From assembly GCF_963583255.1 (NCBI RefSeq), contig NC_084804.1:20714061-20778060 (forward strand): 64,000 nucleotides of DNA, in the 5' to 3' direction. Below, piece by piece: positions 1 through 64,000 of this stretch. The position numbers and the translations under genes were made by a program. Position 1 is the stretch's first letter. Every line of letters begins with the position of its first letter. The stretch is from Pyrus communis (Eukaryota; Streptophyta; Magnoliopsida; Rosales; Rosaceae). The notes under the pieces are model-generated. The model made no database searches. It was not told where the DNA came from and saw only the letters and a program-made list of their open reading frames with translations.

Positions 1-1051
1 CCGATCCACCCGCAGGACGAAGATCCTCCCATTCCTCCACAGGAAGTCTCTTCGGCCTTTGTAAGTATTGTTTCTTTTGTGTTTTTGAGTTTTTTGTGAC
101 ACATGTTTTAAAAGATATTAAATGTCAGGTGCCTGAACATTCATTTCACCGGCAATTTTACGCGCCGAGGGGCGTTGTCTATATTTCCTGGCCGCCGTCG
201 TGGCCATCAAATGTAGATAACCTCCATCGGCCGCGTGAATTGCGTAGCGGTCTAAGGCACTGGGCTCGGCCATTAAGCTCCCTGGGTTCGAGCAATGACC
301 CAGAGGGCATGGCCGAAGTCTCCTCTCAGCAGGTCTAAAACAATCCCCTTTTTCTTTATGCACTATATCACATCTTACTTTCCCTCACATTTTCCTTTTA
401 TGTGCACAGCCATCGTGGGAAGTGGAACTTGACGCTCTGCTTTAAAGCACGACCGGTGAGGTCGGCTCCTCTGCAGCTCCGGCCGAATCGGCAGGAGCCA
501 CGCCCGCCGAAGTCTTCGTGAAGCTGCACGAAGTCCTATCTCTGACTGCTTCCCAAGCTCTCCGGTGCAAGGGCCTTGACTCTGTTGGAGAGTGTCTCAA
601 TGACCTCGCCAGCGGTGGTCACTTGAGCCCGGAGGGTATCTCTTTCCTAACCGACCTCCTGGAGCGGACTCGGCAACACTTTCTTATCTTTGAGCGTGCC
701 ATACAGGCCGAGGACGATTTGAAGGTGGCCAAGGTCGCGCATGAGGCTGGTCGAGTAGAGATGGAGGCTTTCAAGGCAAAGAAAGCAAAGCTAACCGAGT
801 TTGATCTCCAGATTTCTGACCTCCAGCGTCAGATTTCTGACCTTCAACGCCAAAGGTTGGCTGCTGCTTCCGAGCTTGAGAAGGATTTTGAGGCTAACAA
901 GGCTCGGCTGACGGCCTTCGCTGCCGGCGCCCGGTGTATCCAGCAACTGCAGTGCAACAAGAAGACGCGGCAGGCTGAGATAATTTTGAGCGAGGCGAAG
1001 TGGCTGGAGCTGAAAGCTGCCCTTGAGACTGTCCTCCCTTCGACCCCTTAG
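1..1051 (+). CDS. Spliced antisense coiled-coil gene carried by the Tat element (5' end off window)
   Basis: Bases 1-60 read as an open proline/acid-rich exon ending at a consensus donor (GTAAGT at 61). The acceptor is TGCACAG ending at 409, and reading resumes in the same phase from 410 to a stop at 1049-1051. The long open part is 518-1051, but the frame continues upstream through alanine/proline-rich sequence. One in-frame TAA at 443-445 breaks it. The protein is alpha-helical, with repeated DLQRQIS heptads, a lysine-rich stretch and no membrane segment. Antisense genes in the space between pol and the 3' LTR are known in Tat elements, and some encode plant-mobile-domain-like proteins. I see only a C-terminal portion here, so family membership is inference. 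It could also be a captured host gene fragment. Confidence 0.6.
231..305 (+). other. tRNA-Leu-like A-box/B-box pair inside the antisense-gene intron
   Basis: AGCGGTCTAAGGC at 246-258 matches the D-arm/A-box of plant tRNA-Leu. GGGTTCGAGC at 284-293 resembles a B-box at suitable spacing. The acceptor stem does not pair convincingly and no A tail is seen, so this is not a working tRNA. It may be a SINE head or a chance resemblance. Confidence 0.3.
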
Positions 1052-1133
1052 GAATTTAATCATTGTATTTGTTCTCTTGTAATGAATCTTTTGTTATCAA
1101 TACAATGGTTATTTTGCTATTAGTACAATGGTC

Positions 1134-4100
1134 TTACTCTTGCATTTCCCATGTAATTGGGTAGTACTTCTTTAAAAACTTTCCATTAATCGGCAATTTA
1201 TGAACTGAACCTGTCCGATCTCTTAGATGATATGCCCCATTGCCGAGTACTTTGTGAACGATGAATGGCCCTTCCCAATTCGGCGACCACTTACCAAACC
1301 TAGGATCTTTAATCCCAACGGGCAACACAGTTTGCCAAACCAATTCTCCTTCGCCGAACGTTTTTTGTCTTACATGCTGATTATACGCTCGCTCGGCAAT
1401 TTTCTTTTGTGCTATTAACAAGTTAACTGCATCAATTCGACTTTCTTCCAAGTCTTCTAACTCTTGTCGCATCGCTCGACTATATTCAATACTGTACAAA
1501 TCACTCTGCTCGATTACTCGCAACGAACTTATACTCAATTCGACCGGTAACATGGCGTCGTGTCCATAAGTTAACGCGTAAGGAGTGGTTCCAGTGGCCG
1601 ACCGAGGTGAAGTTCGGTATGCCCATAATGCTTCACTTAACTTCAAATGCCACAAACCAGGTTTCTCTTTTACCATTTTTTCAAGGATGCCGATCAACAC
1701 TTTGTTGCTTGCCTCGGCCTGTCCGTTCGCCTGTGGGTAGTACGGCGTAGATTGCTCGAGTCGGATATTCAATCTTGACGCGTATTCCCTAAACCTATCG
1801 GCCGTAAATATAGTGCCATTATCAGTTATGATCGTTTCTGGCACGCCGAATCTGGTCACAATATTCTCCTCTACGAAGTTGCATACCTCTTTAGCCGTTA
1901 ATTCGGCGTATGACCTTGCCTCGACCCACTTAGTGAAATAGTCAGTTGCTACAATTATCCATGCGTGTTTCGCTGCCCCCGATGATGGCGTAATTTTGCC
2001 AATTACATCCATTGCCCAACCCCTGAACGGCCATGGTTTAGTAACCGAGTGTAGCAATTCGGCCGGGGCTCTCTGAACGGGTCCATGAATCTGGCATGAT
2101 ACGCATTTCCGCGCATATTCGATGCAATCCTTTAATATATTGGGCCAAAAATAACCGTGTCGTTGGAGCAACCAACGCATCTTTCGTCCAGATTGGTGTG
2201 CTCCGCAAATTCCTTCATATACCTCGGCCATTACTTGGGCAGCCTCGTGTGGGCCGAGGCACAATAGTAGTAAACCATCTTCGCCCTTGCGATATAATTC
2301 ATTTTGATACGACACGTAATTCGTCGCGATCACCTTCGTTCTTCGGTCGTGTTTCCCATTGGGGTTATTGAGGTACCGTAACATCGTCTTTCTCCAATCA
2401 TCCGGTTCTACTTCGACGGCGCATACTTCTATGGGATCTCCTCGTTCTAACAGGGATGGGAGCGACATCACCCTTGTACGTATTACGTGCGTGCGTTGGA
2501 GAGTTTGCTGATTAATCAAAACGGGGTACGAGCGTTGACCCGTGTTCGCAATTTCCACAATTCGACTTAGTTTGCCCCCCATGAGTTGTGCTCCGGAGGC
2601 GATCTGGGCGAGTTCGTCGGCGTCAGTATTGTGGATACGTGAAATGTGTTCAAATGTGATTTGGTCGAACGACGCGGCCAGGTAAGTGGCGACCATGTGA
2701 TAGGGAGCTAAAGTACAACTCATGCAACGAAACACGCCGTTCAATTGGTTAATCACCAGTTCGGAATCACCAAGGACGAGAACGCGGGGGGCCCGCAGAT
2801 CGTGTAAAACATGCAGGCCGATAATGAGGGCTTCATACTCGGCCTGATTATTGGTGCAGCTGAAATCTAACTTGAGAGAAAAACACCATCGGTAGTGGTC
2901 AGGCGACTGAATTGCGACGTCGACACCTGCCGAGGTCGAAGTACTGGAACCATCAAAATGCATAGTCCAATGGTTATCGCGTGTGGTGACGAAACCGATG
3001 TCGACCTCGCCCCCCTCAAGACCATAAGGGGATGGGTGTTGTGCCAGGAAGTCGGTGAGGGCTTGCCCCTTGACGGCCTTTTGGGGTACATACTGAAGGC
3101 TGAACTCGGATAAGGCGAGTGTCCATTTCCCAATTCGGCTTTTGACCATAGGCCGAGTCAGCATGTAATGAATTACGTCGGTTTGGGCGATGACCTGCGT
3201 AACTGTGGGGAGCATGTAATGCCGAAGCTTGGATGCGGCGAAAAACAATGCTAAGCAAAGTTTTTCGACAGGGGAATAATTAAGTTCTGGTGAATTCAGG
3301 TTTCGGCTAAGGTAAAAGATAGCTTGTTCGCGGCCGACGTTGTTATCTTGTGCGAGTAGGCACCCAATGGATTGAACAGCTGCTGAAATGTACAATTTAA
3401 GGGGTTTGTTGCGACAAGGTGGAACGAGCACAGGTGGGGTGGAAAGGGCCACCTTGATTTGCGTAAATGCAGCTTGATGCTCTTCGCGCCATTCAAATCG
3501 GTCGGTCTCCTTCAGTTTAAGGAGTGTAGAGAATGTTTTCATTTTACCGGCCGAATTGGCGATGAAACGACGGAGGAAATTGATCTGCCCGAGTAACGAC
3601 TGAAGCTGTTTCTTTGTCGTCGGTGGTGGGGCGCTAATGATGGCGCGGGCTTTATTTTCGTCGACCTCGATGCCGCGATGGTGCACCAAGAATCCTAAGA
3701 AATTACCGGCCGAAACACCGAAAGCACACTTGGCCGGGTTCATCTTGAGGTTGTTTTTGCGCATGCGAAGGAACGCTTGCCTCAGGTCGTCAAGGTGTGT
3801 TTGACGACGTTTGGATTTTACAACCACATCATCGATATAAACTTCGACGATTGTACCGATTAAGTCGTGGAAGATCATATTCATGGCTCGTTGGTATGTG
3901 GCGCCGGCATTCTTGAGGCCGAAAGGCATGACTACCCATTCGTAAGTACCAAGTGCCCTCGGGCAACGGAAAGCCGTCTTGTGGACGTCAGCTTCGGCGA
4001 TGAAAATCTGGTTATAACCCGCATGACCGTCCATAAAAGATAGTAGTTCATGATTAGCTGCGGCATCAATTAATAAATCTGAGATCGGCATCGTATATTC

Positions 4101-4793
4101 ATCCTTGGGAGTAGCCAGATTTAGATTACGGAAATCGATGCAAATGCGAAGGGCACCGTTTTTCTTTAATACGAGGACGATATTGGCCAACCATTCGACA
4201 TACCGAGCGGTCCTAATAAACCCGGCTTTTAGAAGCCGAACTAATTCTTCCTTAATGCCGAGTTGTACTTCGTTTGAAAATCGGCGAGGAGGCTGTCGAA
4301 AAGGCTTACACCCCTCCTTGATGCATAGCTCATGCTCTACAAGGTTTCGGTCGAGGCCTGGCATTTCATGATAACTCCACGCAAAGCAATCTTTAAATTC
4401 GTGGAGTAGTTTATGGAGTTCGACCTTCATGGACGGTGGGAGTAACGCACTAATAAACAATGTTCGAGGATCCTTGGCCGTGCCGACCTTCACTTCCTCT
4501 AACGGGTCCTTGACTTGAGGTCGATGGTCTTCGAGTTCGGCCGGCGCAGCCTGAACTTTATCGAAAGATAGAACGGGGCCGTTATTTGCTTCGGCCAGAA
4601 ATTCGATTAAATTGACGCCAGAATGTGGTTGCTTGGTAATGACGTACCAATGGGCCAGCAGACGTTCCATTGTAGATGAAACCGCGGCCTGACGCCGTTC
4701 TTGTGTGGTGTGCTCAATCATCGGCATTGATAACCAAGTTCGCCAAGCCAAGTCTCGCCGAATCCTGTTGGACAGTCTCGGCGCCGACCTCAA
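1134..4793 (-). CDS. Tat-type pol: reverse transcriptase, dual RNase H, integrase
   Basis: This 1219-residue reading frame makes the enzymes that copy and insert the element. The RT covers roughly residues 165-345 with the YIDD catalytic box at 319-322. The RT-linked RNase H (about 465-550) lacks the usual first acidic residue (LYISAA). A second RNase H (about 608-735) has D614, E652, D676 and D724/D726, fitting an intact DEDD site. Integrase has the spaced triad D929, D991 and E1027 with exactly 35 residues between the last two. Its zinc-binding module keeps H866, C897 and C900, but Tyr859 sits where the first His is usual. The frame is shifted +1 relative to the upstream protease frame, which it overlaps by 80 nt. 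The first dozens of residues may therefore be translated only after a frameshift, and the assigned Met is not proven. Confidence 0.92.
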   Translation of the reverse strand: MRSAPRLSNRIRRDLAWRTWLSMPMIEHTTQERRQAAVSSTMERLLAHWYVITKQPHSGVNLIEFLAEANNGPVLSFDKVQAAPAELEDHRPQVKDPLEEVKVGTAKDPRTLFISALLPPSMKVELHKLLHEFKDCFAWSYHEMPGLDRNLVEHELCIKEGCKPFRQPPRRFSNEVQLGIKEELVRLLKAGFIRTARYVEWLANIVLVLKKNGALRICIDFRNLNLATPKDEYTMPISDLLIDAAANHELLSFMDGHAGYNQIFIAEADVHKTAFRCPRALGTYEWVVMPFGLKNAGATYQRAMNMIFHDLIGTIVEVYIDDVVVKSKRRQTHLDDLRQAFLRMRKNNLKMNPAKCAFGVSAGNFLGFLVHHRGIEVDENKARAIISAPPPTTKKQLQSLLGQINFLRRFIANSAGKMKTFSTLLKLKETDRFEWREEHQAAFTQIKVALSTPPVLVPPCRNKPLKLYISAAVQSIGCLLAQDNNVGREQAIFYLSRNLNSPELNYSPVEKLCLALFFAASKLRHYMLPTVTQVIAQTDVIHYMLTRPMVKSRIGKWTLALSEFSLQYVPQKAVKGQALTDFLAQHPSPYGLEGGEVDIGFVTTRDNHWTMHFDGSSTSTSAGVDVAIQSPDHYRWCFSLKLDFSCTNNQAEYEALIIGLHVLHDLRAPRVLVLGDSELVINQLNGVFRCMSCTLAPYHMVATYLAASFDQITFEHISRIHNTDADELAQIASGAQLMGGKLSRIVEIANTGQRSYPVLINQQTLQRTHVIRTRVMSLPSLLERGDPIEVCAVEVEPDDWRKTMLRYLNNPNGKHDRRTKVIATNYVSYQNELYRKGEDGLLLLCLGPHEAAQVMAEVYEGICGAHQSGRKMRWLLQRHGYFWPNILKDCIEYARKCVSCQIHGPVQRAPAELLHSVTKPWPFRGWAMDVIGKITPSSGAAKHAWIIVATDYFTKWVEARSYAELTAKEVCNFVEENIVTRFGVPETIITDNGTIFTADRFREYASRLNIRLEQSTPYYPQANGQAEASNKVLIGILEKMVKEKPGLWHLKLSEALWAYRTSPRSATGTTPYALTYGHDAMLPVELSISSLRVIEQSDLYSIEYSRAMRQELEDLEESRIDAVNLLIAQKKIAERAYNQHVRQKTFGEGELVWQTVLPVGIKDPRFGKWSPNWEGPFIVHKVLGNGAYHLRDRTGSVHKLPINGKFLKKYYPITWEMQE

Positions 4794-5640
4794 TCACTTT
4801 TTGTACTGAAATTCTCGTCGGCCGTCCATCCTCGTTAAGGCCTTGGAGGGTGATGTAGCCAACGTGATCATCATAATAGCGAGCCTGAATCATGTTGATT
4901 TCAAATGGTTGGTTATCGGCTGGGTGAACTACGACCGATTTACCATCCCAAAAGATGACGACTTGGTATAATGATGAAGGAATGCAGCTGGTTTGGTGGA
5001 TCCAGTCGCGGCCAAGTAATGCGTTATAATCCGTCTTGGAATCAATGACAAAGAATGCCGTCATGTGTTGACGACCGGCAATGCTAACTTCCAACGGGAG
5101 CACCCCTTTGGTCTGAGATTTGTCACCAACAAAGCTGCTCATAGTGATCCCTGACGGAATGAGTTCATTATCAGAACGGCGTAAAGCCTTCATGACGGAT
5201 ATTGGCATAATGTTGACTGTGGCTCCACAGTCGACAAATACTTTAGAAATGGGAAACCCTTCGATGTGAGCCGTGACGTACAACGGCTTTAGGTGTTGGA
5301 GATTAACCGAGGAGGAGCGGGGAAATAGCTCGGCCAAAGCCGTTTTGAGGTTATCTCCACTCTGGTTTTCTCGATCGTCGTCGTTTGCGACGAAGTCTAC
5401 TTGTGTGGCTTCCTCGGCAACTACATCCCCGTCCAAGAAGCTTGACTGGTGGGTACTTGGTTGGAATTCAGCCGGTAGAACGTGTACCATACTAATCTCC
5501 ATGTGTTCGAGGACCGAGGGGCCCATGGGGTCATGGTCGTCGTCTTCCGGAGAACTATCCTCTGTAGCAGTCGTCGGAAAATCCTCGATCAAACTTTTGA
5601 GTTCCTCGGTAAGAGCCGGTATCCGAGACGTGGGAACCAA
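4714..5640 (-). CDS. Retroelement aspartic protease region
   Basis: This 308-residue frame is in the same phase as gag, 55 nt beyond its stop. Residues around 120-135 read FVDCGATVNIMP, the active-site loop of a retropepsin, with Cys where Ser or Thr is common (D-C-G-A). A downstream hydrophobic stretch with LLGRDWI is the usual second protease signature, the ALLGRDW-type motif of plant gypsy elements. The protein would mature Gag and Pol. Because it shares gag's phase, stop readthrough would give a Gag-Pro fusion. The start Met at 5640 may simply be the first Met after the stop. An acidic N-terminal region precedes the catalytic loop. Confidence 0.85.
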   Translation of the reverse strand: MVPTSRIPALTEELKSLIEDFPTTATEDSSPEDDDHDPMGPSVLEHMEISMVHVLPAEFQPSTHQSSFLDGDVVAEEATQVDFVANDDDRENQSGDNLKTALAELFPRSSSVNLQHLKPLYVTAHIEGFPISKVFVDCGATVNIMPISVMKALRRSDNELIPSGITMSSFVGDKSQTKGVLPLEVSIAGRQHMTAFFVIDSKTDYNALLGRDWIHQTSCIPSSLYQVVIFWDGKSVVVHPADNQPFEINMIQARYYDDHVGYITLQGLNEDGRPTRISVQKVIEVGAETVQQDSARLGLANLVINADD

Positions 5641-5694
5641 ATCGAGTGTGGGTGAGCCATTTCCTTCGACGATGTGGACTGCCGAAGATTTCCG

Positions 5695-8631
5695 TTAGTC
5701 TTTTGTTACCCGGGCTCGTTCTTCATATGCAATACGGGCGTTCCTCGTGTCTAGATAGGTATCCAATCGTGCTATCCGTTTTTCCTCGTCGGCCGTGAGG
5801 CCGAAGAGCGATACAGCCGAGAAGACTTCGAAATGATAGCGTAAATGCTGAAGGTCTTCGAGCGAAAAGGGTAATTCAGCGGCGTCGATATCTGTATAAG
5901 GATCGACCTCAAAACCAAGGACCCGAGCCTCCCGTATATGTTGAAACCTAGCTTTAATGGCTGGATCAGAAGTTTTCTGGATAATTTGCTCGGCATCAGG
6001 GCAAGTTAGCGCTAAGTCGAGGGCTTCCTGACATGCCTTGGGGAGTCTGTACAAGTCATTTGCAGAATATTTCTTATGAAATTCTCGCATGTATTCCATG
6101 GACGCACCGAGGAATGGAGGGTGTAAGTTGCGCCGTATTTTGATAAACGGCTCGCGCGGTGGTAATGGAGAAAGTTTCCTTTCGGCCTCTTGTGTAAAGT
6201 ACTCCAGACGAGCTCTCGTTTCCCCAGGCCGGAGAAGGATCTTAATACGTTTCTCAGCCTCCTCAATGGTGGTTTCGAAATCAGCATCCGCTACTTTCTT
6301 CCCTTCGGCTAACTCGGTCATGATAGTCGGAGTTGGCCGTTCGCTACTATCTTCCACGGCCTTTTTTGGTTGCCATTGGTTGGCCGGGCTGGCCTGCGCT
6401 TCTCGTCGCCGAGCCATGCAATCTATCCGTTGACGACGACGTTTTTGGGATTTGGACAGCGCCGTATACAAACCAGTCGGAGAATTGTAACTGTACCAGC
6501 GTTGATCCGATGTCCTTGGTGGTTTAAAAGTTTTGCGATCGGCTGGTAATCCCGAACTGTTGGCATTGCGCGAGTAATAATCCTCATTATAGAAAGGTGC
6601 GTCGAAATCAAGACGCCGCCTGACTGAGGTCTGGTCTTTCGGCTGTACTTGTGGGCCGAGTCGATCAAACACTTGACGTCGTGGACCTAATCCCTTTGAT
6701 GATGTTGTAGGGGCCGTGGGTGGTGTTGAAGATTTCTTCCCAGGTTCGACTGGTGTTTTACAATGGTCACATAAAACCTTCGATCCACAAGTTCCGTCGG
6801 ATTTTGACCTTGTCATCGGCTCATCGGCGGGTCGAACCGATTGTTCCGTTGGTGGTGCATTTGAAAAGATATCAAGCTTTAGTCTTGTTTGACCATTTTG
6901 TCGACGGATATGCTGCACCGGGACATATTCGGCCTTCCCTTTGTTTTTGGGAAGGTGAGCATCCACCATACCAATCGTTGTTGAAGGGAAAGGATTAACG
7001 TCGACCGCCATCTTTTCCGGAAATTTCAACTTTCCTTTTTCAATCCAGCTTTGAATTGTGTCCCGGAACACAACACAATTATTGGTTGCATGCTTATTAG
7101 AATTATGATATTTGCAGTATATCTTTCCTTTTAATTCATCGGCCTTAGGGATAGTATGCCCCGGCCGAAGCTTGATGATTTTTGCTGCCAATAACTGATC
7201 GAAAATTGCGTCAGCTTTGGTGATATCGAAAGTGTATACTTTTGATGACTTAGCCGTTTCCTCGGCGGTCAAACGTGTTTTGGCGTCTTTGGTATTTACT
7301 TGCGCCAAAGCCTTGCAAACATAGGGTTTGTCTATTATGATCTCGGCCGCATCCACACTAGCATACTGAGGGTCTTCACTTTCGGCCGATGCATAGCTCA
7401 CCGTGGGGTTCTTATACAACGTCCCCCGGGATGGTGACTTTGATATCTTCTCTTCTCGGAGCAGATACTCATATTGTTCGACGTGTTGAGCAAGTTCGTA
7501 CATATCTCGAATATTTTCCCCCAGAAACTTCTTTTTGTATTCCACGTCTAATCCGTTGAGGGCGATCCTGACGAATTCCACTTCGGGGAGTGGCACTCGG
7601 CACCAATTCCTGGCCGATTTAAACCTTGTTAGGTATTCCATTGGAGATTCATCAGATGCTTGAGCCATCCTGGCCAAGGATGATACGGACATCTCCATCC
7701 CTGGCCGATAAAATTGTTCATGGAACTTTTCGACCAACTCTTCCCAACTCTGCACGGAGTTGGGTGGAAGATTAATGTACCAGGCGAAAGCTGAGCCTGT
7801 CAGTGAAAAGTTAAACAGTCGTAGTGTGTAAAAATCACTATTGACGTCCCCACACTGCGCTGTGAACCGAGCCACATGTTCTAGTGAGGATAATGATGAT
7901 TCCCCGGCGAAGAGGCTGAAATCGGGGATCTTAAATCCTCGTGGGTATTCAAACCTTTCCACATAAGCCGGGTATGGGTGAATGAATTTTGGAAACTTCG
8001 GCCCTTTCTTTAGGGCCGAATCAATCATTCTCTGGACTTCGGTCACGTTTATGGAAGCGACTTCTTCTCCCTGGCTTGGTCCCTCGGATCTATTTCCTGG
8101 TCCTCTTCTTTCTAAGGGGACTGGTTGCGGCCGAGCGGACCCTCTCTCGGCTGGTATGGGCACATTCGTCGGGAGCTGCCGCGGTTGGTCGACCTGGCCA
8201 TCTTCGAAAGCTTTACTGACTAGTAGTTCAAGCATTCTGGTCTGTGTATCGCTGTTACTACGTATTGCGTCTAGCAAATCATTCATCTTCTGACCAATCG
8301 ACTGCTCGACCTGACGATATTGTTCATCCAGTCGTCTTCGGAGGAATGTCCTAGTTGGTGGATCGGAACCTTCCCCACCATCGTCATCACAATCTTCCAC
8401 AATCCCTTCCATGAACATTCCAGCTGTTTGATTCGGGACTGCGGGGTTGTAAGGTTGCCCGCCGAGACAGACTTCATTCTCTCGGCGTGTTACACTTGTG
8501 GCCTCGGGCGACGCAATTATGATCGGATTTTTTGTAAAGTGCAAATCCTGCCCAAGGCCTTGCACTGGTAAGTCAGTCGTTGACTTTCCCATGGTTGTTT
8601 TCTGTTTCGTAGACCGTGTCTCAATGGTCAT
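5695..8631 (-). CDS. Tat-type Gag polyprotein
   Basis: This 978-residue frame opens 47 nt downstream of the 5' LTR (minus-strand sense). The central part, roughly residues 200-380, is the retrotransposon Gag capsid domain: a conserved FKIPDFSLFAG segment, a helical region with SFAWYINLP-like spacing, and a QASDESPMEYLTRFK motif. Near residue 500 is CKYHNSNKHATNNC, a Cys/His cluster typical of Tat Gag that probably binds nucleic acid. The long C-terminal part is basic, then proline-rich, then helical, so this Gag is longer than classical ones. It ends in a TAA at 5695-5697, and the same phase resumes as the protease frame. Confidence 0.9.
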   Translation of the reverse strand: MTIETRSTKQKTTMGKSTTDLPVQGLGQDLHFTKNPIIIASPEATSVTRRENEVCLGGQPYNPAVPNQTAGMFMEGIVEDCDDDGGEGSDPPTRTFLRRRLDEQYRQVEQSIGQKMNDLLDAIRSNSDTQTRMLELLVSKAFEDGQVDQPRQLPTNVPIPAERGSARPQPVPLERRGPGNRSEGPSQGEEVASINVTEVQRMIDSALKKGPKFPKFIHPYPAYVERFEYPRGFKIPDFSLFAGESSLSSLEHVARFTAQCGDVNSDFYTLRLFNFSLTGSAFAWYINLPPNSVQSWEELVEKFHEQFYRPGMEMSVSSLARMAQASDESPMEYLTRFKSARNWCRVPLPEVEFVRIALNGLDVEYKKKFLGENIRDMYELAQHVEQYEYLLREEKISKSPSRGTLYKNPTVSYASAESEDPQYASVDAAEIIIDKPYVCKALAQVNTKDAKTRLTAEETAKSSKVYTFDITKADAIFDQLLAAKIIKLRPGHTIPKADELKGKIYCKYHNSNKHATNNCVVFRDTIQSWIEKGKLKFPEKMAVDVNPFPSTTIGMVDAHLPKNKGKAEYVPVQHIRRQNGQTRLKLDIFSNAPPTEQSVRPADEPMTRSKSDGTCGSKVLCDHCKTPVEPGKKSSTPPTAPTTSSKGLGPRRQVFDRLGPQVQPKDQTSVRRRLDFDAPFYNEDYYSRNANSSGLPADRKTFKPPRTSDQRWYSYNSPTGLYTALSKSQKRRRQRIDCMARRREAQASPANQWQPKKAVEDSSERPTPTIMTELAEGKKVADADFETTIEEAEKRIKILLRPGETRARLEYFTQEAERKLSPLPPREPFIKIRRNLHPPFLGASMEYMREFHKKYSANDLYRLPKACQEALDLALTCPDAEQIIQKTSDPAIKARFQHIREARVLGFEVDPYTDIDAAELPFSLEDLQHLRYHFEVFSAVSLFGLTADEEKRIARLDTYLDTRNARIAYEERARVTKD

Positions 8632-8655
8632 GAACTCCGAAGGTTTAGCACAAAT

Positions 8656-8675
8656 GGTCCCACTGGGCGTGCCAA
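8656..8675 (-). promoter_or_regulatory. Candidate primer-binding site
   Basis: Reading on the minus strand, the 5' LTR ends in CAACA and is followed within three bases by TGGCACGCCCAGTGGGA. It starts TGG as plant primer-binding sites do. The matching tRNA cannot be named from this sequence alone. Confidence 0.6.
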
Positions 8676-9247
8676 AATGTTGACCCTAAAAATTACAAAA
8701 CCTACGTGGCGCGCAAGCCGAGTAACTAATAAGCTAACTACGTCCTTCGGTCGAATGCGGGGCGTGCCAACTCGTCGGCCAAGTCTGGCCGAGGAGTAAA
8801 ATTTGTTGATGTAGCTTTGAGCGCGTCGCTGACTTCTTTAACTTGCGATTGCGACCGAGGAAGGAACACTCTCGGTCTCTGGGTTCTACAGCCTGAAGAC
8901 AAGGTTGCTAATTCTGCGGAGTTCACAAATCGTCCGAGCCCGATTCGGTCACCGTGATTATATTCGTGAGAGTATAAGCACGTCGAATCGAGACCAAGGT
9001 GTATGGGCACAAGTACTCGAACGTGATGTATGTCTTGATGGTAAACGTAGTTCGGCCGTCGGAATGCCGAACCCTGAAACTCACTTGTGAGTATCCAATC
9101 ATAAAACCACTCGGCGACTAGTACGCCGAGCAATGTAATTCGTAACACCTAACTATGCCGAGAAGGCTAGCAAGGTGACCTCTGCCAACAAAGGTTCGAA
9201 AACCTTTCTCGACCGAGACTTGGATAGATAATCGGTCGACCTCGATG

Positions 9248-9369
9248 CAGTGCTGTTTATCCAAACTGAAGATGCTTCTCGGTCGGCTGATTCTGCGGCA
9301 GCAGTGCTGTTTATCCAAACTGAAGGTGCTCGCCGGGCGCTTCCACAGTGCTGTTTATCCAAACTGAAG
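9248..9369 (-). repeat. Three spaced copies of a 24-bp motif in the LTR leader
   Basis: Copies begin at 9248, 9302 and 9346, each built around CTGTTTATCCAAACTGAAG. The first 23 bases agree in all three copies, and the spacers of 30 and 20 bp differ. They lie downstream of the TATA box in the sense of transcription, so they would be in the transcript leader. Confidence 0.8.
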
Positions 9370-9476
9370 GTGTGTCGGCAGGAAAAGAAAAGGAAAAAAT
9401 CTCAAGGTGTTGAGAGGTTTTGCGCAGGGCAATTGTATGCTGAATTGGAGGTCCTTTCTGTTTGCATGATTTCTTG

Positions 9477-9484
9477 TATTTATA
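9477..9484 (-). promoter_or_regulatory. LTR TATA box (TATAAATA)
   Basis: On the minus strand this reads TATAAATA within a CT-rich context, about 315 bp into the LTR. It is the best core-promoter candidate in the LTR. Confidence 0.6.
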
Positions 9485-9798
9485 GTGCCCCATTCCTTGA
9501 AACTGACTCCGATTTGGATTAGGAGTTCTTGTCCTATTTCGCTTCTTCCTCGATCAAACCTACTCCTACTGGGATTCTGAATTTTCCTTCTTTTCGGGAC
9601 TTCATTCCTTGCTGGTCGAGAATCCTGGTTGCAACAGGACTCCCTCGACCTTTCTATTTATCTGGACTATTTATGATAGGATTTGGCCGACCCTGTTAGC
9701 TGGCCCGGGCCTTATTATTCGGCCCATAGTATTTATCATCTCCTTGGGCCGAGCACATCCTGCTGCTCGGCCCAGCAATAATATTTTGGGCCCAAACA

Positions 9799-10915
9799 GT
9801 AGTATAATGATTTCATACACTTCCACCTTATGCAAGCTCCTCTATCTTTTCAGATAAGTGTGTTTGATGACACATGCTTTTTTTTTTTTTTTTTGAACAA
9901 ACGATTGATGACACGTGTTGATTCTTTCATCTTTTGTGAAAAAGTAATATGGAGAACGATTGCTATTAGGATTAGTGTTTAGAGAAACTAATAATACATG
10001 TTAGGTTTAAGGTCAATTGTTTATCATTTTCATGTATGCTTTATTTGATTTAGTTTGTCGGGCAACCAACTAGCCATTGCTGCCGTGGTATATTCTCCAC
10101 ATTTGTTTTGATTTTGTTGTCTCTTTAAAAAAGCTTTCAACATCGAATCAGCTTACCTAAATTAAAATAATTTGGTGCAAAGATTGGAAATTCCGATGAT
10201 AAAGTGGTACATGTTGAGTTTTAGAAAATAAAGTGAGATTAATTGTAATTCCAAGCGTCATAGTGAGAAACAAGCCTTAAAAAAACAAGCATAAAAGCAT
10301 TATTTCATTCACTTTTAGACGGACTTCTGAACGGTAAAACCATGAAAGAAAAATGGTGATCGAACCACAACCACACGATGTGGTCAAAAGCTGTGCGCTC
10401 TACTAGCTGAGCTAAGACGACATTTGTGGTTGAATACATTTTGAATACACCAAACTACATAAATAATTTAAAGTGAGAAAGGAAACAAAACTTGTTAAGC
10501 TTGTCCCGTCGGCAATAACATAATGGACCACATTATTATGAGAACGTACTATTTGAGATGCAAAGTATGTAACCCTAGAAAAATGCTTTAGATTATGGTA
10601 ATACATTATGAGAGAACACCGTTTTTAAAAAGATATTTTGCACCACTATAAAGATCAAGTGATTCGTACATTTACATATTCTCACACAATTAACCAAACA
10701 CCATTACATTACATTGATAAAAGCTAGTAGTGAACATAAGAATTTCTCCTAATCTCAATCTTTTAATTATTATGTATATTGTACAAATTGCAATAGAAAA
10801 AAGCAATATACAATTTAGCTTATTCAACGTTAAAAAATAGTTAAGAATTTAAAAATTAGTTTATACTTTGGCCGACAAACCATATTTTGACGCTTCAACT
10901 TCAAGTCTTCAAGAA
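9799..10915. other. AT-rich intergenic DNA
   Basis: There is no convincing coding sequence between the Tat LTR and the LRR gene. A run of T (9881-9894) and a tRNA-like fragment (10355-10421) are the only structured elements seen. Confidence 0.6.
10355..10421 (-). other. tRNA-Lys-like fragment or tRNA-derived SINE head
   Basis: On the minus strand the sequence has TTAGCTCAGCTAGTAGAGC (D-arm/A-box), CTTTTGA in the anticodon-loop position (TTT, Lys) and GGTTCGATCACC (T-arm/B-box), with tRNA spacing. The acceptor stem pairs poorly, so a working tRNA is unlikely. A SINE head or decayed tRNA pseudogene fits better. No clear target duplication was found. Confidence 0.5.
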
Positions 10916-12154
10916 TCAAGACCTCGGTTTTCCTCTCCCACCACCATACGCTTGCTTGCAAATGGCGTTAGGTTTCTGCGGAGGTATGCACAGATTCGAA
11001 GACGCTGGGCACGCCTGCAGACAATTATCCCCCAAGCTTCCGGACACTCCATTACCTCCGGTCACCAGTCCCGCCGGCGGCTGCCCAATCAAAAAGTTCC
11101 CGTCCAAGTACAACCTCTTTAACGACTTTTTCCGCCCGTACTCCACTGGGATCCTGCCACGTAGCCGGTTGTACCGAAGTGACAGCGACGACAGCATAGG
11201 ATAGCTCCCGAAATTTACCGGCACGTAACCTTCGATTCTGTTAGAACCCAAATCAAGGGCCACGAGATCGCCACCGCCATTGGGCGGGATCTCGACACCT
11301 GTCAGGCTGTTATTGGCCAAATCTACTTGCTGGAGCGACGGGAGGAGAAAGAACCACGACTGTAGAGTCCCGGAAAACGAGTTCTCGCTGAGTTCTATCA
11401 CTTCCAACTGAGTCAAGCCGGAGAAGGCCGATTCCGGAATCGACCCGGATAACGAATTGTGCTTCAGAGCGAGTTCAAGGAGGTTCGGGGGCAGTTTGGG
11501 GATTGTGCCGGTGAGCTTGTTGAAGCTCAGATCGAGCCGTCGTAAATTGGGTAGCGAGTTCAATGTGTTTGGGAGAAACCCAGATAGTAAATTGTGGGAA
11601 ATGTCTAAGGATTCGAGGGATTTAAGGTTGGAAATGGCGGGAGGAAGCGAGCCGGAGAACGAGTTGGATTGGAGAGTTAAGGTTTGGAGGTTGGAGAGAG
11701 AGGAAATGGAGGATGGGATGGCGCCGGAGAAGGTGTTATCGGCGAGGTCGAGAGTGGTGAGGTTGGTGAGCTGAGAAATTAGCGGGGTGAGCGTCCCGGA
11801 GTAGGCGGCGGGGTCAAGGGTGATTTGGGTGACCCGGGTCGAGTCGGGTGAGCAGGTGACGCCGCACGTGAAGTGGGTTCGGCGGGGGATGGCGCAAGGG
11901 TCGGTGGTGAAATCCCAGGAGGCGAGGCAAGACCACGGCGGAATGGAGGAGGGTTTGACGGCGGATTTGAATGCCTTGAGGGCGGAGATGTCTGAGGGGG
12001 AAGTGAGGGCTTGGATTGGAGAAATGTGATTGGTGGAGATTAGGAGGGAAATGTGAAGGAGGAGGAGGAGGCGGTGGTGGAGGTTGAGGTTAGGCAGAGG
12101 CATAGCTACTTGGTGGTTTGTGTTGGAAGGAGTGAATGAGTGACTTTTGAGCAT
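10916..12154 (-). CDS. Secreted leucine-rich-repeat protein without kinase (DRT100/RLP-like)
   Basis: This is an intronless 412-residue frame. A second Met at residue 18 (12103) leads directly into a leucine-rich signal peptide (HHRLLLLLHISLLIS) and may be the real start. Then comes an LRR N-terminal cap with paired cysteines (residues about 70-105, ending FTCGVTC), followed by about nine plant-type repeats of the LxxLDLxxNxFSGxIP form to about residue 370. A short C-terminal tail with three cysteines ends the protein. No transmembrane helix and no kinase domain are present, so it is probably apoplastic. Plant proteins of this shape bind peptides or cell-wall partners, or act as co-receptors. 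The specific role is unknown. The frame is intact and much more GC-rich than its flanks, as expected for a real gene. Confidence 0.9.
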   Translation of the reverse strand: MLKSHSFTPSNTNHQVAMPLPNLNLHHRLLLLLHISLLISTNHISPIQALTSPSDISALKAFKSAVKPSSIPPWSCLASWDFTTDPCAIPRRTHFTCGVTCSPDSTRVTQITLDPAAYSGTLTPLISQLTNLTTLDLADNTFSGAIPSSISSLSNLQTLTLQSNSFSGSLPPAISNLKSLESLDISHNLLSGFLPNTLNSLPNLRRLDLSFNKLTGTIPKLPPNLLELALKHNSLSGSIPESAFSGLTQLEVIELSENSFSGTLQSWFFLLPSLQQVDLANNSLTGVEIPPNGGGDLVALDLGSNRIEGYVPVNFGSYPMLSSLSLRYNRLRGRIPVEYGRKKSLKRLYLDGNFLIGQPPAGLVTGGNGVSGSLGDNCLQACPASSNLCIPPQKPNAICKQAYGGGRGKPRS

Positions 12155-14044
12155 TTTTATGGATGGAGAATTACGAATGATGTAATGTGAATGCGTAGTG
12201 GGGTACTGGCTAGTTAGTGGTGAGTGAGTTTAGCTATCCAGTTGGAGAGCACTAAGACATTGGAAGACTTTTTAGCTTGTCAATCATCTGAGTTGCTAAT
12301 TTACATGTTAATAATTAACATATTTATTGTCATTTAATAATAGGTTAATAATATTTATATTCACAGTAAGTAAGAAGTTATAAGTTCGCATATTAAAAAT
12401 AACGAGTTTCATATCAATTTATTATAATATCAACGAATGACATGGTTCATATATTATGTAATTAAAATATTAGATTAAAATGTTAGACTACTAGCAAACA
12501 AATTTACATGTTTAAACATAAATAAACTAGTTTCTGACAAAAGACAAACTAGTAATACCAAATGCCAATGCGAAGTAAGACAGAAAATGTTATAAAGATT
12601 TGAGTTAAGATATTTAGTGATTTGTTTATGATTTATGGAGGTGAATTTTCTGACCTGCATCACAGTTCACACACGTCTAGTAGTTGTTGACATGTTGCAA
12701 TTTTTAATTTCCTTATTAGAACTTCGTTTGGCTCAAAAGCCGCAAGGTAAAAATCTGTTTTTGTTTGAGATTCTGAGCATTGAGAAATCTGCTTGCTGCC
12801 TGCTGGCATGCTTGTTTTCTAATTGCAGCGTGAAAAGGGGAGGGGTTCTTAATTCAGTAATTTGGAAGTTGCATGGTTCTTCGTGGGGGATAAAAACACA
12901 AAAACTCACAAATGTGCATGACGAATGATGTCCATGCAAAAGAAATGACAACAAAATATACTTACTAAAAATGCTTGACGATGGCCACTTAGTATTACGG
13001 TCTAGTGATATTCAGTGGTGAAGTCATGAATTGACGGGAAAAAGGGCGAAATGTAAAAGCGTAAAGGGTGATCACTTAAATAGATAATTGAATTTCAACG
13101 AGACATCCTTAAACTGGTTACCTTCTTGAAGTTGTTTAACTGAATTCATAGAATTAGATTTAACTATGTTCCACTAATTCAGTGGTTTCGTTTTACCAAC
13201 AAGAGACCCAAAAAACCAAGTGGATGATGACACACTACAAGATGCACAAGGAAATTGAAGAAGATTTCCCTAAATCCTTAGTATCAAGTTCAATTTTCTC
13301 CTCAGATTTTAAAGTAAAAAATTGTCTCTGAACTTCAAGATTATACGAAGTAACTCTCCGACAATAAAAAAAAGGGACAATCATTGCACTTGTAAACCCT
13401 AAAAACTTGAGTTATTTCTTCAAACCATCTCAAATTATTGAACAAAGACAGTAGTAATCTTGTGAAACCAAACCTGTCTTTTGCTCATCTTCTGAACATT
13501 ATCCTCCTGCCACTCACAGTACATCGAGAAGAGTTCCAATAGCACTTTCGGATCCACAATACCTACATTGTCAAAACTAATAAAATACAAGCAACAATCT
13601 TGCAAGAGAAAGAAAAAAAAAAAAGAAAAAAAAAACACATGTACAAAACAACCATTTCCATTATACTAATCGCTGCGGAATTCCAAATTCAGCTAATCCA
13701 ATTCCTATGTAAGGACTTAATATTGGTGTTTTATGTTTTTCAATCTCTTCTTCAACATTAACATTTGTCCCCTTCCAAAAAAAGTCCTTATGTTATTATT
13801 CATTCAGTAAACAAAATACAACCTTTCCTATTCATATTCAATTATCAATTAAATAAAATTAGAGTTTTGAGAAACAGAATTCGAGAGGGGCGGCCGCCCC
13901 TCCTTACTCCTCTGTAGCTTTGCAATTGGTGATATTTCTCTTTATTTGTAAATGAAAGGTTATAAGTTCGGTTCTTACCAAAATGAAGTGTCATACACAA
14001 AGTTAAATCTTATGTGGCTATAAATTTAAGACCTAATTATGTTC
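12155..14044. other. Intergenic DNA upstream of the LRR gene
   Basis: AT-rich sequence with no long reading frame. The first few hundred bases should hold the LRR promoter, but I see no clear TATA box. Around 12360-12400 and 13920-14030 are two related short repeats built on a TTATAAGTTCG core. An orphan exon-like stretch lies at 13474-13562. Confidence 0.5.
13474..13562 (-). pseudogene. Orphan exon-like fragment
   Basis: On the minus strand an 89-nt open stretch is bounded by an AG acceptor (13563-13564) and a GT donor after position 13474. It encodes a charged, helical peptide containing MYCEWQEDNVQKMSKRQ. It looks like one exon of a coiled-coil host protein moved or left here by a transposon. 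I do not recognise the parent gene, and no neighbouring exons were found. Confidence 0.3.
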
Positions 14045-14545
14045 TTCGAGAGCTTTGAACTGGTACGGGCGTGCCAATACATGCGGTGAGGGTGTGCTCT
14101 GCAGTGAACTTATGATAAGCGACTAGGACTGAAGAAGGAACATTGTGGCCTTAAATTCTACGACCTGAAGCCATGCAAAATCATTGTGAATGTCTACTAG
14201 ATCATGAGCATCGGATTCATTATCGGATATGATATGGGCAAATTAAAGAAGTAAGTTCGCCTACTCAAACACCAGCTTATTGGACAAAGATACTTGAAGG
14301 TTATTCTGGTTTTAAAAATGAAGGAAGTATGGCCGTTCTTCAGAACGTGAATTGGGAATAACAAATTTTAAAGGACACCTTACTTGCCGAGATACTAGCA
14401 AGATGATCTCTTCGACGAAGCACGACAAATGGGATTCCTACATTGAGACTGTTTTGATCAATCAGCAATAACGAACTTCCTCAATGCTGAAACAAGTTAT
14501 GTTGATTGTGGAGCGATTCCAGTTTATAAAAACACAACTTTTTCA
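14045..14545 (-). repeat. Ancient decayed LTR related to the Tat LTR
   Basis: Several short blocks follow the order of the Tat LTR at 8755-9240: GCGTGCCAA, GAAGGAACA followed by TTCTA(C)-GA/AG-CCTGAAG, ATGGCCGTTCTTCAGAA, and TTGCCGAGATACTAGCAAG. The order and orientation are the same but identity is low. This points to an old insertion of a related element. Its ends cannot be placed. Confidence 0.45.
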
Positions 14546-14896
14546 ATGTTGAAACTAAAGGAATGTTTCACCGTAAAATCAATTGATAATATAAGGAGTA
14601 GCGTAACTTACTTATATGCTCATGCAAGGTGTGTGTGATGAATTTTCAAGCCTAACACGTGAACAACACAAATGGGGTGACGTGGAGCACGTGTGGCTGT
14701 GGGGTTTCATACATGGGGCAACTTGCTTTGATACTATGAAGGAAGTTGAGGTTCTACTATAGAACCAATTGGAAATGTGGAGAGTAGTTGATTCAATGGA
14801 TAACATAAAAATCATGAAGCAAACTCTAGAACACAATAATTTCTTAATTCTTGTTGACTCTTACGTACGAGAATAACCAAGAACAAAGGAAATCTA

Positions 14897-15835
14897 TGTT
14901 TGAAATATGCCCTAAAGTCAATCATAAGATGATATTTTATGAACATTTCACATGTTAAACTAATTTAGTTTATTGTAAGGGCAAAGATTATGGTTTACTT
15001 TCGAGTTATTGGTGTGAATGACAGCAAGTCAAAATTGTAGGTGCTCAATAGAGAGTGAGTCCACCGATACTCATGTCATATGAGAACTCACTAATTGGGA
15101 TAATACAAAGTAGTCTTTTGACATGAGGCATCATAGTTGTCTTGTGGTCAGGTCCTTAATCATTGACTATGTTAAAGGCATTCCATTATATGGTGTCCAC
15201 GACATAGTTGGAGTTAAGCTACTTAACCATTAGGCACATGAATGCACTGTTGAAAATGTGTCCTAAAGCCAATCATGAGATGATGCTTTACGAAATTTCA
15301 CATATTAAACTAATCTACTTTATACAAAGGCAAAGATTATTGTCTAAAGTCGTCTCATTAAATGTCACAGGCTTAAACTATAAGTCCAAGAAATATGTGA
15401 TTAAAAAAATGTGATCTAAAAAGTTAGATTCATGAGACATTTCTCTTTCATTTACATATCCTAAATGTTCTTGATCATAGAATTACCAAATGGGCGTTGA
15501 CGAATTGGATAGATCAATGTATACTATGTGTTTTCCCTAGAGAGTGACTGGTCTCGTTCATTGGTGTTAATGACACCAAGACAAGTATGTAGGTGCTCAT
15601 TAGAGAGAGCCTGCTGAATGGATCAACCAGGAGTTCTCATACTCTTGTCAAATGAGAACTCACTAGTTAGGATAATGCAAAGTTGTCATTTTCCATGAGG
15701 CATCATAGTTGTCTTGTGGTTAGGTCCTTAATCTTTGACTATGTCAAAGGCAATTTATTAGAGGGTGTCCACGACATAGTTAAGGTTAAGCTACTTCATC
15801 ATGGGGTCATGTGAATGCACAACAAGAGATCTTTA
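14897..15835. repeat. Large imperfect tandem duplication, probably LTR debris
   Basis: Copy A (about 14897-15240) and copy B (about 15247-15835) share the same series of blocks: CCTAAAG-CAATCAT-AGATGAT, GGCAAAGATTAT, AATGACA, GAGAACTCACTA, GAGGCATCATAGTTGTCTTG and GTGTCCACGACATAGTT. Copy B has about 220 bp that copy A lacks. Copy B starts TGTTGAAAATG, LTR-like. No coding sequence is present. The arrangement suggests one LTR inserted beside or within another, or an unequal exchange. Confidence 0.7.
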
Positions 15836-16406
15836 ACCTTTAAACTGTTGAGGGAGAATACTGTATGATATGATTAAGAATCTCTGGCTCAGTATGAATC
15901 AGGTTTAGGAAGTACTTTCCCAATCACAGTTAAGGTAATCATATAGACAACAGAATCACATTGGATAGTAAACATGTATAAAAATCTGAGTCTTTTTTGT
16001 CGTCTAGCCTTAACTTTCTTATTACCTTGGTCAAGCTAATAAACTATCACCAAATAATGTGATCATGAGTATTGTTTTAGAGAAAGACCGTATTGCATTG
16101 TAATCTCAAATTGAATAGATTCTCCAACCTCTTCTGCTTAGTTTGAGAGCCATGGCATACTGCTAGATATTACTCATGGTTTGTGGAAGCCCTGATGATT
16201 AGTAAGAATTGAAAAGCGAGTTTCAATTCACTATCAACTATAAATAGCCAATAGCTTGCTAAAGAACCTAATGGATGACATGTTGTGCAAGGTAACGATT
16301 GAAGAATACAACGAAGTTGAGTAAGAGTAGTTAAACAGTTTAATTGTATATGGCTAGGATATAAACAAAAGTAGAACATTCCCTTTCTATAGCTCTATGA
16401 CAAAAA

Positions 16407-16986
16407 GCCATCTCTAACCGAGGAGGCCAAAATGTCATAGGGCCAAACATAATTTATTATTTTAATTGAATTAATATGGTTACTTAACTTAAATTACCTC
16501 AATAATTTTTCGTCTCAGATTTTGAGTGTCACGTGTCAATGTGTGAGTAACTTTTTATGTTGTTTAATGTTACTTAATGTTTTTAATATTGTTTATTGTT
16601 GTTTCATGTTACTTAATGTTATTCAATGTTGTTTTATGGTTTAGGAAGTTATAGGAAAAAAAATAGAATTTTTAAATTTTTTTTAAAAAATTTTTGAAAA
16701 AAAAGTACTGTATAAAAAAAAAAAAAAAAAAAAAAAAGACTTGTAAAAAAAAATTCAAATATAATGGCTAGCTGACATCAGCAATTAGCCGTTGGTTTCA
16801 AACATTTGACCAGGCCTCAGGCTGGCTGGTTGGCTGGGATGGGCCAACCGGTTGACCTTTTTCTCCTTTTTTGGCCCGATGGGGCCCACGAGCCCTTTGG
16901 CCTAACCCTCGGTTGGAGATGGTTTTCATGTCATTTCGGGCTATTTTTGGCCTTATGACCCTCTGGTCGGATCGGTTGGAGATGGC
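16407..16986. mobile_element. MITE-like element with roughly 38-bp inverted ends
   Basis: The left end GCCATCTCTAACCGAGGAGG and the inverted right end GCCATCTCCAACCGATCCGA continue to match through GTCATA-GGCC. The interior is AT-rich, with a run of A at about 16708-16737, and non-coding. A clear target duplication is not visible, so the superfamily is left open. Confidence 0.55.
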
Positions 16987-16989
16987 CTT

Positions 16990-18330
16990 AGGGTTTCAAA
17001 GACACTAATGTGGAAACTACAAATTCGATTTTAGATGAACTTCCAAGTTCATAAAAGGGGTATCAGCAAGAGCACAGAATACAATATACAATTCAAGTGT
17101 AGTGAATTTAGGGTTGTTTCAGGAACTTAAGTGTGAGTAGTTTCGGGACTACGAAAGGATGTCAACAGTTCAAAAAAAAAAAAAATATTGAATCGTTAAT
17201 TTACAAAAGTGGGTTGTTGGCCATTAATTTGTCTTTTTTGTCAAATTAATGTAGGGTCACTAAATTAATTCAATAGAATTGGACCATACAGGGTTAGCTA
17301 TGGAAGCAAGAAAATATTGAAAATTAATTCATACTGATTTTCGATGGCTTCGGGCTAAGCAATTAAGAAAATAAAGCCCAATTTTCGGCTTAGCTGTGGC
17401 CATCCATACATGGTTGGGTCTGGCTAGAAGCAAAACACAAGCCAAAACTGGCTTTTGGGCCGAGAACAGTGGCATCCCAGTAGAGAAAAAGGGCCAATAA
17501 CATTAAGTTGTTGGCTTGGGCTTAAGATAGGCTGAAAAGAGGTGGCCTATCATGGACTAATGCAGGCTACATTATCAGGAAGCCCTCAAGAAGCTGGAGC
17601 AAGCCTGAGGACGAGAGCAAACCCAATGTGTACCAAGCTACAGACTTTGGCAGAAAAAAGCCCAGCGAATTGGGCTTTAGACTCGCATGCGTTGGCAAGC
17701 TCAACTTGGTCTACATCACCCAAACACTAAACAATGTCATTATTGGGCAAAGCCAGAGCTACATGCTCAGCTCTTGGCATGGCTCAGGTGCAGCAGCGCA
17801 CTTGGCTTTAGGCTAGGCGCGATTCAGTCATAGAATTCTATTCTTCTTCTTTTCTTGGTTTTAGGGTTTTCAAAACCCTAGTTCGTGCTTGTATTTTCTT
17901 GTTTGTCTTTGATTCACTTAATTTACATAGTAGTTTATCATAATATAACATAATTTGCATAATCAAAATATTAATTGCCTATTGTGGGACCATGATTCTC
18001 TAAGACCCTAACATGTGGTACCTTGGGTGGGAAAAAGAATCCGAATGCCCATGGCCCATGAAGCGTAGTATGACAGCTTTAGTTCGACATGCTAGGTTTA
18101 AGCCCATTGAAGATATTACTTGTCTCCCAAGTAAGGAAACCCTAATTCAAGTCAAATTAGGATATCTTGGGGATTTAGGCAATGTAATCATAATACTAGG
18201 AAAATGAGATATCTTATCCTATATTGTCTCTTAGATAGTCTCGCAATTTATTAGGGGGACTTCTCTCTGAATCAAGAGGAATAATTACAACTGAAGGACC
18301 TTCTTAGGATTCTTCATCTTCTCCAATATA
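16990..18330. other. LTR-like debris with a possible gypsy leader
   Basis: Unique-looking sequence rich in GGCT/GGCC words leads to an end of LTR type (CCCTAACA at about 18004-18011). A TGGTACCTTGGG primer-site-like motif follows three bases later. No matching second LTR was found. Nothing else is recognisable here. Confidence 0.3.
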
Positions 18331-18331
18331 C

Positions 18332-18730
18332 ATGTACTCTCTATGCCTAACAAAGACTCATGTTCCATATACACCGCCATCTGAACATAGATACGTCTAT
18401 GGAGAACTCATCACCTTAACGCCCTGCCATAGGCTATTCATCGAGGTGGTTCAGGATGTATTGCACATCACACCATTTTTTTTAGAATTACACATATGGT
18501 TTGATTCTTCTTCTCAGAGATATGTAGTCAGACCAATTCAGAATCAACCACACCCCTCACCGGAATCATGGGAAACTCTGACTAGATTTCGCCTCCATCT
18601 AAGGATATGCCCAAATTTAATTCCAACATATATATTGAACAATATACAATATGTAATAGTAGAACTATGTAATAATAGATTGGGGGTTATGCATCATAAT
18701 GAACGATTTCATGCTATCAGGGGTTCATAA
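18332..18730 (+). CDS. Hypothetical 132-residue reading frame
   Basis: An open frame starting MYSLCLTKTHVPY and ending near HNERFHAIRGS. It is longer than most spurious frames in this AT-rich stretch. It has no recognised domain, no signal peptide and no repeats. It follows a possible gypsy leader, so it may be a fragment of a retroelement or a captured exon. Expression is unsupported. Confidence 0.2.
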   Translation: MYSLCLTKTHVPYTPPSEHRYVYGELITLTPCHRLFIEVVQDVLHITPFFLELHIWFDSSSQRYVVRPIQNQPHPSPESWETLTRFRLHLRICPNLIPTYILNNIQYVIVELCNNRLGVMHHNERFHAIRGS

Positions 18731-19479
18731 AATATCAATTCTATGTTGTAGAAGAACTTGATTTGCTGGAAACGAAATAAAGCCTTTGAATGTTAGTTAT
18801 AGAAGAACCTCCTTACGAACCTTCTATTCCTTAGTGTCAACAAGAATACGTTGATAACAGGTTTTAGGCCTATTTAATTGAAGAATTGTAGAGGGAGAGA
18901 GCAGATGTGACAGCAAGAGAGAAAAGAGAATAGGTGAATGTTGATGTATGTATTATCTCACCCCTTATGCCTTTATTTATAGTAGTAAGTGGATCTCTAA
19001 TGGGGCTTTATCCTCCTTAAGGTTACTATATTTGAAGCCCTGGTAAGAAATTTCATCCTCAATGGGCCTGAAAATTGGCTACTTCCACCACAAGGGCTAG
19101 CATTTTCCTTCATCGAGAGCAAAAAATTAGGCTACATCCAGCCCAAAAAACAGTGGGACCCACACCAATTTAAAGGCATAGTTGTTTTTTTTAGTTCAGA
19201 AATGGGTGGACCCATTTCTAATTTCAAATACATGTTTCAACGGTTATTTTTTTGTTGTCGTTTTTGTTTTCAACATCTATTTTTCTTCAACGACTAGATT
19301 TTTTTTTTCTTGTTCTTCTTTTTCACTTCACATTTTTGCTATAAATACCCTTTTGTTTTTCTTAAAAACTTTATATCATTCACAAACTTCTCAATTTTCG
19401 TTTTATTTGCCAAATTTTTATTTGCAATAATTTTTTTCTCAATTTTCTTCTATCCTTTTTCCACCAATGATGGAAATTT

Positions 19480-20170
19480 CACAAAAGGGCACAAATTACT
19501 CGTATTCAACATCAGTGGACCAGTGGTTACAGTTCTGAGAAAGTAACACTAGTCCAAGAAACCCGAAGGGGTTCAAAAATAGGTGGGGGTCATCCATAGT
19601 GAGTGTAGCCAGTTCGCTGAACACATCATTCAAATAAACCGTATGTCCAAGAATGGTAGTTGCAAAGAGAACAATGTGAGTTTTTATTGATTTTACTTGT
19701 TTAGGTAATTTATTTTGCATTTTAGTATATTATTTCTTTTACTAAATTAAAACATTAATCCACACATCCATAGATAGAAGATGCATAGTTCTCATATTAT
19801 CAAAAAGAAGGCAAATCTTTCCATTTCATGAAATGTTGGGAGTGTTTACAACTTCAGGAGTGAAACACTCTCCATTAATAAGTTATCTCCAATGGTGAAT
19901 AATTTTTTCTGTCAACAATGAGAATCTTATGGAGTCAGTTCCAGAAACTCAAAATATTGCGCAAACTTCAACTCTACGTCAAGGCCGATTGGAAACAGGA
20001 AAGCTCAAACACAAAAAGAAAAAGGTATTGTGCGTGATCTTAGCGAAGAAGCAAAGCTTTTGGCTAGCTCTTTCATTGCTTACAAAGAGAGTTGTGACAA
20101 CAAATAAGAGTTTAAGCTTATGATGATGGAAACTTCAAAGATTGAGACTCTGACTAGGACATAGTGGATA
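19480..20170 (+). pseudogene. Remnant of a Myb/NAM-associated transposon-type protein
   Basis: Short frames can be read in sequence. KGTNYSYS and RNPKGFKNRW around 19480-19580 resemble the start of the plant Myb-like/NAM-associated proteins that accompany PIF/Harbinger transposases. RPIGNRKAQ, then SEEAKLLASSF, then KLMMMETSKIETL (19980-20150) match the conserved lysine-rich and LMxxDTS-type end of the NAM-associated C-terminal domain. Stops and frame changes separate the pieces, so it cannot make a protein. The assignment is from recognition of the family pattern, not alignment. Confidence 0.4.
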
Positions 20171-20601
20171 AGATAGTAATAAAATGTGGTCCTCGAAGAA
20201 ATAACTGCACACCATTTAAGCTTTGAAGGGGTCTAGCACCCCCAACTGGCATAGGAGGAGTTGACAAGAGTATAGCTACTCTCTTAACAACTATTGCTCA
20301 ATCAACTTCAAACCTAAAAATCCCTCTCATTGTATTAGTTGATATTTGTTGTTGTAAATTTATTGCATTTATTTACTTGTCTTATTTGGGTATGCAAATC
20401 AACGGATGTAATCTGCATATATCTTAATATATAAAACTAGGAGGCCCTTTTGGGGTCACTGGCTTCACCAAAAATTTTAGGACAAAAATGCCTCCCAAAT
20501 AAAAAAATACAAAAGCATTCCAAAATAATGCACCAAATAATGCAGGGGTATTTTCATCATATAAACAATACTTTTTAATAATTAATTCTTTTTGTACAGT
20601 G

Positions 20602-20636
<35 letters not shown>

Positions 20637-20737
20637 TTAAATTATTACCTCACAATAGGCTAACAATAATGTAATTCAATCAGTTGTTTATTAAATATTA
20701 TTTTCTCTATTTTTAAACGCGTTCAAAATATCTTAAG

Positions 20738-21043
20738 AGGCATGCAGTGCCGGTTATAAAAGAGGTCTTTCACACGCGTATAATAATATATTTAAAACAT
20801 CTAAGTCGTGTGTAGCACACTGTGATTCAAAAAATGCCTTCTGCATGTGCTCACCGGTTATAAGAAAGGTCTTTCGCACGTGCATCATATATACATTTAA
20901 AATGTGTAAGTCGCACGTAGCACTCTATGATTCAAAAAATACCTTCTGCATGCGCTCACCGATTATGCAAAAGGTTTTTTGCACGCGCATAATAATACAT
21001 TTAAAATGTGTAAGTCGCGCATAGTATGCCGTGATTCAAAAAA
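20738..21043 (+). repeat. Three-copy tandem repeat (about 105 bp) inside the Helitron
   Basis: Each unit contains GATTCAAAAAATGCCTTCTG or a close variant, then CACCGGTTAT, GGTCTTTCGCACG, CATTTAAAATGTGTAAGTCG and a GTAGCAC word. The fourth start is cut by the solo LTR and resumes at 23279, where it forms the 3' hairpin. Confidence 0.8.
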
Positions 21044-23278
21044 TGTTACGTCCCGATCCCGACATACGTCCAGGATCAACACGTGACGTCACCAAGTATT
21101 TGTAAATCCAATAGACCTTGCCTTCGGGATATGTACAAAGCATAATTCAAGATTCAAGTTGCGTAGTAATTTTTGTATACTTTATTGTTGCACCTAACGT
21201 CCTCATTAGACTGCCTACATACCTTAAACAGAGATTAAGCCATTCGTAGTTCGTCAATTGTCGAACTCTAATCTTTTCGTAAAATACTTCTAGCAGAAAA
21301 CATAGAGTACCACATTACACATCAACCATAAGCCAAACAACAATTATCATCTTGTCATGCACGCATGTATGCCATTCCCACACATATGCTTTCCAATTCA
21401 TCCATCATATAAAGAACTATGTTTCACATAATATTGCACTTTATAGTATGCAACATCTCACAGAACAGTTAACGAAGCACAATGTCTACTGTGAACAATT
21501 CATATTCACTCAAATCTAGGAGCCGGACTAACTTTATGGAAGTGAGCAAGAGTAGGGATTCCAGATCACTCAACAGAATCCAATTAAACGATGGTCGCCT
21601 ATTTCAAATGTACCAAGTACATTGTATGGTTCCCCATCGCGGACATACAAAGTAGAACTATAGGCTTAAACTCGGCGTGCAGGCAATGATCACCCATTGT
21701 GGATATACCAAGCATGATCACCCCTGAATACATATGGTCACCCAACGCGGATATACTAAGCAAGACCGCATCCTAACTCTAGGTAGTGATCACCCAACGT
21801 GGATATACCAAGCATGATCACCCCTAGAATGCATATAGTCCCCCAACGCGGATATACCAAGCAGAACCATATGCATAGTATAATAACATAGGCAGTGATC
21901 ACCCATCGCGGATATACCAAGCATGATCACCCTTAACAGTCCCCCAACAGGGATATACCAAGCAGCACTGTATCCTATAGCTCTAGTTAGTGATCACCCA
22001 ACGTGGATATACCAAGCATGATCACTCCTAGAATACGTACGGTCCCCCAATGCAGATATACCAAGCAGAACCATAAGAATAATCTAATCGTACAGGCGGT
22101 GATCACCCAACGTAAATATAGCAAGCATGATCACCCCTGTAATATGTATGGTCCCCCAATGCAGATATACCAAGCAGGACCATCCATGTACCACTGCTAC
22201 ATGGTGCAGTAAATCCAACACACAACCTACCCATACCTTAACCCCTATGAGTTACAATGTAGTCACCTACACCATCAACTTCTCATGGCCACTAACTAAT
22301 ATGTCACACAAGCATATAAGTTCTACAGAATACTTCTAATATGATTCTAGGATCACATTGTTATAACATTCATCATACTTATCATTCACATTATTAAGAG
22401 GATAAATAAACACGTATATATCACAATATGACGTCCCATACACGTAAACCGATGTATATATAATATGAGATAACTCACTAACTAATATAGGCCCACTAAG
22501 CCCTACATAGTCTCTAGTAATACAGATTTTAATATTTAAGATCATTTCGTAGCCTATTAACCAAAAGTCAAGTCTCTGTCAAAGGTGCGCCCATAACCCT
22601 ATACAAGTCAATCTGGACCATCCGCCTATGGCTTTCCGATCTGTAACTTCCTAAGGGTTTCATTTATCTTCTAGAACAATATTCTAAAATTTCAGAACGA
22701 TCCAACGGTCGGATCATGCCAATTGCTAGAATTAAGTTGCTATCATTCCCGCCTGTCAGGCTGCGGGTCAAGGGTGACCAGATTCAGCTGGGTTTTTGGT
22801 TAGATCCCCTCTATTTCCTCCCCTCTCCTTTCTCTCCTTCTCTCCTCTTTTCATTGGTCCTTCCTCTTCCTCATTTTCTCTCCCGCAACTCTCATCCTCC
22901 CCCCTCCTTGCTGCCATCTGGCAATTTCTAATATTTTTTTTCTTCTCTTATTGGTCCCTTCCCAAATTAATAGGAACCCCTTAAAATATTAAATCCCTAT
23001 TTTATTTAAGGAACTTCTAACATATGTAACTTCTCTTTTCTCGTCCCAATTCACGAATGGCCTTCGCCTATGTGCTCGTGGTATCAAGCTCAATTCAAAA
23101 ACATTATGAGTGACACTCGAAGGTCTACGAATTTTAAAAAATTATTTTTCAAAAGTTCAAAGTTTGTACTTAAGTAATTAAAATCTAAAATTAATTTAAA
23201 TTCATGAAAATACTATAAAATACTGTGAATACGAAATATGTAAATTACAATAATGAAATCCAAGAACGGGATTTCACA
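21044..23278 (+). repeat. Solo LTR (2.2 kb) inside the Helitron
   Basis: It begins TGTTACGTCCCGATCCCGAC and ends AACGGGATTTCACA. It splits the Helitron tandem repeat exactly, with A runs on both sides (21038-21043 and 23279-23284) as the target duplication. No internal coding region, primer site or second LTR exists, so this is a solo LTR left by recombination. The long LTR with TGT(T/C)AC-CCCGA(T/C)CC start and AACGGG near the end is shared with two other LTRs here (41846-43745, 44683-46840) in style. Such LTRs are common among plant chromoviruses (Tekay/Del type), which is inference. Confidence 0.8.
21590..22190 (+). repeat. Minisatellite in the solo LTR
   Basis: About a dozen spaced copies of a GATATACCAAGCA core alternate between a GTGATCACCCAACG form and a GTCCCCCAACG form. 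Together they make a higher-order unit of roughly 100 to 140 bp. GATCACCC is itself nearly palindromic with GTGATC. Confidence 0.75.
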
Positions 23279-23314
23279 AAAAAATGCCTTCTGCATGTGC
23301 GTGATGAAGGCTAG

Positions 23315-24446
23315 TATATAGAAAGGCTTGACGAAACACAAGTCAAGTTGAAATTCTCTTCCTCTAAGCTTTCTCCAATTCACTTTCTCCAAGCTTTCAT
23401 TTATCTATAGGAGTATCCTAGAGAGATTTGGGAGGGATTATCACCCTCAATGGCCTAATCACAGAAATAAAATAACAGATAAGATTGAGATAAGATAATC
23501 CAATCTAAAATTTTATTTTGTTTGATTTTAAAGAATGTACCAATCAGAGAAATAAATCAAGGATGAGACTGAGATAAGATAATACTATGCAATGATTGTT
23601 ATAAATGAAATCTTATCTTGTCTGATTTCAAAGAAACAAACCAACATATGAGATTGAGATAAAAAAAACCTAATTCAACGATTCATAATTGATGAAATCT
23701 AACTTTGTTAGAATTTGGAATTTTTTAAGTTGAAAAGTTCATAAAACAAATTTGAAATAACACATTTGAAAATCAATTTAAGAAAAGTTAAGACAAAAAT
23801 TAAATTTACCGTGCAATCAATTAACTACACAAATAAATATATATATATATATATTCCCACATAAAGCCCTAAAGGCATATATCTCCTCCGTTGGAGTGAT
23901 TGTGTTTTGGAGTCTTAAAGATTCTTCGGAGTTTTAAAATGAGTTATATCCGTCACTTTTTTCTCACGAAATTTAAACCTAAAACATCTCACAACTTCAT
24001 ATATAGAGCCCCTCATTAAAATGGCTTTAAGAAAGGGAGAATTCTTTTTTTTTTTTCAAGTAATACAACTGAAATAAAACAGAGAATCATATTCCTTACT
24101 AAATTAGTAGTGCAACATTTTAGATTCGAGGGCTTTCTTGTTCTTTTTAAGGTTTTATCTCTGAGATTTGCATAATTTCTCACTTTGGTCCCTGAGATTT
24201 GAAATAGATACAATTGGTCCCTAAGTTTGTCCACAATCGGTCCCTAAGTTTGTCCACAATCAACATCTTGGTCATTTCGTGAAAAATTTCCATAAATAAG
24301 GATAAAATGACAAAAATACCCTCAATTTTTGTCAAATTATTTTGGCCTATTATTTATTATATTGAGGGTAATTTTATCATTTTGATCCTTATTTAACACA
24401 ATTTTTCATCAAATGATCAAAATGATTGATAATGGACAATATCAAG
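23315..24446. other. AT-rich spacer with repeated GAGATAAGAT blocks
   Basis: No gene is visible. Two or three diverged copies of a segment containing GAGATTGAGATAAGATAA and AAATCTTATCTTGT-TGATTT lie between 23465 and 23710, with internal palindromic tendency. A (TA)n run is at 23837-23853. From 24180 there is a common plant repeat (GGTCCCTAAGTTTGTCCACA, twice). Confidence 0.5.
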
Positions 24447-24665
24447 GAATGAGAATTCTCTCTGGATCATCTTTGTGAGGATCCTAGAGATCCTCAAATC
24501 GTGTCTATTTTTCGTATATCGTGCGGTTATAAATTATTTTAAATATTTTTATTTAAAATTAAATATGAATAGTACTTGACGAAAACTAATCGCACGATAT
24601 ACGATGAACTAATACGATTTGAAGATAAGGTCCTCACAAAGAGAATTCAGAGAAAATCCTCATTC
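24447..24665. mobile_element. Palindromic MITE upstream of the cyclase gene (219 bp)
   Basis: The left arm GAATGAGAATTCTCTCTGGA pairs with the inverted right arm GAATGAGGATTTTCTCTGAA. Pairing continues through TTTGTGAGGA, CAAATCGT and TATCGTGCG to an AT-rich centre. The whole element would fold into one long hairpin. It ends about 180 bp before the cyclase start codon, so it lies in that promoter. Confidence 0.8.
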
Positions 24666-24847
24666 AATTTCAATGACTACTTCTATTGATTTTAAATTTC
24701 AAAGATTAAAGTAATGAATTTGGCAAATCAACATTTTAGCTAAAAAAAACGCGTCCGTTTATATCATTGACGAAGCTGTGTCTTCTAGTCGTAAAGATCA
24801 CCGGCCCACTTGTCATCCAACCTCCTCCCACTGCCACACGCACCACC

Positions 24848-27097
24848 ATGAAGCCAATACTTCTCCTCCTCCTACTCTCCTCCCTCTCCTACTCCGTCGC
24901 CACCACAGCCTATCCTTCTATTCCGGGCACCATCTCCATCGAATACGCCGCCGAAACCGACACCCTGATCCCTCCTCGCCGTGAAGTTTACGGTAATGGA
25001 CGAATCTTCGACATCAGCCACCGGTACAGCACCACCATGCCTGCCTTTGAAACCAACGACGGTGTCGGCCAGTTCCTTTGGCTCCCCAACAGCATGAAGA
25101 ACGGCTCCATCGCCAACAACTCTGAGATGAAGCTGCCCACTCACACTGGTACCCACGTCGATGCCCCGGGCCACGTCTTCGATCACTACTTCGACGCCGG
25201 CTTCGATGTCGATACCCTTGACTTGGATGTGCTTAATGGTAATTCAGTTATTGATTCTTCACTGTTTCTTTGATTTTAATCATGGCTAGTTTAGGGTTTT
25301 GAGTGTTTAATGCGGTTGGGTGAGTGCATACCAAGTGTTCGACGAAATTACCCGAGGTAATATATTTCTATGGGGATTTGGAGTTGTTTGGGGCAAGTGG
25401 GATATTAGCGGTTAGGTGCTTCAAAGTTGAAGATGAAATGTTAAGAGTGTGAATTCCGAGGAATTAAATGCTTGCGTAATAGTACTGTTCTAAAATTTTC
25501 GTCCAGCGCTAGCCGGTTGGTCATTGCTTTAATTAATCATTAGGTATTTGAAAATTAAGAAAATGTGTCTAGATTGTGATTCTTACTTAGACAGAAAATC
25601 AATAACTTTTATATTGCATTTTAATCCTTTTCAATAAAATGTAATACACATTATGTGCTTGTTTCTTATGTTTTCAATATGTTCTAATGCTTTATAATCT
25701 ATATATTCATTTTATTTTGCACTTTATGTATCCTGTACAATTATGTATTTATTAAAGTATAAATTCGCATATATTTATACAATATAAAAGAAATTTACTT
25801 AAATTTGCCTAGTCCACTTAGTTGCCTAGGTGCTAGACTCTAACATGCGGTCCCACTCACGCTTAGTGTCTTTTAGAATCTTATATAATAGTTTAAATGA
25901 TCTTGGGCCTCTCTACTCAATGTCAATTGGTTTTGGGTTGGATCCTCACATTCTAATAGGAAAAGTGGCTTTCACCTTTTCCGGATTTCCTGTTTTGGGC
26001 ATCTTGAGGTATTATCAAGCTTTCTTTTCATTTTTTTTTCAGAATTTGGGTTTTCTGTTCTGTATTCTGTTTGATGTTTTGCAATTTGTGCCTTTTATGT
26101 TGATTAGCATTTGACCCTGTTTTCACAATGTAACATAGCAATAGGGGAAAAAGCTCATTGCTTGTGTTGGTTGTATCACTGATATTTTTGTGATTATTAT
26201 ACGTCTTTGTGTCAAAAGGTCCTGCATTGCTAGTTGACGTTCCGAGGGAGAAGAACATAACCGGTATGTATTTTTCTTTCAAACTCCTATTTTCTATGAG
26301 AATGAAAGCAGAGCTTTATGACCTTATCCTTTGTTTCAATATGCATACAAAATGTAAATCATGTCTAGTGCTCAAGTAGCAACTGGAAGGCCAGATAAGT
26401 AACCTTTTGGTTGCTAAACAAACACTACATAGAAACAATTGAACATAACATGCCATGTAGTCTATTTGCTTCTTTTTTTTTTTTTAGGTTTTTGACTGTC
26501 CTACATGCTTATCACAGCTGAGGTTATGAAGTCCTTACATATTCCCAAGGGGGTACGTCGTGTGCTGTTCAGAACATTAAACACAGACAGGTACTATTGG
26601 CAATATGCGCCCACACACACACGTGCACCTGGGCATGTACCAGTTACGTTGTATTGTTGTAAAGCTTCTTTTCTTTTCGCTGTTGAAATTTTTAGATAGT
26701 TTATAATTTGATACATTGTTCCTTAGCTCCTAGTACTCATGACAATTCCCGCAAATAAAATGCCTTATTTGTTTTACTGGACCTTTCTTTGGAAAAAAAA
26801 ACAAGGGAAATTTATGCCTGAGGTGACCTTTCCTCTGTTTAATCATTCCTTCCAACCACCTTTTATTTGTCAATGGTTGGACTACTGATGTTTGTACTAA
26901 TTCAATTTGATTCAGAAATCTTAAAATATTGCAGAATATTAACAAAAAATTCAATTCAAAGAAACATTATACTAACTAGAGCTTACTTCACTTTTAGACG
27001 GCTTATGTTCCAAAAGGAGTTTGACAGCAGCTATGTGGGATTTATGAGGGATGGAGCACAGTGGTTGGTGGAGAACACTGACATTAAACTTGTCGGT

Positions 27098-27135
<38 letters not shown>

Positions 27136-27721
27136 CACATCCGTTCTTATTTTATGAAACATAGTTTTTTAACAGTCTGCATACGTAATTACGGTAATAT
27201 AATCTTATACTGAGTTCTTCTCAGTGAGATATTACTGATTATATTGCTGTTCATGTTATCATTTCTGTTCTTTCTATTGAAGCTGACTTGTTGGTCTTTT
27301 GTTATAGGAATTGATTACTTATCCGTTGCTGCATATGATGATTTGATTCCATCCCACCTTGTTTTTCTAGAAGGCAGGGTAAGAAATCGTTATTTGATAA
27401 GACATGAAAGGGTTTTTTCTTTATTTCATGATCATTTTAGTTGGATGCGTTCCATTTGGTACTTGGTAGATTGTTGAACAGTGGTAAATGCAGCACCAAA
27501 AAAAACGAGGCAACCGAGTTGTCTCACATGGTTCTCTGATTTAACCAGAAATTCTGTTTCAAGACTCAGACACTAACACTGCTTTCATGTTCCAGGAAAT
27601 CATTCTTGTTGAAGCCTTAAAACTGGATGACGTCGAACCAGGAATATATTCTGTCCACTGCTTACCTTTGAGGTTGCCGGGTGCAGAAGGGTCACCGATA
27701 AGATGCATTCTTATCAAGTGA
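24848..27721 (+). CDS. Cyclase-family (kynurenine formamidase-like) protein, six exons
   Basis: Six exons with GT/AG limits: 24848-25238, 26219-26263, 26518-26590, 26998-27095, 27308-27378, 27596-27721. Together they make 804 nt and 267 residues, the usual size for plant members. A signal peptide ([18 protein letters not shown]) points to the secretory route. The family signature [11 protein letters not shown] lies at residues 99-109, so the metal-binding His99, His103 and Asp105 and the later His are all intact. FDISHRY (residues 54-60) and the final exon ([25 protein letters not shown]) also match the family. Bacterial relatives hydrolyse formylkynurenine, while the substrate of plant members is not established. 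I chose the Met at 24848 because an upstream Met (24767) would bury the signal peptide. An intron in the 3' UTR (about 27749-27868) is likely. A broken paralogue lies at 48303-63906. Confidence 0.92.
27101..27132. repeat. (AT)16 microsatellite in cyclase intron 4
   Basis: A pure AT run five bases past the donor site of intron 4. Likely length-polymorphic. Confidence 0.9.
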
Positions 27722-28669
27722 TGCATCTCTGTTACGCTTTTATCTTTGTAAGTTGTGCATCGATGTTTGGTTTTGATGCGAGCGTACATCAGCTCACGGT
27801 TAATCCTTTTATTAGTTTGAGTGTTTCAGCCTACGTTTGGGTTTTTACCTACTCCTATTTGCTGCAGGAAATGATGATCCCCCAAGGAGAAACAGCATGG
27901 AATAAGACGCTAAGAAGAGACCCAAGTTTCAGGACAGCAGGGTTCTGAATATGAATGTCCTCTTGAATGTTTATGTTGATAGTTTTCGTGAAACTCAAAT
28001 GTAATGTCATTGCCGTATTTCCGCCGTCCACTAGACACGCAGCGAGCGCCATGAATACAGACCAAAGTGTGATAAAGAAATTTGATTCTCACTGTATAAT
28101 TTGGTAGTTTATTCTCTCTTTATAACATGAAGTTTTTACGGGTTGTTGATAAAAAGTTTTGTTTATATTAATATTTCCTTGAAAGAATAAATTAGATTAC
28201 ATTACATTCTTTAAAAAGAATTTATTAATTTTTCAATCAAATAAAAAACATTATTCAAGAGGGTTTGAAGAGTTTTAAAAATCTAAACGACAATGTAACC
28301 ATCATCTAAGCGTGGAGGATGCAATCGTGAGCGTCTATTATTCTTTCACATTTTTCACATTTGTACATTAATTATTATACTTTTTTAATGTGTTTGGTAT
28401 TTTTAAATTACTATGATATTTTTTATCTTCTAATGTGTTTTATGGTTTAATCTTTACTTTTAAGATAATAAAACCTTTGTGGGTATGATTGTATGAGAAA
28501 GTGTAAATAACTTTGTTAGGTGTTGACCCTACTAATACTATACTAGTTGATTTGAATTTTGGACAACAAATCAATTAAAATTTATTCTAGTAATGATAAT
28601 AAGAAACTCTCATAATAAAAATAAATAAAACTTAATTTTTCTTTATATAGAATAATAATACAATAATAT
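27722..28669. other. Cyclase 3' UTR and AT-rich spacer
   Basis: The first 250-400 bp should be the cyclase 3' UTR. After that the DNA is AT-rich with no gene or repeat I recognise, up to the copia LTR. Confidence 0.6.
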
Positions 28670-28850
28670 TGTTATAAACTTTCTAGTTTAAGTGTGATTG
28701 TGTAAATCCTAGATTAGATTTGATTCTAGTTATTCTTTCCTATATGGATTTGTATTCCTTGGGGATAAATGATTTATTCTCTCCCTTATTATTATAAATA
28801 AAGGCACTACGCAGAGAGAATAACACATCCTCTACATATTCTTCTACACA
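28670..28850 (+). repeat. Left LTR of the copia element
   Basis: It begins TGTTATAAACTTTCTAG and ends TTCTACACA. It holds a CTATAAATA-like box (ATTATAAATAAAGG) about 60 bp before its end, suited to a very short R/U5. Confidence 0.9.
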
Positions 28851-31800
28851 TGGGCATCCGCTAATCCGAAGTTTAGGTTTGATTCAAGGAATCACATGTA
28901 AAACTTGTTCTATGGGAAAGCTTATTATTAAGCCTTCTTATGACAAGATTTGTTCGAATCTTCCTATTTTTCTACAAAGGATTCAGGGGGACATTTGTGG
29001 ACCGATTCACCCTTCATGCTAACCATTTAGATATTTTATGGTTTTGGTTGACGCTTTCACACGTTGGTCACACGTGTGCTTGTTGTCCATAAGGAACGCT
29101 GCATTCTCCAAATTGTTGGCTAAGGTTATCAAGCTCAGGGCTCATCACCTTGATTATCCAATCAAATATATTTGATTGGATAATGTTGGAGAATTCACAT
29201 CTAAAACTTTTGATGACTATTGCATGTCAATTGGGGTTGAAGTTGAACATCCTGTAGCCCATATTCACACCTAGAACGGCCTAGCAGCGACATTCATTAA
29301 GCACTTACAAATGATTGCTCGATCGTTGGTCATACGTACCAAGCTCCTGATCGCTACTTGGGGCCATGCAATATTGCACGCAGCCATGTTGGTCCGTCTG
29401 AAGCCTGTTGCAACCTAACCATATATCACCCTTCAGTTGGTTATCGGATACGAACCTGACGTATCGCATCTGCACGTTTTTGATTATGTGGTCTATGTTC
29501 CGATTTCGCTGCCCTTACGTATAAAAATGAGGCCTTAGTGAAAGATGAGAATCTATGTTGGATATGAGTCTCCTTCAATTATTTGTTACTTAGAACCTTT
29601 GACAGACGATCTGTTTACTGCTCGTTTCGCGGATTGTCACTTCTATGAGACAGTCTTCTCGTCGTTAGGGGGAGATAAGAACGTCAACGTTCCTGAAGAA
29701 CGACGCAAATTATCGTGGACTACTCCCACTTTGTCTCATTTAGATCCCTGCACTACTCAGTCTGAAACTGAAGTGCATCGCATATTAGATCTCCAAAGCA
29801 TAACTCAGAGCGTGCTAGATGCTTTCACCGATCTAGCGCAAGTGACAAGATCACATAATCCAGACAACTTTGGTGATCCATGTAAATTAGTTGCTAGCCA
29901 ATCATTTGCCCCTACACATAAGCATGGCATACCTCTTGGTTTAAAGGATTCACACCCCTGGAAGAGAAAACTCATGGCACAAGCCCCTGAAGAACCTACC
30001 ATAAATCTGATTGCTGCTTACTCATTCTATCCAACTCATGAGAAAATTCTAGATTACAAAAGCATCATTGAAGAAATGAATCCACCTCCCGAGAATCGTG
30101 AGATTTCGATTTATTATGCTAGCTTAGATGGTGTGTGGTGTAGAAATGAGATGATCGTCGACAATGCATAAGCATATGTAGTAGCTACTGAAATCATGTT
30201 GAGCGATGACATTGAACCCCGTTCCGTTGATGAATGTCGACGTAGAACCGATTGGTCAAACTAGAAACAAGCAATCCAAGTTGAACCTGATCCGCTTACG
30301 AAACGTAAGGTGTTTGGACATGTAGTTCCTACTCCTTCATATGCGAAGCCTGTTGGCTACAAATGGGTTTCATTCGGAAGAGTAATCCTACTCCTTCATA
30401 TGCGAAGCCTGTTGGCTACAAATGGGTTTCGTTCGGAAGAGTAATGAGAATAACGAAATTGTGCATTACAACGCTCGTCTTATTACTCAAGGCTTCTCAC
30501 AACGCCCCGGGATTGACTATGACGAAACTTATTCACCCATTATGGATGTGATTACTTTTCGATACCTTATCAGTTTAGTAGTTTCCGAAAAACTGAGTAT
30601 GCAGTTGATGGATGTAGTAATTGCGCATCTCTACGGGGATCTTGATACATAAATTTATATGAAAGTTCCCAAAGGACTTACATTGACTAGATCAAATATT
30701 TCCAAATCCAGGAACACACTCTCAATTTGGCTGAGGCATTCACTATACGGTTTGAAGCAATCCGGAAGAATGTGGTATAACCGTCTAAGTGAGTATTTGA
30801 CTAGTCAGGGATATGTGAACAACGAACTATGCCCTGTGGGTTCATTAAGAAGTCACATTCTGATTTTGCGATAGTTGCAGTATATGCCGATGACATGAAC
30901 CTCATCGGAACTCCTAAAGAGCTCACGAGAACTACCGTGCACCTGAAGTCGAAATTTGAGATGAAAGATCTAGGAAAAACTTGATAATGTCTTGGTCTCA
31001 AGATAGAGCATCGTTCGGATGGAATCTTAGTACATCAAACGAATTACACCCAGAAGGTGTTGCGCCGCTTTGATGAAGATAAAGCAAAGCCTTCGAGTAC
31101 TCCAATGGTCGTTCGATCAGTAGATACAAAACGATCTCCCTTCCATTCGAATGAGGATGATGAAGAGATTTTGGAGCCTGAAGTTCCTTATCTAAGTGGA
31201 TAGGTGCTTTATTATACTTAGCTCAATGTAGTAGACCCGACATCTCCTTCGCTGTTAATATTTTGGCAAGATACAGTAATGCACTAACACGCAGACACTG
31301 GATTGATGTTAAAGAAATTTTCCGCTACCTTAGAGGTAATATGGATTTGGGCTTGTTATATTCCTACAGATCCTTGAGTGACGCAGCACCTCCTTATCTC
31401 GAGTCGATTCTTTCCTTGTTGGTTATGCTGACGTAGGATACGTATCTGATTTGCACAAGGCGCGTTATCAAACGCATTATGTCTTTACTATTGGAGGCAT
31501 TGCAATTTCTTGGAGGTCAACTAAACAAACCTTAGTTGCCACTTCATCTAACCATGATGAAATTCTCACCTTACATGAAGTAACTCGGGAATGCTTTTGG
31601 TTGAGAGCAGTTGTGGGCCATATTCGAAGCTTCTGGGATCTTTACTCCGTCGTTGATGTCCCGATGACAATCTATAAAGACAACGCATCATGCATCGAAC
31701 AACTCAAGAAAAGTTACATCAAAGGAGACAACACCAAGCACATTGCACTGAAATTCTTCTTCTCAGATCAACAACAAGAGCATTAGAAGATTGAAGTCAT

Positions 31801-31960
31801 GCAAATCCGTTCACAAGACAATTTGGTCGACCTCTTCACCAAATCACTACCGAATGCGATGTTTTAGAAGCTTGTTCAAGGACTTGGTATGCGTAAACTT
31901 TCTGAGCTGTTACATCACTAGTTCTCTTTGGAATTGTGTCAAACTCAGGGGGAGTATCCT
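28851..31960 (+). pseudogene. Copia integrase, RT and RNase H, multiply broken
   Basis: The reading moves between frames but keeps copia order. A pre-integrase CETCSMGK-like motif is at about 28890, and an integrase core with QGDICGPIHPS, then a DNVGEFTSKTFDDYC stretch, follows. A long open piece (29545-30171) covers the region between integrase and RT. RT follows with RLITQGFSQRPGIDYDETYSP, LYGLKQSGRMWYNRL and YADDMNLIG, and the catalytic YADD box is readable. RNase H has ISWRSTKQTLVATSS and YKDNASCIEQ. At least six stops or frame changes and one 59-bp duplication disable it. Confidence 0.85.
30328..30445 (+). repeat. 59-bp tandem duplication in the copia RT
   Basis: 30328-30386 and 30387-30445 are near-identical copies starting CCTACTCCTTCATATGCGAA, with one base change seen (CATTCGG/GTTCGG). 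The length is not a multiple of three, so the duplication shifts frame at the start of RT. Confidence 0.95.
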
Positions 31961-32327
31961 GAAGCATACCTGCTTGTTCTTAATGTACTCTATTTCCCTA
32001 TGATTAGGAGCATTTTTCCCACTAGGTTTTTGCTACCTAACTAGATTTTAACGAGGCACCCACCTTGGGTTTATTATATCCCTGATGACATCCTGTATGC
32101 GTTTCATTTGACTTTGCATTTCTCATGCATTTTTCCTTAGACTATGAGTTTTGTCCCTACTCGGGTTTTTACCATAGCCATAGGGTGTTTTAGTGAGACT
32201 TACTTCCTTATGCAAGTTCCTACCTTATTGAGAATAACGTGTTCCCATAATCAGTGTCGACGAGTCGCCTTCTTCAAACTCTACATGATGCCGAATCTAC
32301 TCGAGTATTTACACACTCAAGGGGAAG

Positions 32328-32508
32328 TGTAATAAACTTTCTAGTTTAAGTGTGATTGTGTAAATCCTAGATTAGATTTGATTCTAGTTATTCTTTCCTA
32401 TGTGGACTTGTATTCCTTTGGGATGAAGGATTTCTTCTCTCCCTTATTACTATAAATAAAGGCACTACGTAGGGGGAGTAACACATCCTGTACATATTCT
32501 TCTACACA
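32328..32508 (+). repeat. Right LTR of the copia element
   Basis: It begins TGTAATAAACTTTCTAG and ends TTCTACACA, the same length as the left copy. Confidence 0.9.
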
Positions 32509-33508
32509 ACCCTACAAACACATCTCTCTCTGCGTCTAGCCCCCTTCCCTTGTCAGATAAAATAGGTTACAACAAATAAATATTTAATATACAACATATA
32601 CACTATAACTATTGTATTGTATAATAAGTTTTTTAGTAGTTTAACTTTAAAATCATCAAAATAATATTTTTCTTAACGGATCAAAAGGATCCGTTATTAA
32701 TGGTTCTTAACGGGTAACCCGATAACGATCCAATTAGTTATCGTGTTGATCCAAAACTCGTTATTTTCGTATCGTGTTAACGGATCAAAATTGTTAGGTC
32801 TAGATAAGATGGACAAATTATATGAGAATCTGACGTGCAAGAATTGCTAATCTGATAAGGATGGCTTGAATATTGGGATAATTAGTACAGATGGGGACTC
32901 TTGGCAAAAGGATAAAGATTGGAATTACACTGCATATGGGATAAGACTTTAGAGAACCAAGTCCAGAAAGATGGTTCTGTGCGACTATGCTGATCTTTGT
33001 GGATTATTTATCCAAAAAGGTGGTTATGTGGATCATGCAATTGCATGGCACGGATTGGTGAGGAATGGATTAGTATGCAAATATTTGCACTTTTAGTTTG
33101 GACTAACAGCAATGAATTGATTGGTTGATTATCTATCCACGTCTAGATGGACGAAGAATTCTCCATTCTTTCGTCTCAAGAGGTTTATCTCATCAATATC
33201 GACGAAATGAAGTGTTTCCAGGGACAAATTGTTCGGCACAACAGAAGCTAAACTAGTTATTGAACTTTGCAGTGATCTAGTAACCTTGCCTTTAGGTTCT
33301 AGAACCCAAGGCTGAGACATGTTCCTTCCTTAGCTGTAATCGCTTTGGTGTAGAAGTCAACAACGTATTCAACACCACCATCACCGCCTCTATTCTACTC
33401 ACCCGACTGAGCTCGATTGCGAGTTGGCACCCCCGCATTCATAAGAAGAACGTAATTAGCTCATATTGGAAAATGCCAAGGAGACCAACCATCAGTCGGT
33501 ACATTATG
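32509..33508. other. Spacer with no recognised gene
   Basis: AT-rich DNA. The word GGATC and its neighbours recur around 32680-32790 (ACGGATCAAAA twice), hinting at an old repeat. A 63-residue minus-strand frame at 33129-33320 is not recognised and is not called as a gene. Confidence 0.5.
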
Positions 33509-34121
33509 TGTTGGAAATTATATATTATAATGTGAAATATTGTAACATATAATTTTAATAATTGAATGAAAAATAGTGTTAACCGTATTTCTTAGAAAGG
33601 TTATGTTATTTAGGTGCATTCCATTACTAAATGATGTATACTTATAGATGATAAGTTACATCTCTTTAATAAGTAGTAATTGGGTTCTATATGAACCCAT
33701 GAAACCATTTGGTATTATATGATAGAAAATTAGAGTTGATTTTTACTCTTGAGAAATAGGGTTTCCCCACTTTATTTCTCTCATTCTTTATTTGTCAAAT
33801 TCTGAGTTGCATCTTGAGAGTACGGAATATATAAAGGTCGCCAGAATCTGCAGATTGAAGTGCTTTGACTTTTGGATTATAGATTGTTGAGTCCTGAGAG
33901 ATAGATGCCTACTGAACTACAAGCACAAGAGTAGGGGCAAAATTATGTCTTTAGGACATTGCATTTATATAAGCCTCAATCTTCAAGTTTGTCAGTTTTT
34001 CTAACTTTCTCTTTAGTTGTTTAGATTAATCTCATATATAATTGATGTTATGAATTTCTTTATGATTATTGTCATTGGAGTTATATTGTTGTTTCTCATA
34101 TTTTCTAATATTGCTCCAACA
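33509..34121. repeat. Solo LTR (613 bp) with target duplication TTATG
   Basis: TGTTGGAAATT...TTGCTCCAACA is bounded by TTATG at 33504-33508 and again at 34122-34126. The TG/CA ends are part of longer inverted ends (TGTTGGA and TCCAACA). The element has no internal region. Confidence 0.85.
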
Positions 34122-34200
34122 TTATGTAATTATATAATCATATAATTATATAATAATAATAATAATTATTATTATTATTATTATCATATTATTATATAAT
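34122..34200. repeat. AT/ATT-rich microsatellite
   Basis: Runs of AATAAT and ATTATT around 34150-34195 make an AT palindrome-like tract between two LTR-type blocks. Confidence 0.7.
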
Positions 34201-35142
34201 TGTAGACATGTAAATTTCATTGCATACAAATGATGATCACAAAGCTCCACGTGGTATATGACTCATCACAAATGAACAAGTCATCAATGACATGTGACAC
34301 AAATCAAGCAAAGGAAGTAGAAAACTTCCCCAAAAACTCAGCTAACAAGGGAGAATTCCTCTTAAATTCGGCAAGGGCTCAAAATGCTCTCAAAACTGGA
34401 AAGAAAGTTAAGGCATCTTCATAAAACAAGCAAGAATTGAAGATTGCTCACAATATAGGCAACAAGGCCTCATAATTTCGGCTAAAGGAGTAAAGTGGCT
34501 GAAATTAAGACACAAAACATGCCCAAATTCTCCCATGGACAAATTAGGACACAAATAAAAGCCAAATCCACCCAAAAGCAAGCTTTGAGAAGCCTATAAA
34601 TACAAGGTCCTCCCACAAGCATAGGGGTCAAAAATTGCACATTGAGAAGAACCTCTGCACAAATCTTTGAAGACTAATACACTGCCAAAGCTCTCTTCAA
34701 AGAACATACAACTAAAGCTGAAGCTTTCTTTCGACCAAAATCGAAGCACTCCCTTGAAGAATCAACAAGCACTTGTGCCGATTCCTTCAAAACCTTGTTG
34801 CAAGCTCAAACTTGTAATGACGTTCGTTTCAAGATCAAGTCGCCAAGACCCTTGAATCAACGAAATCTCGCACCAACATCATCTTTGCCGTAGCCCTAAA
34901 CTTGAGGTTAAGACCATCCACACATTGTTTCAAGCTCAAAATTTGAAGCAATCGTTCAATCGTTATTCCGAGATCAAGTTATCACGACCCTTGGATCAAC
35001 AACCTACGCATCTAAATCAAATTTGAAGACTGAATCAGAGGAGAGTTATAAACAGAGATTGTAACCTACAAATTCAAATCAATACAAATCTACTTTGTAC
35101 ACGTGTTCTCGTTTCATTCGTTACAGAATTTTTGAGTTTACA
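34201..35142 (+). repeat. LTR-like block, possible second solo LTR
   Basis: Starts TGTAGACATG and ends GAGTTTACA. It contains CCTATAAATACAAGG at about 34595, a good TATA box, followed by a leader-like C/A-rich region. The size and layout fit a gypsy-type LTR in plus orientation. The flanks (ATAAT and ATATT) do not match well, so the ends or the solo status are uncertain. Confidence 0.5.
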
Positions 35143-35462
35143 ATATTCATGTGATGTTAAAGAAAACAAATTTTTAAAACATTTTTTGTAGACCATGGCG
35201 ATTGATGGTTAGACTTCTTTAAATCAGTAAAGAGGAGAACTAATTATTAACCGTTTCATCATGTGGTCTACAAAAAAGGTCTAAAAATTTAATCTCCCTA
35301 ACATTTTTATTTCTTTTATGCTTTTGGCATGCTTGTAGCACACAAACTTACTTTTCGAGTTTCTATTCTACAATTCAAACCTAATATTTCTTTTAGTAAG
35401 AACCACTAAACAAATAACTAGGTAGTAAGAATGTCATATTAGTTCAATATCAATACATAGGT

Positions 35463-35675
35463 AACCACAACAAGCGGCCTAGTAGTAAGGGTGCAGACTG
35501 CGGCTCCTCAATAGACAAAAAAACAGTGGGAGGCTCTGGGTTTGATGCTCGAGCTGGTGAGTCATCTTGACTACAGCCATGGGTAAGGTGAAATTCCCCA
35601 TAGCTTCTCTAGACCCTAAAAGAGTAGATAATTGTGACTTGCCATCAGTTGTCCCATTTTTAATGGAAGAAAAAA
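35463..35675 (+). mobile_element. SINE with 17-bp target duplication
   Basis: A 213-bp element has an A-box-like start (GGCCTAGTAGTAAGGGTGC) and a B-box-like motif (GGGTTTGATGCTC). It ends in an A-rich tail (GGAAGAAAAAAA). The same 17 bases, AATATCAATACATAGGT, lie at 35446-35462 and 35676-35692, a textbook retroposition target duplication. Confidence 0.85.
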
Positions 35676-35893
35676 AATATCAATACATAGGTGCACGTAC
35701 ATTTAAATTAAAACAAATGCACGATATTGTTGTATGGAAGAATATGGAATGTCTGTTGATAACTAGTAAGAATTCCACATTTGGGTTAGGTAGCTCGCTA
35801 CTTTTCCTAATTGATTAAAGAAGATAAACAAAAATAAAATAGGAAATTTGGTTAACGTTAATAAATAATTTTATATTTCGACATAGATCAATA

Positions 35894-36465
35894 TGTTAAA
35901 CTTTATATATTTTATAAACAACAAAAAATACTAACCTGAAAGAATCCATAAATTATGCTCAATTGATAAAGTACTCGAAGTCAACATGGCATGTATGAAA
36001 GATGAACCAGCTTTGATAGAACCGTGCGGAATAGGCTTAACCATGGACTTCTCCTTCAGTGGAAATCGTATTGGAATCGTACAGAATAATATGTTAGTTG
36101 ACCAAAGTCTTTTGCACACTCAACACTCCTTTATACTTGAACTAATGGGCCGTTCATATGAATTTCTGTGTGTTGTAAGCAGGGACATTAGCCTTGTATT
36201 TATATGGACTTAACCCTAATGAATCTTCCCATAATAATGTCATTAGGATTCCTTGCAGTCCAAGGATAATTGATATACCAAATCTCATTCCAAATAGGAT
36301 AGATTTATGAGCCCTTATTCCCTAAGGAAATCCGAAATATATTAACTTTACTTGGGGTATAAGCTATAGTTGTTAACTAAATCCTAATCTTATTTATATT
36401 CCAAGCAATCCTTAAATTAACCGTGTAGACCTATTAGTCGTTGGATAATGGTCAAACGTCCAACA
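35894..36465 (-). repeat. 3' LTR of the LARD (572 bp, uninterrupted)
   Basis: TGTTAAACTTTATATATT...CGTCCAACA. It preserves the empty target site (GGATAATTGATA, about 36263-36274) where the other LTR carries an insertion. Confidence 0.9.
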
Positions 36466-36480
36466 TTCTCCCACTAGGTC
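36466..36480 (-). promoter_or_regulatory. Polypurine tract of the LARD
   Basis: On the minus strand the bases before the 3' LTR read GACCTAGTGGGAGAA, a usual plus-strand priming tract. Confidence 0.7.
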
Positions 36481-38165
36481 AAACAGTTAATTCAGAAAAG
36501 ATCTTTAATGGATTTACAAGCAAGATTACTTTATTGGCCAATGAATTTAGTCATCTAATAAGCTTCCTACATGTTTCGTCAAATGGAGTTTACTTATCTA
36601 GAACTATCGAAGACTATGAACTTGGTAGCATCCATGAGCTCTTATAATCACTGAAATAAGCTCTCCATTCACATGAAACATACGTCATAGATTTGGTAGT
36701 TAAGTGAATCAAAACCTGAATTGAAAGCATCAATTCATTCACTTGTTGGTCCTCCTTATCAATCTTTATAAGATTGCCTTATGCTTCCTATGAAGCTCAT
36801 AAACTACAAAACCAGCTTACTTTTGTGTCTAACAAAAATGGATGACACAACTCTTTCGCAGTTTAAGATGTTCGTTGCTACTTCATGTGTTGTGAACCAC
36901 AATATCGAAGTACAAAACTCAATCTTGCTAGAACTTAGAACACAACTGAAAAAATACACCTTCACTTCTTTATGGAATTCACAACATAACTAAAAACTCA
37001 AATCCATACCTTAATGCAGCTTGTAAATTTTGTTGCTTCCTTACTGTAGTGAATCACAAATTAAACTAACTAGCAATTGCATAAAAGTTTCACAGCTTAG
37101 TAAATGAAGATAGCCTTAAATGAATGTGTAATACCAATATGGATCCTTATTCGACTATTTACAACTGGCCACAATTTCAATTTTTTAAATTTAAACCCAC
37201 ATTCATAATATCTTAAAAGACTTTTACAAATAGACATAAAAACCAATCAAGTGAGGCACATATAATTAGCTAAACATCCTTCGTGGCATAAGCTACACAT
37301 TTAAATTGTTCCTCCCACTAATCACTTATAACTAATATTGAAAGCGAGAAACTAGTACCATAACCAAATGCACATATTCATCAAAAAGCATGTTATTGCA
37401 CCTTACACTTAATCATATTATACAAAAATGAATATGTTTAGCCAAATTCGTTTAGCAAGTATAACTTCATGTCAATTCTTTCAGTCATTACTTCCAAATA
37501 GTATGTACCAAACAACTTAAAAGGCAACTATCTTTACAAGAACTTAACCAAATAGTAGTTAATCATGTATGGCATGAGTGTTAAAACATGAAAATACTGT
37601 CATACATGCATACAAATTCGAAAATAAACAGTGGAACAATTATAGGATTGAAAACTACACAATCGTAATAAAATCTAGAAAATTTCAATTATAGCATGCA
37701 TCTTTTTTCCACAAACTGGACTTTAAAATTCTATGGAGAAACATGCAAAAATAAGTTTCATACTCAAAACTTTTACAAACGTATATTAGCATAAGAATAA
37801 TTCCCACGGATCTTTAGAACTTAGCATGTGTGACTTAGATTCAATGAGTGTGAAGCCCGATTATATGTTTATCAATTCTCCCACTAGGGCAAACACCCAT
37901 TGCATTTGTTACTATGAAAAGTACAGAGGTAAAAATATATTTTTTTATTTATACTAGTATAGAATTTCTCAAAATATATTAGTAAAGTAGTATACTATAC
38001 CAAAAACCGAGATTCCAGCTTGAGGAATTATATAATTAACATATAATTGATTTGTCCCAAAATCACTTAGACTATACGAGAAACACTAAACTTTATAAAA
38101 TAGAATATGAAATTGTTCTAGAGCTAAAAGATAGCTCAAATTTTCGACATATAAGAAAACAATGA

Positions 38166-38520
38166 AAACTCCAGTCTGAACTTTCAATTGAGCACAGGTT
38201 ACTAATAAACTCACCATAAATAGAGTACACGACCAATAAGCATGAAATTTTCCAGTCTATAAATAGACATATATATAAACAAAATATCCAAATTTCAAGT
38301 CATTCTGAGGTCATTCAATCCTTCGTTTGTTAAACTTAATTGAAATGATGAAAACTGCGAGACTAGACTTTCAACTGAGCACAGGTTACTAATAAAATTC
38401 CTATAAATAAAATACACATCCCAAAATCACGAACTGTTGCAGTCTAAAAATAGACATATATATAAAGAATATATTCAAATTTCAAGTCATTTAGTGGTCA
38501 ATAGCTGAGTCGTTTGTTAA
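38166..38520. repeat. Two-copy tandem duplication (about 180 bp) in the LARD
   Basis: Both copies contain CTTTCAA-TGAGCACAGG, TTACTAATAAA, AAATAGACATATATATAAA and AAATTTCAAGTCATT in the same order, diverged by several changes and small gaps. Confidence 0.8.
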
Positions 38521-40818
38521 TTTCCAAATACGTATTCCAGCAGAAAAATTCTGCGCATCTATGTCAAATTGATAAAACCACCAAAAATTCAATTCTTCAT
38601 GTATTTTAGTAATTTTAGTTTCTAAAGAAGCTTTAAGAAGTGTACTTCAACATATAGCTTTATCATGAATAAATCTTGAACCATAAAGATGTGCAAATAA
38701 ACAACATAGCAGCAGATTTTAATGTGTACCTTAGGCAATTGTGATTATCGTTCATGTGTTCAACAACATATGCTCCATTTAATTTTGAGAAGAGAAGACC
38801 ACACATAACGAACATTAAATCACATAGCCAATCTTGAAGAAATTCAAAACTTTTAACAAGATAAACATACCATCATTTCTGAATACACTGTAATATGTCA
38901 CTTTTGAGCTGAAATAAGGCAAATTTAATCAAAAGTGTATCTCGATCCAAAAATTAATTTAAACCAATGAAGGTTACATTTGGTCGAGAAGCCTTAAGAC
39001 CAAACAAATTCTATGTTATGCTTTATCGATCCCAATATGGGATTTAAGGGGGTTCATATGAAAAGCATTCATAACTTTAAAACATAGAACTACCATGACT
39101 TTATATTCACAAATGAACAAATACCCCATAGACTTTTACAACTGAAACAACTCGCACCTTTGTTTGGTTGAAGCTTAATCAATTTTTATCATTAAAATAT
39201 AAACATGAAAACTATCCACCTTTGTTTGGCAATCAGTTATCACAAGCTTCACATAATCTATACTTTACACTAAGCCACTAGTAATCGAACCAATAAGACT
39301 AGTCACACCTATGTTTGGGAATATAGTCATATTGTTATGACTACTAATGCAATTCGATCAACTAAACTTTGAATTTTCTCCATAATCTTAACCATGCATT
39401 AGTTTCATATGCATGATAAGAAAAATAGCTGCTATAGAATTGAAAATTTGAAAGCAATTCTAGCATGCTTTATGCAAAATATTAGGCAACAAAAATATTG
39501 ATATGTAAGAATGGTTTTTCCAGTTTTTGTTATTCATATCAATTATTTTCGGTTTGATCATATATATTAAATTGAAAACGTTAACCAGTCCTAATAGAGA
39601 TTGAGTATGCAGTAGCATATTAACATATTGAAGAAAGATACTAATTTTTATAAAACAAAATTGCAAATAAAAGCTGGGTTGTAGTGGGTTTGAAGACAAA
39701 TTCAATACTGATGTATGTCTTATTTCAGATATAACTTACGAGTTGAAACAATATATCCCTTGATTGTGTAAGTTAACTTTTAACATGCATTTAGTCATAC
39801 GTTTCAACTAGCATGTTAATACAACAATTATAGATATATATGAAACAAAAGTGATTTAGACACATTGTAGGGATGTACCTACATCTAAAACTTATGATTT
39901 CACATGCTTTGCAATAATAGTTGTCTCAGACACTGCTTCAACACTATCACATATGTGATATACAGAATCCTACAGGCTTCATGATCAGAGGTGTCCTCTA
40001 ATTTTCATAACGAGGTTTTTCCCTCTTTTAGCCAATTTCAACGGCAATACGTATCCATGATATTAGATCAATAATATAGTCTGCATACTATTGTCACAAT
40101 AGTTATTTAACTCATAGTACCAAAACATGGGCTTTAACATAAGCAATATATATTCAAGGTAAAAAAATATCAATAGTCGAAGCTAAAAATTAAGTGATTG
40201 CATATACGTGGATAAGAATTTTAAATTAAAATTCATTGAAATAGACATGGATTAAAATAATGTATATCACTGAAAGCAAACATGAAAATTTAATATGTGA
40301 ATATGAATTGTTAAGCCGCATGCACCATGGATAGCATATGTAAGCTTAACGAATTTTCATAAAGGTAATCAAACTTATTTTAAAATTACCACTTTCATGC
40401 TATCATATTTTTTGTACATTTATACACATATCAAGACTCACAATGTATATGCACTAACCAAGAACCTGAAACACAATATACATTAGTAGCACCGAGAATC
40501 TCTAGAAAGTAATTTATCAAAAACTTGAACAAGGAAACCAAGTCAAAACCATATGTTAAAGCAAATTGTGGGTTGCCACATATATTCTTAATGCTTATTA
40601 ACATCCTTAAATTCTCCATGTTGCTAAAAACTTATGCAATAACCTTGAATAATGATAAAACTAATAAGGCCGTGTACTTTTCCTTTTTTTCAGGAATACA
40701 AGCATGATAAAATAAATGTTAGTCCATCATATTATGTAATATTTATGCGACTATGCCATATGCCATTCCCAAGAAATTTATCAACATTCAAACTAAGAAC
40801 TGAAAGTCAAAACTGAAA

Positions 40819-40825
40819 CACACAC

Positions 40826-40859
<34 letters not shown>
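40819..40859. repeat. (CA)n(TA)n microsatellite
   Basis: CA run at 40819-40838 followed by a TA run to 40859. Confidence 0.9.
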
Positions 40860-40984
40860 GCCTATTTACATTCCCGAAATTCTCTATGTCAACAAAATTA
40901 AAAAAGGAAAATTAATAGGTTAAGAACCATGTTTACCCCTTTTTCCGAAATATGTATGTGGCAAAAAAGGGTTTGTCATCATGC

Positions 40985-40988
<4 letters not shown>

Positions 40989-41016
<28 letters not shown>
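40989..41016. repeat. (CA)14 microsatellite
   Basis: Uninterrupted CA run. Confidence 0.9.
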
Positions 41017-41019
<3 letters not shown>

Positions 41020-41432
41020 GACAGCCTCAAGAAGTTCTAGTTCATGAGAATTATATATACTTAATGCCTTTTTCAGAAATTTTTAATTTTAACATCCCAA
41101 ATTATACGTGCACAACCACATAGGAGACTTAATTACCGTAGTCATGATAAAGCTAATAAACATGCATAAACCCAATAGGACAATGAAATCGAAATAGGAT
41201 GCAATATCAATTAATAGTCTGTAATATTCCTTCAAGTCAAAGGACAAGTTTTAATATATAGCTATCTCAAATTTCAATATGAAATTTAGGTTAAAACACA
41301 TTTCACATAGAAAACCAATTTTTTTTTGCCATGAAACGTGAGTATGGAAATTGAGCAAAACTTAAAACATGTCATCGATTCAAGACATCAATTTTTAGGG
41401 TTTACCGAGTAGGTCTTTAATTGTATTATGAC

Positions 41433-41446
41433 CTGCTCTGATACCA
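41433..41446 (-). promoter_or_regulatory. tRNA-iMet primer-binding site of the LARD
   Basis: The minus strand reads TGGTATCAGAGCAG two bases after the LTR end. TGGTATCAGAGC is the complement of the 3' end of plant initiator tRNA-Met, the primer used by many plant copia and LARD elements. Confidence 0.9.
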
Positions 41447-41448
41447 AC

Positions 41449-43945
41449 TGTTAAACTTTATATATTTCATAAACAATTAAAAACATTAACCTGAAAGAAT
41501 CCATAAATTATGCTTAATTGATAAAGTACTCGAAGTCAACATGGCATGTACGAAAGATGAACCATCTTTGATAGAACATTGCGGAATAGGCTCAACCATA
41601 GACTTCTCCTTTGGTGGGAATCGTATTGGAATCCTATGGAATAATATGTTAGTTGACCAAAGTCTTCTACACACTCAACACTTCTTCTGCACACTCAACA
41701 CTCCTTTATACTCAAACTAATAGGGCGTTCATATTAGTTTCTATGTGTTGTGAGCAAGGACCTTAGCCTTGTATTTACATAGACTTAACCTTAATGAATC
41801 TTCCCATAATAATGTCATTAGGATTCCTTGCAGTCCAAGGATAATTGACACACCCCGACCCAGGATGTCCACTTGGACTCCGAATTGAGTTGTGTTGGCC
41901 GACACCTGGAATGTGACAAAGCCATAAAGTATATTGATGTGGAAGATGTGAATAAATTTAAACTTAAAAGTGTCTAAGTACAAGAGTGCGCGGTGAGCGG
42001 GTATGAACCCATTTCACACATGATGACAGAGTATAAGTACAATACAGTAAAATAGGGTGAGAATTATACCATCGATGGTCATCGTCTACCCTAAGATTTG
42101 CCGATAATCCTTGTCAATACGAAAACTCTGCTACTAGAACCTGGAGGGGCGAAAAACAAGGATGTGTGGGCCTGAAAATAAAGTTTTAACAAAAACTTTT
42201 TGAAAGCGTTATAACCCTTTGCCGTAAAACCCATATAGTTTCCAGAAAATAATACTACGTAGGTACGAAAAATGAATGCATAGGTGCAGTAAAAACAGAA
42301 GCATGCCATGCCACAATATCTCAGCAATAATAAATGTAAGCTAGGTGTGAGATCAGTCTAAACTAACATGCTAGTCAGAGTCACTTGATGTGACCTGTAC
42401 GACTGGACCTATTGCTCATCAGTCTATACTAGCACACGAGTCGAAGTCACCTAGTGTGACTTGTCCGACATGCTGGATGTAAATATGTACGCTCTAGTGC
42501 TACGATCACATGAAAGCTAGCGCTATGGGCAGGTCACCTACGAGTCGGAGTCCCTAATGCAACCTGTACGATAGGCTAGCACCTAATTTAGATCCAAGGC
42601 GAGTGTGCGGTGTGGGAGGTGAACAATCACTTGAAGGTTATGCCTTGGCCCGGGGCGGGAGTGCTAACACCAGAGTGCAGCAATGATGAGCTCTAAATGA
42701 ATATATGCATGCTCATATAATTCAACCATTTCAATCACATAATAACTCACCTGAACTTACTTGCACCTCTGTAGGATCATTTGGCATAACCACAAATCTC
42801 ATCACAATGCAATATTTAAAAATTAACTATTTCTAAAAATTTTGAACGTCACATAAATGAAGATTTTAACGAGTAGAGCAAGTGTTATACCTGTGGCCAA
42901 GTCCAATTTGGCCGGGAAAAGCTTCAAATCGCCACGAACCCACCGAAACCCTAGAATTTGGGTGTTCTTGATTTGTCCTCAAATCAACTCCGACGCTCCA
43001 ACCAATGATTGGGCATTGATCCTGAGCTTAAGGGAGGGCTATTGGTGGTGACAATTGAAAGAAATCATTGCAGGAATGGTGGATTCGCCGTCGTGTACCC
43101 CTTGGAGCCAATGCGGGTGTTCTTGTGAAACTAGGGTAAAAAACCCATCAATCATGAGTGGAAATTGAAGAAGAAGGGCCGGTGAGAAGTTCCAGGTGGT
43201 GAATGGCTGCAATTTGGCAGAAAAATCGACGAAAAACCATCAGAATGGTTGCGGAACGGGTCGGGTCGGCGGGGAAGAACCGGGTCAAAGGTGATTCGGT
43301 ACTTCCTCACTTTCTCCTTTTTCTTCCTTTCTTCTCTTTCTCATTGTCACTCACTTCTCCCTCTTCTCCTGATTAGGCAGTGCCCATCCTCCTTCCTTTG
43401 CTTTATGTTTCATCTCCACCGCCCAACATTTCTTCCCTTTATTTTGAGCCACACATGTGGCTTTCCAGATTTTACTCCAAAAATCTGGAGCATTCCAAAA
43501 AATAATAAATTTACAATTTTGCCCTCGACTTCATTTGTTAATAACTCCTTTGTTATAACTCCAAATTACGTTTCATTTGATCCCAAGCGTTCATAGAGAA
43601 GTACTACAAGGATACGCCAAGAAAACGAACCTTACTTGACATGGCAAGATGGTCAACAAAAGTCAAAACGTCTTTGCCTCGAAGGGCATCAAAATTCACA
43701 TTTAAAAATTATAAAGACTAAATTTTTTGGGAACGGGTCGTTACAATAATTGATACATCAAATCTTTTTCCAAATAAGATAGAATTAGGAGCCTTTATTC
43801 CCCAAGGAAATCCAGAATATATTAACTTTACTTGGGGTACAAGCTATAGTTATTAACTAAATTCTAATCTTATTTATATTCCAAGCAATCCTTAAATTAA
43901 CTGTGTAGACCTATTAGTTGTTGGATTATGGTCCAACGTCCAACA
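41449..43945 (-). repeat. 5' LTR of the LARD, split by a solo LTR
   Basis: 41449-41845 and 43746-43945 together match the intact LTR at 35894-36465. A short internal duplication of CACACTCAACACT is present at about 41672-41705. Confidence 0.88.
41846..43745 (+). repeat. Solo LTR (1.9 kb) nested in the LARD LTR
   Basis: TGACACACCCCGACCCAGG...GAACGGGTCGTTACA, with target duplication ATAAT at 41841-41845 and 43746-43750. The intact partner LTR shows the pre-insertion site. The interior has repeated blocks of AGTC-GAGTCAC-TGTGAC-TGT(A/C)CGA (42360-42580). Plus orientation is only assumed from similarity of its start to the LTR at 21044. Confidence 0.92.
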
Positions 43946-43950
43946 CAATA

Positions 43951-44441
43951 GTCTCTCTCCATCTATAAGTTTAATAAAATCAAATTTCATCTCCAATTAA
44001 GATCAATACTACTTACTGTAATTTATCTTTCATTACCTCTCATTACAAATACAAAATATTAATTAACTCACCCAATCTTAGTTTTGAAATCTTTTTGTGA
44101 TCCCAAACAAATTACCCCAAAGTAGAATATGCACACAGCCACACATTCACTTTTTCGGGGGCATGTTTAATTACTTATATGGCATGAGGATAAGAAGGAT
44201 GAGGGATTAAAAAGTAACGAGGATGTGAAGGATTAGGTATGGGATGCCTTTATTTTATAGGCATCGCATTATTGAGATGAGTTATGCTAGAGAGATTATG
44301 TACTTATAATATATGTTGTAGACTATATGATGTGACGGTTAATACTTTGATTCCTTCTTATCCAACCATCAACTGTCATATATCATTGGTCTACAAAAAT
44401 ATGATTTAAAAATATTGTCTCCTTAGCATTTTCCTACCCGT
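43951..44441. other. AT-rich spacer
   Basis: No gene or clear repeat between the LARD and the long-TIR element. Confidence 0.6.
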
Positions 44442-44625
44442 TTATTCTCATTGGCTTAAATGTTAAAACGGTCTCTGTGTTTTATTTCATAGGAAATTTA
44501 GTCTCTATATTTTTAATTTGGCTGGTTTAATCTTTGTGTTTTACTCTCCTAATCTGTGATCCTTTCCATCCAAGTACCATTCAAAAAACGTAAATATGTT
44601 TGCAAATTTATAAAATAAAAAAATA

Positions 44626-44630
<5 letters not shown>

Positions 44631-44672
<42 letters not shown>
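44631..44672. repeat. (TC)21 microsatellite
   Basis: Pure TC run ending 10 bp before the solo LTR. Confidence 0.95.
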
Positions 44673-44677
<5 letters not shown>

Positions 44678-44682
44678 TTCAC

Positions 44683-46840
44683 TGACACACCCCGACCGAA
44701 GTTAGGGCATGCTGGCCATCACGTGAGAATGACGTAACCATGTGCACAGTGCGGAAGCTAAGAATAATAATAAAGTACAAATAAATAAAAATCAAGCTAT
44801 ACACTGAGTAAATAGCATACATGTGCAAGCGTAAGTGTGATAAATGATATTCAGAGCATAAAAGATCTAGTGCAGTCCAGAAGAACAAACACTAACGAAA
44901 CACACCCAGAGGTGATCCTACACTGGTGATAATCTGTCAGATATGCCGAAAATCCCTCGAGAGCCACCAAAAGAGTAATCCAATTAGAACCTAGAGGGGC
45001 GCAAAATAGAAAGCGTGAGTGGGATCATTTCAATATCAAAAGTTCTAACCCCTCGCTGTAAAACCTGTACAGTTTCCCAGAAAATAGAATATGCACATAT
45101 ATATAAAACATGCTCAGAAGTATGCCATGTCGAATGCCTCTATATAAAATGTAAGTACTAAGGTAATATCAATCAATGCCATGTAATTTGTCAATTAGAG
45201 TCACTTAACGTGACCTGTACGGCTGAATCTAGAGCTCAAATCCCAAACTCACTAACTATACCTGTAAACGAGTCGGAACCACCTATAGTGGTCTGTAAGA
45301 CAAAACTGGGTGTAAAATAAATACGCTCAAGTGCTACAACCAAGTGAAGACTGGGCGAATAATCGCGGGTCACCTACGAGTCGGAACCACCTAAAATGGT
45401 CTGTACGACAGGACTGTGCACCTAACTTGGATCCAAGATGAGCGTGTGGTGCGGGAAGTGAACATCACGTGAAGGACTGTGCTCTACTCTGGGCGGGAGC
45501 ATTAACCCCGGGGGTGCAGGTTATGAGCTCTCTATGCATCTCATATCGCTACTAATGACAAACATAAACCATAACTTACCTGGCATTTACCTGTGCGTCC
45601 GCAGCACCAAACATATATATATACCACTACTAATGCATAATTAAATAGGCAAACACGATGCATGGCATTTAAAACATATAAACGTTTCATTTCATTTTCT
45701 GGGAAAATCATAAGTATATAGGTATATACGGAAAACCAAAAGCCCACTCACTGGTATGTAGAAGGGTCGCAACCCCCTTGCCTCGAGTGACTGCACTCAT
45801 CCTCGGGATAGGTCTCACCTATATGCGAACCAACTATAAAAACGTTAATTTAAAGCACATAACCCAAACTAGGTAATAACTTTTCATACAATGCTCAAAT
45901 GGGGTGTATGAATACACCAATGCGATCTACTCAACCTCACGAACATCCCCATATTTTAAAATAATTTTCCGACGCCGCACGCGCCCCCACGCGCTGGCCA
46001 AGGCACTGCCACACGCGCCGCCCACGCGCAGGCACATGCCTGGCACACTGATGGCGTCAGTTAACACCGTCAGGAATATTCCGTTATATCTGACAGATTC
46101 TGTTAAAGTTAACCTAAAGCCGTTAGGAATATTCCGTCCAAACTGACGGAATATTCCGTCATCTTCTCTAGCCAACCTCTGGCGCCGTCACCGTCGTCGG
46201 AAAACCGGGAAATTTTCTAAACTTAATTTCTCACTCGTTTTTCACCCAAATTTCACGAAATTGGTACCAAAATGAAGCTTACAACTAGAAGAACAAAACC
46301 TTACCACTTTCAAGCACTAAAACCAACGGAATCTCGCCAGAAAAACTTCACCAAATCCGGCCAAACCTACAAGTCACGATCCCGACGTCCAAAACCTTTA
46401 AACGAACCACCCCGAGCTTCCTAAGGACCTCACGAAGCTTCCTACAACCTTGAAATTCCCAAAAACACATGATTTTACGTGTGCATGAACAGTACCCCGA
46501 ATTGAACATCTCGGGTTCGACGTGAAAACGAATGTGTCCTTACCTGAAATAGGTATGGTTGAACTTGTATGAAGCTCACGAACACAAAGGCATAAGTCTC
46601 CACCACGATCTACCACGTTTTTGAAGGATTTGATCTTGTCCGTACAAAGAAGAAAGGAAAGGGAGAGAGAGACAGGGATACGAGACAGGGAAAGGATGAG
46701 AATGAGTGTGGATGTGTGTGTGTGTGGTCCAAAAGCAACCAACCAAAACCCCAAAATAACCACACAACGAAACAAAACCACTAGGGGCAAAACCATCATT
46801 TTACCTCTACAGTACGAAAAATCCAGGACGGGCTGTCACA
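44683..46840 (+). repeat. Solo LTR (2.16 kb) with target duplication TTCAC
   Basis: Starts TGACACACCCCGACCGAAG and ends GGACGGGCTGTCACA. TTCAC flanks it at 44678-44682 and 46841-46845. It has the same start as the LTR at 41846 and the same CGAGTCGGA-CACCTA repeats (45180-45420), but the bodies have diverged. Several short frames in it are not genes. Confidence 0.92.
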
Positions 46841-47130
46841 TTCACCCTTGGGTCCTTGCCTAGCTTCAATTCGCTCATTTTTCCAGCTATACGGTGACAT
46901 ATCATAGATCTCCACTGCTTCTTCACACCAGTATCTATCCCAGATAACCCACCCCTTCATTCACACTTGTTGGACTGTAAGCATTACTACTGAGGATTGG
47001 AGAAGAGGAGTTTGATCATTCTGCAAGTTTTCCATTTCTATTCTTAAGTTGCAAATGAACGACTGTGATTAGAACTAGCTAACTTGCTAAATGAATGACA
47101 TCTATCATATCATATAGGATTTTAAATAAG

Positions 47131-47560
47131 TCATGTGTTGAGATTGAATCTCATATTGATGGGAGGATGGATCTTGCATGGGCTTATATGTAAGTTGGGT
47201 CATTCCCCATATTGCCAATATGATGGAACCTCAACTTTTTTCATGGCATCATAGCAAGTTGTCCTACGTGTGGCTACGTGTAAAGCTAAATAGCCACACG
47301 TACTTCACGTCACCCCGTTCTGTTTTCTACATGTTAGGCTTCAAAATTTGCCATATTTGAGGGGCGCGTTAAGAATGAATCTCACAATGATGGGAGGAGA
47401 GGCATTACATAGGCTTATAAGTAAGTTAGGCCAATTCCCATTAATGAAAGGAGGAACATTGCATAGGCTTATAAGTAAGTTAGACCACTTCCCATATTAT
47501 CAATTGGTTTATGGTGAAACTTCAACTTTCTTCATCACGTGATATGTAAGCTGAGTGAAT
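47131..47560. repeat. Tandem copia-type LTR debris
   Basis: GAATCTCA-ATTGATGGGAGGA is seen at 47150 and 47378. GCATAGGCTTATAAGTAAGTT-G-CCA recurs at about 47405 and 47462, with a related version at 47178. It looks like the end of one LTR family inserted or duplicated several times. No coding sequence is present. Confidence 0.45.
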
Positions 47561-48302
47561 GGGGTTGCAACGGCTACAAGGAATTGGAGCAACAAATTCT
47601 TCAATCTCTGATTGAGTTCTGTGATTGAAATCAAACCAAACACCTAAAACTATATATTCTAACAACATTTTCATCAATCATCCAGCCCCATCTATGTCAT
47701 CTATAGACCCATGCACCACTTTATCACACCGATCAGCACTGCAGGCTTTTTCCTGCATTGATCACTATTTTCTTGCCCGCCCTTGTGGTCGAGGGATCTT
47801 TATTATTTTTTAAATTATGAACTTTTATTATAATTTTTTAAATATTTTTAAATTGAGTTTTTTATATTTCTTGAATAAATATAATTTTTTTATTTATGTC
47901 AAATGACTATTTGATGGTAAATTAAAGGAATTAACCACATCGGCTAATGGAGCAAAACACAAGGATAAAATCGGCCTAATTTACATACGAGGACTAAATT
48001 GACCAATAAAATAAAACAAAGAGACCGTTTTAACATTTAAGTTATTCTTATTCTCATAGATGATGAGTAAACATTTCTTGCACCTCTTTCTCATCCTGAA
48101 ATAAATGACATCTAACCAAACCGCATAGGTTCACCTAAACTCATTAATGGACTCTTTTCTTGCATAAAGATAAAAAAAAAAAATTTGGGTACCTATTCAT
48201 CTTAATTAGAATGCAAAATTTGCATAATATGCTGAACCACCACATCTTTTTCTATAATTAACCCCTCTTACATAACCTTCTCATTCCCCCATGCCCAAAA
48301 CC

Positions 48303-48460
48303 ATGAAGTACTACCAACCCCATCTTCTTCCCCATCTTCTCACAATCTGTTGTTTTTTCATCGCTTCCTCCTCTGTCTACCGTTTCGGAAACGACACACA
48401 TGTACAGAGATAAGTGTACGGCAATGGTAGAATCTTTGACATCAGCCACAGGTACATCCC
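48303..48460 (+). pseudogene. First part of exon 1 of a second cyclase gene, cut by a copia element
   Basis: It starts ATGAAGTACTACCAA, with a hydrophobic leader (LLTICCFFIASSS). After a frame change it reads [14 protein letters not shown], matching residues 48-60 of the intact cyclase at 24848. It stops at 48460, where the copia LTR starts with TG. The last five bases before the LTR are ATCCC. The other side of the same insertion is found at 63902-63906 in inverted orientation (ATCCT when read in gene sense). If the pieces are joined across that site, the spacing equals that of the intact paralogue. Confidence 0.85.
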
Positions 48461-48853
48461 TGTTAGATTGAATTGAGATCTGATTATTTTACTTGAATGA
48501 ATTCAAAGAAGGATGATAAAATGCATAGAGAAATAAAATAGAAATGGTTACTCCTTTCTCTGCAAGTCACAAATGAGCTACTGTAATTCTCATTGGATTC
48601 TGATATGCTCACTCACTCTCACACAAGTAGTGAGAGGAGGAATATTACCATTAGAGGCTGTTGGATCCCTTCTCTCTCTTAGCTTAGATCACAACCACTC
48701 ATATAACTAGTAGTAAGAAAATAGAAAATCCACATGGCACTCATAGCCTTTACAAATCAGGACTTTACACTTGGCATTCTTTGCACAAATGAATACACCA
48801 TTTAAATCACAAAACTTATTCTAATTTTATCAACTCACAACTTATAATTCAAC
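48461..48853 (-). repeat. Copia 3' LTR (393 bp)
   Basis: TG at 48461 and CA at 48852-48853. In sense it begins TGTTGAATTATAAGTTGTGA. About 90 bp match the right edge of the window (63907-64000) with few changes. Confidence 0.88.
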
Positions 48854-50469
48854 ACTCCCTTTTAAGTTTTGAGCTAATTTCACACCAAGCATGTCTCTGA
48901 GATAGTTGAACCAACCCTTGGTTAAAGCCTTAGTGAAAATATCTGCCACTTGCTCATTAGTTGGACAGTATACTAAGTCAATTATCCCTTCTTGCAGTGC
49001 ATCATTGATGAAAAGGTATCTTCTGTCAATGTGCTTAGTTTTCTGGTCAAACACTGGATTTTTAGTGATTGCAATTACAGCTATATTGTCACAGTGCACT
49101 GGAGTTGCTTCAGTTTGTAACTCACCAAAGTCTTCAAGTACGAATCTAAGCCAAATGGCTTGTGCAGTTGCCTCAAAATCACTGATATACTCTACTTCTG
49201 TAGTGGAAAGAACTACACAATTTTGTTTCACTGAAGCCCATGAAAATACCCCACTACCAAAAGAAAAGGAATAACCAAAAGTGCTTTTACTGTCATCAAT
49301 TGATCTTCCCCAATCACTGTCACAGAACCTGACTAGCATTGCATTCTTCCCTTTCACATACTCGAAGCCATAATCCAAAGTGCCTTTAATGTATCTTAGC
49401 GCTCTTTTAGCCGTTCCAAAATGCTTATTTGTGGGATTGTGCATGAACCTAGCAAGAGGATTGGCAGCATACATTATATCTGGTCGAGTGGTAGTAAGAT
49501 ATTGCAAACTTCCCACAATTCTTCTATATTATTCCTCACTTACTGGTCCACTACCATCATCCTTGCATAGCTTATCTGATGGAACAAGAGGTGTGAACAC
49601 AAATTTGCACTCACTTAAGCCAAATTTATTCAACAAGGAGGCAACATACTTTCTTTGATGAATAAAAGTACTTGAGTGAGTTTGAATAATTCCCATGCCA
49701 AGGAAATGGTGAAGAAAACCCAAATCAGTCATTTCATACTTGACCATCATACCTCCTTGAATTCCTTCAACAATTCATTACTATTCCTAATATACACTAT
49801 GTCATCCACATAGATTGAAACAATTAGAATTTCTTCTCCCCTTGCTTTGATGTAGAAAGTAGCTTCACTTTGGCTTTTCATAAACCCACATTGTGCAACA
49901 TAGGTGTCAATTTCTCCATACCAGACTCTAGGTGCCTATTTGAGACCATAGAGAGCTTTGTGAACCTTATACACTTTGTCCTCCTTTCCTTTAATAAAAA
50001 ATCCATCAGGTTGCTCTACATAAACCTCTTTTTCCAAAACACCATTTAGAAGGGCAGATTTGACATCAAGTTGATAGAGTTTCCAACTCTTTTGTGCAGC
50101 AGAAGCAATAAGAGTTCTGATTGTATCCAATCTAGCAACTGGGGCAAAGTTCTCATTATAGTTTATTCTTGGTTTCTGGGCATATCTCTTTGCAACAAGC
50201 CTTGCCTTATTCTTTTGCACAATTCCATCAAGGTTGAGTTTGGTCTTAAACACCCATTTAACTCCAATTATAGGCTTGTTAGTTGGTCTGTCTACCAATT
50301 CCCGGGTTGTATTCTTCTTAATCATGGAGAGCTCATCATTCATGGCTTTCATCCAAGACTTATTTGATATGATACCAATGAAATGAAAGAGATGACCATG
50401 ATTGACCAAATTTTTTATATGGACATGATTGACCATGTTGAATAACCAAAGCTTGCAATCAGCCACCAC
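48842..50469 (-). pseudogene. Copia RT and RNase H with frame breaks
   Basis: 50469-49936 encodes the RT start (GVKWVFKTK, ARLVAKRYAQKPRINY, QLDVKSALLNG). About 49935-49752 contains IYVDDIVYI, the catalytic YVDD-type box. 49750-49529 and 49516-48842 follow with the RT end and RNase H (TTRPDIMYA, CDSDWG, VEYIS, ADIFTKAL). Stops between the pieces disable it, but conservation is good. These are the reverse transcriptase and RNase H of a copia element. Substrate and role are as for any LTR retroelement. Confidence 0.88.
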
Positions 50470-50480
50470 TCCATGTTAGT

Positions 50481-50998
50481 GAGTTTAATGTACTTTTTTT
50501 AGTAATTCACTGTAAGCATTTCAAACGAACACGACATGTTTTTTAACTAGCCAAACTTTAGGGATTTGTCCTAAAGAGAAGTAAAGAACTAGTGAAAAGG
50601 AGTTCAAAAGTTCAAAATAACTTAGAGCGCAAGTCATGTGTGAGGCACATGACTTATTTTGGATGAAAAACTTAACGATGTTGGATTGAGATGGCAAATT
50701 AATGTTTTCGGAAATTTGATATGACAAATTGCACTTTAGTTCATTTGACAAATTGAAAAACATGTATAGTTCATATGACATTTCAATTTTTTTAGTATTA
50801 GTAATTGAAGTGTTCCTAGACTAGATCAAATGATTATTAATACAATTGACAAACAGTTGGAAGAGTTTGCCATTTATTACTCCGAATTAAATTCAAATTG
50901 ACACGTTCCATTGGAGTGCCTTTTTCTGAATCTTCAAGCATAAGCAATTGTTATTTGTCCCATGAACTTTATTTCCATGACACAGATTAAATGATTGT
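50481..50998. other. Spacer between copia remnant and root-cap gene
   Basis: No gene seen. The left edge is the candidate inversion junction. The right part is the 3' flank of the root-cap gene. Confidence 0.5.
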
Positions 50999-53131
50999 CT
51001 ATCTCTTGCACACAACTCCTCGACCATCCATCCCGCTTGCACAGCTCATGCTTGGCAACTCCAAATCCTCCAAAGAATTAGCTTCGCTTTCAGAGCCAAC
51101 ATTGCCACCATTAAACCTTGCAGCGGCACAATCTGCGGCGAGAAGGCTTGAAGTTTCAAACTCCTTGTCCCCTCCCATCACAGGCATGCTTGCGCCGATA
51201 TTGACCCGGCTGATGTAGTCAGGCCTATATGTTTGTCCCAACACTCCACTCACTTGGTTGCTCAAAGAGAAGAACTTAAACCCAAGATCAAGATGTGCAA
51301 ATGTATCATCTTTGGTAATTCCATAGTTGTGAACCCTTGAGTCTTGTTCAGTTATAGGCACAACCTTGGCTGTGATCCTGAAGTTTCCTTCAACTTCAAC
51401 CATTACATTGTTGGTCCCACTCACCCTTCCAAGGGATACAGTTGGAACACTTATGGATTGCCACCTGGCACCTTCAGATTCGGGAAGGGTGATGGGCACG
51501 CCATCAAAGGAGAGGGCAAGGCGGTCAGTGGCATCGTCCCATATAGCCGTCTTTTGGGCACCGATGAAGAGTTGGTGTTTGCCAAAAAGGATGGCAATGG
51601 ACTGGACCCAAGTGAAGTCCCTCTTCATGTTGTGGTTGCGCCTGCCAATGAAGTGAGCGTTGATGTGGAGGTTGGAGTCGGACAAGAGGCAGAAGTCATG
51701 GTCTTTCTTGCCGTGGAAGTAAAAGGTGATGCCATCTCCACCTATAAAACGGGGGTCTTGGCATACTGCTCCTGGCTGATCACATTCTGCACCATTTGTA
51801 AAACGAGAAAGGAAAGTATTTTCAGAACTATATTAAAATTTGTTTCTGGCTACGTAGTTGATCATGCAAAATAAGAAGTGTTATTTTGAAAGCTTAGTGA
51901 CCACATTAGATGATCATAATACGCGACAGTGGTCACATTACTACAATAAATAATCATGTTATGTAGTTAGTGTATCCATATATTAACAGCCGACGATAAC
52001 AAATGATCGATGTAAAGTGGACTGCACTTGTCACATAATTTGATGAGCTTTAATTTAGTCGAAAAATGTTCTCTACTAGCAATATGAAGATAAGTGTGAG
52101 AGGAAACTTACTGCAGACTGGCTTGCAAGTGACACAGTCAACCTCACATCCACCAGAGCAAGCCGTAGGGCATACGTGTTGAATGTTGTAACATTGAGGG
52201 TAGTTCATTTTCTTGCACTTGGCCTTCTTTGGTGAAGTAGGAGTTGATGGAGGAGGAGAAGAGGATGTAGGTGGAGATGGCGTTGGGGGTGAAGGAGAGG
52301 AAGGAGGATTAGATGATGGTGGTGAAGGAGGTGACGGCGAAGATGGGGTAAGGGTAGGAGGAGGGTAATTTGGTGTCGCTTGTGGTGGTGAAGGTGAAGG
52401 AGGTGTTGCTTGAGGTGTTGGAGTGGTGGATGAAGGTGTGGGAATTGTAGTTGGTGGTGAAGGAGGTGTTGCTTGAGGTGTTGGAGTGGTGGATGGAGGT
52501 GTGGGAGTTGTAGTTGGTGGTGTAGGAGTTGTAGTTGGGGGTGTTGGGGTTGTTGGAGTAGGAGGAGATAGTGGTGGAGTTGGGTTAGTTTTCGGTGGAG
52601 GAGGCGAAGATGTTGGTGGTGTGGGAGTTTTAGTTGGTGGTGTAGGAGTTGTAGTTGGGGGTGTTGGGGTTGATGGAGTAGGAGGAGATAGTGGTGGAGT
52701 TGTGTTAGTTTTTGGTGTAGGAGGCGAATAATATGTTGGTGGTGTGTGGGAGTTGTAGTTGGGGTAGTTGGAGTAGGAGGAGATAACGGTGGAGTTGGGC
52801 TAGTTGTCAGAGGAGGAGGCGAATAATATGTTGGTGGTGTGGGAGTTTTAGTTGGAGGTGTAGGTGAAGGTGTGGGAGGGGTGGGAGAGGCTGGTGGAGG
52901 GCTTGAGCTCCCAGAACAGATGGGCTTACAAGAGACACACTCCACTGTGCATTGATCTGGGCAAAACTTGGGGCATACATGCACCAAATTGTAACAATGC
53001 TTATACTTTTTTATCAAACACCTTGCATTGCTTGGATTCTTGGCAATTCCTGGAGGGGTTTTCGCCTCTGCCACTGCCATAATCATCAGCAGGAGAATCG
53101 GAACAAGAACTTGCATTTTGTAGTGAGCCAT
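50999..53131 (-). CDS. Root-cap-family protein with proline-rich spacer, frameshifted
   Basis: Exon 1 is 53131-52112, the intron 52111-51787 has GTAAGT and GCAG ends, and exon 2 is 51786-50999. A signal peptide (MQVLVPILLLMIMAVAEA) is followed by a cysteine-rich module (HVCPKFCPDQCTVECVSC) and a long Pro/Thr/Ser-rich region of SPPP/TPTPP type that is probably hydroxyproline-glycosylated. A second matching cysteine module (HVCPTACSGGCEVDCVTC) follows. The Root_cap domain (GGDGITFYFHGKKDHDF onward) fills exon 2. Such proteins are secreted and expressed in root caps and other tissues, and their molecular role is unknown. Exon lengths sum to 1808 nt, two more than a multiple of three. An extra CA pair at about 52743-52746 in a CACACA run shifts the frame midway through the spacer. 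It is either a recent null allele or a sequence error. Confidence 0.88.
52270..52880 (-). repeat. Proline-codon minisatellite in the root-cap gene
   Basis: Repeats of CCACCAACTACAACTCCYAC type, including two near-identical blocks of about 130 bp (around 52486-52600 and 52620-52730), encode the Pro-rich spacer. Such arrays change length readily. Confidence 0.8.
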
Positions 53132-53213
53132 ATTGAAGCAAAACCCTGGAATTTGTTTCGAGTATTCGAAGGCTTTGGTGCGTTTGAGTGAGAAACCCCG
53201 TGCCTGAAGGCCC

Positions 53214-53221
53214 TATTTATA
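53214..53221 (-). promoter_or_regulatory. TATA box of the root-cap gene
   Basis: The minus strand reads TATAAATA in CCTATAAATAGGG context, 83 bp upstream of the start codon. Confidence 0.7.
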
Positions 53222-55044
53222 GGAACAAGAGGACCTTATGCTGTTGCCTAATCTTTCGGATCATAGACTTTTGGTGTAGTCAATGTTCATTGACAAGGCA
53301 CTTTCACATGGCATCTTAAAAGGTCAAATCCTATTGACTTCAATTCAACAACATGTTTATAATCCTTTTCTGTTGCTTTGCAACTGTAAATGGCATCAAA
53401 TCTTTTTATTTAAAACAATGATCTATATTTAAAATAGTATTGAACTCGATATTCACGAGATTTAAACTAGAAAATTAAACAAAAAGAATACATATAGACC
53501 GTAATACTAAATAAGTAAAATGGCATCACTCGGATATGAAGGAAAGAGGCAACACTTTAAAGCATATGCAATCCATATAAGGAATGCAGAAATTTAGGGA
53601 GAGAGAGACACTTGGATGTTCATCTGTAAAGCTATCCATTAACCTTTATAACCATGCATTTGTGGTTTATGAGCATCTGCATTGCCATGTTCGGTATTCA
53701 CTTCTATTTTAAGCAATTAGATGACCGACCCATACACAATAATTCAGCGTTGAGTAATAATATGATGGTTTTTAAGTTAAGGAGATTTCAAAGTTATATA
53801 TTAGGAAAAGAAATGAAACTAATGGATATTAATTACTTTGTGAAATGTTAATTACTTTGACAAATGTGTTCAAACTTCAAATACATGCATGCATACACGC
53901 TTTTAGTTTTACAGGTACTTCTTAGAAAACTGTAATAGTGAACTGATAGAAGGCTAGAAGAATTGCAGGCAGTGGTTGAATAATTTTATGTATTCATCAA
54001 CAACAAAGAAACCAAAATATATACAAATACATCAATCCAATCATGCCTTCTTCTACGGCATAGAAAACGTGATCCCCCTAAAAAGTGGAATTTGACCTAA
54101 CTAATATAAGAAAGTATATATTTTACAGTAATGATAATATATTACAAGGATTTTACACTCCCTGCCTGTTTTTGTCTCTTTATTCACCATTAAATATTTA
54201 TTTAATTTTGTGGCTAGAAACAAGATAGAGAGTGCAAGAGGGTAAAAAGAGAGATTGAAAATCATTTCTGTTATACATGACAGAGCCATGCATATATTAT
54301 GTATTGCCTGAAGGTTCTTTAATTTGCATACAAATAATACGTAAACATGTGTATGTATGTACGTGTGCGCGTGTATCAAATATCATCGATCTGCTTATTC
54401 TTATGGAACTTTTTTAATGCGCTAACAATTTGATCCTTACAGATCCATCATCCTTTTAAAAAGAACTAGTTTTCAGCAGTACAAAATAGTTAACATCCGC
54501 TCCTTATTCCTCTTGATGCCTTATACTAGGGGCAAGGCATCTCTATATACTAACAACAAGACTAAGGGGAATTGATATTGCATAACATGTTCCATTTCTT
54601 TATTCCCTTTAACACCTCTGGACTCTCTTCTCTCTGCTCCTGCAAGCAAGTTTCTATAAGTAGATATATACATCATGATTTAATATTTTAAAAGGAAAAA
54701 TGTAGCCCTAGTGCATTAGCGGAAACATATTTTGTGATTAATCTGGGAGCTTGGTTGATAACCACTTCGTTTTTAGTTCTTACTTTTTATTGTGTCTTGA
54801 TATAGATATGAGGAATGTACATGGAGAAATTTAATGGAGGAGAACGTAGGAAAAAGAATCGAGAAACGAAGACTTCCATTTTGGTTTTCATTTTGTGTGA
54901 TCTTCCATGTTTATGTGTTCGACTTCCTTCCCACCACCGTTCTTGCACCTTTGTTCATCCCTTTTTTCTCCATTGTATTTCTCGTCTATTTCTAATAAAA
55001 ACTCTTGAAACTAAAAACGAAATATATGGTTATTATTTGAACCC
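53222..55044. other. Intergenic DNA between root-cap promoter and cyclase pseudogene 3' end
   Basis: AT-rich. The first 300-500 bp should contain the root-cap gene's upstream control region. No gene or repeat family is recognised in the rest. Confidence 0.55.
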
Positions 55045-56389
55045 TTAGATGTTGAGGATGCGTATTGTTGGTGCTCCGTCAGCACCAAGCAACCTTAGAT
55101 GTAAGCAGTGCACAGAGTAGTTTCCCGGTTGGATGCCATCGAGCTTTAGGCCTTGGACAGGAATGATTTCCTGAATCATATATTCCAGCATTTTAATTTG
55201 AGTAAATTGTAGCAATGATCCCTCAACTTTAATCAAATTGGAGCAATGATCCCTCAACTCATCAAAATGTGTAGCTATGGTCATTTTTGTCAACTTCGTT
55301 AGAATTTTGTCAAAATAAGTTATGTTGAAACACTACAAGAAAAATGAGCTTTGGGTACAAAATAAAGGGCACAATTGAGAATTTTGTGTTAGTTTGACCA
55401 CCAAAAAGCTTAAACAATTCCCATTCCATAGAGGGCACCATCTATTGTGCCCAATGTTAAAAAAAGTAGACACAAAACACTAATGGGCACGGAAATCGTG
55501 TCGAGTGGGATCACATGACAACTTTTTTACTGAAAATGGGCACAAAAAATATTTTGTGTCTATAAAAATTATTTGTCAGAGGCACTATATGTTCTCTCTC
55601 GTTTGTCTTTACCTCCACTAGCACACCAATAATTAAAATTTATAAAATTGTGGTAAATAATTGTATGAAGCTGTTTATTACCGTGCAATATTTTAGCCTC
55701 AAAATAAGTTAGCAATAATGTTGTTCAAATTTGTTTTACCCGAAAGCTAAACCTCATATCTCTCACTTACAAGTAAAGAAGAATACCACTACACCGTAGT
55801 ATTAAGTGGCATGTTTTAGATTTACAAAGGATCATTTCCAGGTGCAATGAATGTTTGTTAGATTCGTATCTTTTTGAACTGCTTTTTAGATTGTTATCTT
55901 CTTGCAGGTTTGTTTTTTATACTTGGTGATATGGTTTTTGGTTTTAAAGTCCTACCTGCAGTGACACATAACCAACAATTGTGCCCTTAGGGTTGGTCTC
56001 TGTGCAAAAGTTAGTTGGTCTTCAAATAGACAAATGAGTTAATAATTGTAGATTCCTTTTTATAACACTAATGATAGAAATTGTGTCCACTAAATATTAA
56101 TAAATAATAAATCACTCTACTTCTCATTGGGTCTTCAAATAGAGAATATATTTTAATAATTATAAATTCCTCTTTTCTGACACAAATGTTAGAAATTGTG
56201 TCTAGTAAATATTAATAAATAATAAATACTCTACAGCAAAAGAATATGTTGGCACAATTATGGATTTGTGCCTTTATTCTACTATAAAATGTCCACACAC
56301 TCCCTTACTAATTTGTATATGGAAATTAAGAAGGTTGCTTCATACACTTGTGTTTCTTTTGAATTTGATCAAGTTCTACATCATTGAGA

Positions 56390-56872
56390 ATGGCGGACAG
56401 GCGACGTCGTGGAGTTAGAATTGGAACTGAATCTCCAGCATCACATTCGTATATTGCTTCCAACATTACAACAGCAAATTCCACAACAAATCCTCCAGTT
56501 CAACGTCCATGACAACCTGTTAATGCCGGGCGCATACCTCGTTCTTTTGATAATCAGTACATTCTTACTACTTTTGCTGATGGTCGCCTTGGCTACACAT
56601 TACCCTTCAATAACGGATGCGTACGCGCACCTCAAGGACGTGTATTGCCAGCATGGGCAAACCCAGGTAGGACAGAACAATATTCTGTCAATTTGGTTTC
56701 TGCTGAAACAACAACTGAACAGTCTACCAGTTCTGTCGTTATTATTGAAGAACCACGCACTTATCAAGCACAAATTCGTCCTAGAGGTCTGTCTCTCCCA
56801 CAGTTGAGCTCACGAAATATGCAGAATGTTACCGTTGAGATTTTAAGCAGCCATGATGAGGACAATTAATAT
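56390..56872 (+). pseudogene. Small CACTA-internal reading frame with one in-frame stop
   Basis: From ATG at 56390 (basic start MADRRRRGVRIG) the frame runs to a stop at 56867-56869. It is broken only by TGA at 56510-56512, after 40 codons. The later part reads FADGRLGYTLPFNNGCVRAP and ends VEILSSHDEDN. It is probably the last exon of an element-encoded or captured protein. I do not recognise the family. One nonsense change in about 160 codons suggests that it was intact recently. A CGA-to-TGA change at a CpG would explain it. Confidence 0.45.
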
Positions 56873-57049
56873 ATTTTGTATTATGTTATATTTCACTGGT
56901 GTACTGTGAAAATATAACTATCTTATGCTATGCTGGACTCCTCTTGGGTCCTTTTATCAACTTATGTAGTATTACAATATAATAATATTTTCTTTCTAAT
57001 TGGCCCATGATATAGATACTCCCAACATTATATATTTTTTGGTTTATAA

Positions 57050-57150
57050 TTATGTTTCCCGGTTCATACAAAAAAGATAAAACAAAAGAAAAGAAAAAAC
57101 AAAAGAAAAACGAAAAGAAAAAAAAGAAAAAAAGAAAAAAAGAACAACGC
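57050..57150. repeat. A-rich (AAAGAAAAG)n tract
   Basis: Purine-only simple repeat of AAAAG/AAAGAAAA words; no coding value. Confidence 0.8.
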
Positions 57151-57234
57151 AAGCCTTTTATCATGCTAAACACAATTAACCTTCGATAGAGCTTCAAAAT
57201 TAAAACAAAATTGGACTATAACTAATAATGGCCT

Positions 57235-57812
57235 TGTGAAATCCCATCCTCGGAATTTCACTACTAATTACATATCTTGTTATTTAAATTCGTATTTCAC
57301 GTTTACATTATTTTCATTAGTTAATTTTAATTCCATTGATTTTTGGAATTAAATCAAATAACTATCGGATTTTAATTTTCGTAATCAATCTTTAAAATTC
57401 GTTGACCTTTCAAGTTCACAATTGATGTTTTCAAATAGATCTCGAGACAACGAACGCACAGATGAAAACCGTTTGTGAATCCGGATTATAACGGCATAGT
57501 TACAAACATTTGAAGTCATTTCACTAAACTATAAATTTAAATGAATATAAACTCCCACCTTGTGGGAAAAAGGCCATTCAGGCCAAAGGGAAGGAACCAA
57601 TAAGTTAAATGGTGAAGGACCAATCAGAATTTGGGGGGGTGGGGGGGGGTGTTGGAGGTTGAGCAACCAATCAGAAATTAGGAAGAAAAAAAAAAAACTA
57701 TGCGAATCAATGCTCGAGTTATGTTTTGCCATATCCCGAAGACGGGGTATGATAGACGTACGGATACTTGATAACGTCACGCGTCAATCCGAGACGTATG
57801 TCGAGATCAGAA
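57235..57812 (-). repeat. Shortened, decayed LTR of the TGTTACGTCCCG family inside the CACTA
   Basis: The left side TGTGAAATCCCATCC followed by AAATTCGTATTTC is the inverse of the end of the LTR at 21044-23278. The right side ACGTCACGCGTCAATCC-GA-ACGTATGTCGAGATC is the inverse of its start. The middle is only about 0.5 kb and includes a G run (57632-57647). So it is a related LTR with most of its body lost, on the minus strand. Confidence 0.65.
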
Positions 57813-59601
57813 GTGAGAAGCTTATAAAATTGGATTTATAATAAGTTTCTCTTTTCTCCAAATTGGACTTCTCCCTCTCTTTTATGGTGCAAGTTTGGGT
57901 TTCCCACTACTAAATTCAAAAACTTAGGTTTCCACCACCGCATTACACAATTGTGCCCACTAACTCTTATAATAATAATTAAAATTCTACCCCAATTCTA
58001 TCTCGGGTCCCTTCGATCTCTTTCCCTTTAGTTTCCCCTTTCGGCCTGCTTCCCCTCAAATTCTTTCTCTCACCTTTGTCTCTTTCTCTCACCTTTGTCT
58101 CTTTCTCTCTCCAACCCCTCTTTCTCTCTCTACCTTCTCCAGACAAATCGTGGAGGCTCTTGAGCCCCATAATCGCCAGAATCCCCTAGCAGAAACCCCA
58201 TGCACGTGATGGAGGAAGGTTTGGGAAGATCGGGGTCTGGTAGGGAGAGATCAAGGGAGGGGGTGGGTCGGGTTTGGGATGATCGGTGGATGTAGAGCCT
58301 AAATCGGAAATCGCGTTGGGATCGGAGTCCGATAAGGAGGGATCATGGAAGGGAGGTGCGTCAAGTTAGGAGGTGTTGGTGAGGGAAGGGCAGGTGCGAG
58401 TCAAAGAGGGAGTGAGGAGTCGTGGTCGTCATCAATATTTCATCGCCGTTGTGGAAACCTTCGAATTCGGAAAAATGGTTTGTCTTCTTCCCATTTTCTG
58501 GAAAAATGGTTTATGGGTTTTCATTGTTATTGCATGTTCCATTCAAATTATGATTTGGGTGTCTCGGATTTTAAATTTTAAATCTTGGCATGGCTTCTGA
58601 CTCCATATTGTTGGTTGCTCGTGGGTTATGTCCCAGACTCCAAATTTTACGAAGTTGAAGCGATTCTGAGGTGCAGAAACGATTCACTCATCTGTTTGGT
58701 TCTTAATTTTGTTTACGTTGATTGTTTATAGCTCTGCTGCATGTCTGCTGTGCTTTTTTCTTCTATTACTTTTGTGTGTGGAATACATGAGGTTATGGGT
58801 TTTACTTTCATCTAATTATTTCTTAATCTTTGCTATGATTATGGGACGAGCTAGGCCCTGGCGAGTTTTGCATGTTTCTTTGGTAAGAACTGTTGAACCT
58901 TAAACACAGCATACTGCATATTAATTAGCATTGCATTTTGCATTGGCATAATAAAATTAGGAAAGCAACAAATTGATGTTTCAAATTTTGTTGATTGGAT
59001 AGTAGGAAGAATAGCTCTCTGTTTCTAAGCATGTGTAGTTATCTAAGCACCATCCCATCTTCTTCTGCAGTTGCCCTTAATCCTTTTTAAACACTCAAAT
59101 CCATTTGCATATATCGAACACATAGTCACGATTGATTTGGATTGGAGTTCAAACACGATAAACATTGAAGGTTAATGAAATTCTATTCTAGAGTGCCATT
59201 GATGTCACTGGACCTAAATTTTGATTGCGGTGTGGCCTGTTGCGACATGTCAAAAGATCAATTAGTAGTTGTTAGTCGTACCACTATACAATTCATTTCT
59301 GGAATTTAATGAAAATTGTTTGTGATTATTGCTTGGAATTATAGATAAGATTTTGAAAAGTTAAATCCTTTTATTGCTTCTTCTTGTTCGTCATTGCGGT
59401 TGCTCATAAAGGATATAAGGTGATGGGTACAATGTTAGTTATAAAGGGTTAGTTTGTTGACAGACTGCTTGAACTATTGAATAATGTTGCAACTCTCCCC
59501 CATATTCCTGATGTTCTTTCCTCTTGTTTTTTCGTTATGCCATACTTTGTTTTTGGGTTCATCTGTAAGTTCTTGCTGAATCTTTGAACCAGTTTTGGCA
59601 G

Positions 59602-59880
59602 TTGGTTGTTGATCCTGCCACCAAAGAACTATTGCATTATACTGAGAATCCAGTGACTTTTGTATGTACACGATGCAATTACTGTCCCAAAATTGTTCAT
59701 TTAGTTGGTGCTTCATGATCTCAATTCTTTGTTTTATGTACTTTGTTACATGCCACATTATGTAAGGGTTATCTATTTTCTAAATGCAGATGAGTGATTT
59801 GATCAATTGTGGTCTATATGTATTTGTTCCCACATATTTTACTGCCATTCAAGAAGTCTCCAGTCATCGAGAAGGCAGAG
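59602..59880 (+). pseudogene. Captured exons of a GDP-mannose pyrophosphorylase (alpha-type) gene
   Basis: Two exons with splice signals: 59602-59661 (AG before, GTATGT after) and 59790-59880. They read VVDPATKELLHYTENPVTF and then SDLINCGLYVF plus FTAIQEVSSHREGR. This is the well-conserved middle of plant mannose-1-phosphate guanylyltransferase-like proteins, which make or regulate GDP-mannose. Phase is kept across the intron. The nucleotide-binding start and the C-terminal part are absent. Carried in the same orientation as the next fragment inside a CACTA. Confidence 0.75.
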
Positions 59881-60019
59881 GTTGGTCTTTTTCTTCACTG
59901 GCATTATAGTTGTGGATTGGTTTGCACTTGGGATCAAATTCTGGCTCTAAAAATATTATATCACTTGATTTGTAATTATTGAGAACATATTTGATCTCAT
60001 AGCCAAATGAATTTTGTAG

Positions 60020-60124
60020 ATTATGGATGCAATTATTTCTCATGGTTGCTTCTTGCGAGAATGTAGCGTTCAACACTCCATTGTGGGTGTGCGCTCACGT
60101 CTAGAGTCTGGAGTCGAACTTAAG
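60020..60124 (+). pseudogene. Captured exon of an ADP-glucose pyrophosphorylase large subunit gene
   Basis: A 105-nt exon with AG at 60018-60019 and GTGAGC after 60124 encodes 35 residues including [11 protein letters not shown] and [17 protein letters not shown]. This is the hallmark segment of the large (regulatory) subunit of starch-synthesis ADP-glucose pyrophosphorylase. A following acceptor at 60281-60282 starts the next exon with DTM, as in the host gene, and then decays. The source gene is different from that of the neighbouring GDP-mannose fragment, although both enzymes are nucleotide-sugar pyrophosphorylases. Confidence 0.8.
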
Positions 60125-61909
60125 GTGAGCTACCCTTTCTACGCATTGGTAACAACAGGCTACCAGATTCCAATATGTTAATCATATAATATTTCAAGCA
60201 GCACTTAGAATGCGCTTGAAAACATAAGCATGCTGGTGTTACGAGCTCTGATCACATTTGGTTATTTTAAATCGATTTTCAGGATACTATGAATTCTCAA
60301 TGTTGATTGGATGTTTGGGTAGTTAAACATCACTGAAAATATGTGATCCTTTCCCTTTTTCATTTTTCCTTTGGTTTGGATTTCAGGAAGGTGATTGCAT
60401 AATCCACTGAGCTGGGAAAAAGGGTAAAATCAGTTACGGGTGGCAATTATGTAGGAATGCATGGATACATTGATAGGAAAATCTCATTATTTTGTTGGTC
60501 TTTTATCTTTAACACTTGTAAACATGTTCTTTATGAGGAATATTTCTATAGTTTCATTATAGACATTCCATTTCTACTATTGGATTGCTTGCCATCTTTG
60601 ATTTTATGAAAATTTTAAATTTTTGGTTTTATTTCAAAATTTTGCATTTCTATTTTTTTTTTAAATGGAACCTACTGGGCACAATAACAAAAATAGTGCA
60701 AACATGGATGGAGAAGGTCATCTGACAAGTTTGTCAGAACATAGACACAAAAAGGCCTTTATTTGTGCCTGTGTCTTTGAGCACCAAACAGTGTATTGTG
60801 CCCTTTTAGTAATGGTGACGCCCATAGAGGGCACAGATACAAACTTAGTTGCTGCACGGTTGCCATTGGTCTATGGACGCATATGTTGGTGCCCTTTGAC
60901 CTCAAAGGGCACAAATAATTTATAGTGTGCAGTGCCCATATTTTTTGTAGTGAAAGGACCAGTGCTACAATTGGGGTTTTTCAACTCATTAAAACGTATA
61001 ACTATGGTCATTTTCGTCAACTTCGTCAAATTTGTCAAAATAAGTTATGTTGGAAGAACCATTGCTACAATTGAGTTAAAGTTGAGGGACCATTTCTCTA
61101 GTTGTATTAAAGTTGAGGGACCATAGTTGTACTTTTTGATGAGTTGAGGGACCAATGGCTATAGATTTTTAATTATTGCTTCAAATGAGCTAAAATTAAA
61201 AGATCATTGCTACAATTTACTCTTTTAATTTTAATTTTGAAGGTTGGTACTAAGTACTATCCAACGCATTCAGATTTTTATATTAAGATATATTAAATCA
61301 AAATTATCACATACCTTGCCTTTGAGAAAAACAACGTGCTGAGCTGGAATAGCTTCGTCATAAGTAGCAATAGAAAAGTAGTCAGTTCCTACATTTCATA
61401 CAGGTAGCAATTCTATGCAAGCACAATAACCATTTGTTTTCGGAAAGGATATAGAGTCCTTATTTGTTTTATACAGAAGGGGATTAAATGTACGCTCAAC
61501 TAAACAAAAGAAAATGGGACTGATTTCGGAATTCAATCAATTAGTGTCTTACCGACAAGTTTGATGTCTGTGTTCTCTACTACTCATTTTGCTCCATCCT
61601 CTGTGAATCCCACAAAGCTCGAGTCAAATTCCTTTTTGTGCATAAGCCCCTTAATTAATCATTAATGGAGTAAAAAATGTAAGCTCTATGGCCTGCATTC
61701 TTTGCATTGTTAACTTTGATCAGATTCAGCCTTACTGGTTAAATCTCAAGTACCAGATTTAAAATCCGGCACGCTTACTCCTTAAATCTAAAACGTCTCT
61801 TTGAACATAAGCGCAATGCAGCACGAAAGAAACTACCTGTCACTGTTTAATGTTTTGAACAGGACACGACGTGTACCCTTGGGAATATTTAGGGACTTCA
61901 TAACCTCAG

Positions 61910-63530
61910 CTGCAAAAGGTGGACAGAAGAATTGAGGATAAATCACATCTTAAAAATCAAGAACATCGGTCCCAATAAATAAAAATGTCAAATGAAATAA
62001 AAATTTCTAGTAGTTTCACTTTCACATAGCTGATCCGACACTCTACTTACGCATATAGTACATTGAGACACAATATGGTATAGCCAAGTATTGAAATGCA
62101 ATCAAATTGGTACCGAGTATTTAAAAAAATTGGTACTAAAAACCAGGATTATATAAAATTGCCAGAAGTACAATTCGAGGCAAGTGTAGAAGTTAGGGCA
62201 CAAAGATCGTACAGAAATATTACTTCAAATGATCCTAAAGAAGTTGTTCGGGCAGGAATTCTGCTGGGGAGGATCCCTGGCTCGAGCACACAGCTCCCCA
62301 AAGAGTTGGCACTTTGGTTGATTGTCGGGCTCCTGCTTGTTGAGAGGCTGCAAGAGGAGGATATAGTTAGTTCTGAAAGGTGTCTTTGTGGGGCCTTAGA
62401 TGTAGGCATTGAGGCTCGCAATCAAAACTAACTAAGTGCTTAGGCATGCTACTGCCATCTCAGTATGGTAGATGTAAAACAAGTGTGTTTAAATCGATTA
62501 CTTGCACCCCAAGTTATTCTAACTTCTTGTTATCAAAGGATTGTAGTAGATATGTTAAGTTTACATTAAGTTCTTTTCTGTGCCTTGAGATTAAAGACTT
62601 TTAGTTCATTATCTTGTATGCTTTAAAGGGCAGAAATCCAGATCTGATTAAGTCATTAGTTCGATCCTCATTTTGGCTTTTATGATAGTAAAACTACTAA
62701 GTAAACTAGATCTGAGTATCAATGGAACTTTTAATTATCAAATGACTGGAAATAACTTGAATATATACTCGGGAGTACATCATAATGCTAGATCTACTAA
62801 TTGAAAGACGAAACAAAGAGAGTCAGGTAAGATTTTATTGTCGGGCAAGGTCGAACATCTTGTAGTCTCTTCTCTTTATGATTATAGAGGTTTGTGTTTA
62901 AAAGAGATGGATGGTAAACTAGTTTGCATGAGAGAATTGATACTATGCCACTAAGGGTGATAACATAGCTTTAAACTAGACAAAAGATGGCTTTTGTAGG
63001 GAATGATCCTGAAAATGATTGAGATCTGGGCTGATTACAGCTTTTAGATGCAAATCTGGCTTAAGAGCAGAGTTTGTATGTTTGTTTGTTTGATTGGTTG
63101 AGTGTCCTTGTCTCTGGGGCCTCTTCCCCTTTCTATAGACACTCTATCTTGGCTGTTGCAAGCTTTGCCCTAAAGTACTTCAATGAGTCATCATCTTTTT
63201 TACATGTTCTGCCATTAGAAAGTGCTTTTGGGCTGTGAGTAGGTTGATTTCCATCGGTTGTCACTTCTCTTGTAAGCACATAACCTTTTCATTAAATGAG
63301 GAGTCGCCATATCGTCTTAAGATAGGTGGCTAGGCTTGATGCTAGGCCTCGGGCAAGTCTCTTCACTTTTAGTTATTTTGGGCTTTCATTCCTTTAAGTC
63401 CAAAGTTCAAATATTAACCCAAACAGAAATATTACTTCAAAGGATCCTATAGAAATTTACAAAATATTACCTTAAAAGATCCTACAGAAAGTTACAAAAT
63501 AGTGCTGAAATCCAAGTTAGAAATGCATAC
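61910..63530. other. Intron 2 of the cyclase pseudogene with an unidentified insertion
   Basis: ACAGAAATATTACTTCAAA-GATCCTA occurs at 62211 and again at 63423, with a third shortened copy (TTAAAAGATCCTACAGAAA) at 63472. Between the first two lie about 1.2 kb, including a 111-residue plus-strand frame (62096-62431) that I do not recognise. The layout suggests an insertion flanked by a duplicated segment. The ends do not match any terminal pattern clearly. Confidence 0.4.
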
Positions 63531-63906
63531 CAGTAATGTTGGTATCCCTGGGAACATCGACCACAATTGCATGACCTATTGAAAAGAATGAACTAACATA
63601 AAATCATCAAGGAGTAGAAAACCCTACTATATTTTTGTACAAAAATACATTATTGCCCTTATCAGGTTCTACGATTAGCATGCATGCATGCATAATCACC
63701 GTTGAGGATATCCAAGTCAAGTTGATCACAATCAAATCCTACATAAAAGTAGTCATAAAAAACATGGCAAGGGGCATCAAAGTCTCGATGTGCACAGGCA
63801 GCTTGAACTCTGAGTTGTTGGTAAGAGAACTGTTCTTCATGCTGAGTTGGCGCCACAGGAAGTGCCTGATCCCATCCTTGGAGCCCTAGGCAGGAAGGTC
63901 CAGGAT

Positions 63907-64000
63907 TGTTGAATTATAAGTTGTGAGCTGATAGAATTAGAATAAGTTTTGTGATTTAAATGGTGTATTCACTTGTGCAAAGAATGCCAAGTGTAAAGTC
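63907..64000 (+). repeat. Start of the copia 5' LTR, running off the window
   Basis: TGTTGAATTATAAGTTGTGA onward matches the sense start of the LTR at 48853 down. It abuts AGGAT (63902-63906), the inverse of the ATCCT/ATCCC flank at 48456-48460. Orientation is plus, opposite to the 48461 copy. Confidence 0.88.

Follow-up and report, generated by a model that had tools for sequence, protein, structure and literature searches.

A pear cyclase pseudogene split by a copia insertion and probably carried apart by a small inversion

In the 64,000-nucleotide stretch of Pyrus communis DNA analysed here (the window), a second Cyclase-type gene, cyclase-2, is interrupted in its first exon by a copia retrotransposon, and the two parts of the gene stand on opposite strands. 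It is very probable that a copia insertion was followed by a two-break inversion of about 16.7 kb, which was sealed by end-joining. What can be read directly from the assembled letters (Table 1) is that copia inserted, that the gene is split, and that two copia halves, like two parts of a dispersed repeat, Z, complement each other. Events of this type, in which an exon receives an insertion and a small end-joined inversion follows, are already known.

The ancestral plus strand would have carried cyclase-2 and then a root-cap gene on the same strand. The copia element inserted in minus orientation into exon 1 of cyclase-2, generating a 5-bp target duplication. Two later double-strand breaks, one in the reverse-transcriptase (RT) region of copia and the other past the root-cap gene in a copy of Z, would have been resealed, presumably by end-joining, with the segment from 50361 to ~67068 turned round. 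The turned segment would comprise the copia 5' half, all of cyclase-2 from the remainder of exon 1 to exon 6, and the root-cap gene; the 5' part of exon 1 with the copia 3' half would have been left in place. Since the inversion cuts the copia element, the insertion would have preceded it.

Table 1. Features of the cyclase-2 locus and their positions in the window
Feature	Position	Strand	Remarks
Cyclase-1, intact paralogue	24848..27721	+	reference for comparison; 6 exons, 267 aa
Cyclase-2 pseudogene, exon 1 5' part (piece A)	48303..48460	+	in-frame TAA; target duplication ATCCC forms its last 5 nt
Copia 3' LTR	48461..48854	-	394 bp, TGTTGAATT...CAATCTAACA, purine stretch AAAAGGGAG adjoining
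Copia 3' half	48855..50361	-	broken frames; RT (SWMKAM onward) followed by RNase H (by eye)
Left inversion junction (putative)	50357..50366	.	copia AGTCTTGG side joined to Z repeat
Part of dispersed repeat Z	50362..50786	-	inverted end + module II
Root-cap gene (PF06830)	50999..53131	-	inside the inverted block; domain frame 50999-51832; start codon at 53131 by eye
Cyclase-2 exon 6	55045..55170	-
CACTA-type element	55331..60952	.	5.6 kb, AAA both sides, inside last cyclase-2 intron
Cyclase-2 exon 5	61315..61388	-
Cyclase-2 exon 4	61553..61650	-	in-frame TGA
Cyclase-2 exon 3	61837..61909	-
Cyclase-2 exon 2	63531..63575	-
Cyclase-2 exon 1, remainder (piece B)	63700..63906	-	TAG stop + 4-nt deletion
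Other target-duplication copy	63902-63906		within piece B; reverse complement ATCCT
Copia 5' LTR start	63907..64000 in window	+	continues to 64308; 402 bp
Copia internal 5' half	after 64308, to ~67068, outside window	+	gag, integrase, RT start

Two parts of one cyclase gene

Alignment to the intact paralogue cyclase-1 accounts for all six of its exons in the split gene, and the minus-strand portion, running from 63906 to 55045, holds the remaining exons in order. Cyclase-1 matches the Cyclase family (PF04199, Pfam), and by way of the exon alignment cyclase-2 is likewise assigned to this plant cyclase-like / kynurenine formamidase-like family. The original prediction placed the end of exon 1 at 48460 against one end of a copia LTR and the rest of the exon from 63906, on the opposite strand, against the other LTR end; both junctions are found in the sequence. 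The flanks were expected to agree as a target duplication, and ATCCC and ATCCT are indeed present; their 1 mismatch in 5 is a point against this reading. When one copy of this 5-bp flank is omitted, pieces A and B align with exon 1 of cyclase-1 with no gap at the join. The spacing from GGTACA to CTGCC, predicted to equal that of the intact paralogue, is 12 nt in both genes (17 counting CTGCC). As 5-mers with at most one mismatch from ATCCC make up 1.4% of the 5-mers of the window and the exon halves abut exactly, chance agreement is very unlikely.

The genome contains repeated copia relatives (40 scored matches), and without any inversion two cyclase copies could in principle each have received its own copia of one family. 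However, the exon halves are complementary and their flanks agree, the copia halves are complementary too, and a whole-genome exon-1 protein search, in which distant relatives could be missed, matched two places only, cyclase-1 and piece B. Such a double hit is extremely unlikely.

The lesions of cyclase-2 amount to three in-frame stop codons (TAA, TAG and TGA) and one frameshift. Compared with cyclase-1 over 198 codon pairs of stop-free fragments, dS is 0.91 and dN 0.18, and the ratio of 0.20 indicates that most of the divergence between the two genes accrued under constraint. Many of 122 compared cyclases tie at about 70% identity to cyclase-2, which has no clear ortholog among them; a Corchorus protein comes last in this ranking, partly owing to the absence of exon 5. 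For cyclase-1 the named relatives of highest identity among the matches listed are from Prunus (93-94%).

Between the two LTRs of the copia element, 19 differences were counted over 391 compared sites (K2P 0.0505, 14 gap columns). Substitution rates of 1.3e-8 to 4e-9 are assumed for LTR dating, and at these rates the divergence corresponds to about 1.9 to 6.3 million years. This count replaces an earlier one of 3/94 and raises the number of stop codons expected since the insertion from 0.43 to 0.67. Three were found (P 0.03, or 0.08 if the LTR distance is taken at its upper bound), and this excess is suggestive of a decay of cyclase-2 that probably began before the copia insertion.

The halves of the copia element and the Z repeat

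The element is a Ty1/copia LTR retrotransposon, with an RVT_2 RT, an integrase before the RT, a copia gag and a TG...CA LTR pair with its duplication. TG...CA LTRs, a purine stretch, a primer site and a 5-bp target duplication are the usual hallmarks of an LTR-retrotransposon insertion into an exon; the present insertion has them in common and differs in that the element would later have been cut in two by the inversion. In the left half, the RT frame on the minus strand matches RVT_2 (PF07727, E 5.7e-39), and the other frame, which by eye looks like RNase H, gave no Pfam match. Among the matches listed, the named relatives of highest identity to the RT piece come from Prunus and Malus baccata (81-87% over 72-83% of the piece). 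The tblastn homology ends at 50349-50391 for 78 of 120 relatives and further inside for the other 42, and the eight copies compared from this genome put the end near 50361. For relatives whose unmatched N-terminal part comprised 30 residues or more, a search of the window at E 0.01 located no counterpart to that part. The view that the left element is a 3' half stopping inside the RT was thereby upheld, and the stop, originally put at ~50480, is moved to near 50361.

The extension to the right of 64000, suggested as a check, yielded the expected parts in plus orientation. The right copy does start a 5' LTR (402 bp, 63907-64308), adjoined by the primer-site-like stretch TGGTATTAGAGCC, which from its form we take to be the primer site; a copia-type gag (PF14223, 4.4e-12) and an integrase core (PF00665, 3.7e-10) both lie upstream of the RT start, which stops near 67068. 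It was also foreseen that the right RT would end where the left half begins. The right half ends in GCTGAG and the left half starts with AGTCTTGG, so that the halves fit end to end except for about 4 missing nt (2-10 depending on the assignment of shared letters). All eight sampled copia copies are unbroken and of equal length across the break point (for example GCCGAGGATGAGTCTTGG in copy L058), which together with the abutting halves sets the left break near 50361 and not at 50480. A complete, unbroken copia to the right had been named as evidence against the inversion; the right element is cut short, and even a complete one would not alone refute the inversion, since a truncated inverted copy could yield one by recombination.

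On the far side of each break is a part of Z, a dispersed inverted-repeat element of ~790 bp; the two parts are complementary, and module I lies at ~67069, outside the window. The stretch 50340-50620 proved to be Z; templates for it sought within the window gave chance-length matches only, plus a 12-mer repeated inside 50360-50490. The Z copies L006 and L009 match the left flank as far as 1778/1781, and their match with the right flank begins at 1785/1786; from these match ends Z would also fit a single cut, with 4-6 nt between the parts. The letters shared at the joins number 2-4 nt. As judged from the assembled joins, the reciprocal breaks, the little homology and the nucleotide-scale losses would all be in keeping with an inversion sealed by end-joining. 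The complementary copia halves and Z parts support the single inversion proposed at the outset, with breaks inside the copia RT and beyond the right edge of the window, and the right break is located near 67068.

Both breaks lie within repeat-derived DNA, and an assembly error might have flipped a piece between repeats. Against this, the side-to-side similarity amounts to ~300 nt at ~84% and the LTRs are 19/391 sites apart, far from identical, and the nucleotide-scale losses at the joins fit one cut per element. There is no N in the window or in 20 kb at its right end, and the host contig C2 has 35.8 Mb in an assembly of 487 Mb in 29 contigs. We consider such an error unlikely.

The arrangement to the right of the break tells against the preferred history, as module I is succeeded there by another module II. 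Module I directly followed by II on one strand was found at none of the other 28 Z loci examined (23 distinct places), and the distal site must thus have been an already rearranged Z. Module II lies near both joins in inverted orientation, with 83.6% identity over 304 alignment columns, and the joins fall at the edge of the aligned stretch or beyond it. This pair could point to recombination between inverted repeats, in which copia had received a permuted Z piece (I then II) whose module II then recombined with the module II of an inverted Z located past the root-cap gene and so flipped the segment. This would account for the unusual I-II order on the right side, and GAGTC (right) and AAGTC (left) are readable as a 5-bp duplication. 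However, the eight sampled copies all have six letters more than a duplication model gives, about 4 nt look lost, and the complementary cut of Z at the II/I boundary would become a coincidence, so this route is unlikely. The greater divergence of the module-II pair (K2P 0.12) than of the LTR pair (0.05) is a further point against the preferred end-joining history. A model in which Z inserted into copia and duplicated a 5-bp target was dropped, as the eight sampled copies point to loss and not to duplication, and it is kept only within the inverted-repeat route. It is a rather doubtful suggestion that Z, with its long inverted ends and its rearranged II-I-II distal array, was a break-prone site which drove the event and may mark other small inversions in the genome.

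Other repeat-derived sequences were observed in the window. In the CACTA-type element, 60023-60127 encodes 35 aa matching the large subunit of ADP-glucose pyrophosphorylase (E 2.2e-8), likely a captured host fragment; judged from listings, no publication naming this enzyme in a CACTA capture was found. Long minus-strand frames at 1134-9148 resemble by eye a Ty3-type retroelement, three pieces within 28854-32531 are 80-84% identical to 11130276-11133745 of contig C3, and 31382-31786 looks by eye like a copia-type RNase H and has no Pfam match.

The root-cap gene and gene order

The root-cap gene was predicted to have been flipped as well, and it does fall between the two breaks. Its named relative of highest identity among the matches listed is from Malus baccata (91%). 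A change of frame near 52745-52800, within a repeat of the proline-rich first exon, was noticed by eye and would be either a real frameshift or a sequence error.

A gene model of Corchorus olitorius contains a cyclase (residues 21-171) and then a root cap (365-421), and probably represents two adjacent genes read as one. Its order and strand equal those in the inverted block, and its cyclase is no closer to cyclase-2 than others are. The best 120 of 724 cyclase matches and the best 120 of 1348 root-cap matches have 21 species in common. Among these matches, the two genes lie on contigs of equal length, taken as the same contig, in four species (Parasponia, Pterospermum, Mercurialis and Cornus) and on contigs of different length in 17. 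The Parasponia contig with both genes has 386 kb and the Pterospermum gene tags, 176800 and 177200, are close; in Mercurialis and Cornus the genes share only a chromosome-sized contig. To the right of the inversion, at ~69541, is an RPB3-like RNA polymerase subunit gene (named by eye) with a 94% identical match and collinear flank on contig C3. A homoeologous 50-kb stretch of C3 matches the right flank including this gene, and tblastn found neither root cap nor cyclase in it; the whole-genome searches list none on C3. Without the two genes C3 cannot show the older order, and it was dropped as a record of it. The proposed comparison of gene order was borne out in part, by Corchorus and by four of the 21 species, and not by the other 17 or by C3.

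Relation to known inversions and significance

The 1.67-Mb inversion of flat peach has no inverted repeats at its breaks, and in the part of the account consulted its authors infer that it was sealed by end-joining, with 2 bp lost and 1 bp gained (PMC7784018). The present case is likewise from Rosaceae with end-joining inferred. It differs from flat peach, as described there, in its size of ~16.7 kb, in having both breaks in transposable elements, in splitting a probably decaying gene and in having no known trait. In maize, alternative transposition of Ac/fAc yields inversions with transposable elements at the breaks, according to the portion seen of PMC8225341; whereas those arise from transposition, the cuts here fall within the coding sequence of copia and within Z, and not near the ends of either element. 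The consulted parts of PMC10651928 and PMC13317346 held nothing decisive for this locus, and a literature search, judged from listings, found no published account of it.

As cyclase-2 was probably already dying, no trait is expected from the split. The locus offers a nucleotide-level record of a small gene-bearing flip in a transposon-rich plant genome; its target duplication, its LTR clock and its two joins are all readable. It is also a warning for annotation, as the exons of one gene may sit 15 kb apart on opposite strands.
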